DNA of 64,000 bases from Branchiostoma lanceolatum (lineage: Eukaryota; Chordata; Leptocardii; Amphioxiformes; Branchiostomatidae): assembly GCF_035083965.1 (NCBI RefSeq), contig NC_089723.1, forward strand, positions 22,051,193-22,115,192, read 5' to 3'. Positions 1-64,000 of this stretch are shown one piece after another (position 1 is the first letter of the stretch; each line of letters starts with the position of its first letter). A program made the translations under genes and the position numbers. The notes under the pieces were generated by a model. It ran no database searches, was not told where the DNA came from, and was given only the letters and a program-made list of their open reading frames with translations.

Positions 1-3000
1 CTGGAGGTCTGAGGCAGACGCACGGATAGAACAGATCCGCAAGAGAGACGTCAAACTCCGGTGAGAAGAAATGAGAAATTATACATAACCTATTTACTGA
101 TATTTGACAAGATTCAGAAGCTGGTAGCATACGTAGACAAGGATTTGTTCACATTTGCGAATATTTTCATCGGGTTGGTGAATGACTGAATGGCAAAGTT
201 CTTTATTCACCACCACGTATCTAACAAGAGATAAAACGTTTCGATAACCGTCTGTCATCTTCATCAGGGCAATATGCTGACTGGTTCACTAGCTATAGTG
301 CAAAGTGAGCCAGTCAGAACTCTCCTAATGGAGGTCGCAAACGCACATCCAAACGTCGATTCTCATTATCTCCATGAAAAATGGAGATATAGTTTTGAGC
401 GTGTCTGTTTGTCTGTTTGTCATCTGTTTGGCAACCATGTTGTGAAGTTGGCACCAAGAAATGCATGGTGCACCAACTGCAGAATTTACATATACGTGCA
501 CGCCGACAGAAGACCGAATCGCTTGAAATTGTCACCATAAAATTTTAACTGTACTATGATATTTTACTGTATAGTTGCTGTATAGCACGGTATTTTGCTG
601 TACTTCACAGCGCAATTCAGGAATCCAATGCAATTAATGATGACCTGTCATCATTTGTAAACATTTGTAAACAGTTGTTAACAGTTGTAAACATTTGTAA
701 ACTTTTGTAAACTTTTGTTATCTTATGTAAACATTTGTAAACTTTTGTAAACTTTTGTAAACTTTTGTAAACATTTGTAAACTTCTGTAAACTTTTGTAA
801 ACTTTCGTAAACTTTTGTAAACATTTGTAAACTTTTGTAAACTTATGTAAACTTTTTTAAACTTTTTTAAACATTTGTAAACTTTTGTAAACTTTTGTAA
901 ACATTTGTAAACTTTTGTATACTTTTGTAAACTTTTGTAAACTTTCGTTAACATTTGTAAACTTTTGTAAACTTTTGTAAACATTTGTAAACTTTTGTAA
1001 ACTTTTGTAAACTCGTGTAAACAGTTGTAAACTTTTGTAAACATTTTGAACTTTCGTTAACATTTGTAAACTTTTGTAAACTTGTGTAAACTTTTGTAAA
1101 CATTTGTAAACTTTTGTAAACTTGTGTAAATTTTTGTAAACATTTAGAGATGTAGTTTTGGGTGTGTCTGTGTGTGTTTCCGGACTACTGTAAGCAGCAT
1201 AACTCAAGTACCTCTTGATATGATGGAATTAAGATGATATTCGGTATATGGGCGGGTGTTGAGAAGCCAAAATTCAAGGTCTATTTTAGGCCCCCTTGTA
1301 AGTGACCTTGGTACTGCAGCAGAACTTTTTTCATCTTTGACCTATGGTCTTGATTGTTTGTGTCAGATAGCTTGTGATGTAATGAAGAAGTGGTTAAGGT
1401 TTGGGCCCCTGGCAGCTTATTCTGGAACTGCATGGGCTTTATTGTGAAAATCTTCTAAGGAGAATAACTGAACAGAGGAATGTTAGATTTCCATATTTAG
1501 TATGCAGGTAGCTTGGACAGAGATGTAAGTAATGAAGTGCAAATAATGCTAATTGGGGCTTGCTCATTCGCCCCCCCCCCCGTCATAATTTTCGAACGGT
1601 ATGATGTATCATCGACATATTTGCAGGGAGTGATGGTCACGTCAAGTCTTATAAATTCCTGTAATTTTGGTGACGTTATGACGTTATATGTCGTAATTAC
1701 GACGTCATCGATGTGATTTTATTGGCTAAGTAGTGAATTCCCGTCATATCTAAAGGTATTAAACAAAACAGTTTGTATTATTCGATTTAAGGTATGCAAA
1801 GGCATACGACGTTAATGGTAAGTACGTTGACGGCAATATGACGGATCCGGCATCTTGGATCGGGCATTTTGAAATTTTTGAAAATCCTTTATGATTCCAA
1901 ACGACACTGAAATAGACTAGAAATGTTCATTTTAATGTTTCTGGTAAAGAAAATGTTAGGTATTGACGATTTTAATGGCGAAAAAGCCTGCTGATACCTT
2001 AAATAGTGATATAGTCCGCCATCTTGGATTTTGACTGATTACGTCATCAAATTAGCATAAATTATGAATATTAAGTCATGAAAGTTACATCTAATTACAT
2101 ATGATGTTATACATGTATGAAAACTAGTGTAGTTGTGCAAGAAAACCTGAGAAATATCTTTTTTTTCAAAGAAATTAGTGATTTTTGCATAAAATACCTG
2201 TCAGAAACCCGTCGCCAGGGCAACATGAAAAATGATAAACTTAAAACCATTATAACAAAATTGCTGCCAATTTTTTTTTAGGAAAAGTCACCATGGTAGT
2301 CCTTGCATACATCGTTTGGCAGTAATACGATGTCAAAGTTGACGCGGGAACTTTTAGCCCCCCCCCCCCTAGTCTGGATAGGGTTAAACACCTAGATACT
2401 CTATGCCTAGATTTGAATGGATGTTGTATTCCAATTGATGAGATGGCAAGCTTAGGCAGCAGCAAAAAGTATGGTGGATAAAACCTGGCTGACTGTGGTA
2501 TTTTTTTGTATCGTAGGATCAACACACCGAACGCGCATGACATCACAGTAGAGGTAAGTTACGATGAATAGAGTCATCTTCAAAAGCAAGTGTCAAAGAT
2601 GCATTAAGTGGTCTCTATTGAAGCGCCGTAAGGTGGATGTAGAAACTTGTGTTATAACGTCAAGAAGTTTATGTTTTTTTGGGGTTTTTTTTGTAGCCTG
2701 TGTACATGTGTGTGTAAACAGCATGACTCAAGAAGGTCTGGATGGATTGTTTAACCCTATCCAGACTGGGCTTTTTTGGTATATCTGGGACTGGGGGGGG
2801 GGGGGGGGGGGGGGGGGCTGATTCGGCCCCCCCTCATAATTTTCGAACGGTGTGATGTATCATCACCAAATTTGCAGGGAGTGATATTCACGTCAAGTTT
2901 TATAATTCCTGTAATTTTGGTGACGTCATGACGTAATATGACGTAATTATGATGTCATCAATGTGATTTTATTGGCTAAATAGGGAATTCCTGTAATATC

Positions 3001-6000
3001 TAAAGGTATTAAACAAAACGGTAAGTATTATTCATTTTAAGGTATGCAAGGCATACAAAGTCAATGGTAAGTACGTTGACGTCAAAATTACGTTATAGAG
3101 TGACGTCATGTGTTGTTAGCGATCCCTTGGGATCCGCCATCTTGGATCGGCCATTTTGAAATTTTTAAAAATCCTTTTTTTCCACTTATGACCCCAAAGG
3201 ACACTAAAAACGTTAATCGAAATGTTTCTGATAAAGAAAATGTCAGGTATTGACGATTTTAAAGGCAAAAAAGCCTGCTGATACCTGAAATAGTGATATA
3301 GTCCGCCATCTTGGATTTTGACTGATTACGTCATCAAATTAGCATAAATTATGAATATTAAATCAGGAAAGTTACATCTAATTACATATAATGTTATACA
3401 TGTGGGAAAACTAGTGTAGTTGTGCAAGAAAACCTGAGAAATATCATTGTTTTCCAAAAATTACTGATTTTTGCATAAAATGCCTTTTAGAAACCCGTTG
3501 CCATGGCAACATGAAAAATGATAAACTTTAACCATTAGTATAAAATTGTCCCCAAAAATTTTTTAGGAAAAGTCACCAAGTTTGGTAGTCTTAGCATACA
3601 TCGTTTTGCAGTAATACGATGTCAAAGTTGCCGCGGGCACTTTTAGCCCCCCCCCCCCCAGTCTGGATAGGGTTAATGTTTGGCATGTAGGTGATGAGAC
3701 CAAGAAACTACTAAAGATAGGGGGGCCCTAGTGACGTATTAAGATACTGCTGTGGAACTGTTGGCTTTGATATCTGGTGTTCTGGATATGCCCTTGTCGT
3801 GATTTTTGAGTGGTAGATAGCTCTTTGGGCCAAGAGGAATTGGTGTAGATGTAGAGCACCCCCCCCCGGCTTTTTTTAAAACTGAAAAATTTGAAAGAGA
3901 ATAGAATTAATCAAGAAGTGTTTGACGGATCGTCATGTCTTTTTCGTATGCAGATCGTGATTATTGATATGATCAAATTATTATTATGCAAACCAATTAG
4001 AACTAGAGTTCCACGAACACATTATCTTCGCCAAATAATCAAGGCTTATTGTGGAGAGTGATTAATATTTACATGTTTATCAACCCCTGCAAACTTGATC
4101 ATATACCATACCGTTTGAAAGTTATGATGGGGGGGGGGGATGAGTCCAGTCTAGATAGGGATAAAACTCATTTGGTGGTACAGGACTAGTATATGTGTAT
4201 AGTGTGCTGATATATGTTATAACTGGTCATCAAAAAAATTTAAAGTTATAATTAGATGGTACAGTCAATATATATGAATAGAATAAATCTTTATTCCATA
4301 TCGTACACATTTTGCAAGACATAGTACATGTTACTTTTCCATACGGTGCTAGGTAATACCTAGCAGTGTACTCTCTGAGCAGAGGAGTTGGTCCGGCTGG
4401 TTATTCACATGTTTTTAGGTGTTTTGTAAGGCTTTCTATTTTGTTCCCTTTCGGTTATGTCTCCAACCGTGTGTTTGACAAAAATGCAGAAACTGAACAC
4501 TTTAAAAAACCCGGACCCACACATCTGTTTGAATTGTAGTGAGACTGCCCCATTTGTTTATTTATGTACACCATCTGTTCATTTACACTTCTAGGCAAGG
4601 CCTTCTGCTGGCCTGTTTCGGGAATACTGTCACACGCCCCGTTATGGAATGTAAAGGATTTACAATTATCCTTACTAATCATGCAGATTAGCTCCTGTTT
4701 TCTATGATTAGACATCGATTGGGTAAAGCACCATCTAAGCTCTCTACATACAAAACTTCACGACAATCTTCTCACCCCTTCTCAAGTAATACGTGTCCGA
4801 ATGTCAAAACAAAAACACCCACTGCAGTTCTAAACAAGCCGCTAGGGGGCCCAAACTTACAGAACTTACTTCTTGTGGCATGAACTATCTACCACACAAA
4901 TATCATGACCATAGCACTTTCAGAAAATATGCCACTAAATTTTGAAGCTCCGCTGCAGTACCTTAGGTACTTGCTAGAAGGCCCATTATCGAACTTGACC
5001 TTCCTTTCCGTAAACCCTACCCATCCACTAAATATCATACAGATCCATCAACAGCTTCTTGAGTTATGTTGTCCACAAGAAAATACACATCCACACAAAG
5101 CCCACTGCAGTACCGACGGAAAATGCCAGGAGAACCATTTTTGAACTTGATCTCTGTTACCACAACATCTACACACCTGCAAAATATCATAAAGATCCAT
5201 CAGCGTTTCCGTCACTTTTTTCGCCTACATACAAACGCACAAAAATTAAAAGTCTGCTGCAGTACTGTTGAAAAGTTTGTTTTGTATATTTGCTTGGCAG
5301 GTAGCTCAGACCCGATCCCACTTTGCCTTTGGGTCGGTCGTCCACGCCAAGCAGATGCCAAGCAACAGTCACTACACAGACTTCTTCTTCAACTACTTCG
5401 AGTGGGCCGTTCTGGCCAACCAGCTCAAATGGAAGCAAAATGAAAGGAATGAAGTATGTTATTCCTTATCATATGTAGGTGCTTGAACGCATTAACTCCG
5501 GCCAGGGCTTATTTTTTGAGCTGAATTCATTAGAAGGTGTGAACACTATTGCAAGCAAGATACCTCTAAAAAGTGTGGATGTGAGAAATAGTTCCGATCA
5601 CGAAGATGCAAATGATATCATCACTTCTGAAGTTTTGCTGAATTTATTATGACAACACTCAAGTTATATCAACTCGATTGTCATGCAAACTATGACATAT
5701 TTACTAGCTGTTCGTATTGATTATTTGTTTCGTCTTAGGGACAGTTGACGTTCGACTGGGCAGATCCAACGATCGCGCTGCTTGAAAGTCGAGGGTGAGT
5801 TGTAATCCTATACTATAGTGGCATGGATATATACTCGTGTAAACAATAGCATGTCTTTGCGTATACACTCTTACAATGTGGAATCTTAACGAACTTATAG
5901 CAATTAAGATCACCGTTGACGTTACAAAAAAACTTGAGAGTAAGTTCACTACTTACTTTTCCATTTTTTGAAAACTTGTCTATTGCTACGGTCACAATTG

Positions 6001-9000
6001 GAAAAAAGGGCCAAGCCGTGAATAGTTTACGGGCTGTTTTTGTCACAATCGGGCGTAACCCCTAGCGGTGCTACTTTTGAAAAGCCTCAGAAGGAGGCAG
6101 CAGTTAGAGAACATGTTGCTAGGTTCAATGCTAGAGACATGGCAAACTAGAGGTATAGATTAGTTAATAACTTCTGCCAAGAATAGCATATACCGTTTTT
6201 TGTTGTTATAACTATACATCAGAACACCAATATTTTTCAGGCCGTTGACAAATTCATTGTACGCATTATGTGCCCATCTGCTATGCTGCATGTATAATAG
6301 TATGTAGGACAACAGTCCCTTCATGTACCACAAAGTATTATGACCAATATTTTGAGTTTTCTTTCCGTAGTTGATGTATATATGACAAAGTTCATTGTTT
6401 GACAAGTAAAGTTGACTGGTATTTTGCCAATCCCAAAAAGGGATGATATCTACATCATATATGACTATAGTTGATTGTACATATGACAAAGTTCATTGTT
6501 TGACAAGTAAAGTTGACTGGTATTTTTGCCAATCCCAAAAAGGGATGATATCTACATCAAATATGACTATAGTTGATTGTAAATATGACAAAGTTCATTG
6601 TTTGACAAGTAAAGTTGACCGGTATTTTGCCAATCCCAAAAAGGGATGATATCTACCTCATATATGACTATAGTTGATTGTACATGTGACAAAGTTTATT
6701 GTTTGACAAGTAAAGTTGACTGGTATTTTGCCAATCCCAAAAAGGGATGATATCTACCTCATACATGACTATAGTTGATTGTACATGTGACAAAGTTCAT
6801 TGTTTGACAAGTAAAGTTGACTGGTATTTTGCCAATCCCAAAAAGGGATGATATCTACCTCATACATGACTATAGTTGATTGTACATGTGACAAAGTTCA
6901 TTGTTTGACAAGTAAAGTTGACTGGTATTTTGCCAATCCCAAAAAGGGATGATATCTACCTCATGTATGACTATAGTTGATTGTACATGTGACAAAGTTC
7001 ATTGTTTGACAAGTAAAGTTGACTGGTATTTTGCCAATCCCAAAAAGGAATGATATCTACATCATATATGACTATAGTTGATTGTAAATATGACAAAGTT
7101 CATTGTTTGACAAGTAAAGTTGACTGGTATTTTTGCCAATCCCAAAAAGGGATGATATCTACATCATATATGACTATAGTTGATTGTACATGTGACAAAG
7201 TACATTGTTTGACAAGTAAAGTTGACTGGTATTTTGCCAATCCCCAAAAGGGATGATATCTACCTCATGTATGACTATAGTTGATTGTACATGTGACAAA
7301 GTTCATTGTTTGACAAGTAAAGTTGACTGGTATTTTGCCAATCCCAAAAAGGGATGATATCTACCTCATACATGACTATAGTTGATTGTACATGTGACAA
7401 AGTTCATTGTTTGACAAGTAAAGTTGACTGGTATTTTGCCAATCCCAAAAATGAATGATATCTACATCATATATGACTATAGTTGATTGTACATTTGACA
7501 AAGTTCATTGTTTGACAAGTAAATTTGACTGGTATTTTTGCCAATCCCAAAAAGGGATGATATCTACATCATATATGACTATAGTTGATTGTACATATGA
7601 CAAAGTTCATTGTTTGACAAGTAAAGTTGACTGGTATTTTGCCAATCCCCAAAAGGGATGATATCTACCTCATATATGACTATAGTTGATTGTACATGTG
7701 ACAAAGTTCATTGTTTGACAAGTAAAGTTGACTGGTATTTTGCCAATCCCAAAAAGGGATGATATCTACCTCATACATGACTACAGATGATTGTATATAT
7801 GACAAAGTTCATTGCTTGACAAGTAAAGTTGACTGGTATTTTTGCCAATCCCAAAAAGGAATGATATCTACCTCATACATGACTAAATGCTTACTTCATG
7901 GAAAACACTGGTTGTAGCAGTTATTAGTCCAAAACATACTAGTCGTCAGCTTCCCGAAAACCGGTGTAGTCAGCGGAGGGAAAGTGACTCCGTATGGCGG
8001 CCACAGCACAGGAGGGCAAAGGCACACGGACCGACTTGCCAAGGTGCTCGTAGCACCAGCGTACAAACTGTCTGTACGCTGTGTACCTCTTCCAGCTGAA
8101 AGGATGGAAAACAGTGTTGTTTATGAGGTAAATTTACACTTTTTAATCACATCGTATGAATGCATAGTAGATGTTACGCACATGATCATGTTATAATACA
8201 GGAAATTGTCATTTATTTGTTCATTGGTTCGGCTAAAACACAGACCGCAAAGGTTGCCCAACTACCTTATTCCACTCAGTATTTTTCATGTATTGTTTAT
8301 TGTTTGCGTACTCACTCATTTCCAAAGTTGACCGCGTGGTCCTCCCGGAGGGCAAGGTAGGCTGTTTCGAGGACATCCTCGCTCAGACACACTTGAGCAA
8401 AGCCGCGGTGCTGAGTGATGCAGACAACGCCGGGGTGCTTCTCTCTCCGCTCACACACACGCATCTGCTCGCGGCAGCATACGCTTTCCCTGACCGTCGG
8501 CCTGTTCACGCATCCCCCACAAGAGCACCTGAAAGGCCAAACCCCGAAACAAATTGAGAATAGTCTTGAAACTTGTAAAAACGTAATAAGAATGCGTTGA
8601 AAACACCGCGTTTCCTTGAACTGTCGGTAGTGACATAGAAGGTTGGAGTTATTTCCATATGCTAATTAACAGCGTGGGTCGCCATGTTGTTTACCTTGAT
8701 TTACAATAACAAGTTTTGGGCTATCTTTGTTGATATTTCATGTGTTACTTTCTTATTCTTTCATAAAGATGACCTAAGAGAGAATACGGATGAAGGTAGT
8801 TACAGGCATTGGCGGGCGACAAAGACCAGAAAATAATGACAGTGCCCCTTCATAAGTTGCTACACTCATCGCGAGGCGTGTGCACTTTCACCGGCATGTG
8901 ACGAAAAGGCTCAAAACATCGTAAATACCTCTCCCCAAATAGGCCATAGCATGTAATCTCCATCCTATCAGAAAAATGTAAGCAACAATATCTGAGCGTT

Positions 9001-11389
9001 ACTTACCATTCAGTATTTTGAAGCCTTTCGACATCCATAGGAATCTCGCCCGGAAATCCACCGCCTTGCGCGTCAACTTCACCGCCATGCCCGCCAGCGG
9101 CTCCGGGGTCGGCATCTTCGTCGCTGTCAGAATTCGCCTCATCCGACTGCTCATCCGACAGATACGGTTCGAATCTGTATGGTAAAAGGGCTCCTACGGC
9201 ATCCTCGGGTCCCGAGTCAGAGTCGATCTCCTCACAGACGCAGTCCTCGCTGGACGAGGAGTCAGAAAAGTTTTCCAGATCGTCCCTGTCCATGTTGTTG
9301 TGATTGCGAAACTAGCGCGCGGATAACGGGCCCAATGAGTGAGAGCCAGCCGGTTACGTCACGGCATCACGTGACCGCCGATGGAATTTTTTCGCCGCGG
9401 GCCCTCGAGCTTTCCAAGAACGACAACTTTGAGAAGCTGTATAAACTTTATTCATGGTCCAAATTGATTACAAGAACGTTCAACTAACTGCACTATAGGT
9501 ATATTTTTCATGTTTATATCTATTTCAGCTATTTTTCAATATGTCTGGCGCCCTTTAACTAGCTGTTCATATTGATTCTTTGTTTCGTCTTAGGGACAGT
9601 TGACGTTCGACTGGGCAGATCCAACGATCGCACTGCTTGTGAGTCGAGGGTGAGTTGTAATCCTATACTGTAGTGGCATGGATATGTACTCGTGTAAACA
9701 ATAGCATGTCTTTGCGTATACATTCTTACAATGTGAAATCTTAATGAACTTATAGCAATTAAGATCACCGTTTCCGTTAAAAAAAAACTTTGAGAGTAAG
9801 TTCACTATTTACTTTTCCATTTTTTTGAAAACTTGCTTATTGCTACGGTCACAATTGGAAAAAAGGGCCACGCCGCGAATAGTTTACGGGCTGTTTTTGG
9901 CACAATCGGGCGTAACCCCTAGCGGTCGGGATTATTTTCGTAAACTCAGAGTTTAAATAACTCCGGGACCTGGTAACAAATAGACGCCATAAGGTAATCG
10001 TGAGAGCACCGAGAAGTTCCCTTCTTCACCGGGACACATTTATGGCTTTAGGGGGCTACACTCCTTACGGGCACTGGTTCAAATGTGACTGAGGCATAAA
10101 CAGGGATTGTGAACAATGATATGCAAATATATGGTACACTTGTTTATGGTTGCTTTTGCTGATCTTTTTTCAACCATTGCCTGACCAGGATACCGATTCG
10201 CGGGCACAATGTGTTCTGGGGAACCGGGGACACCCATGTCCCCACCTGGCTGCCGGCGTACTCCGGGTCAGAGCTGGAGCAGAAGTGCTGGAAACGGGTT
10301 GATGACGTCGTGGGTCGGTATGCTGGGAGATAAACCCTTTTATTTGAATCATTTCACAATACACACAAGTATCATTAAGTACCATAAAGCCCCAGAACCA
10401 TTCTACCTGCATATGTCCTTAATATGAACGGGACTTGCCATGCTAGGTCAGGATTTACAAGCCACACAAGACGTGGTCCAGGGCCATGATACCTAGATAG
10501 TGGTATTCTCACCCCCTAGATAGAAGGAAGCCTACCACACACAAGCATTATTGAACTAATTCAACCTTCTGAGAACACTTAACAGAAAACCCTACTCTCG
10601 GAAATATGTCATAATCTTCACGATTTGATAAAAAGGGCACAATCTTCCCAACCAACCTCAGCTTCGAAAACACTGCATTGTACATCAGTCTTAATCAAAG
10701 GTCTTAATCTATTTTAGGGAGACGGGATCCGGATAAACTAAGACGTTCTGGTGCTATTTCGCACATTGTATTTTGAAGAAACGAAGCTTTTGCAACCATC
10801 TTCTCAAATCTAGCATCAAGATCAGACACTTGAGAATTTGCCACAAAGCTCATTATAAAGTATTATAATAATCGATTTGTGGGCAATATTCTCTTTCCTC
10901 ACGCTGTGCCAGGTTGCAGCATTGGGACATCAACAACGAGATGCTGCACGGAAACTTCTTCGTGGAGAAAACGGGAAACCCGCAGATCCGGTACGAGATG
11001 TTCCAGAAGGTGAAGGAGAAGGACCCTGGTGTCAAACTCTTCCTCAACGACTACGGTGTCATCAACAGTGGTGCGATGACACAGGTTCGTGGATCTAGTC
11101 TGCTACATTGTCTAATAATAAAAGTCATCCTTTTCTGACAACGATTGACTTACCTTTATCAGAGCATATTTGCATAGATATGGCGACGAAAAAAACCAAT
11201 ACTGCGTTGCATCTATCCGTCTGCTCTTTGATACGTAGCATCGAAGAGTACAAGTAAACATGGTTTATTTTGAAAATTCTGCCTTTCCTATATATACATT
11301 TGCTAATCATTTTAGAGTTACACATAAAGTTGTGTAACCAGCTTCTTATTAGTTGAGTGCCCAGTGCCTTGCACAGATCACGTGTAATC

Positions 11390-11488
<99 letters not shown>

Positions 11489-13601
11489 TGTATATACATT
11501 CAAAAGAAATTGTAAAGCCTGGGTATGCATGCAAGAGATAAACGATGGTCATCATTGTGTTTTCCACAGGCCTACGTGCACCAGGCTGAGGAGTTCCTCG
11601 CTAACGGAGCTCCAGTCGACGCGATCGAAGCTCAGGGACACTTCAAAAGCCGACCAGACCCCGTCCTTCTTAAGGTACTGTTTCGATGTCATAACCTTTG
11701 GAAATTTTCCTTGACCTTGCAAAGGATTTAGAGAATACTTATCAACATATACACCGACGATTGCCTTTTAGGTATTTTCATATTGACGTCAAAATTTATC
11801 TTCCAAATATACAGCAAATACAATTTATCATCTAAAATGATTAATGTACACATTTGAGATCATAAACTGAGTTTACAAGACTCAATTTTTTCCTTTACAG
11901 AGTCGCTTGGACCTTTTGGCCACTGCCGGCCTGCCCATCTGGGTAACGGAGATGACCGTAGCCGAGCTAGACGAGTTGGAGAGGGCGGCGGGTTACGAGG
12001 ACGCCTTGCGGGTCGCCTTCAGCCACCCGGCCGTAGAAGGAATCCTTCTGTGGTCCTCCTTTGGCATTGCGAATTTTGGCGATCCTTTAACTGCAATTGC
12101 CAGTGGAGATAACGTTGAGGTTCAGTACAAAATGATGTATCCAACATATCATTGATGTCAACATAAGCCTTCAAATGTCAAATGTGGTCATCCTTTGGCA
12201 GTGCGAATTTTGGTAATCCTGAAACTGCTATTACCAGTAGAGATTACGTTGAGCTGAGGTCCAGTTCAAAACAATGCATCTAACATATCGTGGAAGTCCT
12301 CATAAAACCTTAAAATGTCAAAATGTTTACAGACCAATAAAAGATTACTGTTATAATCTGGGAAGCCACTCTTAGGACTCAATAGACGTGACATGTCATG
12401 ATAACTGTGAACAGCAGCTTTTTAAGACCCCCATCCCACTTGGACGGCGCTCTCACGAACGAACGAACATTTTTTTTTGCATTTTTGTGTGCTTTGTTGT
12501 CTTCTCAGTCATACCTTTACCTCTTGCAACATATTTGAATGATAAAATCAAGGGGAAAACAGATTCGATTTTGGTCCCTGCACGGTCGCTCAGTGTGTGT
12601 CTTAAGTTATATACATGTTCAACTTTTTGTTATTTTTCTGTGTTGGCTGTCATGTAAACTGTTTGCAATAAATACGTTTTATCATTTTTCGTTATTATAG
12701 CAACGTAAATCACAGACGTTTGAAACACTTTTTGAACCACGGACAATACAAATTGGAAGGAATTAATTTGAATGGAAGCAAGTACTTGTACTTTTCGTCA
12801 ATTTGTATTACCCATGAACAAAACTATGATTTGACTACAAAATTCCCAAAAATTCAAGATACACCACTTCAAGCATGAAATTTGTTTGAACTACAGTTAA
12901 GACCATTCAATCCTCGCTGAGCGCTTGCTGTGATCATTGACCGCTCGCTGCGGCCCTTTGATCCCATCGCCATCCTCGGCGCGATCACGGCGACTGTTTT
13001 GGACATGTTCAAAACCATCGCCAGGTGACGGCGCGCATGGCGCGCATGGCGCTCTCACCGCGCTCCCTCCGCGCTCCCACGGCGCTCTCGCCGCGCTCTC
13101 GGCGATCTCACGGCAATCTGGCCAAATTTAGGTCGCCGTGAGAGCGCGCTGAGAGCGCCGTCCTAGTCTAACTGTCATCGGGTCGAAACGTTAAGCTCTC
13201 TACATAAAAGATAGTTGCCACATACGATGAATGTCTATGTATCTTGACATGCTTTCGTATTCAACGTATGGCTACACTTGGTATAGTTGAAGTAAAGTAA
13301 TTTTCCTTGACCGAACGGTTTTACTTAATGCTCTTCTAAATCTTTGTCGCTACAGCTCAACGAGGCCGGTCGCCGCTGGCGGCAGCTAGTCTTCACCGAC
13401 TGGCGCACCAACCTGTCCCTGCAGCACGGCACCACGATGCTAGCTGGACAGGAGTTCGACCTCCGCGGTTTCCATGGCAACTACGAGGTCAAAGTCAGGT
13501 TCCACGGTCAGGTGGCGGCCACCAAAACCTTCTCCCTGACACCTGGAGACGGACCGATGGTCGTGGATATAGACATGCCTAATGACGTCATTGTTGGCTG
13601 A
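1..13601 (+). CDS. GH10 (xylanase-like) glycoside hydrolase, copy A, 5'-partial, probably splice-impaired
   Basis: GH10 enzymes cleave beta-1,4-xylan-type chains with two glutamates on a TIM barrel. Exons seen: 1-60, 5305-5453, 5739-5794 (duplicated at 9594-9649), 10189-10329, 10913-11084, 11570-11674, 11901-12119, 13356-13601. The spliced frame gives the GH10 order: FAFGS, WAVLANQLKW, RGHNVFW, VVGRYAG, WDINNEM (acid/base Glu), LFLNDYG, QGHF, WVTEM (nucleophile Glu), then LNEAGRRW and a C-terminal FHGNYEVKV domain. Defects against copy B: the donor after 10329 reads AT instead of GT, and the end of the first exon is one base longer, shifting frame. The 5' exons and any signal peptide lie outside the window. 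Poly(A) signal at 13657. It is convergent with IFa. Function of the barrel is known for the family; secretion and substrate are not shown here. Confidence 0.85.
170..350. repeat. Fold-back repeat, decayed copy
   Basis: Left arm reads GGTTGGTGAATGACTGAATG and continues to AAACGTTTCGATAACC and CTGACTGGTTCACT. A decayed inverse arm follows (GTGAGCCAGTCAGAACT, then ATCCAAACGTCG). The better-preserved relative is at 28025-28330. The same copy is present in B at 31614-31795. Confidence 0.6.
351..642. repeat. Dispersed repeat sequence, non-coding
   Basis: No gene is visible. The TGTCTGTTTGTCTGTTTGTC run and its surroundings are shared with copy B (31796-32087) and lead straight into the 10-bp array, so this is probably the left part of one composite repeat. 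Confidence 0.4.
643..1146. repeat. 10-bp minisatellite, unit TTTGTAAAC(A/T)
   Basis: About 50 head-to-tail copies of a 10-bp unit, TTTGTAAACA alternating with TTTGTAAACT and minor variants. Because 30 bp equals three units, the minus strand stays open and translates as KVYKSLQ-like repeats, which I regard as a by-product. The matching array in copy B (32088-32408) has only about 32 units, so the array changes length. Confidence 0.93.
1150..1577. repeat. Dispersed repeat, non-coding
   Basis: Sequence following the minisatellite, including ATGGGCGGGTGTTG and a GGGCCCCTGGCAGC stretch. It is present at the matching place in copy B (32415-32820). No coding signal was found. Confidence 0.4.
1578..2387. 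mobile_element. piggyBac-like MITE, left end lost
   Basis: It is collinear with the interior of the complete element at 2755-3672: poly-C tract, CATAATTTTCGAACGG, GACGTCAT-type stretches, CCGCCATCTTGGATTTTGAC. It ends with the same right terminus (AGTCTGGATAGGG followed by TTAA). The left inverted repeat is missing. Only about its first 200 bp survive in copy B (32830-33027). Confidence 0.6.
2755..3672. mobile_element. piggyBac-like MITE, 918 bp
   Basis: The ends are perfect inverted repeats, CCCTATCCAGACTGGG on the left and its complement on the right, each abutting a TTAA (2751-2754 and 3673-3676). TTAA target duplication plus termini starting CCC is the piggyBac signature. There is no transposase frame, so it is non-autonomous. 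The ends carry long homopolymers (G run near 2783-2817, C run near 3646-3659). It is absent from copy B, where the whole 1.78-3.85 kb stretch is missing. Confidence 0.75.
3673..4800. other. Repeat-rich intron sequence without a gene
   Basis: The stretch 3846-4000 matches copy B 33040-33195. Near 4098-4165 there is an inverted, decayed relative of the MITE end (ACCGTTTGAAAGTTATGATG, G run, then CCAGTCTAGATAGGG). At 4281-4440 an AATAAATCTTTATTCC start suggests the 3' end of some retroposed sequence on the minus strand, but I cannot name it. Confidence 0.35.
4800..5290. repeat. Degenerate ~150-bp tandem repeat (CTGCAGTAC-bearing)
   Basis: Four spaced blocks carry an ACTGCAGTT or CTGCAGTAC core (near 4830, 4951, 5103 and 5256). 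They share AAATATCATA and AGATCCATCA segments at about 150-bp spacing. It lies directly upstream of a GH10 exon and is replaced in copy B by unrelated repeat sequence. Confidence 0.5.
5703..6063 (+). repeat. 360-bp direct duplication, left copy, with GH10 exon 3a
   Basis: Bases 5703-6063 re-appear at 9557-9918 with a few differences; copy B has this sequence once (34980-35346). It holds the 56-nt GH10 exon (5739-5794) encoding GQLTFDWADPTIALLESRG with good splice sites (CTTAG / GTGAGT). Confidence 0.9.
6372..7886 (+). repeat. 101-bp minisatellite, about 15 copies
   Basis: Unit of 101 bp (102 when a T4 tract is T5): GACAAAGTTCATTGTTTGAC, then AAGTTGACTGGTATTTTGCC, then AATCCCAAAAAGGGATGATA and a CTCATACATGACTATAG-type end. 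Variants recur every fourth unit, so blocks 7047-7450 and 7451-7857 look like a roughly 404-bp higher-order repeat. Short frames reading DCTYDKVHCLTSKVDW arise where two units join in frame; they are not genes. Absent from copy B. Confidence 0.93.
7939..9293 (-). CDS. P2X7 C-terminal (ballast) domain-like protein, three exons, ~218 aa
   Basis: Exons on the minus strand: 9293-9007, 8528-8316, 8095-7939. Every junction has GT/AG and the phases agree (TG|G gives Trp, GA|C gives Asp), giving 218 residues. Residues 1-90 are acidic and Ser/Asp-rich with PYRFEPYLSDE; the domain then begins with EWCSCGGC, ESVCCRE, CITQHRGFAQVCL, YRQFVRWCYEHLG, PSCAVAAIRSHFP and ends YTGFREADD. This Cys/His/Trp pattern is that of the zinc-binding intracellular domain of vertebrate P2X7, known in invertebrates as stand-alone proteins; no P2X channel or membrane segment is present. 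The molecular role of stand-alone members is unknown. It sits antisense inside GH10-A within an insert absent from copy B. The stop lies about 50 bp from the minisatellite, and no poly(A) signal was recognised. The TATA-less GC-rich upstream region has a CACGTG and a TTACGTCA site. Confidence 0.9.
9294..9400 (-). promoter_or_regulatory. GC-rich putative promoter of the P2X7-domain gene
   Basis: Directly upstream of the start codon: a CpG-rich stretch with a CRE-like TTACGTCA (9354-9361), an E-box CACGTG (9368-9373) and a CCAAT-type motif near 9332. This composition contrasts with the AT-rich surroundings. Promoter activity is inferred from composition and position. Confidence 0.45.
9557..9918 (+). 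repeat. 360-bp direct duplication, right copy, with GH10 exon 3b
   Basis: The right copy holds exon 3b (9594-9649), identical in length to 3a but reading LLVSRG where 3a and copy B read LLESRG. Flanking sequence to the right is the normal continuation of the intron, so the 3.49 kb between the two copies is the extra material. Confidence 0.88.
9838..10140. repeat. Dispersed repeat family (TTACGGGCTGTTTTT-type)
   Basis: Shares CTACGGTCACAATTGG, AAAAAAGGGCC, TACGGGCTGTTTTT, GGGCGTAACCCCT and GGGACCTGGTAAC blocks with 5984-6063, 28913-29100, 29570-29700, 30702-30730 and copy B 35262-35520. It looks like a short non-coding mobile repeat; class not determined. Confidence 0.55.
11401..11483 (+). 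repeat. (AG)n microsatellite
   Basis: About 41 uninterrupted AG dinucleotides in a GH10-A intron. The matching place in copy B (36810-36835) has only a short TATA-rich stretch, so the tract expanded in A or was lost in B. Confidence 0.97.
12050..12330 (+). repeat. Tandem duplication of the 3' half of GH10 exon 7
   Basis: The stretch beginning TGTGGTCCTCCTTTGGC (12050) recurs 134 bp later as TGTGGTCATCCTTTGGC (12184), followed by matching GCGAATTTTGG, ACTGC, GAGAT and ACGTTGAG blocks. The second unit is decayed. Both copies A and B have it (B: 37410 and 37535), so it predates their split. Confidence 0.8.
12430..13170. mobile_element. GC-rich TIR element (~740 bp), copy A only
   Basis: Left end GGACGGCGCTCTCA near 12441 and right end reading the complement (TGAGAGCGCCGTCC) near 13150-13163. 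The right third is a series of CGCGCTC and CGGCGCTCTC subrepeats. Copy B lacks it at the matching position (about 37720). Fragments of the same family lie at 17130-17300, 24100-24310 and 29795-29870, and at the matching B positions. No protein frame, so non-autonomous; superfamily not determined. Confidence 0.65.
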
Positions 13602-13656
13602 GAGGCCACAGCTTATACATGTAGATGTCTACATTTATTTGATTATGAAAATGCAG

Positions 13657-13662
13657 AATAAA
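13657..13662 (+). terminator. Poly(A) signal of GH10-A
   Basis: AATAAA, 56 bp after the GH10 stop codon; copy B has the same at 38236-38241. Confidence 0.75.
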
Positions 13663-14240
13663 GTAAAAAAGAATCGCTTCAAGTCTTGGGGCATATTTCC
13701 TGTCATTGTTTAGTAAGAAGAAAGTACATTTATAAATGACTCTTATACACATCCTTCTTTTCAAAATTCACATGGAACTTTATATTTGTCTGTGTGTCCC
13801 TGTCCTGGACACTGTCTGATATTTTGTTAAAGAGGACACAGAATCTACGTTTTGTAAAAAAAAAACAGACATTCAATTCAATTTTATTTCTTTTATTACG
13901 TTCGTTGCTTTTATATTTGCTGAAATCAATACAAACACTAACGTTACATAAGTATCAGAGCGAGAGTGCAGAGATGTGATAACGTGACAAACACGTGGAC
14001 GTGGCACATCTATCATTCACTCCGTAGTTGTTTGTTTACCCAGCTGCTTCTCATTGTATTGTATACGCAACTTCACTCAAAAGCACGATGTCTTCTTTTT
14101 ATCGTGATCGAGTAGTTTTTGCTTCAGTCTCTATTGTACCAGATTAACACTGGTATCCGTCTAAACATGCACTGTATGGACAGAAGAACGTATAATGAAG
14201 ATCTATGATTTTGATACCACGGGACTATATCAGAAGCTTG

Positions 14241-17200
14241 CTATGAAATCATCTTTTGCGTCGTAACATTCTCACATGCCGTCGTTTCTAGGGTACCGGC
14301 TGTGCCTGCTGTGCCGCCTGGCCCGGCTGGGGAATCTGGGCTAATGTCCGAACAACCTATGTAGAGATAATAAAGAGAAATAAACATTATGTGGTTAAAT
14401 TGTAGACTGATTTCTCGTACTTAAGTTCACTGTGACACTCACGAGCAAAGTTGCTTCATTATTGCGTATGTCAGTTTTGGTGGTGATGACAACGTGAAAA
14501 GGTTTAAATCATATACTTTTCTTTATCTGCTGCACCCCCCCCCCATTAGAATCGGTCAACAAATTACCAATCGAAGCAGAGATATGAACTACGTGCAGAT
14601 AAGAAGTCAAGATAAAGAAAATAAACAAAATGGAATCGTGGTATAAATGTACAGCCACGAGTGCTATTGGTTTTTTCTCTTACAGTTTCATGTAGGCAGC
14701 AATAAGAGAGGTGTTGGTTTACTTTTTTTTCAGCTTGAAGTAACTGGAGGTAACAGTTTTACTTTAATTTGCATGATATGTTTTGACAGGGTTAGACAGA
14801 GCTTTGGGGCTTGTCTATCCATAGAAGATAAATGTATCAAGCATCAGGCCACAGCAAGTACATGGATGATATCAGCGCGCTCATCAATTTCCACCTGATT
14901 TTGAAAAAGAATCCCATTCAGAGATGGTCAATATGTCTTTCCAAAATGGGAAATATGTCGTGTTGTAGCCTTAATTGTAATTCTAGAAGTTTCACTTTAT
15001 TGAATACAGGAATAAAAGACCTGTTGGTTGTTATACCATATTTGTCTCTTCGACTCTTTTACAATGATTATGGTGTCTAATTTGGCCATCTTATTTTTCG
15101 CCATCTTGTTTTCCTCGCCATCTTTTTCTGTTTTAGCATTCAATTTGGAGTTGATGTCATCCATGAAAATTGCCTGTTTACCTCATCTCCTCCCCTTCCA
15201 ACAGCTTCCTGTAAGCTGCTATTTCAATGTCGAGCGCCAGTTTGACGTTCATCAGCTCCTGGTAGTTGGTGAGATTCTGGGCCATCTCCAGCTTCATCTT
15301 CTCGATCTGCGCCTCCCGTTTCCCGATGGCCTGCCTGTATCCTTCAACCTCCTTCAGCATGCGGGCCTCTGTCAGCTTTAGGCTGTCTTCTAAAGCACCG
15401 TTCTGTCAGGAATACAAGAGAACATGGGATGAGTATATATTGGCAAATGATAGAGTACATAACACTAACTCTTAGGCAGAAAAGCAGATATTGGAGAGTC
15501 AATAGTTTAGAGACAGGCAGAAATATATAACTAATGGCAATTTACACATCACTAGTTTGAATACAATGTAATCAGTCTTATAATCCAGTTTAAACATCGT
15601 TGAGACATTTGATCACTTTTATAGATACACTATATACACAAGAGAAATTGTTTGTGCCCACGTGTGTTCGGAGATCAGAGGTCATGTAGAAGAAAGTATG
15701 ACTGTTTATGTCCAAAAAAATGTTGAAACATCCACAGGCTACCTCATAACACTTATGTTGACAGCATCACACACTCACCTTGCTCCTGATAGCCTCGGAC
15801 TCGGCCCTTATGGTGCTGAGCTTCTTTTGGAATCCAGCCACTTCTGTCCTGGCGGCTGCAAGAGCCTCGCTGTCTTTCTCCCGTAGCAGGGCTATCTCCG
15901 CAAACTGTCACATATAGCAGCAAAGACAAGTGGCAACATTCCATAGATATGGTTATACGGTTATATAAGGTATGAATTTAAGTATTCAAAACTAGATAGT
16001 AGAAACAATCGGTCATTTTAGATGGCGTTTTTACCATTAGACATATTTATCTGCATAAAGCTTGCATAATTGGCCCTCTACATATCACATCAGCCTCGTA
16101 GGTCCTTAACAGTGGCTGGTCATACTGCACGACTTTTGTACATTAAGTGGCAACTTGCCCCATCTAACCTTTGCATGTCTACACGTGGGTCCCAGCGTCG
16201 TTTGAAGCTATCAATTAGGGATTCTTCAGACGTTCTTTGTATTTATACAACTACTAAGCTGTCTCCTGAAAAGAGAATATTTTTGAAGCACAAACGTTCT
16301 GGATTAGCCTTATCTTTTTTTACCTTCTCCTTGTACTTGGCTTCGGCATCTTGCTTGTTAGCCTGCCCGATCGTCTCGTACTGTTCACGGATCTCCTTCA
16401 GGGTGTCGCTGAGATCTGGTCCCGTCATCACCGGCTGCTGAGACTCTATCTTAGTCACAGTCAGAGCCAACTCTTCCTGCAGAACTGTCATCTCCTGTAA
16501 AATGTGCCCATATTTATAAAGGGTTATTGTGAGGTAGAGTACATACAGGGTGTTGGTCCCAGAACCCATGAAGTTACAATCCTATCATTTCACCGATCTT
16601 GTGCCCGTAAATTGCAAATCATAATCAGGAAATGATACTAATGTCGTAGAAAGCCAAAGTTACAATCCTATCATTTCACCGATCTTGTGCCCGTAAATTA
16701 CAAATCATAATCAGGAAATGATACTAATGTCGTAGAAAGCCAAAGTCAATACCAAATTAAAAAACAAGATCTGAAAGAATAAAAGATAAGGATCTATTGT
16801 ATGGTATACCATACTCTGTGTGTTTAGCCATTTGTTCAACCTTCCTGACCACTTAGCTATTTCATGATGAAGGCAACATTCTTTGCAAAACTTTTTTATT
16901 CACACGCTTGCATCAGTTTTGGGGTTGCCGGAGGATATCAATATGAGCGAGTCAACATTACTTTACTTGCTAACTAAATGATTGGTATGACAAACAGATA
17001 GACTAGCTTACCTCCGAGTGAGTCTTCCTCACAAACTCAATCTCTTCCTGTGCGACCACCAGCCTGCTCTCGAAGCCCACACGCACCGCTGTGATGATTT
17101 CCAGTTCCTGAAACAGTATGGATTATTTCAGGGTAGTAAAGGAAAACGTTCTTTATACCCCATTCCTCTAGGACGGCGCTCTCCCTGCGCGCTCTATGCA

Positions 17201-18059
17201 ACCTCAGCGCTCAACGAATTTCATTAAAAAGCGAATAAAAAACGAACTTTTTTGCGCTTGGTGCGTTTTGTTGTCTTTTCAGTCATACTTCTACGTTGCA
17301 TAACATTCTAATTAAGTAATCAAGGATTAGACAAATCTGACGTAATAAGGGGACGAAGCTTACCATCTTGTGCTTCTCGATGTCAGCCTTCAGCTCTGAG
17401 CGCACTGATATCTGGTCCTCGCACCTATAACAAAACATGTGGACCATGCTTAGTAACGTGTGTAACGTGTGGACCATGCTGAATAACCGACCGACTGACC
17501 AACAGACCGACCGACCCACCGATTGACCAACCAACCAACCAACCAACCAACCAACCAACCAACCAACGCCCTAGCTACCAACCAATGCAATGAATAAAGA
17601 AAGAAACGTTTTGTTGAAACCTTGAAATGCTAAGAGAATTGCGTAGTTAATTGAAAGTAATGAATTTGAAAGCAATGATATAACGTACTTTCCCTGCCAC
17701 TCCTCCGCCTGTGTCTGCCAGCTGTTCCTCTCCACCTCCACCTGGGCCTTCTCCTTCGACAGCTCGTCCACCTTAGTCCGCAGCTCCTTCAGCATCTCCT
17801 CGAACTTTGCCTTGTCGACGGGAGCGGCTTTGACCTGGGCGGCCTGCAGCTGAACCTCCAGGGTGGCGTTGCTCTCGTTCAGGGCTCGCACCCTGTCGAT
17901 GTAGGTAGCGAAGCGGTCGTTGAGGATGCCGAGTTCTTTCTTCTCGCTGGCGCGGGTCATCCTGGCGTCGCTGAGGGTTTGCAGCGCGCCTTCGGAAGCT
18001 TGCATGGTGGAGGAATACTGAGTGGTTACAGCGGTCGTTCGTGACACCTGAGCGGCCAT
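14241..18059 (-). CDS. Intermediate filament protein IFa, copy A (~381 aa)
   Basis: Cytoplasmic IF subunit that would dimerise by coiled coil and assemble into 10-nm filaments. Exons: 18059-17689, 17424-17364, 17107-17012, 16494-16324, 15904-15779, 15402-15182, and a likely tail exon 14340-14241. Internal exon lengths 61, 96, 171, 126 and 221 nt match the vimentin-type pattern (61, 96, 162, 126, 221). A short head (about 40 residues) leads to the helix-initiation motif [15 protein letters not shown]; the rod ends with [19 protein letters not shown]. Coil 1B is the short form, with no lamin-type 42-residue insert, nuclear signal or CaaX. Tail: [17 protein letters not shown] then a polar end, or RLFGH if an upstream acceptor is used. 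A reverse AATAAA near 13883 could end the transcript. Confidence 0.92.
17130..17300. repeat. Fragment of the GC-rich TIR family in an IFa intron
   Basis: Contains AGGACGGCGCTCTCC, GCGCTCAACGAATTTCATT, and TTTTGTTGTCTTTTCAGTCA as in the element at 12430-13170. Present in copy B at 41755-41905. Confidence 0.6.
17526..17567 (+). repeat. (CCAA)n microsatellite
   Basis: About ten CCAA units between IFa exons 1 and 2. The matching tract in copy B (42120-42196) is almost twice as long and carries one CCGA interruption. Confidence 0.95.
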
Positions 18060-19599
18060 GGTTTCCTAGTGTGAGCTTCGAACAGGCTTGGAGGAGAACT
18101 GGCTGTCAGAACCGGGACGTTCGTACCAGAGAGCCGTAGACGGTGGGTTCTGAGCTATACCGGCCAGCGGGCGGTTAAAGCCTTTGAGCGGTCCATATTA
18201 GTTCAAGCTCATCAGTGTAACCACCCTCTGTCAATCATTGAGTCAAGAAGGCGTTTCATTGGTGAGGTGTTGTGTACAGTGATGCGGGAGGGTCCCTGTG
18301 CATATAAGTGTTGAAGAAGCCACCAGAAATGGCCTAAAATGCAGACAGATGTCATTGACTAATGATGTCCGGTCAAGAGCTGACTAGGACGATGTGAGGG
18401 GCATTCCGGAACCCAAATATGTGGGGCAATCAAATAGCCAATGTAAATGATGAAGACAGCCTTCTATTTATGAACTTTGAGATTTGAAAAAGATGTACCC
18501 ACGTCTACGATGAATTTAGAATGAATTTATGGCTGTAACCTCTCAATGAACCTTTACTTCTGGCCTGGGGCTTCGGAAAGTTGAGGAGGTCATGATCATG
18601 TCTAAGGAACTAGGTAGTAATCTTCTACAGCACGGCTGTATATTGGGGTGCTTAAAGACCATGACTTAATAATTAACACCGAGAGGGTTTCATTGCTGTG
18701 CGGGCGTATTTAAAGGCTTTGTAGGAAAAGCCTTTCAAGTACTAACTGGTAAACTAACCTAAACTAGTGTGTTATTGTACAGAATGTTGAATTTACAATA
18801 TGTTTCAATTCCATCTATACCACTGGACACGTTTTCTAAGAAATATTAGAGCTTTTCTGTCCGGCAATCTTCTTCAATTATCAAAATATTTTTTTAGCAT
18901 TCGTTCCTGAATTCGTTCCTGAATACCTAACGTTTATAAAAGTGCTGAACAGATGTATTTTTGTAATGTTTACATATCGTTATCCGTACTTGGAATATGA
19001 GGGTATCAAAGTGCTGGAATTGTCGTAACGAAATGCAATGTAAATGGCACACCGTTTACATGTAAGTTCTGTTATTTAGGGTAATCAAATGTTTGATGTA
19101 GTTTTCGCACCACTGCGGAGATTCTGTGCAAACATTTTACGCTGGAACAAACCTTATTCGTTCATATTCTTCTTCGCTGTGTGTTTTGAATCTCTGATTT
19201 ATGTCCTGTTATACAAAATTCTGCGAAATCCTGTACAACGCCTTAACGGAAGGAAACGTGGGGGAATTTACGCTCTTTGAAGTGCCAGTATCATAGTATG
19301 TAGGGCAGGTAAATGTTTGATGTGGATATGGAATCTTGAATTTGTCACGATGCCGAGAAATCTTATGAATCACATGTACATTATGTACCAATAATAAACC
19401 TGGACCGCCTATGTTGCTAGATCCCGGTGCCGTAATTAATTAATGGCACATTTGCACACCAAGGCTCAAATCTGGAGAAAGTTGCCAAGAGCACTGCGCC
19501 TGGGGCCGGGGTATAATGGTGTCAGTTAATCTGTCCTAGTTTGCACGCAACCAAAACGTTCTTTCCAGATCAACAGTTACGAAATGGTTATAAGTATAC
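18060..19599. other. IFa upstream region, no gene seen
   Basis: No coding exon, no inverted repeat of note. It is about 99% identical to copy B 42659-44197, clearly closer than the neighbouring IFa introns. The first 250 bp should hold the IFa promoter; no clear TATA box was found. Confidence 0.6.
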
Positions 19600-21140
19600 T
19601 ACAAAACATGGTATTAGGCATCAACAGATCCTTTCACTCCAAGCGAACTCAAAACAGTTCTGGGATCCCTCCCTGACAATAAATCTCCTGGTCTGGATAA
19701 TATCCCAGCCATCATCTGGAAAGACCCGGTTTTCAATGACCTTCTTTTACACCTGTGCAACCAAACATTTATGTATCACAGACCACCATCTTCCTGGCTT
19801 AAAGGAGGAATCGTTCCCATCCCCAAAAAAGGTGACCTAACATCTGCCTCCAACTATAGAGGTATTACTCTCACTCCCATTGCAGCAAAGGTGTATAACA
19901 GACTTTTACTTAATCGTCTTACCCCTGTAATTGATCCCATTCTTAGGAGGAATCAAAATGGATTCAGAAAAGGAAGGTCTACTATTTCACAGATTCTGGC
20001 AATACGTCGTATAATTGAGGAGATGAAGAGATGTAATAGGGATTTTGTACTGCTTTTCGTTGATTTTCGTAAGGCCTTTGATTCTATTAATAGAGATGAA
20101 ATGTTTGATATTCTAGCACAGTATGGTATTCCACAATGTTTTATAAAAGCAGTCAGGGCTTTGTATAGAAATACTCTAGCCTCCGTTATTACACCTGACG
20201 GTGAGACTAGTTCATTTGAGGTAGTTACAGGAGTTCTTCAGGGTGATACTTTAGCACCGTATTTGTTCATTATTGTACTTGACTATGTCTTAAGACTATC
20301 ATTAGATATAAATGAAAACAAAGGTATTGAAATCAAACCACGCAGGAGTCAAAGACACCCTGCCCAGTATCTTACTGATTTGGATTTTGCAGATGATCTT
20401 GCTCTAGTTGCTGAACTGATCAAAAATGCAGAAACTCTGCTACAATCCCTAGAAGAGTCTGCATCCCAAGTGGGGCTATATTGTAATGAATCTAAGACAG
20501 AATACATTAGCAACATCTCTGGAACACTTGAACTCAGATCCCTGTCTGGGACACTCATTGATAGAGTACATGATTTCAAATATCTTGGTTCTTACATTAT
20601 GTGCTCAAAGAAAGACCTTTAAATTAGAAAAGCCCTAGCATGGGAAGCAAGCAACAAGTTGGACAAAATATGGAAATCTAACATTCCTAACAAACTGAAG
20701 GTACAAGTTTTTCTTACCCTTGTGGAACCGATACTACTCTACGGTGCAGAAACTTGGACGCTTACCTGTCAGCTCCAAAACAGACTGGATGGGACCTATA
20801 CAAAGCTACTACGCAGGGCACAGAACATTTCTTGGACACAACACGCTACTCTCAAAACAATTTATGGAAGTCTTCCGCGGTTGTCTCAAAAGCTCACCCA
20901 CCGTCGTGTAACATTTGCTGGACACTGCTTTCGAGCCAAACAGCAAATAGTTTCGGACATCCTTCTATGGAAACCAAGAGGCCAAGTGCACAGCAGAAGT
21001 TTGACTTTTACCGATAGTTTAGTCAGAGACACTGGGCTTGCATATGAACACTTAGGACAAATGATGTTGGACAAGGCGATTTGGAGTGATGTATGTACTT
21101 ATTTAGTCCCGGCCGATGGCCGATAGATGATGATGATTAG
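19600..21140 (+). mobile_element. 5'-truncated LINE reverse-transcriptase fragment (RTE/CR1-like)
   Basis: A frame of about 500 codons with one in-frame TAA (20620-20622). RT blocks in order: NYRGITLTPIAAKVYNR, NQNGFRKGRST, FVDFRKAFDSI, QGDTLAPYLF, LDFADDLAL (catalytic Asp pair), then a C-terminal RRVTFAGHCFRAK region. There is no endonuclease or ORF1, so it is 5'-truncated. It ends in a short GATGATGATGATT run, as several LINE clades do. The copy in B (44198-45735) shares the same stop, so the insertion and its decay predate the duplication. It lies between IFa and IFb in the opposite orientation. Confidence 0.85.
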
Positions 21141-22914
21141 GCATAACTATGAAGTTGCTGGCGAACACTTGCCTGACTCAGTTGAGACAACGAACTACTG
21201 TAACAGCAACTGTTTTGCTGACTTGAAGACTGCGAGTCTCCAAAGTACTTTAACACAAGGTCTAAACACCTGAATAACTTTGACGTATGGTTGTTAACAT
21301 GGTTCCCAAATGTTTCTGGTCTCTATCCTTCATGATTTCCCTGCCTTGATATCATCTTCAAGAAGTTTCAAAGAAGTCAGAAAGTAAGACCGGTATAGCA
21401 TCAGATAATTAGTCAAGATGTCTGATATCTTGTACTGAGTACATGGATAATCATGAACCTGTTTATATGCCTTCTGTATGTATTTTGAGCCCTACAGACC
21501 CCATGATAGTAGTTCAAATTACTCAAAGCTATGTTAAAAACGGTATTCAATTGTTAAAGATGACTACTGATTGCTAGCTGTCGTCCTGGGTATGTTCTAT
21601 CATAATATATTAGGTTCTTGGTACTTTGCACATAAAACATAACGTATATCAACAACGTCTACTTTGACTTTAAGCATTTGGACTGGTACTGAGTTTTAAT
21701 ATATATTCTTGTGTCTTATGTAACGTATCTGTGTATGAATCCAGGGACACCTGAAAAACAGACCAAGGAACCTGGGTGTATATTCTTACCATACATTAAA
21801 GGAAAACGTTTTTTTCTGTTTGTCGTGCAAAAACCATGACCTGATTTTGTATTTCAATTTTATTGTCGGATATAGTCATACGTTTAAATGTATGGAAATC
21901 TTCATTGACACAACAAAAGTACAGCGACTTCCGTAAGGTCTTCTACAACTATACATGCATAGTTTTGTATGGTACTTCTAATTATGAAATTATCAGGAAA
22001 TCATATAGAAATCGAGTGAACGCAGCTTACATTTTTCAATGTTTTTATTCGTCAGTTGATAAAACAATTGCACAATGACAAGCACATGCTGATAACAAAA
22101 TAGTCGAAGTCGAAGTGTAACAGAGTTACGAATTCCATACTCGTTATTCTTCCAGTTGACTACCGGTCTCTGGTCAAAATGTGATACTGATTATCCATGT
22201 CGGTTGACTGGCTGATTTAGTAATGAAACCAAAAAATTCACATGGTAAGACCGACATTTGTCATAACTAAATATCTTTAACTACATAATTCGTAAATCCT
22301 TTACATATATCAACATCTTAAGCCGGTTCGTGCAATGCTTGTAAGCAAGTGCAGTTGCGAATGCAATGCTTGATTTACGTATCTTTGATACTTTTGTACT
22401 TTTGCCTTTCTTATGAACAATTATTGCGAAGACAATAGCTGTTTGTAATGATGAGGTCGAGTTGCCTAATGATGAAGTGTCGTTCGATTAGCATTAGCAA
22501 TGCGTTGATGTTCATTATCTTCGACTGTTACAGCTGTTGAAATTCAGCACACAATGTAGACATCTTGTTGGTTCAGTGATGTTCAATGGTTCAAGGATCT
22601 GGATGACCTGGGAGGCGATAAGTATGTGAATTAGACAATGAGAATGGCCATTCTCTAGTTGGTAAACTCTGACTGTTCATGTATCAATGTGTTCATGCCG
22701 AACCAATAAATAAATAAATAAGCTGTGTGACTGTGATTGTTGAGGTTCTGGACTGGATAGTCTTGGGTATGAGTATGCCGTATCGTCGATGCAAAAGGTG
22801 AAAGCACATTTTCCTAAGTCACTCTTTGATGTTCAAATACAAAAGTACTTTAATCATCGTTTTACTGACCTTCGCTTTATGTGAGAGTAGCTTTCTTCAG
22901 CAGCATGTACGGTA
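21141..22914. other. Intergenic region between LINE fragment and IFb
   Basis: No coding exon found. I searched this stretch specifically for an IF rod-end exon (LLEGEE-type) on the minus strand and saw none. Copy B has a 0.65 kb replacement here (46498-47150). Confidence 0.6.
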
Positions 22915-25412
22915 TTAGAAAATTCCCCTCTGGGTTGTCATCGTTACTTGTTGGACACCGGTAGATGAAGTTAACGAGCTCTGCAAACAGAAGACAGAGC
23001 CGAGTTTATTTTTTGTTTAAAAAAAACTTCTCAACTATGTCTACAATGTAAAAGACTTTGCGGTCCTTAATAGTTGTGCTTCTCCTTTCCTTGACGAATT
23101 TACGTGTTGCTTAGACATAACCTGATTTGAAAGAAGAAAAAATGATGAGTGTTTGTGTTATTAATGCGACTCCTTCAAAGATTTCCTGCTCCACAAAACA
23201 TAACATTTTTACCACAAAATCGTGGTTCTCATTTAAAATCAACGGATGACCCTCTGCTTCACGATGCATACAACATTGTATTTACTGGTGACCATGACTT
23301 GACTAATCCTGTTAAAGACATTCATTAAATTTTATTCTATACCATTGTTTGATAGTTGTAAACATACATTGTACCGTATACGACGGTCGTGCAATAAATT
23401 TCTTCTTTATCGTAACTTCACCTGGCTTTGCAGGGTCTCCGTGGTGGTCATAACGGTGTTGAGCTGTCCTCGCAGCTCGGACAGCTCTTTACGGGAGGTA
23501 ATGAGTTCACCCCTGGCGGCCAGCATCGTCTTGCTGTCCCGCTCCCGTTCGAGCTCAATCTCGGTAAACTAGAGGGAAACGCGCACAGGAAAGTGTTTTT
23601 CTATCTTATCATCAGACTATATTGATATTACAGGAACAATTTTATCATATGCCATACAATAATTTTACGATATCAGTACTGAAAAAAAACTGCCACATTT
23701 TGTGCGTTGTTTTCTTTGTTTTGATCAGAAATTCTTTTCGCTTCTTTATATCAAATTGCACAGCCATCTAAACGAATTATGTCAACACAACATCAGAATT
23801 TATCTTTCTGTGTCTCACTTTCTCCTTGTACTTGGCCTCTGCTTCCTCTTGAATGTCCCGGCAGAAGTTTTCGTAGATCTGCCGCAGGTCATACAGCTCG
23901 GCGATGACGTCAGGTCCAGCTTCCTGGGTCTGCTCCACGGCAACAATGGACAGGCTCTGGTTCAACTGGTCTTGAAGTTGCTTCAGTTCCTGCAATTGAG
24001 AACTCATGAGAATATCCGGATTTAGGACATGTCCGGGCATAGATAGCTCCTTGTAACTTTTTCATTAGTTAGGTTCCCATTCTACCAGACAGCTATCGCG
24101 CTGCGACCTCGCTGTGACCTTGCCTGAATTTGTGTAAGCCTTGACTTTTGAATTGGAATAAGTATGAAGCATTATGCAAAGTATGGCTGAAAAGACAACA
24201 AAGCACACAAAGGGTATACTTGAAAGATTCGTTTTGTTATCCATGAAATTCGTTAAAAGCTGTCAAATTGCTTGGTCGCAGTGCGGTGCAATGGCCTCGT
24301 GGAGTTGCAACTAAGCAATGAATGTTTAGGTAATATGAAGTATGTTGATAATTTGTGTCCAGACGCAATAGTAACACTAATATTGATACGTACCTGCTTG
24401 TGAACCAACACCATGAAATCGATCTCTTCCTGCATAGTAGCAAGCTTATTCTGGAGGTCCACACGTATCAGTGTCACGGCGTACAAGTCCTAGAGATAAG
24501 ACGTAAAGTACTAGGTATATCTTGTATATGAATAACTTTGTCTATAAACAAAAAAATATCGTACATTGTACAGTAAGACAGCTCAAATATGGTAAACACA
24601 AGAATCAGATCCCTAATTTGATTGGGTACATGTACAATAACCTGAAATACTAGAAGAATATGAAACCTACTTTATTGAGCTTTGCAACCTCAGTATTCAG
24701 CTCGGCGTGCCAGGCCGCCTCATCGTCCCACCTGTGTAGCAGCAAACAGTCAGCAAACATTCAGTATATAGTTGACAACACAGAAGGACATAATCATTTT
24801 AACTACTCGACACCTTCTCTTGCCACCTGTACACTCAGGTAGTGAGCGTTTTTTACACCCAGCACTTACCACATTACTTTTCTTCCATGGAAATATTACG
24901 CTTACAAGACAGGCCTTACTGAATAAATCGGAGCTTGCGCCAAAACAATCTTACTTTTTCTTGTACTCCTCAGCCTGATCCCTCCATTTGTTCCTCTCCA
25001 GCACCATCTTGGCCTTGTCTTCGGATAGCTCGTCGACCAGCTTCCGCAGGTCTTTGGTCTCCTTCTCAAACAGCGCCTTCGTGTGTGCCGTCGTCTCAGT
25101 CGCCTGTAGCTTCAGAACCTGCGCCTCCAGTGCGGAGTTGCGTTGTTGGAGGGAGCGCATATTCTGGATGTAGGAGGCGAAGCGGTTGTTCAGGGAGGAC
25201 AGTTCCTCTTTCTCTTGGGACCGGGCCTTGCGTGCGCCGGCCATGGTCTGCAGCGCGCCGCCCGCCCCTCCCAGCGATGTGATGACATTGCCCGCTCTGA
25301 TGGACCGTGTTCTTGCCTTGAACGATTCGGCTTCGCCTCTGTCGGCGAGAGAGGATCTCACAGAGCTACGAATCGCCTCGCTCGTTTTCGGTTGAGTCGT
25401 TACGACGCTCAT
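22915..25412 (-). CDS. Intermediate filament protein IFb, copy A, lacking a rod-end exon (~332 aa if spliced as seen)
   Basis: Exons: 25412-24955, 24731-24671, 24489-24394, 23989-23819, 23568-23422, and a candidate tail exon 22980-22915. Head about 80 residues, Ser/Arg-rich; helix start LNNRFASYIQNMRSL; coil 1B, linker and coil 2 start follow the IFa pattern (61, 96, 171 nt). Exon 5 is 147 nt instead of 126, adding exactly seven residues, one heptad. The 221-nt exon that ends the rod with YRKLLEGEE in IFa and IFc is not found. The tail exon (acceptor CTGTTTGCAG) joins exon 5 in frame and reads SSLTSSTGVQQVTMTTQRG plus two residues and stop, a plausible IF tail. Such a protein would lack the helix-termination motif needed for normal assembly. 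It is divergent from IFc. Confidence 0.82.
24100..24310. repeat. Fragment of the GC-rich TIR family in an IFb intron
   Basis: Contains TCGCGCTGCGACCTCGCTGT and the minus-strand form of TTTTGTTGTCTTTTCAG, as in 12430-13170 and 17130-17300. Present in copy B (52800-52990). Confidence 0.5.
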
Positions 25413-26698
25413 TTTGGTTTGACTTGATTCGACCGTAGCTTCTTCTTATCTTTTGTGGCTAGTGTAAGGACACCAAAGAAGAGGTTTTGGCGCACTGCTG
25501 CCTTTTACTGAAAACTTCTGCCAGAGATATTACTCTGCAGCTAGACTGTTTTTTTACGGATAGTTGGTTACTTCAAGATCAACTACGTAAGCATCAGCTG
25601 TCAGTCACTTAGTCCATGTCCAACCAGGCACATCTACTGATTCATACATGACAGCGCACGAATAGGACAAGGAACATCAAGAACTAATGCCTTATATGGA
25701 CATGTCATTACCAAGATGGAGCGAAAAGAAATTCTGCGTAGACGTTGACTAGCGGATGACCCCTGGTTAGCAGCGATGTGGAATGCTGCCTTGACGTTCC
25801 CTCTTACTACAGCCTAACAGGTCATGAAATATGAAAGATGGTATTTAGGTCTCACTGGAAGAGAAATGATAAAGGACATCATTACCCGTCCATTTACATT
25901 ACGCCTGTTTTTCCTGACACAGCTCCCCAAACCAATGTTTGATAAGTTTTTACAACGATGATGAACATTGCATTTTCGCACTTCTTTAATTGCCAATCAA
26001 TAGCTGCGTACATAATACATCTGGTTCTCAAAAGAACTGTTGGTACAGATATAAGTGTAAAAAGGGTGTTGCCTTGACTCATATCAAACATTTAGTTGCC
26101 CTAAATACTAAAGACCTGTAATATTTTCACTCATCGCATTCCGTTTGGATCCTATCCTAGTCAACGTAGGTTTGAAAACGAAATGACTATGGAATTCAAT
26201 GCATGCAAATAAAATGTCACTACATTACGTTACATACGAAATAGGCTCTGGTAACAAATAGATACGGAGCACTTTTGAAGCATAGTTTTCACTGACGAGA
26301 TACAAGCTTGTTTTCCCTCAAATATTTGATTGCCCTACATACTCTTCAGCTCATCAGCAGTTCACGCATAACTTTCTATATGAAGCCATAGGATGGGAAC
26401 GAAAGGTCGCGAACCTGTGACGTGTTGACACATTGGGGCCTGATATGTCCTCTGTAAACTTGGTTGAACCCAGTAAACTATCTGGTGTTTCTATAATCTG
26501 GAACAGCGTTGTTAACCAATGGCAAGCATCGTGAGCCGAAGAGATTGACAGCAAGTGACTATGTGATTAAAGTTAAAACTGTGTAAAGAAGCTGTGTACC
26601 GGGTAGATGCTCTAGCACCGGTACTGACAACGCCTCGAGGGTCGTGCTCAGACGCCAGTTTCAAAATCAAGACAAACTCGAAGATCTAAGGAAACGCC
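25413..26698. promoter_or_regulatory. Divergent IFb/IFc promoter region
   Basis: A 1286-bp interval between two divergent start codons, no coding exon. It contains a perfect CArG box, CCTTATATGG, at 25690-25699 (278 bp upstream of the IFb start). In copy B the same site reads CCTTATATATGG (60866-60877) and the L1-type insertion separates it from IFb. Confidence 0.55.
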
Positions 26699-29600
26699 AT
26701 GGCTAGCAAAGCAGCACGAGCGGGCGTTGGCGGTGCAAAGCCCGTTGTCGCCCCCGCCATCCCGACCGAAGGAGCGCTGCAAACCCTCGCCGACGCCAGG
26801 GCCACCCGCAGTAGTGAGAAGAGGGAGCTGGTGGTCCTCAACGACCGCTTCGCCAACTACATCGAGAAGGTGCGCTCCCTGCAGGAGCGGAACACCAAGC
26901 TGACGACCCAGATCAGGATCCAGGAGGCGCGGGAGGAGACTGACATCGCGGAGCTGTACGAGACGGAGCTGACGGAGCTGAGGGCGCTGGTGGACCAGCT
27001 GACTCAGGAGAAGGCTCAGCTGGACGCCGAGAGCGCCAGCTGGCAAGCACGGACTCAGGAGTGGCAGACCAAGTAAGTCCACAGTTAAGTTCTTCTTTCA
27101 TGTTTCACTCCATACCGTAGGTTTAGGAGTATTATTGAATTCGAACATAGCTTTTGACCAGAAACTAGAATGTACTGATTTTTTAAATTGACTATGACAG
27201 TTTCAGACTCAATATGAGGTTATTGACGTTGAAATGAACATTTATCGATGTGACTACTCGTCAGGTGCGAGACCGAGACTGCCACGACTGAGGCCATGCG
27301 GACAGAACTGACAACGGTCAAAACGGTGGGTCTTCTCTTTCCGCTAAATCTCCATATTGCTGATATGCCATGGCGGAGCCGGAGATACCCAAATGTCGTC
27401 TTGTATTTCTGAAGTACCTATCGTGTTCTTCTGATTTCTCATCTTATTCATCCATCAGACTAAGTCTAACTATTTGACAGTTGGGATACCACTAAAGATC
27501 TGGCTACCAGTTTTCTCCACCCTTCTCGGTCTTTTGTTCATCTTGGTGTTTCACATAGTTTCATGTTTGTCAATTTTCTGATATGATCTACCCATCTTTT
27601 CCGTCGCCTACCTATCTTTTTCCTCCCTGGACGCTTCCTTACCCTTTTTGGCTCGTCCCGATCACCGTGACACGTGCTCGTACCAATTTAGCTTTTTGTT
27701 CGTCATTGTGGTCAGGAGTTCATCGTACGGACCGATGTTGTGTTTGAATGTATTCCGTACTTCAGCATTTTGAACACGGTCCCGGTATAGAATCTTCCGA
27801 AAGCATTTTTCTCTGTGGTCTGCACATATACATGGTATGTTACGTCTACAGTTGTTCAGAGTTACAACAATTTGTGCAAACTGTTTTTCCAGGAGGTTGA
27901 TGCAGCGACTGTGGAGCGTGTTGGAGTGGAAAACAAGCTGACCACCGCGCAGGAGGAGATTGAGTTCCTCAAGAGGGTCTATGATGAGGTAGGCATGTCA
28001 TTGTCACCGTGAATAGCTTCATAAGGTTGGTGAATGACTGAATAGCAAAGTTCTGTATTTACAATCACATATTGATCAAGAGCCGACGTTTCGATGACTG
28101 TTTCTGTCATCTTCATCATGGCAATTCTGACTGGTTCACTGCGCCCTGACTATGTATGTGACAATACTTTACGTTTGGGACTGCATTGTTAGCAGTAACA
28201 CTTTCCTTCAGTGCACAGTGAACTAGTCAGAATTACCTTGATGAAGATGGCAGACGGCCATCGAAACGTCGGCTCTTGTTAAATATGTGGTTTTAGATAA
28301 AATACTTTGCTATTCATGTCTTCGTAACGTTAGAACCATCCCGAAATTGTATTTGTGCTCTAGATAAACAATAAAGGATTATGTAACTTTTTGAAATCAA
28401 GCTTGACGCTGTAGATAGACGACATATGTATCGATTGATGCTACGAATTTCAAAGACACAAGAAAGAACAAACAGCCACTGAAGATTTAGTCACTTAAAC
28501 GTTTACCTTGCTGTTCGTAGACAGACTGTACACTGATCAATCAACCAATTATTTGAATCCGCAGGAATCAACTGGCGATACATTTCGGGTGTAGACATCT
28601 CTCTATTATAACAATGTATCATCTTTATAGAATACAGTACATACTGCTGTACACTCACTATGATAATCATATATGATTACCATGTAAGTTTTGTACCATT
28701 TCAGGAGACGCGTAAGGTGCAGTACCAGTTGAACCAGACAGTGGCCATTGTTGAGACCGAGGCTCCGATCATCACTGGACCTGACCTGAGCGAGACTCTG
28801 CGTGAGATCCGCATGCAGCAAGAGATCATGGGACGGATAAACAGGGAAGAGGCCGAGGCCAAGTACAAGCTCAAGGTGAGACCACCACTGATACTGTGGT
28901 GACAATTAGAAAAAAGGGGCCCCAGCGGGGAGTTTACGGGCTTTTTTTTCACTTTCGGGCGTGACCCCTTGCTAACCCCCTTGGACACCCTGCGGCTACC
29001 GGGCTATTTTGGCGCATGTCCAGACCCCCAAATGTTTTTAACTCGTATAGTAGTTAGAATATCCATCGGGACCTGGTGACGAATTGACGCCGTAGGACCA
29101 TGGAAAGTGAAAAAAGGATGCTATACCGTACCTCGCATAAAGCGCTATTCCAAAGTACAAATATACTTCATTGCATACTACTTATTTGTCACCATTGTTA
29201 TCTTGCACACAATCTGTTTTCTTTTTCTACATTGTATATACAATTTAAGGTTGCAAATAGCCCTTGGGCAGGGACTGTATCTAAACATTGATATTCCAGT
29301 TGCAGGGATATTGTTGTGTACATTACATATAGAAAAAAAGGTTGATGTTTCTCGTCCTCTGGAACGGAGCAAACAAAGCAAAACAAACTTAAAGTTGATA
29401 TTGTTTGTTTCTTTCCAGTTCAGCGAGTTCGCCCAGCAGCGGGAGCTTGATAACGAGGCTCTGGTTTCCGCCCGGTCCGAGCTGACCAACCTGAAGAGGA
29501 TGCTTCAGTCTATCGTCACCGAGACACAGACACTCAAGAACAAGGTTGGGTCATCGCCTTACCGTTATGTTACGGTTACACTCGGAAAAAGGGGCCCCGA

Positions 29601-30441
29601 CGGGTTGTTAACGGGCTGTTTTTCACGGTGCGTTTCCGGGCGTGGCCCCGTGGAACCCCATGTGGCTACCGGGGTATTTTGGGGCACGGCCGGGCACTGT
29701 TTGATTTTAACTTCCCACAACCTCTACGGGCACGGTGACCGTAGCATTCCAGCAATATTCCACTCGGGCGGCGACCTCTGAGCTTTATTACACATCTCTT
29801 AACGCATTTCATATATTAAAAACGAATCTTTTTTACGTTTTGTGTGTTTATTGTGTTTTCAGTCCACTGTAGTATGAAATCAGAGAGAAAGTAAATAAAT
29901 TATGTGTCTTCTTCACTAGACCGGGTCCCTTGAGACGAACATCGCGGAGACAGAGGCCCGCCGTCTGAAGGAGATTGAGGAGTACAAGCTGGCGATCGGC
30001 GAGCTGGAGCAGCAGATCGAGAAGATGAAGCTGGAGATGACGCAGCACACCGTGGAGTACCAGGAGCTCATGAACATCAAGATGGCGCTGGACGTGGAGA
30101 TAGCGGCCTACAGGAAGCTGCTGGAAGGGGAGGAGTTGAGGTGGGGTTATTTTCGTAATAACAATGACCTTTATCACATGAATATTCAATCTCAATATGG
30201 GCTAATGTTGACATATTTGGATCTTATAGAATCTGAAAAGACTTATGCTCAGAAAATAGAATCTATATCGCCATCGTAAACGCCCATCGCTATTCATATT
30301 GTAAACACTCATTTCTTGCAATTTTCTTGTTTGAATGATTTCCACTACACAGGCTCTTCAGCGAAGCCCAACCAAAACGTCAAACGTGAGGTCAGCAGCC
30401 AGGTGAGGCGTGAAGTCACGATGGAAATCAAGTCCAGCTAG
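26699..30441 (+). CDS. Intermediate filament protein IFc, copy A (~361 aa)
   Basis: Cytoplasmic IF subunit. Exons: 26699-27072, 27265-27325, 27893-27988, 28705-28875, 29419-29544, 29920-30140, and a tail exon from 30353. Lengths 61, 96, 171, 126, 221 equal those of IFa. Head about 40 residues; helix start [15 protein letters not shown]; rod end [19 protein letters not shown]. With the conserved donor at 30140 the tail is [12 protein letters not shown] (stop 30387-30389). A second frame of the same exon is open to a TAG at 30439-30441 and ends [15 protein letters not shown], which looks more like an IF tail; it could be reached by a different acceptor. The start codon context is AACGCCATGG, close to Kozak. 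AATAAA at 30564-30569 and 30596-30601. Confidence 0.92.
28025..28330. repeat. Fold-back (long inverted repeat) element in an IFc intron
   Basis: Left arm 28025-28142 and right arm about 28210-28330 are inverse copies: both carry TGAATAGCAAAGT, AAGAGCCGACGTTTCGATG, GCCATCTTCATCA-type and CTGACTGGTTCACT blocks. A loop of about 65 bp lies between. Present in copy B at 63196-63500. Decayed relatives at 170-350 and 31614-31795. Confidence 0.8.
28913..29100. repeat. Dispersed repeat (GGGCTGTTTTT family), IFc intron 4
   Basis: Shares AAAAAGGGGCCCC, TTTACGGGC, GGGCGTGACCCC and GGGACCTGGTGACGAATTGA blocks with 9838-10020. Confidence 0.5.
29570..29870. repeat. Dispersed repeats, IFc intron 5
   Basis: 29570-29700 is another copy of the same family (GGAAAAAGGGGCCCCGACGG, GTTAACGGGCTGTTTTTC). 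29795-29870 is a fragment of the GC-rich TIR family (AAAAACGAATC, GTTTTGTGTG, GTTTTCAGTC). Confidence 0.5.
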
Positions 30442-30563
30442 AGAGGAAGTACTTGAATCGGATGACGTAAAGCTGTGTGACGTCGTATTACATCATTAGC
30501 ATATATCATCATTTTAATCGTAGCATGCAACGTGTTAACATTTGTTTAAGTCAAACTTGTACG

Positions 30564-30601
30564 AATAAATCATGAAATTCAAGAGGCTTCTGAAGAATAA
30601 A
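30564..30601 (+). terminator. Poly(A) signals of IFc-A
   Basis: Two AATAAA hexamers, 30564-30569 and 30596-30601, 123 and 155 bp after the distal tail stop. Confidence 0.7.
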
Positions 30602-31259
30602 CATTTGCTTTGGTAGACCATGACCTAGTGCTATTGTCAATGAATGATTTTTCTTCTTCATTTATGAACTGGAGATAGACATTCGAGAGGTAGCCTTACT
30701 ATGCTACGGTCACAATGGGAAAAAGTGTGGCGATTAAAAATTATTGCCGTAGCGAAAGTGTCTGGGTTGATCTTACTGTCATGTAAGGAAAGTATCAACT
30801 TAGCACTTATAGTTCTGCCATAATATTTGTTCAAATCGCACTTAGAAATCAGAGAGGCCTCTGCCAAGTTTTTTGAGTCAACAGAGGTTTTGTTGGTGGG
30901 AGGCATGATGTTCAGCACGTTCTTGAGATAATAGATCAACTGGGGTAGGTTGAAAACCCTTTTCAAAGCTAGAATACTAGATTCGGTGCCCTGAGAACTC
31001 CCTGACACACTCCCACCAGTACGAAATCGGAAACCACTTAAGTAGGTCATCTGTCATCGACCTGCGTGCTGGGATGCCAGACCGTGCTAAAGAAGGTATA
31101 GAGTGACAGGCGGGCGGACGGATTCCATACATTCCTGTGCAATTCTGGGAATTCTTGTAAACGGGCGTAAAATATACTATTAAGCTCGCTCTTAAAGGGC
31201 GCCAGACATTTGGAGATAACTTAGTCTTATCATATGTAACAATAGTATTATTATTATTA
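30602..31259. other. Junction region between the two copies; unidentified minus-strand frame
   Basis: The join between copies A and B falls here. A minus-strand frame of 130 codons (31050-30658) contains LKRVFNLPQLIYYLKNVLNI and NLAEASLISKCDLNKYYGRT. I do not recognise it and cannot tell a gene remnant from chance. A CTACGGTCACAATGGGAAAAA fragment of the dispersed family lies at 30702. No 5' GH10 exon was identified. Confidence 0.3.
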
Positions 31260-31295
31260 ACAAGGCTAGAAGAGCAACATGTTATCACCCTTAAG

Positions 31296-34200
31296 ATGTG
31301 GTACAGCTCTAACGACTCCCTCCTGATCAAAGATTTCGACGACACCGTGGGCAGCATCCGGATAAACTTGGAGCGACCTCCGAGCGAGATCCGTTTCCTT
31401 GTGGACGACGCTTCCTTAAAGGAGTTCATGTCTCCCATCACCGACTGGAGGTCTGAGGCAGACGCACGGATAGAACAGATCCGCAAGAGAGTGTCAAACT
31501 CCGGTGAGACGAAATGAGAAATTATACATAACCTATTTAATGATATTTGACAAGATTTAGAAGCTGGTAGCATAAGTAGACAAGGATTTGTTCACATTTG
31601 CGAATATTTTCATCGGGTTGGTGAATGACTGAATGGCAAAGTTCTTTATTCACAACCACATATCTAACAAGAGATAAAACGTTTCGATAACCGTCTGTCA
31701 TCTTCATCAGGGCAATATGCTGACTGGTTCACTAGCTATAGTGCAAAGTGAGCCAGTCAGAACTCTCCTGATGGAGGTCGCAAACGCACATCCAAACGTC
31801 GATTCTCATTATCTCCATAAAAAATGGAGATATAGTTTTGAGCGTGTCTGTTTGTCATCTGTTTGTCAACCATGTTGTGAAGTTTGCACCAAGAAATGCA
31901 TGGTGCACCAACTGCAGAATTTACATATACGTGCACGCCGACAGAAGACCGAATCGCTTGAAATTGTCACCATAAAATTTTAACTGTACTATGATATTTT
32001 ACTGTATAGTTGCTGTATAGCACGGTATTTTGCTGTACTTCACAGCGCAATTCAGGAATCCAATGCAATTAATGGTGACCTGTCATCATTTGTAAACATT
32101 TGTAAACAGTTGTTAACAGTTGTAAACATTTGTAAACTTTGTAAACTTTTGTTAACTTTTGTAAACATTTGTAAACTTTTGTTAACATTTGTAAACTTTT
32201 GTAAACTTTCGTAAACATTTGTAAACTTTTGTAAACTTTCGTAAACATTTGTAAACATTTGTAAACTTTTGTAAACTTGTGTAAACATTTGTAAACTTTG
32301 TAAACTTTTGTAAACTTTTGTAAACTTTCGTAAACATTTGTTAACTTTTGTAAACTTGTTCAAACTTTTGTAAACATTCGTAAACTTTTGTAAACTTTTG
32401 TAAACATTTAGAGATTTTTTTGGGTGTGTCTGTGTGTGTTTCTAGCTGTAAGCAGCATAACTCAAGAACCTCTTGATATGATGGAATTACGATGATATTC
32501 GGTATATGGGCGGGTGTTGTGAAGCCAAAATTTAAGGTCTATTTTGGGCCCCCTGGTAAGTGACCTAGGTACTGCAGCAGGACTTTTTCTATCTTTTGAC
32601 CTATGGTCTTGATTGTTTGTGTCAGATAGCTTGTGATGTAATGAAGAAGTGGTGAAGGTTTGGGCCCCTGGCAGCTTGTTCTGGAACTGCATGGGCGTTA
32701 TTGTGAAAATCTTCTAAGGAGAATAACTGAACAGAGGAATTTTAGATTTCCGTATTCAGTATGCAGGTAGAGATATAAGTAATGAAGTGCAAATTATGCT
32801 AATTGGGACTTAATTTTGGCTTGCTCATTCGCCCCCCCCCCCGTCATAATTTCCGAACGGTATGATGTATCATCGACATATTTGCAGGGAGTGATGGTCA
32901 CGTCAAGGTTTATAAATTCCTGTAATTTTGGTGACGTTATGACGTAATATGACGTAATTACGACGTCATCGATGTGATTTTGTTGGCTAAGTAGTGAATT
33001 CCCGTCATATCTTAAGGTAGTAAACAAAACAGTTTGTATTAAAAGATGTAGTGCCCCCCCCGCAGCATTTTTTAAAACTGCAAAATTTTGAAGAGAATAA
33101 AATCAATCAAGAAGTGGTTGACGGATCGTCATGTTTTTTTCGTATGCAGATCGTGATTATTGATATGATCAAAAAATTATTATGCAAACCAATTGAAACT
33201 AGAAAGGCAACATTTGCGAGCAAATACAGCATGTTTAGCTATACTCCTCGCCATGCAAAAGATAGACTCTCCCAAAATAACAATGGACCATTCTAAAATA
33301 CTTCCATTAAAAAAAATGGATCAAAATTGAGTTTAAAAACAATTATCAGTCTCTCCATACAGGAATGGAGTCTTCCAGTAGCACCTCAACACAATATGGA
33401 CCAGTCCAAAACCATATCCACTTATTAATAAACAAATACACGTCTGCTAACAAATGGACTTTTTCATAATCACTCCAGCTCAAAATTGAAAGAAATAATT
33501 ACAGAATCCTCCCCTTGCAAGAATGGGATATTCCGTGCCATCTCCATGTAAACTAGACCAGTGGAAAAATATCCGCTGTAAATTACACTCTTGCGCATAA
33601 TCAACCCAGTTCAAAATTGAATTTAAAAAAATCAACCCCAGGGAAGAATGAAGTTTTCCATAGTATACATAATGATATATATGAAGATTTGACAGGAGAA
33701 GAAGGAAATGACCAAAAACAGCATATTTCAGCGATAGTATGGGTGAAATATAAAAATGTGACACCCCTTTGTTTGAATGCATGATTCAATAGTCTACATT
33801 TTGGGTTGAAAATAACGAAACTAAAAAATTCTGTCTTTAAAAAATCGTTTTGAAAGGCTGTATGCCAAACATTTGAATGAGGGCCTGTGTACATAACCAA
33901 GGCCAAATTTCACATTATTTTGGTTTAATACATAGGAACTGCAGATGTGTATCTTTGTTAAAAAAAAGTGAACAAAGCCATGTAATCACATGTCCTAGGA
34001 ATTCCCATACCATATTTGGCATGAATGCTAGCGCCAGAAATGCAAGATGATTAGATTAACTCAATTGACCAATCAGGTGGTCGCAAGGCTACAGGCATGC
34101 AATGCCAGGTGCAAGTCACTTGGGGTCACTGACCTTTAGGTCATATGTAGTATTGAAAGTGACAGAAGTGGCAAATATTGTCAAGAAAGCCCAAAATAAA

Positions 34201-37200
34201 TCGTTTGAAGATATGTATGCCAAACATGGGAATGTAATCCTTTAAATATTTGTTCAGGCCACATATACAGCAAATTTCAGGTCATTCGGTTGAAATACCA
34301 GGGCGCAGGAGGCCAAGATATGCTAAAAATAGCCTAAAAACCTCAATAAAATCACTTTCAAGGTCAATATCAAAAAAAGGAAAAGAACGCACATTGGTTT
34401 TTGCCTACATTACCTCTGTACCAAATTTCAGGTCATTTGGTCAAAAAATGACAGATGAATCGATTTGAAGATTTGACAGGAGGAGGAGGAGAAGAAGAAA
34501 CATGAGTAAAAACAATATGTTTAGCCATACTAGGTATGGCTAAACATAATTAATTTTTTTGTATATTTGCTTGGCAGGTAGCTCAGACCCGATCCCACTT
34601 TGCCTTTGGGTCGGTCGTCCACGCCAAGCAGATGCCAAGCAACAGTCACCACACAGACTTCTTCTTCAACAACTTCGAGTGGGCCGTTCTGGCCAACCAG
34701 CTCAAATGGAAGCAAAATGAAAGGAATGAAGTATGTTATTCCTTATCATATGTAGGTGCTTGAACGCATTAACTCCGGACAGGGCTTGTTTTTTGAGCTG
34801 AATTCATTAGAAGGTGTGAACACTATTGCAAGCAAGATACCTGTAAAAAGTGTGGATGTGAGAAATAGTTCCGATCACGAAGATGCAAATGATATCATCA
34901 CTTCTGAAGTTTTGCTGAAGCTATTATGACAACACTCAAGTTATATCAACTCGATTGTCATGCAAACTATGACATATTAACTAGCTGTTCATATTGATTC
35001 TTTGTTTCGTCTTAGGGACAGTTGACGTTCGACTGGGCAGATCCAACGATCGCACTGCTTGAAAGTCGAGGGTGAGTTGTAATCCTATACTATAGTGGCA
35101 TGGATATGTACGCGCGTAAACAGTAGCATGTCTTTGCGTATACATTCTTACAATGTGAAATCTTAACGAACTTATAGCAATTAAGATCACCGGTGGCGTT
35201 ACAAAAAAACTTGAGAGTAAGTTCACTACTTACCTTTCCATTTTTTGAAAACTTGTTTATTGCTACGGTCACAATTGGAAAAAAGGGCCACGCCGCGAAT
35301 AGTTTACGGGCTGTTTTTGGCACAATCGGGCGTAACCCCTAGCGGTCGGGATTATTTTCGTAAACTCAGAGTTTAAATAACCCCGGGACCTGGTAACAAA
35401 TAGACACCATAAGGTAATCGTGAGAGCACCGAGAGGTTCCCTTCTCCACCGGGACACATTTATGGCTTTAGGGGGCCACACCCCTTACGGGCACTGGTGC
35501 AAATGTGACTGAGGCATAAACAGGGATGGTGAACAATAATATGCAAGTATATGGTACACTTGTTTATCGTTGCTTTTGCTGATCGTTTTTCAACTATTGC
35601 CTGACCAGGATACCGATTCGCGGGCACAATGTGTTCTGGGGAACCGGAGACTCTCATGTCCCCACCTGGTTGCCGGCGTACTCCGGGTCAGAGCTGGAGC
35701 AGAAGTGCTGGAAACGGGTTGATGACGTCGTGGGTCGGTATGCTGGGAGGTAAACCTTTTTATTTCAATCATTTCACAATACACACAAGTATCATTAAGT
35801 ACCATTAAGCCCCAGAACCATTCTACCTGTATATGTCCTTAATATGAACGTGACTTGCCATGCTAGGTCAGGATTTACAAGTCACACAAGACGTGGTCCA
35901 GGGCCATGATACAAAGATAGTGATATCCTCACCCCCCTGGATGGAAGGACGCCTACCACACACAAGCATTATTGAACTAATTCAACCTTCTGAGAACACT
36001 TAACAGAAAACCCTACTCCCGAAAATATGTCATAATCTTCACGATTTGATAAAAAGGGCACCATCTTCCCAACCAACCTCAGCTTCGAAAACACTGCATT
36101 GTACATCAGTCTTAATCAAAGGTCTAAATCTATTTTAGGGAGACGGGATCCGGATAAACTAAGACGTTCTGGTGCTATTTCACACATTGTATTTTGAAGA
36201 AACGAAGCTTTTGCAACCATCTTCTCAAATCTAGCATCAAGATCAGACACTTGAGAATTTGCCACAAAGCTCATTATAAAGTATCATATTAATCGATTTG
36301 TGGGCAATATTTTCTTTCCTCACGCTGTGCCAGGTTGCAACATTGGGACATCAACAACGAGATGCTGCACGGAAACTTCTTCGTGGAGAAAACGGGAAAC
36401 CCGCAGATCCGGTACGACATGTTCCAGAAGGTGAAGGAGAAGGACCCTGGTGTCAAACTCTTCTTGAACGACTACGGTGTCATCAACAGTGGTGCGATGA
36501 CACAGGTCAGTGGATCTAGTCTGCAACGTTGTCTAATAATCAAAGTCATCCTTTTCTGGCAACGATTGAATACCTTTATCACAGCATATTTGCATAGACA
36601 TGGCGACGGAAAAAATCAATACTATGTTGCATCCATCCGTCTGCTCCTTAATACGTAGCATCGAAAAAATACAAGTAAACATGGTTTATTTTGAAAATTC
36701 TGCATTTTCTATACATTTGCTAATCGTTTTAAAGTTACACAGGGAGTTGTGTAACCAGCTTGTTAGTAATTGAGTGCCCAGTACCTTGCACAGATCATGT
36801 GTAATCTTTTATATAATATATATAATATGTGTATATACATTTAAAAGAAAATGTAAAGCCTGAGTATGCATGCAAGAAATAAACGATGGTCATCATTGTG
36901 TTTTCCACAGGCCTACGTGCACCAGGCTGAGGAGTTCCTCGCTAACGGAGCTCCAGTCGACGCGATCGGAGCTCAGGGACACTTCAAAAGCCGACCAGAC
37001 CCCGTCCTTCTTAAGGCACTGTTACGATATCATAACCTTTGGAAATTTTCCTTGACCTTGCAATGGATTTAGAGAAGCACCAATACTTATCAACATATAC
37101 ACCAACGATTGCCTTTTAGGTATTTTCATATTGATGTACGTTTAAATTTATGATCTTCCAAATATACAGCAAATACAATTCATCATCTAAAATGGTTAAT

Positions 37201-38180
37201 GTTCACATTTGAGATCATAACCTGAGTTTACAAGACTCATTTTTTTTCCTTTGCAGAGTCGCCTAGACCTTTTGGCCACTGCTGGCCTGCCCATCTGGGT
37301 GACTGAGCTGACCGTAGCCGAGTCAGACGAGTTGGAGAGGGCGGCGGGTTACGAGGACGCCTTGCGGGTCGCCTTCAGCCACCCGGCCGTGGAAGGGATC
37401 CTTCTGTGGTCCTCCATTGCAAATTTTGGCGATCCTATGACTGCCATTGCCAGTGGAGATAACTTTGAGGTTCTGTACAAAATTATGTATCCAACATATC
37501 ATTGATGTCGTCAGAAACATTCAAATGTCACATGTGGTCCTCCTTTGGCAGTGCGAATTTTGGCGAACCTAAAACTTCTATTGCCAGTAAATATAACTTA
37601 AAAAACAATATATCTAAGATATCCTTGATTACGTCATAATGTCAAAATGTTCACAGACAATTAAAAGTTACAGTCACAGAGCAGCCACTCTTAGGACTCA
37701 ATATACGGTACGCGATAACAGTGAACAACACATTCTTAGCATTAACTGCCTTTGGGTCGAAACTTTACGCTCTCTACATGGTAAGGATAGTTGCCATATA
37801 ATGTATGTCAATGTATCTGGAAATTTTCTCGTATTAACGCACGGCTACTCGAGTACAGCTTACGTAATACAGACTTTTCCTTGATCTTAGGGCTTTACTT
37901 ATCGTGCTTTGAATCTTTGTCGGTACAGCTCAACGAGGCAGGTCGCCGCTGGCGGCAGCTAGTCTTCACCGACTGGCGCACCAACCTGTCCCTACAGCAT
38001 GGCACCACGACGCCAGCTGGACAGGAGTTCGACTTCCGAGGTTTCCATGGCAACTACGTCTACGAGGTCAAAGTCAAGTTCCACGGTCAGGTGGCGGCCA
38101 CCAAGACCTTCTCCCTGGCACCTGGAGACGGACCGATGGTCGTGGATATAGACATGCCTAATGACATCATTGTTGGCTGA
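31296..38180 (+). CDS. GH10 (xylanase-like) glycoside hydrolase, copy B, open along all exons seen (~431 aa)
   Basis: Exons: 31296 (start uncertain; open back to 31260)-31503, 34582-34730, 35016-35071, 35609-35749, 36334-36505, 36911-37015, 37257-37469, 37929-38180; all phases agree. The first exon encodes FLVDDASLKEF and EADARIEQIRKR, the stretch that precedes the catalytic domain in animal GH10. The barrel follows: HFAFGSVVHA, WAVLANQLKW, RGHNVFW, WDINNEM (acid/base Glu), LFLNDYG, QGHF, WVTEL (nucleophile Glu), LNEAGRRW, FHGNYVYEVKV. The intron after 37015 has a GC donor (AAG|GCACTG) where copy A has GT. Exon 7 lacks two residues and exon 8 has two more than copy A. No signal peptide or carbohydrate-binding exons were found upstream, so the 5' end is missing or missed. 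Poly(A) signal at 38236. Confidence 0.87.
31614..31795. repeat. Fold-back repeat, decayed copy (B counterpart of 170-350)
   Basis: Same blocks as at 170-350, including AAACGTTTCGATAACC and GTGAGCCAGTCAGAACT. Confidence 0.6.
32088..32408 (+). repeat. 10-bp minisatellite, copy B (about 32 units)
   Basis: Head-to-tail TTTGTAAAC(A/T) units as at 643-1146 but about 180 bp shorter. Confidence 0.92.
32415..33195. repeat. Dispersed repeat plus truncated MITE, copy B
   Basis: 32415-32820 matches A 1150-1577. 32830-33027 is the first 200 bp of the truncated MITE at A 1578. 33040-33195 then joins sequence matching A 3846-4000, so about 2.07 kb present in A is missing here. Confidence 0.65.
33196..34560. 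mobile_element. Unclassified repeat insertion, copy B only
   Basis: Absent from copy A, where degenerate tandem repeats occupy the place. It starts near GCATGTTTAGCTATAC and ends with the hairpin TTTAGCCATAC-TAG-GTATGGCTAAA (34520-34545). Two internal blocks are related (TGAAGATTTGACAGGAGAAG near 33677 and its relative near 34465). AAATTTCAGGTCATT occurs twice (near 34270 and 34424). No protein frame. Class unknown. Confidence 0.45.
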
Positions 38181-38241
38181 GAGGCTACAGCTTATACATG
38201 TAGATGTATACATTTATCTGATTATGAAAATGCAGAATAAA

Positions 38242-38954
38242 GTGGAAAAGAATCGCTTCAAGTCTCGGGCATCAGTTCATATTTCCTGTCATTGTTTAGT
38301 AAGAAGACGGTACATTAATAAATGAGTCTTATACACACCTTCCTTTTCAAAATCTACATGGAACTATATTGTCTGTGTGGTCTTTTGTTACAGAGCAGAG
38401 GACACAGAATCTACGTTTTGTGAAAGCTAACACGAATGATGGACCATTCAGACATTCAGTTCAATTTTATTTATTTTATTACGTTCGTTGCTTTTATATT
38501 AGCTGAAATCAATTACAAATACTACATAAGTGTCAGAGCGAGAGTGCCGAGATGTGCTAACGTGACATACACGTGGCACGTCTATCACTCACCCCGTAGT
38601 TGTTTATTTACCCAGCCGCTTCTCATAACCACTTGAAGTAAAAACGCGCAAAACTAAGCATCATCGATATATATCTGCTTGGAGATAAGTCTAATACTTT
38701 ACTTGTTTGACTGTTTTACTTCCAAATTCAACAGTTTGTGGGCGAGTCAAACAAAGTATTATTGTAGTGTATAAGCAACTACACTCAAAAGCACGTTGTC
38801 TTCTTTTTATCGTGATCGAGTAGTTTTTGCTTCAGTCTCTATTGTACTGGATTAACACTGGCATCCGTCTAAACATGCACTGTTGACAGAAAAACGTAAA
38901 ATGAAGATCTATGATTTTGATACCACGGGACTATATCAGAAGCTTGCTATGAAA
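38242..38954. other. Gap between convergent GH10-B and IFa-B
   Basis: Contains the 3' UTRs of the two convergent genes. A reverse AATAAA (TTTATT on +, near 38466) could serve IFa-B. Copy B holds about 100 bp here (38640-38760) with an inverted AATACTTTACTTGTTTGAC / GTCAAACAAAGTATT pair that copy A lacks. Confidence 0.5.
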
Positions 38955-41900
38955 TCATCTTTTGCGTCGTAACATTCTCACATGCCGTCGTTTCCAGGTG
39001 CCTGCTGTGCCTGCTGTGCCGCCTGGTCCGGCTGGGGAATCTGGGCTTGTCAAAACAACCTGTGGGACAAATCAAGAGAAATAAACATTATAAGTGGTTA
39101 ATTGTAGACTGATTTCTCGTACTAAAGTTCACTGTGACACTCACGAGCAAAGTTGCTTTGGTCAGGTCATTATTTGCGTATGTCAGTTTTTGGTGAAAAG
39201 GTTAAAATCATACACTTTTTTTAATCTGCACAACCAACCCCCCCCCATTAAAATCGGTCGACAAATTACCAATAGATATGAACTACGTGCAGATAAGAAG
39301 TCAAGATAAAGAAAATAAAAACAAATGGAATATTGGTACAAATGTACAGCCACGAGTGCTATGGGTTTTTTTTCTCTTACAGTTTCATGTAGGCAGCAAT
39401 AAGAGAGTTGTTGGTTAACGTTTTTTCAGCTTGAAGCAACTGGAAGTAACAGTTTTACTTCAATTTGCATGTTATGTTTTGACATGGTTAGGCAGAGCTT
39501 TGGGGCTTGTCTATTCCACAAAAAATAAATGTATCAAGCATCAGGTCACAGCAAGTACATGGGTGATATCAGCGCTCTCATCAATTTTCGCCTGATTTTG
39601 AAAAAGAATCCCATTCAGAGATGGTCAATATGTCTTTCCAAAATGGGAAATATGTCGTGTTGTAGCCTTAATTGTAATTCTAGAAGTTTCACTTTATTGA
39701 ATACAGGAATAAAAGACCTGTTGGTTGTTATACCATATTTGTCTATTCAATTCTTTTTACAATGATTATGGTGTCTAATTTGGCCACCTTCTTTTTCGCC
39801 ATATTGTTTTCCTCGCCATCCTTTTCTGTTTTAGCATTCAATTTGAAGTTGATGTCATCCATGAAAATTGCTTGTTGTGGCCTCATAGAGTTGCCTGTTT
39901 ACCTCATCTCCTCCCCTTCCAACAGCTTCCTGTAAGCTGCTATTTCAATGTCCAGCGCCAGTTTGACGTTCATCAGCTCCTGGTAGTTGGTGAGATTCTG
40001 GGCCATCTCCAGCTTCATCTTCTCGATCTGCGCCTCCCGTTTCCCGATGGACTGCCTGTATCCTTCAACCTCCTTCAGCATACGGGTCTCTGTCAGCTTT
40101 AGGCTGTCTTCTAAAGCACCGTTCTGTCAGGAATACAACATAATATATTGGTAAATGATACAGAACATTACACTAACTCTTAGGCAGCAAAGCAGATATT
40201 GGAGAGTCAACAGTTTAGGGACAGGCAGAAATATATACCCAATGGCAGTTTACACATCGCTAGTTTGAGTACAATGTAATCAGTCTTATAATCCAGTTTA
40301 AACATGGTTGAGACATTTGATCACTTTTATAGATATACTAAATACATAACAGAAATAGTTTGTGCCCACGTGTGTTCGGAGATCAGAGGTCTTGTAGAAG
40401 GAAGTATGACTGTTTATGTCCAAAAAAATGTTGAAAAGTCCACAGGCTACCTCACAACACTCATGTTGACAGCATCACACACTCACCTTGCTCCTGATAG
40501 CCTCGGACTCGGCCCTTATGGTGCTGAGCTTCTTTTGGAATCCAGCCACTTCTGTCCTGGCGGCTGCTAGAGCCTCGCTGTCTTTCTCCCGTAGCAGGGC
40601 TATCTCCGCAAACTGTCACATATAGCAGCAAAGACAAGTAATCACATATCATTAGTTCCATTGGTGAAGCTAATCATATACTATCATATGGTTATATATG
40701 GTAAAAACTAGTACAAACATTGGCCATTTCAGAATACGGGTTGAAGACTTCATTATATTATCAAACACTGATTCCAGCATCATTTGCCTTGTGTAACTGG
40801 CCTTGGACATAAGACATCAGCTTCGTAGGTCCGCTTTGTGGCTGGTCATACTGCATGAATGTTGCACATTAGATTACGACTTGCCCTACCTAAACCTTTG
40901 CATGTCTACACGCTACTCCCAGCGTCGTTTTTCAGATCTTCTTGGTATTTCTACAACTACAAAGCTGTCTCCTGAAAAGAGGATATTTCTTAAGCACAAG
41001 CGTTCTGGATTAGCCCCATATTTTCTTACCTTCTCCTTGTACTTGGCTTCGGCATCTTGCTTGTTCGCCTGTCCGATCGTCTCGTACTGTTCACGGATCT
41101 CCTTCAGGGTGTCGCTGAGATCTGGTCCAGTCATCACCGGCTGCTGAGACTCTATCTTAGTCACAGTCAGAGCCAACTCTTCCTGCAGAACTGTCATCTC
41201 CTGTAAAATGTGCCCATATTCATAAAGCGTTCGTGTGGCGTAACGGCAGGGTGTTGGGCCCAGAGTCCATGAAGTTCCGGGTTACAATCTTATCATTTCA
41301 CCGATCTTGTGCCCGTAAATTGCAAAACATAATCAGGAAATGATACTAATGTCGTAGAAAGACAAAGTCAATTCCAAATTTAAAAAAAAACAAGATGTGA
41401 AAGAACAGAAAATCTATTGTATGGTATACCATACTCTGTGTGTTTAGTCATTTGTTCAATCTTCCTGACCAGTTTTAATGATGAATGAAGGCAACTTTTT
41501 TTGCTAAACTTTTTTATTCACACACTCGCGTCATGAGTTTTGGGGTTGCCGGAGGATGGCATCCATATAATCGAGTCAATATATGGCTTTACTTGCAACT
41601 AAATGACATACAGACAGACTAGCTTACCTCCGAGTGAGTCTTCCTCACAAACTCAATCTCTTCCTGTGCGACCGCCAGCCTGCTCTCAAAGCCCGCACGC
41701 GCCGCTGTGATGATTTCCAGTTCCTAAAAAAGTATGGATTATTTTAAGGTGGTAAAGTAAAACGTTCTTTATACCCCATTCCTCGAGGACGGCGCTCTCG
41801 CCGCGCGCTCTATGCGACCTCAGCGCTCAACGAATTTCATTTTTTTTAAAAAACGAACTTTATACGCTTTGTGCGTTTTGTTGTCTTTTTAGTCATACTT

Positions 41901-42658
41901 CTACGTTGCATAATATTCCAATTAAGTAATCAAGGATTAGACAAATCTGACGTAGTAAGGAGAAAAAACTTACCATCTTGTGCTTCTCAATGTCAGCCTT
42001 CAGCTCTGAGCGCACTGATATCTGGTCCTCGCACCTATAACAAAACACGTGGACCATGCTTAGTAACGTTAATAACCGACCGACTGACCAACAGACCGAC
42101 CGACCCACCGATTAGCAAGCCAACCAACCAACCAACCAACCAACCAACCAACCAACCAACCGACCAACCAACCAACCAACCAACCAACCAACCAACGTCA
42201 TACCAACCAATGCGATGAAGAAATAAAGGAACAATTTGTTGAAACCTTGAAATGCCAAGAAATGCGTAGTTAATTGAAAGTAATGAATTTGAAAGTAATG
42301 ATATAACGTACTTTCCCTGCCACTCCTCCGCCTGTGTCTGCCAGCTGTTCCTCTCCACCTCCACCTGGGCCTTCTCCTTCGACAGCTCGTCCACCTTAGT
42401 CCGCAGCTCCTTCAGCATTTCTTCGAACTTTGCCTTGTCGACGGGGGCGGCTTTGACCTGGGCGGCCTGCAGCTGAGTCTCCAGGGTGGCGTTGCTCTCG
42501 TTCAGGGCTCGCACCCTGTCGATGTAGGTAGCGAAGCGGTCGTTGAGGATGCCGAGCTCTTTCTTCTCGCTGGCGCGGGTCATCCTGGCGTCGCTGAGAG
42601 TTTGTAGCGCGCCTTCGGAAGTGGTTACAACGGTCTTTCGTGACACCTGAGCGGCCAT
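38955..42658 (-). CDS. Intermediate filament protein IFa, copy B (~370 aa)
   Basis: Exons: 42658-42312, 42034-41974, 41723-41628, 41200-41030, 40612-40487, 40123-39903, and likely tail 39045-38955. Same rod as IFa-A, from [15 protein letters not shown] to [11 protein letters not shown], with all splice sites intact. Differences: the head lost eight residues (QYSSTMQA region) by a 24-nt in-frame deletion; exon 3 reads [16 protein letters not shown]; the tail shares [17 protein letters not shown] with A, but a 1-base deletion changes the end to [13 protein letters not shown], making it strongly basic where A is polar. Gene otherwise looks functional. Confidence 0.92.
42120..42196 (+). repeat. 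(CCAA)n microsatellite, copy B
   Basis: About 19 CCAA units with one CCGA, expanded relative to A. Confidence 0.95.
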
Positions 42659-44197
42659 GCTTTCCTGGTGTGAGCTTCGAACAGGCCTGGAGGAGAACTG
42701 GCTGTCAGAACCTGGACGGTCTTACCAGAGAGCCGTAGACGGTGGGTTCTGAGCTATACCGGCCAGCGGGTGTTTAAGCCTTTGAGCCGTCCATATTTGT
42801 TTAAGTTCATCAGTGTAACCACCCTCTGTCAATCATTGAGTCAAGAAGGCGTTTCATTGGTGATGTGTTGTGTACAGTGATGCGGGAGGGTCCCTGTGCA
42901 TACAAGTGTTGAAGAAGCCACCAGAAATGGCCTAAAATGCAGACAGATGTCATTGACTAATGATGTCCGGTCAAGAGCTGACTAGGACGATGTGCGGGGC
43001 ATTCCGGAACCCAAATATGTGGGGCAATCAAATAGCCAATGTAAATGATGAAGACAGCCTTCTATTCATGAACTTTGAGATTTGAAAAAGATGTACCCAC
43101 GTCTACGATGAATTTAGAATGAATTTATGGCTGTAACCTCTCAATGAACCTTTACTTCTGGCCTGGGGCTTCGGAAAGTTGAGGAGGTCATGATCATGTC
43201 TAAGGAACTAGGTAGTAATCTTCTACAGCACGGCTGTCTATTGGGGTGCTTAAAGACCATGACTTAATAATTAACACCGAGAGGGTTTCATTGCTGTGCG
43301 GGCGTATTTAAAGGCTTTGTAGGAAAAGCCTTTCAAGTACTAACTGGTAAACTAACCTAAACTAGTGTGTTATTGTACAGAATGTTGAATTTACAATATG
43401 TTTCAATTCCATCTATACCACTGGACACGTTTTCTAAGAAATATTAGAGCTTTTCTGTCCGGCAATCTTCTTCAATTATCAAAATATTTTTTTAGCATTC
43501 GTTCCTGAATTCGTTCCTGAATACCTAACCTTTATAAAAGTGCTGAACAGATGTATTTTTGTAATGTTTACATATCGTTATCCGTACTTGGAATATGAGA
43601 GTATCAGAGTGCTGGAATTGTAGTAACGAAATGAAATGTAAATGGCACACCGTTTACATATAAGTTCTGTTATTTAGGGTAATCAAATGTTTGATGTAGT
43701 TTCCGCACCACTGCGGAGATTCTGTGCAAACATTTTACGCTGGAACAAACCTTATTCGTTCATATTCTTCTTCGCTGTGTGTTTTGAATCTCTGATTTAT
43801 GTCCTGTTATACAAAATTCTGCGAAATCCTGTACAACGCCTTAACGGAAGGAAACGTGGGGGAATTTACGCTCTTTGAAGTGCCAGTATCATAGTATGTA
43901 GGGCAGGTAAATGTTTGATGTGGATATGGAATCTTGAATTTGTCACGATGCCGAGGAATCTTAAGAATCACATGTACATTATGTACCAATAATAAACCTG
44001 GACCGCCTATGTTGCTAGATCCCGGTGCCGTGATTAATTAATGGCACATTTGCACACCAAGGCTCAAATCTGGAGAAAGTTGCCAAGAGCACTGCGCGTG
44101 GGGCCGGGGTATAATGGTGTCAGTTAATCTGTCCTAGTTTGCACGCAACCAAAACGTTCTTTCCAGATCAACAGTTACGAAATGGTTATAAGTATAC
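42659..44197. other. IFa-B upstream region, no gene seen
   Basis: Nearly identical to A 18060-19599; no coding exon found. Confidence 0.6.
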
Positions 44198-45738
44198 TAC
44201 AAAACATGGTATTAGGCATCAACAGATCCTTTCACTCCAAGCGAACTCAAAACAGTTCTGGGATCCCTCCCTGACAATAAATCTCCTGGTCTGGATGATA
44301 TCCCAGCCATCATCTGGAAAGACCCGGTTTTCAATGACCTTCTTTTACACCTGTGCAACCAAACATTTATTTATCACAGACCACCATCTTCCTGGCTTAA
44401 AGGAGGAATCGTTCCCATCCCCAAAAAAGGTGACCTAACATCTGCCTCCAACTATAGAGGTATTACTCTCACTCCCATTGCAGCAAAGGTGTATAACAGA
44501 CTTTTACTTAATCGTCTTACCCCTGTAATTGATCCCATTCTTAGGAGGAATCAAAATGGATTCAGAAAAGGAAGGTCTACTATTTCACAGATTCTGGCAA
44601 TACGTCGTATAATTGAGGAGATGAAGAGATGTAATAGGGATTTTGTACTGCTTTTCGTTGATTTTCGTAAGGCCTTTGATTCTATTAATAGAGATGTATT
44701 GTTTGATATTCTAGCACAGTATGGTATTCCACAATGTTTTATAAAAGCAGTCAGAGCTTTGTATAGAAATACTCTAGCCTCCGTTATTACACCTGACGGT
44801 GAGACTAGTTCATTTGAGATAGTTACAGGAGTTCTTCAGGGTGATACTTGAGCACCGTATTTGTTCATTATTGTACTTGACTATGTCTTAAGACTATCAT
44901 TAGATATAAATGAAAACAAAGGTATTGAAATCAAACCACGCAGGAGTCAAAGACGCCCTGCCCAGTATCTTACTGATTTGGATTTTGCAGATGATCTTGC
45001 TCTAGTTGCTGAACTGATCAAAAATGCAGAAACTCTGCTACAATCCCTAGAAGAGTCTGCATCCCAAGTGGGGCTATATTGTAATGAATCTAAGACAGAA
45101 TACATTAGCAACATCTCTGGAACACTTGAACTCAGATCCCTGTCTGGGACACTCATTCATAGAGTACATGATTTCAAATATCTTGGTTCTTACATTATGT
45201 GCTCAAAGAAAGACCTTTAAATTAGAAAAGCCCTAGCATAGGAAGCAAGCAACAAGTTGGACAAAATATGGAAATCTAACATTCCTAACAAACTGAAGGT
45301 ACAAGTTTTTCTTACCCTTGTGGAACCGATACTACTCTACGGTGCAGAAACTTGGACGCTTACCTGTCAGCTCCAAAACAGACTGGATGGGACCTATACA
45401 AAGCTACTACGCAGGGCACAGAACATTTCTTGGACACAACACGCTACTCTCAAAACAATTTATGGAAGTCTTCCGCGGTTGTCTCAAAAGCTCACCCACC
45501 GTCGTGTAACATTTGCTGGACACTGCTTTCGAGCCAAACAGCAAATAGTTTCGGACATCCTTCTATGGAAACCAAGAGGCCAAGTGCACAGCAGAAGTTT
45601 GACTTTTACCGATAGTTTAGTCAGAGACACTGGGATTGCATATGAACACTTAGGACAAATGATGTTGGACAAGGCGATTTGGAGTGATGTATGTACTTAT
45701 TTAGTCCCGGCCGATGGCCGATAGATGATGATGATTAG
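44198..45738 (+). mobile_element. LINE reverse-transcriptase fragment, copy B
   Basis: Same truncated element as at 19600-21140, about 99% identical, with the shared in-frame stop (45218-45220) and one more stop of its own after QGDT (44849-44851). Ends in the same GATGATGATGATT run. Confidence 0.85.
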
Positions 45739-48074
45739 GCATAACTATGAAGTTGCTGGCGCACACTTGCCTGACTCAGTTGAGACAACGAACTACTGTA
45801 ACAGCAACTGTTTTGCTGACTTGAAGACTGCGAGTCTCCAAAGTACTTTAACACAAGGTCTAAACACCTAAATAACTTTGACGTATGGTTGTTAACATGG
45901 TTCCCAAATAATGTTTCTGGTCTCTATCCTTCATGATTTCCCTGCCTTGATATCATCTTCAAGAAGTTTCAAAGAAGTCAGAAAGTAAGACCGGTATAGC
46001 ATCAGATAATTAGTCAAGATGTCTGATATCTTGTACTGAGTACATGGATAATCATGAACCTGTTTATATGCCTTCTGTATGTATTTTGAGCCCTACAGAC
46101 CCCATGATAGTAGTTCAAATTACTCAAAGCTATGTTAAAAACGGTATTCAATTGTTAAAGATGACTACTGATTGCTAGCTGTCGTCCTGGGTATGTTTTA
46201 TCATAATATATTAGGTTCTTGGTACTAGTACTTTGCACATAAAACATAACGTATATCAACAACGTCTACTTTGACTTTAAGCATTTGGACTGGTACTGAG
46301 TTTTAATTTGTTTTATTCTTGTGTCTTATGTAACGTATCTGTGTATGAATCCAGGGACACCTGGAAAACAGACCAAGGGACCTGGGTGTATCTTCTTACC
46401 ATACATTAAAGGAAAACGTTTTTTTCTGTTTGTCGTACAAAAACCATGACCTTATTTTGTATTTCAATTTTATTGTCGGATATAGCCATACGTTTAAAAC
46501 GTGTTTTGAAAGGAAAGGAACTCCGACCGACGTACTAGCTAGCAAGGTGGTCAGGCCGTTCCCAAGTGAAAACCCGAAATCTCTTTGTGCCAAGCAGCCG
46601 ACAAACATGTTGTAAAACGGGGGTGTCAGGATCATATCTTGTAGCGATGAATGGGTAAAACCCTTGGTGGTCTCAACATCGCCACAACCCCCAGACCTAT
46701 ATCCGATTCATTCTTAGTGCACAGCTCGCGGCGGAAGCACATCAATCTTTTGCTCCGATCTTTTGCTACCAATCTTTGCTCCGAAGTTTTTAGCGAAAGC
46801 ACACCAATCTTTTGCTTCGAAGTTTAATCAGAACTCTTTGCACCAACTTTTGCTCCGAAGTTTCTCCATACTTTCGTTTCTAATAGCTGGTCGAACTGAT
46901 CTAGACTTCCTTCTCCGTTTTCGGTTGCCTGTCACGTCACTCGCGCCCCGCCAATCGGACCTTTCCCAAACACGTTGTTTCGTACATCTGGCCCTCTACG
47001 GCCTCGCTGATCGGGCCTGCCCGGAGCTATGTACATCAGGCCCGCTGAACGGACGAGACAACGGCGGACTTTAGCCAACGTACAAGACAACGGCGGCCAT
47101 TGCCCAGAGCTACGTACATCAGGCCCCGCTGAACCAGGGCCCGCCGAAACATAGTTTTGTATGGTACTTCTGATTAATATGAAATTATCAGGAAATCATA
47201 TAGAAATCGAGTGAACGCAGCTTAACTTTTTCAATGATTTTATTCGTCAGTTGATAAATCAATTCCACAATGACAAGCACAAGATAATAACAAAATAGTC
47301 CAAGTCGAAGTTTATTGTAACAGAGTTACGAATTCCATACTCGTTATTCTTTCAGTTGACTACCGGTCTCTAGTCAAAATGTGATACTGATTATCCATGT
47401 CGGCTGACTGGCTGATTTAGTAATAAAACCAAAAAATGCACATGATAAATATCTTTAACTACATAACTCGTAAATCCTTTACATATGTCAACATCTTAAG
47501 CCGGTTCGTGCAATGCTTGTAAGCAAGTGCAGTTGCGAATACAATGCTTTATTAACGTATCTTTGCTTTTCTTATGAACAATCATTGCGAAGACAAGAGC
47601 TATTTGTAATGATGCGGTCGAGTTGCCTAATGATGAAGTGTCGTTCGATTAGCATTGGCAATGCGTTGATGTTCATCATCTTTAACTGTTAAAGCTGTTG
47701 GATTCAGCACACAATGTAGACATCTTGTTGCTTCAGTGATGTTCAATGGTTCAAGGATCAGGATGACCTGGGAGGCGATAAGTATGTGAATTAGACAATG
47801 AGAATGGCCATTCTCTAGTTGATAAACCCTGACTGTTCATGTATCAATGTGATCATGCCGAACCAATAAATAAACAAATAAGCTGTGTGACTGTGATTGT
47901 TGAGGTTCTGGACTGGATAGTCTTGGGTATGAGTATGCCGTATCGTCGATGCAAAAGGTGAAAGCACATTTTCCTAAGTCACTCTTTGATGTTCAAATAC
48001 AAAAGTACTTTAATCATCGTTTTACTGACCTTCGCTTTATGTGAGAGTAGCTTTCTTCAGCAGCATGTACGGTA
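45739..48074. other. Intergenic region with a 0.65 kb copy B-only block
   Basis: 46498-47150 replaces about 70 bp of copy A (21888-21957). It contains repeated CTTTTGCTCCGA / TTTGCTCCGAAGTTT motifs and two AGCTATGTACATCAGGCCC or AGCTACGTACATCAGGCCC blocks about 80 bp apart. The rest matches copy A. No coding exon recognised. Confidence 0.5.
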
Positions 48075-51000
48075 TTAGAAAATTCCCCTCTGGGTTGTCA
48101 TCGTTACTTGTTGGACACCGGTAGATGAAGTTAACGAGCTCTGCAAACAGAAGACAGAGCCGAGTTTATTTTTTGTTTAAAAAAAACTTCTCAACTATGT
48201 CTACAATGTAAAAGACTTTGCGGTCCTTAATAGTTGTGCTTCTCCTTTCCTTGACGAATTTACGTGTTGCTTAGACATAACCTGATTTGAAAGAAGAAAA
48301 AATGATGAGTGTTTGTGTTATTAATGCGACTCCTTCAAAGATTTCCTGCTCCACAAAACATAACATTTTTACCACAAAATCGTGGTTCTCATTTAAAATC
48401 AACTGATGACCCTCTGCTTCACGATGCATACAACATTGTATTTACTGGTGACCATGACTTGACTAATCCTGTTAAAGACATTCATTAAATTTTATTCTAT
48501 ACCATTGTTTGATAGTTGTAAACATACATTGTACCGTATACGACGGTCGTGCAATAAATTTCTTCTTTATCGTAACTTCACCTGGCTTTGCAGGGTCTCC
48601 GTGGTGGTCATAACGGTGTTTCTCGGACAGCTCTTTACGGGAGGTAATGAGTTCACCCCTGGCGGCCAGCATCGTCTTGCTGTCCCGCTCCCGTTCGAGC
48701 TCAATCTCGGTAAACTAGAGGGAAACGCGCACAGGAAAGTGTTTTTCTATCTTATCATCAGACTATATTGATATTACAGGAAAAATTTTATCATATGCCA
48801 TACAATAATTTTACGATATCAGTACTGAAAAAAACTGCCACATTCTGTGCGTTGGTTTCTTTGTTTTGATCAGAAATTCTTTTCGCTTCTTTATATCAAA
48901 TTGCACAGCCATCTAAACGAATTTCAAAGTTCCCCAGTTATGTATGTCAACACAACATCAGAATTTATCTTTCTGTGTCTCACTTTCTCCTTGTACTTGC
49001 ACTGCACGAAATGGCCTCGTTTCCCGGCGTATACGTACCGGTATTTTTCTTTTTTTTTGTCGGATACTGACGGATACTGACGGATGCAGGCGGATTCGTG
49101 TAAGGTATCCGACTATCTCCGCACCGGTATATGGAATATTTCCGGAAGAATCCGAAAGTAAGGTATTTTCGACGAATACGGAGCCGTACACTGCACGGAA
49201 ATGCCACCGATCCTGACGGATACGAACAGGAATTTTTCTGTATTTTTGGCGGATACTGACGGATACAGGCGGATCCAACCTGACGGATCCGACTAAATGC
49301 GCACTGGGATATGGAATATTTCCGGAAGAATCCGAAAGTAAGGTATTTTCGACGAATACGGAGCCGTACACTGTACGGAAAGGCCACAGATCCTGACGGA
49401 TGCGTACAGGGAATTTTTCTGTATTTTTGGCGGATACTGACGGATACTGACGAATCCAACCTAACGGATCCGAAAATTTCCGCACCGGGATCGGGAATAT
49501 TTCCGGAGGAATCCGAAAATGAGGTATTTTCGACGGATACGGAGCCGTACACTGTACGGAAATGCCAGAGATCCTGACGGATACGTACAGGAAGTTTTCT
49601 GTATTTTTTAAAAGAAAATTGCGGATACTGACGGATACAAGCGCACTGTGATCCGGAACCTCAGATCCGGAGGAATACAAAAATAGGAATTTTCGACGGA
49701 TATGGGACCGTACATTGCACGAAATTGCCCAAGATCCTGACAGATACGTACAGTATGTATTTGCCACGGATACAGACTGATCCAACATACAGACTTTCTA
49801 CAATCTTTGACATATTGTGACTCTGAATATGTTTGTATTTGCCACGAATATGTACAAATCAAACACACAAAGTTTGATAGAATGGTTGATTATTCATAAA
49901 TACGCGTGCATTCTTAATTCAACGATACCCGAAACATTATTATTCAATGACAGGAAGTTTTGGGAAAGCCTGATTGTAACATTATTTCATATTTCAACAT
50001 ATATACATTTTAAGTTCAAAAACTATCAAATACAATACGGAAGTTCTGTGTGGCTAAATAATCCATTTCGTTTAAGACAGGCCGAGGGACATCCACATAC
50101 TCAAAGCACCTCTGCATATGCAGGTTAATGTCGGTAAATTGGGGTTTTGTAAGCACAATTGTTATAAAATGTATTACAATTAACAACCATCACATCATGG
50201 TGGTAATATTTACTGCCCTATAGTGCACTTGGACCAAAAATTTCTACATGTTCTACATATTCTACTAAAGTAATGAAAGCCTTATTTGTGGCCAGTTCTT
50301 CGTCTAAAAGATATCAGATACAAATAATTTCAAATACAGAGGTTGAAAATAGAAACTTCAAAGTAACATTATACTGTCTGAAAAACTCCCATGATGACAC
50401 GCCACATTTTACACGTAAGTAGTATATGCCGTGGAACTGCATGTGTATAATCGTCCTCTCCCCATTCTCTGACTACATCTGAGTTCACTTCTTCCATGCA
50501 CTCTTGGTAAGGTACAGGCAAGGCTGATTTCTTCTGTATCTAGCATGTTGGACTCAGCTTGGAGTTCATCTTGTGATGAACCAGTTCCTATATGATAAAA
50601 CCAAATGATGAATAAATATCAATTCACATACGTAGTATTTAAGTAACATGTCACATGATTTTGACATAACTGTGATCAAGGAGGTTATATAGACTATATA
50701 ACCTCCTTGCTGTGATGGGCTTCGTTTCATCACAGCAGCTAACAAAAAACAAGGGACAATGGGTATCCATCATGCCTGTCTCAGCTAACATTGAAGTGTA
50801 CCGATGATGGCCTTACCGAAGGAGCCTGAGGTACTCTGAGCATCTGACAGCTGATTGCTTTGTTCCAAGCCAAGCTAAGGTCCTCACAACATGTGCTGCA
50901 TTTGTGAAGGAAGTATCTGCCGATGCTGTATAGGATATATATATAAAGGGAAACAATGACAATTATTAAACATATCACATAATCACATTTGTAAAAAATG

Positions 51001-54000
51001 AATCTGGCATCGTTTAATTGAATACGTAAAACTTACATTCATAACTTGAATATGATACTGATCAAACATGTACAGCTATAACTGAATGCAATAATCACTG
51101 AAACACACTACTACCTCCACATAAGTTTCAGCTCATTATCCACAAACTGTGGGACTTTTGTGGGACAAATACTTATGACATTCTCTTCCGTTACAGGATA
51201 TCTTTAATTATCTTTCCCTCAACCGCTTGCTATGTTGTATCTGAAACGTTAACCAGACACAAATGTCTGTTGACCATTGGCAAGAACGAACAAATTGAAA
51301 GCTATAAATTTCCTAGATCCTAACGGTGTAGAAGTGCAGGTCGACTGGACAATTCTTAATGTCATGCAAATGCGATGATATGTCAAGCCACAATAGGAGG
51401 ATAACTGACGTTCAAATTAGTTAGAAACAGGAATTTTCCAATTTGTACTTACCAAAGGGCAGTCCCTCTAAATGATGAATCGACTCCCTACCAACTTTAC
51501 AAGGGGGAGGGGGGCGACGAATATTGCATGCACGAAGAAGACTACTTCGCAATGCCGCGCGTTTGAGTTTACACCGAATCCCCTTCGACTCTCAAGTCAC
51601 TAAAAATCACTGGTCGACCATGGTAGACTCTGACGATGCCATGTTAAACATAGAGAGTGATGAAACGCCGTTCTTGTCTCCGTGCTGTTCACCGACAAAA
51701 CCGTTTCTCGCGCCTGACGTCATGACACGCAGTGTCTTGTGGGAGATTGGACACGAATCCGTATTCCGGATACGTCAGGATTTGTCGGAATTGTTGGATC
51801 TGAGGTGCATCGGATCCAATCGGAAACGTTCCGTTTCTGCTATGATGCACGACTGCGGATCCGCTGGATTTTTCAGGATCTGAGATCATGCCGTGCAGTG
51901 TGTATTTGTTGGTTAGGATCCGAAGCAACTACCGACAAACAAACAATCCGATTATCTCTGCCATATTGACAAATATCTGAAAACGAAGGATCCGCGCAAA
52001 TATTCTCAGGTATCCGAGGCGCATCACGGATCCAGACGTACACGGCGTCGGAATTGCCGGATCTGAGCTGTACCTGGTATTTGTCTGAATTTGCTCGGAA
52101 ACGTTCCGTATCTGTACCCGAAACGTATGAAGGATCCAGACGTATATGGCGCCGGAATTGTCGGATCTGAGGTGCATCGGATTCAATCGGAAACGTTCCG
52201 TGTCTGCTATAATGCGTAATTCCGGATCTGCTGGATTCGTCAGGAAATGAGATCATGCCGTGCCGTGTGTATTTATTCGTTAGGATCCGAAACAACTACC
52301 GACATACAAACAATCCGAACATTCCAAATATAAAAAAACGATAGATCCGCACAAATATTTTCGGCTATCCGAGGCGCATCACGGATCCAGAGGAATACGG
52401 CGTCGGAATTGGTCGGATCTGCGGGCACCTCAGTATCCGAGCAGTGAACTGGGATTTTTCCGGATTCGCTCGGAAACGCCATGAGGCCCGATTCCGGATA
52501 CGTCGGATCCGTCAGGATACGTGGCCATTTCGCGCAGTGTTGGCCTCTGCTTCCTCCTGAATGTCCCGGCAGAAGTTTCCATAGATCTGCCGCAGGTCAT
52601 ACAGCTCAGCGATGACATCAGGTCCAGCTTCCTGGGTCTGCTCCACGGCAACAATGGACAGGCTCTCGTTCAACTGGTCTTGAAGTTGCTTCAGTTCCTG
52701 CAATTGAGAACTCATGAGAATATCCGGATTTAGGACATGTCCGGGCATAGATAGCTCCTTGTAACTTTTTCATTAGTTAGGTTCCCATTCTACCAGACAG
52801 CTATCGCGCTGCGACCTCGCTGTGACCTTGCCTGAATTTGTGTAAGCCTTGACTTTTGAATTGGAATAAGTATGAAGCATTATGCAAAGTATTGCTGAAA
52901 AGACAACAAAGCACACAAAGGGTATACTTGAAAGATTCGTTTTGTTATCCATGAAATTCGTTAAAAGCTGTCAAATTGCTTGGTCGCAGTGCGGTGCACT
53001 GGCCTCGTGGGGTTGCAACTAAGCAACTAATGTTTAGGTAATATGAAGTATGTTGATAATTTGTGTCCAGACGCAATATTAACACTAATATTGATACGTA
53101 CCTGCTTGTGAACCGACACCATGAAATCGATCTCTTCCTGCATAGTAGCAAGCTTATTCTGGAGGTCCACACGTATCAGTGTCACGGCGTACAAGTCCTA
53201 GAGATAAGACGTAAAGTACTAGGTATATCTTGTATATGAATAACTTTGTCTATAAACAAAAAAATATCGTTCATTGTACAGTAAGACAGCTCAAATATGG
53301 TAAACACAAGAATCAGATCCCTAATTTGATTGGGTACATGTACAATAACCTGAAATACTAGAAGAATATGAAACCTACTTTATTGAGCTTTGCAACCTCA
53401 GTATTCAGCTCGGCGTGCCAGGCCGCCTCATCGTCCCACCTGTGTAGCAGCAAACAGTCAGCAAACATTCAGTATATAGTTGACAACACAGAAGGACATA
53501 ATCATTTTAACTACTCGACACCTTCTCTTGCCACCTGTACACTCAGGTAGTGAGCGTTTTTTACACCCAGCACTTACCACATTACTTTTCTTCCATGGAA
53601 ATATTACGCTTACAAGACAGGCCTTACTGAATAAATCGGAGCTTGCGCCAAAACAATTTTACTTTTTCTTGTACTCCTCAGCCTGATCCCTCCATTTGTT
53701 CCTCTCCAGCACCATCTTGGCCTTGTCTTCGGATAGCTCGTCGACCAGCTTCCGCAGGTCCTTGGTCTCCTTCTCAAACAGCGCCTTCGTGTGTGCCGTC
53801 GTCTCCGTCGCCTGTAGCTTCAGAACCTGCCCCTCCAGTGCGGAGTTGCGTTGTTGGAGGGAGCGCATATTCTGGATGTAGGAGGCGAAGCGGTTGTTCA
53901 GGGAGGACAGTTCCTCTTTCTCTTGGGACCGGGCCTGCGTGCGTCGGCCATGGTCTGCAGCGCGCCGCCCGCCCCTCCCAGCGATGTGATGACATTGCCC

Positions 54001-54119
54001 GCTCTGATGGACCGTGTTCTTGCCTTGAACGATTCGGCTTCGCCTCTGTCGGCGAGAGAGGATCTCACAGAGCTACGAATCGCCTCGCTCGTTTTCGGTT
54101 GAGTCGTTACGACGCTCAT
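48075..54119 (-). pseudogene. Intermediate filament gene IFb, copy B, disrupted
   Basis: Exons by homology with IFb-A: 54119-53663, 53439-53379, 53197-53102, 52697-52543 plus 48999-48984 (one exon split by an insertion), 48714-48582, candidate tail 48140-48075. Three lesions: a 1-base deletion in exon 1 (near 53937) that leads to an early stop after ADARRPGPKRKRNCPP; a 3.54 kb CACTA-like element inside exon 4; a 14-base deletion in exon 5 (near 48622) that shifts frame. An L1-type LINE also sits about 140 bp upstream of the start codon. Remaining exon sequence and splice sites are almost identical to A, so the losses are recent. Confidence 0.93.
49000..52539. mobile_element. CACTA/EnSpm-like DNA transposon, non-autonomous, 3540 bp
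   Basis: Left end CACTGCACGAAATGGCC, right end GGCCATTTCGCGCAGTG: 17-bp inverted repeats with one mismatch, starting CACTG, flanked by a 3-bp TTG target duplication (48997-48999 and 52540-52542). Removing element plus one TTG restores exactly the 171-nt IF exon. Subterminal repeats fill about 0.75 kb at each end, rich in GGATCCG and ACGGATAC motifs. Terminus-like CACTG(C/T)ACGGAAATGCC sequences recur at 49189, 49369 and 49550 and, diverged, at 49713. No transposase was recognised in the AT-rich core (49.8-51.5 kb). Confidence 0.85.
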
Positions 54120-54594
54120 TTTGGTTTGACTTGATTCGACCGTAGCTTCTTCTTATCTTTTGTGGCTAGTGTAAGGCCACCAATGAAGAGGTTTTGGCGC
54201 ACTGCTGCCTTTTACTGAAAACTTCTGCCAGAGATATTACTCTGCAGCTAGACTGTTTTTTTTTTTTTTTTTCTTTATTGTTCTTTATTATATTTTCACT
54301 GATAAATATAACAATCACACAACAGAAAATGAAGAACCTCCCTTAAATATTGACCTATCCAAGTCTAACAGCCACATTGTAAACTTAACAGCTCATATAA
54401 TATGATTATTATTATGTCATTACTAACGTTATTCATATTGGTTATCAAGTCATTACATATCATTTTATCACATTACATATCATCTTTTCATATAAGCATT
54501 GTATCATTACTCGCATAATCATTTCAGTATTGTAATCAAATATCATTATCATGTCATTTCTATATTCTTTCATGATTATTTCTACATTTCAAAA

Positions 54595-57500
54595 TCAAAT
54601 TAAACACAAAGTTCCCCACTTACCCCGATGCTTCTCCAGCTTCCCTCTCCGAGATGCAATGAGACGTTCAGTTTTTTCAAAAGTAGATATTAGTCTTTTA
54701 AAGGCCTGGAAGTTTATTATTTTTAAGCGTCTACACCGGAAGATAAAAACTTTACCTAACAAAATAATCAGATTTTTCAGGGGGGGCGCATCGTTACATG
54801 TATCTCCAAATATGATAATAAAGGAATTTAGGTAGCACTCTATAGAAGTTTCTACTTTCAACCAATTTTTTACATCGTTCCAAAATGATACTACATGCGG
54901 ACACTCCCAGAAAATATGAATATAGGATTCTACATCGTCATGACAGAAAGAACAAGAGCTAGAGTCTATTAATTTCCATATATATAGAATTTTGTTACAA
55001 GGTAAAAATTTATTAATTAATCGGTATTGAAAATATCTAGTACTTGGATCAATAGTACATCTATATAAGTTTGTAAATACATCTCGCCATGGTATAGGTT
55101 TGTCAAAATAATAGAACCACAAAAGTCTAGTATTGTGTGCAAGGCTGACCTCGTTCATGGACGTAAGAAAGTAGATATACATGCTTTTATTGATTTTTAT
55201 ATTTCGTAACCATTTATAATTTTTTTGAAAGGGCAGGCACACAAGGTCTTTACGCTTCTCAGTACTAAGTAGTTTTTTCCATTTACCGGGAATAGCTGAA
55301 ATAAGCTGTAGATATCTATGTTGGTCACAAGCATTTGGGAAATTTGTACTGAATTCATCATAAGACATAAAATTGCCGTCCGGGGACAGCAAGTCATTTA
55401 TGAAATATATATTCCTATTCATAAAAGCTGTCAAACAAACAGTTTTACCATCAATAATAATATTAGAGTTTAAACAAATTACTTGTTGTCGTATATTTGC
55501 CGGCGTCGTGGGCTCTACGTACTGAAATTGAAACCAGGACATAAAAACTTCAGAAAAAAATCCTTTTAAACAAAGGTTTATCACCGAGGACAGCTGGTAA
55601 AAAGGAAATAAACTATGATTAAGTTGAGGATGGAAGACTGTTACCCAGGAGGAAAACCATTCGGGATGAGAATAAAGTTTAGGTACCCATGAAGCTTTTA
55701 TAGAAGTGTTGAACGCGCGTAAGTTTTTTAAGTTTAGTCCTCCATTTTCCGATGTATTGTATAAAACCCTCCGTGCAACTCGTTCAGGACCGTTGTCCCA
55801 AATAAAAGAAAATATCTTCTTTTCATATACTTTGAAAAAGGAATCGTTAGGGGATGGTAAGACTTGAAATAGATTTGTAAATTGGGGAACCACCAAAGTG
55901 TTAATAATAACAATTTTACCATACAGGGACAGATATTTATTCTTCATAGGTCGCAATAGTCTATCTAATCTCTCCAATCGGGGTTCGAAATTAACACTTG
56001 TAATTAAATTTAAATCAACGGGAATATTGATACCCAGTAGGTCAACATCCCCGTCAACCCACTGTATCGGTAGATGAGTGGGCAAACGAAAATTCGTGGA
56101 TTTTAAGGGACCTAATCGTAATATTTTGCATTTATCTACATTCAAAGAAAGACCTGAGATATTGGAAAAACGCTCTAAATCAGACAACAAGGCATAAAAT
56201 GATTCTAGCTTTGGTTCGAATGGAAAATTTGAATCGTCGGCGTACTGCGATATCTTTGTAATCTTTTCATATATCTTTAAGCCCCGAATAGAAGGATTGG
56301 ATCTAATCTTAATAGCAAGAATCTCAACCGCCATGAGAAAAAGATATGGGGACAATGGACATCCTTGGCGAACTCCGCGACTTAAAATGAAGGGGTCTGA
56401 AATATAACCGCTGTTTATGACGCAACTCGTTGTTTTTTCATATAAGACCTTTACCCATGTAATTAACTGTGGACCAAAATTGAAAAATTCTAAAGCTTTA
56501 AACATAAAATCCCACCTTAACGTATCAAATGCTTTTTTAAAATCAGCTACAAATATTAACCCAGGTTTACTCTCTTGATCGTAATGTTCTATTGTGTCTA
56601 TTAGTCTTCTAATATTGTCGCCTATATACCTATCCTTAATAAACCCTGTCTGATCCTGTTCAATTATGTCCGTAATTACATGTTTGATTCTCAAAGATAT
56701 GCATTTGGAAAGTATTCTTGTGTCACAACCTAAAAGGGTAAGGGGGCGCCAATTCCCCATGGCAGTTGGGTCCTTGTCTATACCTTTACTGTCTTTTTTG
56801 AGTAGCAATGAAATAAGTCCTTTTCTTTGAGTTTCTGAGAGACATCCATTACCAAATGAATAATTAAAACATGTTAACATTGGTTTTTTAAAGACATCAA
56901 AAAAAATCTTATAGACTTCTATAGGTATTCCATCAATCCCTGGTGATTTCCCAGCCTGAAATGAATGTATTGCATTTTTCAATTCTTCTTCGGTTATTAG
57001 ACCTTCACAAAGTTGCTGTTGCTCATCTGATAAACGTTTACCATAGTCATCGGGGAAAAAACCATCACAATTTACATCAGAAAGAGGCATTGGAATATCT
57101 TCAAAAGAGTACAGTTCAGAATAAAAATTAACCTGATCAGAAAGAATATCTTTAGGGTTAGAAATTACCTCCCCAGAGGGCCTTTTGAGTCGTTGTATAT
57201 TTTTTCTTGTATAATTACGGTGGATTAGATTTATAAAATATTTAGTGCACTTTTCCCCCAGCTCCATCCAACGTGATTTTGACCTTAACAAGATACCATT
57301 AAGACGTTCATTATATAAAGATTCTAATAAATTTTGTTTATAAATTAATTCATCTAGTTGGGCGGGTGGGGGAGAGGCGACACTATCAATTTGACTCTGC
57401 AACATATTAATTTCGTCAATCAGTTCTTTTTCTTTCATCAGGTATTGTTTTTTCCTCCAGCTACTAAATTTAATACAGTGACCACGAAAAAAGCACTTTG

Positions 57501-58371
57501 CCATATCCCAGACAATTTGAGGATTTGCGGTGTTGACGTTATTTCTAAAAAATTCTGACATAATTTGTTTGGTCTGTACAAGAAAAAGTTTGTCATCAAG
57601 AAGGGATTGATTAAATTGCCAGTAGCCAGGCCCTCGTGGGAAATCCGCCGTAACAAAAGACAAGGTGATTAAATTGTGATCAGATCTAAATTTGTCTGCA
57701 ATAGAACACTTAGTAACTCTGTTTAATAATGAAAAGGATATCAGAAAATAATCTAGCCTACTAGCGTAGAGCCCCCGGCGCCATGTATACCGAACAACAT
57801 TAGGGTTTCTAAAACGCCACACATCATGCAAGTCGAATTTTCCTTTTAGCTCCGAAATAGCTTCTAGTGCGTTCGGGTGATAATTTCGAAGTCGAGCACC
57901 TGATCTATCCATGGCTGAATTCTGCACTGTATTAAAATCTCCCACCACAACTAAATGTTCATTACTAATCTCAAATGTATCTATAGCTTCTTCTAATTCC
58001 TTAAAAAAGGACGGACAGTCATCATTTGGAGCATATAAGTTCACAAGACAGAAATGTAAATTATCTACCTCGATGTCTAACACAATCCACCGTCCACTTT
58101 CATCCGTTTTAACCTGATTAACCTGAACGCTGGCGCTACTCTTTATCAAAATAGCAACCCCTCTTTGATTTGAAGTACCATGGGAGAAATATATTTGTCC
58201 ACCCCATTCGTTCTGCCATCTTTTTTCATCACTTACAGTTGTATGTGTTTCTTGTATACAATATAAGTGGTAAGGTTTGTCACTTAACCAGGTAAAAAGT
58301 CCCATTCGCTTGTGAAAATCCCCCAGCCCATTACAATTGTAACTAGAAATCCGACACTCTACCTTAGACAT
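54595..58371 (-). CDS. L1-type ORF2: endonuclease / reverse transcriptase (1258 aa)
   Basis: Nicks the target DNA and reverse-transcribes the element RNA. The N-terminal apurinic-type endonuclease has YNCNG (residues 11-15), QETH (40-43), GDFNTV (144-149), SRLDYF and SDHN (230-233). The reverse transcriptase follows: GIDGIPIEVYK, DQTGFIKDRYIGDN, FVADFKKAFDTL, RGVRQGCPLSPYLF and the catalytic QYADDS (YADD at 710-713). The C terminus has a CSFCHDD...H...CP cysteine-histidine cluster starting near residue 1140, as in the L1/Tx1 group. No interruption in 1258 codons. The start lies 13 nt inside the preceding small frame. Confidence 0.95.
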   Translation of the reverse strand: MSKVECRISSYNCNGLGDFHKRMGLFTWLSDKPYHLYCIQETHTTVSDEKRWQNEWGGQIYFSHGTSNQRGVAILIKSSASVQVNQVKTDESGRWIVLDIEVDNLHFCLVNLYAPNDDCPSFFKELEEAIDTFEISNEHLVVVGDFNTVQNSAMDRSGARLRNYHPNALEAISELKGKFDLHDVWRFRNPNVVRYTWRRGLYASRLDYFLISFSLLNRVTKCSIADKFRSDHNLITLSFVTADFPRGPGYWQFNQSLLDDKLFLVQTKQIMSEFFRNNVNTANPQIVWDMAKCFFRGHCIKFSSWRKKQYLMKEKELIDEINMLQSQIDSVASPPPAQLDELIYKQNLLESLYNERLNGILLRSKSRWMELGEKCTKYFINLIHRNYTRKNIQRLKRPSGEVISNPKDILSDQVNFYSELYSFEDIPMPLSDVNCDGFFPDDYGKRLSDEQQQLCEGLITEEELKNAIHSFQAGKSPGIDGIPIEVYKIFFDVFKKPMLTCFNYSFGNGCLSETQRKGLISLLLKKDSKGIDKDPTAMGNWRPLTLLGCDTRILSKCISLRIKHVITDIIEQDQTGFIKDRYIGDNIRRLIDTIEHYDQESKPGLIFVADFKKAFDTLRWDFMFKALEFFNFGPQLITWVKVLYEKTTSCVINSGYISDPFILSRGVRQGCPLSPYLFLMAVEILAIKIRSNPSIRGLKIYEKITKISQYADDSNFPFEPKLESFYALLSDLERFSNISGLSLNVDKCKILRLGPLKSTNFRLPTHLPIQWVDGDVDLLGINIPVDLNLITSVNFEPRLERLDRLLRPMKNKYLSLYGKIVIINTLVVPQFTNLFQVLPSPNDSFFKVYEKKIFSFIWDNGPERVARRVLYNTSENGGLNLKNLRAFNTSIKASWVPKLYSHPEWFSSWVTVFHPQLNHSLFPFYQLSSVINLCLKGFFSEVFMSWFQFQYVEPTTPANIRQQVICLNSNIIIDGKTVCLTAFMNRNIYFINDLLSPDGNFMSYDEFSTNFPNACDQHRYLQLISAIPGKWKKLLSTEKRKDLVCLPFQKNYKWLRNIKINKSMYIYFLTSMNEVSLAHNTRLLWFYYFDKPIPWRDVFTNLYRCTIDPSTRYFQYRLINKFLPCNKILYIWKLIDSSSCSFCHDDVESYIHIFWECPHVVSFWNDVKNWLKVETSIECYLNSFIIIFGDTCNDAPPLKNLIILLGKVFIFRCRRLKIINFQAFKRLISTFEKTERLIASRRGKLEKHRGKWGTLCLI

Positions 58372-59685
58372 GTTGATGATATTCTCTGGGAGTTAAAACT
58401 TCTCGGAGAGGAAAGCTGGGTCAGGTCATCGGAGCACAGGATTCTCTCAGGTGATACTGCTGGTACATAACTATAAGTAAAATAAACTTGGGGAACCATC
58501 AAACATAAGCATAAAAATGTAAAGCAATGAAAATGAATCAGAATAAAGATAATAGTAACAAAATAACAGAACAATTCATACAATGATTCAAGTGAACTCA
58601 ATTGCAAAATCATAAATTTGTAACCATAAATCGCGCAATAAGAGGCAATATGAACAAAAATCATAACTGGTGTTAGCTCAGTCATGGTTACCATAGCAAC
58701 CGCTATGAACTCAATGTGAACGAGATGAAGGGTAACGTCACGAACCAGAAATCGAGTTAGCTTGATAACAAAAATGAACTCAATATCAATATCGATTAAG
58801 TAGAAACAATAAAGTGCCAACATAAATTAGTGTTCAGTTCAACAGTGGTTGCCAAAATAACAGGAACCAATTCAGTAATAATCAAGCAAGTAACAACAAA
58901 ATCATGAGACATAACTTGTGTTAGCTTAGAGTTGGTAGCTATAGTAGATGATATAAAATCAATATGAATCAAACAAAAGCCATGTAAGAAATGATACATA
59001 TCGGCTTGAGTTGAATTAATTATAGCTGGAACATCAGTAGGAATTAAATCAGTATAAGTCAAAAGAGAAATAACCATAACATAAAACTTATTAAGGGTGG
59101 CCATGAATACTACAAAAGGGAGGTCTTCATAATAACACCAAAAAATAAACAGACAGACAGACAGGGTATCAGCTACCCTGTATAACAAAAGAATATACAT
59201 AATGGTATACAACTGAGAATCCAAGATCATTTTCTTTTTCCGGTGGTATCTGGGCATTCGCTCCATTATAATTAATCGTTTTAAGTCCAGAGGAGCAAAA
59301 TGTCAATAACAAGCACAACAAAAATAACTATTCGGGTCAAAAACAATATCATTTCCATTCCCATGCAAACTAAACAGAATAAGTATTTAATCCTGTATGT
59401 TAATGTCAGAATCATTGGACAAGAACGGATTTAGAACAGAAATAAATCAAAGATATAACTTAACACAAGTCAGTCACAGCGTGACATGAGAACGAAGGAC
59501 AATAATAACAAATCAGCCCCTATGGCCAAGAAACACTGTTTTACACCTGTCAAAAATTCTTCAGACACACTTTGTGGAGATAACAACATTTTAATGCAAA
59601 TCCGTCTCCGCCGTCCAGAAGACATTGCTCATGCATGGTTCATCAGGTGGGCTAAATCAATCATGTTGAGTCATTCAAGTTCATT
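58372..59685 (-). other. L1 inter-ORF region with two overlapping hydrophobic frames
   Basis: 1.3 kb separates ORF1 and ORF2. It holds two minus-strand frames of 156 codons (59266-58796) and 154 codons (58823-58359), which overlap each other by 28 nt; the second overlaps ORF2 by 13 nt. Both are hydrophobic. They resemble each other (LIHIDFISSTIATNSKLTQV versus LVHIEFIAVAMVTMTELTPV), because the DNA is a diverged tandem repeat of about 240 bp. Whether they are translated is unknown. Confidence 0.4.
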
Positions 59686-60579
59686 CTACGAAGACAGGAT
59701 AAGATCTAGCGCATCCACACGTTTTTTCTCCATCCCGTTGACTAACAACACAGCAAAAGTACTTTTGGGAGGCACCCTGATTGAAGCGTTGACTTTCATG
59801 TTGCTGCGCCTGGCCTTGTCCACTTCCGCATTCCTATCTGGTATCAGTTTAGACCGTGCAGCCTGTAGGGGGGGCGGCAAATGTTCATGCACCACGAACT
59901 TGTTTCTAACACGCATATTACGGCCAGCTTGTAACACACGATCCTTGTCATGGTAGCTGACAAAACGAACAAGCAAAGGTGGGTCTGGCTTGGAAGATGA
60001 TGGCTTTGCAAGCCGGTGAACGGCGACGATAGGCATAGCATTCGCAATACTCGAATCGAACCCCAGTTCGTTGACTAGGAAGCCTGTGAATACTTGAAAA
60101 CAGTCTTCCTCCTTACTACACGGGATGCCCCTTATGATCACATCAGCTTTCATAGAGTATCTCTCGCTCAAAAGAACCGCTTTCGCTCTGTCACGACGTT
60201 CCTCCTGAAGGGAGTCACTCAGTCGCTTCACCTCACTCTCCTGGAACTCCGCGGCGGACTCCAGCTCACGCACCCGATCCCGCATTGCGTTCACATCGGT
60301 AGTCAGATTTTCCAGTTTTGTATCCAGAGAACGTATTTGTGACGAAAGTTTGTCCCCCATAGAGTTGAATTCCGCTACGACAGTCTTTTTAACTTGTGAC
60401 AGGATGATTTGAGCAAGTGCCTGTAGCTCTGGTGAGAGGGATTTCAGACTCACCTCGCATACTGTATCAGCGTCGATTTCCTTAGCCGCCATTTTTGGGG
60501 TCTTGGGAGGGGTTTTTTTCTGAGACGGGCTGGTTTCACCAGCACTGGAGCCGGTAGACCCTCTATTCCTTTTGCCCAT
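59686..60579 (-). CDS. L1-type ORF1: RNA-binding coiled-coil protein (297 aa)
   Basis: Nucleic-acid chaperone of the retrotransposition particle. Residues 1-40 are basic, Ser/Pro/Lys-rich; about 65-140 form a coiled coil (LDTKLENLTTDVNAMRDRV, LESAAEFQESEVKRLSDSL); about 150-220 fit the RRM part (KADVIIRGIPCSKEEDCF, PPLLVRFVSYHDKDRVLQAG); a C-terminal domain follows. This order is that of L1 ORF1p (trimerising coiled coil, RRM, CTD). Open from start to stop, 1.3 kb upstream of ORF2 on the same strand. Confidence 0.88.
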   Translation of the reverse strand: MGKRNRGSTGSSAGETSPSQKKTPPKTPKMAAKEIDADTVCEVSLKSLSPELQALAQIILSQVKKTVVAEFNSMGDKLSSQIRSLDTKLENLTTDVNAMRDRVRELESAAEFQESEVKRLSDSLQEERRDRAKAVLLSERYSMKADVIIRGIPCSKEEDCFQVFTGFLVNELGFDSSIANAMPIVAVHRLAKPSSSKPDPPLLVRFVSYHDKDRVLQAGRNMRVRNKFVVHEHLPPPLQAARSKLIPDRNAEVDKARRSNMKVNASIRVPPKSTFAVLLVNGMEKKRVDALDLILSS

Positions 60580-60726
60580 TCAGCAGTGAAGTCTAGACGT
60601 AGCAGAAATACTGTTTCCAAAAAATGAGGACCGCCTGCACACTTTAGAAGCTCGGACAGGTAACAAACTCTCGGAGCTGCCCGACTCACGTCACTCTATC
60701 GCCGCCATCTTGGATCACCCAACTAT
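60580..60726 (-). promoter_or_regulatory. L1 5' UTR with YY1-like site
   Basis: Reads on the minus strand GGGTGATCCAAGATGGCGGC then GATAGAGTGACGTGAG. CCAAGATGGCGGC fits the YY1 consensus and lies within the first 30 nt of the element; GTGACGTGAG resembles a CRE half site. Human L1 also has a YY1 site near its first bases. Confidence 0.5.
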
Positions 60727-60743
60727 CTAGACTGTTTTTTTTT

Positions 60744-61876
60744 CGGATAGTTGGTTATTTCAAGATCAACTACGTAAGCATCAGCTGTCAGTCACTTAGT
60801 CCATGTCCAACCATGATTCATACATGACAGCGCACGAATAGGACAAGGAACATCAAGAACTAATGCCTTATATATGGACATGTCATTACCAAGATGGAGC
60901 GAAAAGAAATTCTGCGTAGACGTTGACTAGCGGATGACCCCTGGTTAGCAGCGATGTGGAATGCTGCCTTGACGTTCCCTCTTACTACAGCCTAACAGGT
61001 CATGAAATATGAAAGATGGTATTTAAGTCTCACTGGAAGAGAAATGATAAAGGACATCATTACCCGTCCATTTACATTACGCCTGTTTTTCCTGACACAG
61101 CTCCCCAAACCAATGTTTGATAAGTTTTTATAACGATGATGAACATTTCATTTTCGCACTTCTTTAATTGCCAATCAATAGCTGCGTACATAATACATCT
61201 GGTTCTCAAAAGAACTGTTGGTACAGATATAAGTGTAAAAAGGGTGTTGCCTTGACTCATATCAAACATTTAGTTGCCCTAAATACTAAAGACCTGTAAT
61301 ATTTTCACTCATCGCATTCCGTTTGGATCCTATCCTAGTCAACGTAGGTTCGAAAACGAAATGACTATGGAATTCAATGCATGCAAACAAAATGTCACTA
61401 CATTACGTTACATACGAAATAGGCTCTGGTAACAAATAGATACGGAGCACTTTTAAAGCATAGTTTTCACTGACGAGATACAAGCTTGTTTTCCCTCAAA
61501 CATTTGATTGCCCTACATACTCTTCAGCTCATCAGCAGTTCACGCATAACTTTCTATATGAAGCCATAAGGTGGTAACGAAAGGTCGCGAACCTGTGACG
61601 TGTTGACACATTGGGGCCTGATATGTCCTCTGTAAACTTGGTTGAACCCAGTAAACTATCTGGTGTTTCTATAATCTGGAACAGCGTTGTTAACCAATGG
61701 CAAGCATCGTGAGCCAAAGAGATTGACAGCAAGTGACTATGTGATTAAAGTTAAAACTGTGTAAAGAAGCTGTGTACCGGGTAGATGCTCTAGCACCGGT
61801 ACTGACAACGCCTCGAGGGTCGTGCTCAGACGCTAGTTTCAAAATCAAGACAAGGTCGAAGATCTAAGGAAACGCC
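60744..61876. promoter_or_regulatory. IFc-B upstream region
   Basis: Remaining part of the divergent IFb/IFc interval after the L1 insertion, matching A 25558-26698 with few changes. Contains the altered CArG site CCTTATATATGG (60866-60877). No coding exon. Confidence 0.5.
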
Positions 61877-64000
61877 ATGGCTAGCAAAGCAGCACGAGCG
61901 GGCGTTGGCGGTGCAAAGCCCGTTGTCGCCCCCGCCATCCCGACCGAAGGAGCGCTGCAAACCCTCGCCGACGCCAGGGTCACCCGCAGTAGTGAGAAGA
62001 GGGAGCTGGTGGTCCTCAACGACCGCTTCGCCAACTACATCGAGAAGGTGCGCTCCCTGCAGGAGCGGAACACCAAGCTGACGACCCAGATCAGGATCCA
62101 GGAGGCGCGGGAGGAGACTGACATCGCTGAGCTGTACGAGACGGAGCTGACGGAGCTGAGGGCGCTGGTGGACCAGCTGACTCAGGAGAAGGCTCAGCTG
62201 GACGCCGAGAGCGCCAGCTGGCAGGCACGGACTCAGGAGTGGCAGACCAAGTAAGTCCACAGTTAAGTTCTTCTTTCATGTTTCACTCTATACCGTAGGT
62301 TTAGGAGTATTATTGAATTCGAACATAGCTTTTGACCAGAAACTAGAATGTACTGATTTTTTAAATTGACTATGACAGTTTCAGACTCAATATGAGGTTA
62401 TTGACGTTGAAATGAACATTTATCGATGTGATTACTGGACAGGTGCGAGACCGAGACTGCCACGACTGAGGCCATGCGGACAGAACTGACAACGGTCAAA
62501 ACGGTGGGTCTTCTCTTTCCGCTAAATCTCCATATTGCTGATATGCCATGGCGGAGCCGGAGATACCCAAATGTCGTCTTGTATTTCTTAAGTACCTATC
62601 GTGTTCTTCTGATTTCTCATCTTATTTATCCATCAGACTAAGTCTAACTATTTGACAGTTGGGATACCACTAAAGATCTGGCTACCAGTTTTCTCCACCC
62701 TTCTCGGTCTTTTGTTCATCTTGGTGTTTCACATAGTTTCATGTTTGTCAATTTTCTGATATGATCTACCCATCTTTTCCGTCGCCTACCATCTTTTTCC
62801 TCCCTGGACGCTTCCTTACCCTTTTTGGCTCGTCCCGATCACCGTGACACGTACTCGTACCAATTTACCTTTTTGTTCGTCATTGTGGTCAGGAGTTCAT
62901 CGTACGGACCGATGTTGTGTTTGAATGTATTCCGTACTTCAGCATTTTGAACACGGTCCCGGTATAGAATCTTCCGAAAGCATTTTTCTCTGTGGTCTGC
63001 ACATATACATGGTATGTTACGTCTACAGTTGTTCGGAGTTACAACAATTTGTGCAAACTGTTTTTCCAGGAGGTTGATGCAGCGACTGTGGAGCGTGTTG
63101 GAGTGGAAAACAAGCTGACCACCGCGCAGGAGGAGATTGAGTTCCTCAAGAGGGTCTATGATGAGGTAGGCATGTCATTGTCACCGTGAATAGCTTCATA
63201 AGGTTGGTGAATGACTGAATAGCAAAGTTCTGTATTTCCAATCACATATTGATCAAGAGCCGACGTTTCGATGACTGTTTCTGTCATCTTCATCATGGCA
63301 ATTCTGACTGGTTCACTGCGCCCTGACTATGTATGTGACAATACTTTACGATTGGGACTGCATTGTTAGCAGTAACACTTTCCTTCAGTGCACAGTGAAC
63401 CAGTCAGAATTACCTTGATGAAGATGGCAGACGGCCATCGAAACGTCGGCTCTTGTTAAATATGTGGTTTTAAATAAAAGACTTTGCTATTCATGTCTTC
63501 GTAACGTTAGACGTTAGAACCATCCCGAAATTGTATTTGTGCTCTAGATAAACAATAAAGGATTATGTAACTTTTTGAAATCAAGCTTGACGCTGTAGAT
63601 AGACGACATATGTATCGATTGATGCTACGAATTTCAAAGACACAAGAAAGAACAAACAGCCGCTGAAGATTTAGTCACTTAAACGTTTACCTTGCTGTTC
63701 GTAGACAGACTGTACACTGATCAATCAACCAATTATTCGAATCCGCAGGCATCAACTGGCGATACATTTCGGGTGTAGACATCTCTCTATTATAACAATG
63801 TATCATCTTTATAGAATACAGTACATACTGCTGTACACTCACTATGATAATCATATATGCTTACCATGTAAGTTTTGTACCATTACAGGAGACGCGTAAG
63901 GTGCAGTACCAGTTGAACCAGACAGTGGCCATTGTTGAGACCGAGGCTCCGATCATCACTGGACCTGACCTGAGCGAGACTCTGCGTGAGATCCGCATGC
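61877..64000 (+). CDS. Intermediate filament protein IFc, copy B, 3'-partial
   Basis: Exons: 61877-62250, 62443-62503, 63070-63165, 63889 to window end. Protein is almost identical to IFc-A (A-to-V within TLADARVTRSSEK); splice sites intact, lengths 374, 61 and 96 equal to A. The window ends in exon 4 (linker / coil 2 start). Looks functional as far as seen. Confidence 0.93.
63196..63500. repeat. Fold-back element in IFc-B intron 3
   Basis: Same inverted-arm structure as 28025-28330, including AAGAGCCGACGTTTCGATG and its complement. Confidence 0.8.

Follow-up and report, generated by a model that had tools for sequence, protein, structure and literature searches.

Between the exons of a Glyco_hydro_10 (GH10) gene of Branchiostoma lanceolatum, and antisense to it, is a three-exon gene for a stand-alone relative of the cytoplasmic ballast domain of P2X7. 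The stretch of DNA analysed, referred to here as the window, comprises 64,000 nt (GCF_035083965.1, NC_089723.1, 22,051,193 to 22,115,192, forward strand) and is filled, without Ns, by copies A and B, parts of a direct repeat of ~31 kb or more with identities of 82 to 98.7% in plus-strand matches of at least 150 bp. Both belong to a single contig and may be tandem paralogues or uncollapsed haplotypes. The joined exons of the host gene match PF00331 with an E of 2e-35, in agreement with the nested antisense arrangement described in an earlier note on this DNA. The ballast gene occupies an insert in copy A (Table 1).

Table 1. Features of the insert and its surroundings, in window coordinates.
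Feature	Position	Strand	Remarks
Whole insert	6070..9554		3485 bp, in copy A and not in B; lacks the left terminus
D1, additional copy of the right flank (370 bp)	5700..6069		With 56-bp GH10 exon 5739-5794
D2, flank copy on the right side of the insert (372 bp)	9555..9926		GH10 exon 9594-9649
Empty site in copy B	34977..35346		Single TTAA, single 370-bp segment
TTAA target site, right junction	9555..9558		Homology with copy B begins exactly here
Right terminus of the element	9540..9554	-	Read inward AGGGCGCCAGACATA, 5'-RR; 14/14 bases after TTAA same at 31196-31209
Second TTAA-bounded sequence, candidate ~95-bp MITE	31192..31294	+	Same left terminus (TTAA AGGGCGCCAGACAT...)
Minisatellite inside the insert	6368..7885		15 units of 101 bp with 95% matches; lies downstream of the ballast gene
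Exon 1, KolX-like (ballast) gene	9007..9293	-	ATG to GT donor, phase 2; N-terminal region acidic
Exon 2, ballast domain first part	8316..8528	-	...CSCGGC...VCC...VVCIT...; AG acceptor and GT donor, phase 2
Exon 3, ballast domain end and stop	7939..8095	-	AYRQFVRW...LPSC...IRSHFP...YTGF; AG acceptor, stop
GC-/CpG-rich stretch upstream of the ATG	9294..9440	-	Promoter-like by pattern match only

From ATG to stop (9293..7939, minus strand), the three exons join in frame into 657 nt encoding 218 amino acids, and both introns (8529-9006 and 8096-8315) are GT-AG and in phase 2, giving the complete protein that the earlier note had proposed. The profile search that it had called for places this protein, as it had suggested, in the P2X7 cytoplasmic-domain family: Pfam PF20478 (P2RX7_C) matches residues 89-214 with an E of 4.9e-15 and 56.4 bits, against a curated cut-off of 23.5 bits. 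The exon-2 stretch by itself scores 14.2 bits, so the domain match needs splicing, which supports the exon joins. PF20478 is the sole Pfam domain in the 218 residues, the P2X channel domain being absent, again as anticipated. Four distinct P2X7 sequences from the PDB also match, with E from 1.6e-7 to 9.1e-7.

Stand-alone members of this family are described by a consensus with three cysteine clusters, PxWCxCx2C, LCC...CIT and PSC...IR..FP...Y(S/T)G (PMC7016195). All three (WCxCx2C, CC...CIT and PSC) are found here, and the seven motif cysteines are kept (C97, C99, C102, C113, C114, C132 and C196). The protein departs from the consensus in lacking the first P, in having V where L precedes CC, in the A that follows PSC, and in a spacing that is longer from CC to CIT and shorter in the last interval. 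Relative to the PDB P2X7 chain the interval from CC to CIT is 11 residues longer, and the equivalent of I568 is P192; going by the motif, C113-C114 are equated here with C498-C499 of that chain, the aligner itself having paired the CC cluster otherwise. Five residues contact GDP in rat P2X7 (R546, H547, R574, R578 and K583; PMC7016195), of which R546 and R578 are kept in the same alignment, as R170 and R202, and H547, R574 and K583 are replaced by Y, V and S. With two of five contacts kept, the GDP site of rat is conserved in part, as in other invertebrate members (PMC7016195). The N-terminus is strongly acidic, residues 1-90 holding 28 D+E and 3 K+R.

A tblastn search of the 64,000-nt window finds no second copy of the ballast gene, and copy B lacks the insert, bearing out the claim that the gene is present in one copy only. 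With the single protein as query, which reaches close relatives only, 6 pattern matches in viral contigs and 66 in bacterial and archaeal genomes were obtained, 0 of them confirmed in either set.

The insert had been described as 3.5 kb long with a 360-bp direct duplication at its flanks; both exist, and their extents are refined here to 6070-9554 for the insert and to 370 and 372 bp for the repeats. The right junction is sharp, with 0 identical A/B bases directly to the left of the TTAA, which lies 39 bp before the 56-bp GH10 exon. At the equivalent place D1 opens with TTTA, and copy B and D2 with TTAA. The left flanks of A and B are 98.1% identical (415/423), the right flanks 95.0% (1393/1467 aligned). 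Compared with itself, minisatellite omitted (6070-6367 plus 7886-9554), the insert yields one 25-base inverted match. Against the rest of the window, likewise without the minisatellite, it gives a 32-base, 84% match at 22688-22719 (E of 0.002).

Inward from the right junction the sequence reads TTAA AGGGCGCCAGACATATTG. The TTAA followed by AGGGCGCCAGACAT recurs on the plus strand at 31192-31209 in 18 of 18 bases, for a chance expectation of ~1.4e-6 on both strands (first-order Markov estimate), and the likeness between the two places stops after these 18 bases. Among 636 TTAA-anchored 20-mers, the site at 31192 is the best besides the element itself, scoring 15.5, followed by 8.0 for a site overlapping it and then by 7.5. 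Another TTAA closes the sequence starting there, which may be a small non-autonomous element, although the score of its right end, 6.5, is within background. A search with the 15-base terminus allowing 3 mismatches gave 2 hits, a count that 20 of 100 shuffles reach and that is therefore uninformative, so the weight lies on the exact 18-base match. The terminus starts with AG, that is, 5'-RR at the right end; RR follows TTAA in 199 of the 636 cases, so that 5'-RR alone is a weak mark. This transposon-like end, with its TTAA and a terminus recurring at 31192-31209, had been overlooked in the earlier note.

No equivalent end is found on the left. Within 6000-6500 a single TTAA occurs, at 6164, and it lacks the terminus; no exact inverted match between 5900-6500 and 9250-9700 is longer than 8 bases, and none is at 6070; and none of the 25 listed of 104 inverted pairs has an arm at 9540-9554. 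The insert contains 19 stop-free stretches of at least 60 amino acids, and in the 7 longest (at least 90 amino acids, all scanned) and 2 short ones there is no Pfam match, to a transposase or otherwise, besides P2RX7_C. The right end was also compared with published Xenopus Kolobok ends. The likeness (9/16) is not above background, since 62 of 636 TTAA-anchored 16-mers reach at least 9, and this similarity was dropped as evidence.

Ballast domains have been described on mobile elements. Kojima and Bao 2022 (PMC9587614) report that Kolobok DNA transposons of the Kol0 lineage encode, as their second protein, KolX, which shows the ballast fold and 7 conserved cysteines, that nanor is probably a domesticated KolX, and that P2X7 arose by fusion with KolX; a few piggyBac elements carry a relative without most of the cysteines. 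The marks given there for Kol0-type Kolobok are a TTAA target, a 5'-RR terminus, contrasted with piggyBac, and the KolX accessory protein (PMC9587614). Kolobok elements are known from Branchiostoma floridae; for Xenopus, ten full-length Kolobok copies are reported, all ending in AG (PMC6004289).

Judged by these marks, the TTAA target is seen at the right border and in the empty site, the left border not being intact (TTTA, split from the element by D1), and 5'-RR is seen at the right end. Membership of the ballast fold family, with seven cysteines, is found by profile and by cysteine count, the comparison with KolX being by description only. A pair of terminal inverted repeats is not found, the left terminus being absent, so this copy would be at best a truncated Kolobok member. 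No DDD/E transposase was found in the scanned stretches, an absence expected of a non-autonomous copy. The 370-bp repeat was also considered as the long terminal direct repeats of KolobokP (~450 or ~660 bp), and this was rejected: it is flank, contains a GH10 exon and occurs once in copy B.

The TTAA border, the recurring terminus and the published ballast fold of KolX (PMC9587614) together make transposon cargo the best reading of the gene. A ballast gene with all seven cysteines near a TTAA/AG terminus, here 261 bp away, is what the KolX report predicts (PMC9587614). We infer that the gene is probably a KolX accessory gene on a truncated Kol0-type Kolobok DNA transposon, its presence or absence being the outcome of insertion. 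The earlier note had presented it as a presence/absence gene, and this holds in so far as it is in A and absent from B, but transposon cargo explains it better than a presence/absence gene of the host would; the note's interpretation is thus partly supported.

An unlikely alternative source is a host gene of the nanor/ZCD kind, anciently transposon-derived, copied into the GH10 gene by segmental duplication or by staggered-break filler-DNA repair; the 370-bp repeat would be a filled-in overhang and the border TTAA a matter of chance. A long direct repeat flanking an insert is the expected trace of such repair, and the absent left terminus and the lack of a transposase in the scanned stretches fit a host-gene copy, but it leaves unaccounted for both the recurrence of the right-border terminus beside another TTAA and the resumption of homology to the empty site exactly at TTAA. 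Comparative data point both ways. Stand-alone ZCD genes (the nanor/ZCD family, PTHR36981) are reported by Rump et al. 2020 in many animals, at <10 per species, with some neighbours common to sponge, mollusc, arthropod and echinoderm (PMC7016195), which suggests that some are settled host genes. Nanor genes, however, are reported to have no conserved synteny even across bony fish, as would be the case for mobile genes (PMC7016195). Words starting with 'transpos' do not occur in the text of Rump et al. (PMC7016195).

More doubtful still is that the gene, carried in as a transposon KolX, is now domesticated by the host under its own promoter. Its ORF and splice sites are intact, the stretch upstream is promoter-like, and multiple domestications of Kolobok transposases are reported in Xenopus. 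That stretch (147 bp upstream of the ATG) has 56% GC and a CpG o/e of 1.41, and holds CACGTG, TGACGTAA and ATTGG by pattern match without chance control; the gene may be expressed from there, and the GC-rich promoter claimed earlier comes down to composition. In a simulation of neutral drift at 2.75% divergence (substitutions only) half of 4000 runs leave the ORF open, so the open frame is no proof of use or selection. AATAAA and ATTAAA are absent within 1.2 kb past the stop, and the gene is missing from copy B, which likewise speaks against domestication.

Under the preferred reading of a truncated Kolobok, the ancestor of copy A would have taken in a TTAA-targeting, DDD/E element at the TTAA upstream of the 56-bp GH10 exon, copy B retaining the empty site. 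The left end of the element would have been lost later, most likely by incomplete repair following a cut at that end. With TTAA at its tip, the chromosome end on the left would have copied ~370 bp of flank from the empty homologue, the sister or the tandem copy, and the copied end would then have been joined to the broken, eroded interior of the element, resulting in the order left flank, D1, truncated element, TTAA, D2. Copying from the target site during repair would account for D1 starting at that site. The result would be a truncated copy, with no transposase found in it, that retains a single terminus and an open KolX gene together with the region upstream, beside a GH10 exon now present twice.

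The three versions of the flank are about equally diverged, with 20 substitutions per 370 columns between D1 and D2, 17 between D1 and B, and 14 between D2 and B, and the order of events is therefore undated. Compatible with the truncated-element reading, and improbable in itself, is that the insert was formerly in copy B as well and was deleted there when the two 370-bp repeats recombined. Direct repeats of this length can delete the DNA between them and the similar divergences would agree with it, but in the first 80 alignment columns D1 stands apart at 4 positions, TTAA included, and B equals D2 at all of them, so that the crossover would be confined to the first few bases.

The flank duplication hands the GH10 host gene a spare exon. 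Its frame is intact with either exon copy and broken with both, so a working transcript should use one, and splicing of both copies together was rejected. The peptide of the D1 exon equals that of B, and the D2 exon carries a missense change (E to V) and an internal GTGAGT; D1 may therefore be the exon in use, a guess from the exon sequences.

KolX is probably a nuclear protein stabilised by zinc, binding protein or DNA in partnership with the transposase. With no transposase beside it, the KolX described here may be a relic, or a stray gene that supplies KolX in trans. The one functional hint concerns a relative, zebrafish nanor, for which a role in transcription regulation has been hypothesised (PMC7016195).

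The locus brings together a stand-alone gene for the P2X7 tail, its empty site and a transposon-like terminus, and so lends support from DNA to the published view of the ballast domain as transposon cargo (PMC9587614). It also advises caution, as invertebrate 'P2X7-like' gene models may be transposon genes. More speculatively, and with the odds against it, the insert could represent a KolX-only mobile family consisting of termini and KolX with its promoter, without transposase, and moved in trans. If so, such elements would explain why stand-alone ballast genes, one of which became the P2X7 tail, are patchily spread among animals, and a by-product would be exon duplication beside the insertion, as in the spare GH10 exon. 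Among the titles and abstract starts searched, none describes such an insert.

The protein resembles the cytoplasmic ballast domain of P2X7 (PF20478) over residues 89-214 and in its cysteine clusters, and differs from the receptor in having neither the P2X channel nor the anchor region. It shares with nanor/ZCD proteins its short length, a variable N-terminus, a C-terminal Zn-cysteine domain and the absence of a channel (PMC7016195); a difference from these is that its gene is part of an insert whose end is transposon-like. Amplified internal repeats are described for T2-MITEs, which are presumed to belong to Kolobok (PMC6004289), and the 101-bp minisatellite parallels them. With T2-MITE and Xstir of Xenopus, likened here by description, the insert has in common the TTAA target, an AGG-type end and an internal segment amplified in tandem; in contrast to these presumed non-autonomous MITEs, AGGRR is matched in 4 of 5 letters (AGGGC; PMC6004289). 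Relative to the Kol0 Kolobok elements described (PMC9587614), the insert has no transposase found, has lost its left terminus, contains the minisatellite and has its flank duplicated, and it shares with them and their KolX the seven-cysteine ballast family, the TTAA target and the 5'-RR terminus.

Filling the window is a large direct repeat (copies A and B) that includes the GH10 gene, encoding Glyco_hydro_10, and an intermediate-filament gene. Identity between the copies ranges from 82 to 98.7% depending on the segment, and the repeat represents either a tandem duplication or uncollapsed haplotypes.

Features of the window and their coordinates
Feature	Position	Remarks
Direct repeat, about 31 to 35 kb	1-31444; 31445-64000	
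PF00038 (intermediate-filament gene)	29920-30276	
GH10 exon, 56 bp, two copies	5739-5794; 9594-9649	one each side of KolX insert
Minisatellite, 101-bp unit, 15 copies, 95%	6368-7885	
TTAA-bounded sequence, ~95 bp	31192-31294	left terminus common to KolX insert
Reverse transcriptase reading frames	19618-20619 (copy A); 44216-44848 (copy B)	equivalent positions in both copies
1265-aa stop-free stretch	54598-58392	endonuclease and reverse transcriptase domains

Flanking the KolX insert, which carries the P2X7 ballast-domain gene in copy A, are two copies of a GH10 exon, and including both breaks the frame; in the second, V replaces E and a GTGAGT lies within the exon. The minisatellite has a higher-order period of ~405 bp and is nearly devoid of CpG (observed/expected 0.02).

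The TTAA-bounded sequence is a candidate MITE. It lies directly upstream of a reading frame extending into copy B.

Of the paired reverse transcriptase frames, that of copy B stops sooner. The 1265-aa stretch, within a copy B segment (54263-60726) for which comparison of the copies found no match in copy A, has domains of the non-LTR retrotransposon type.
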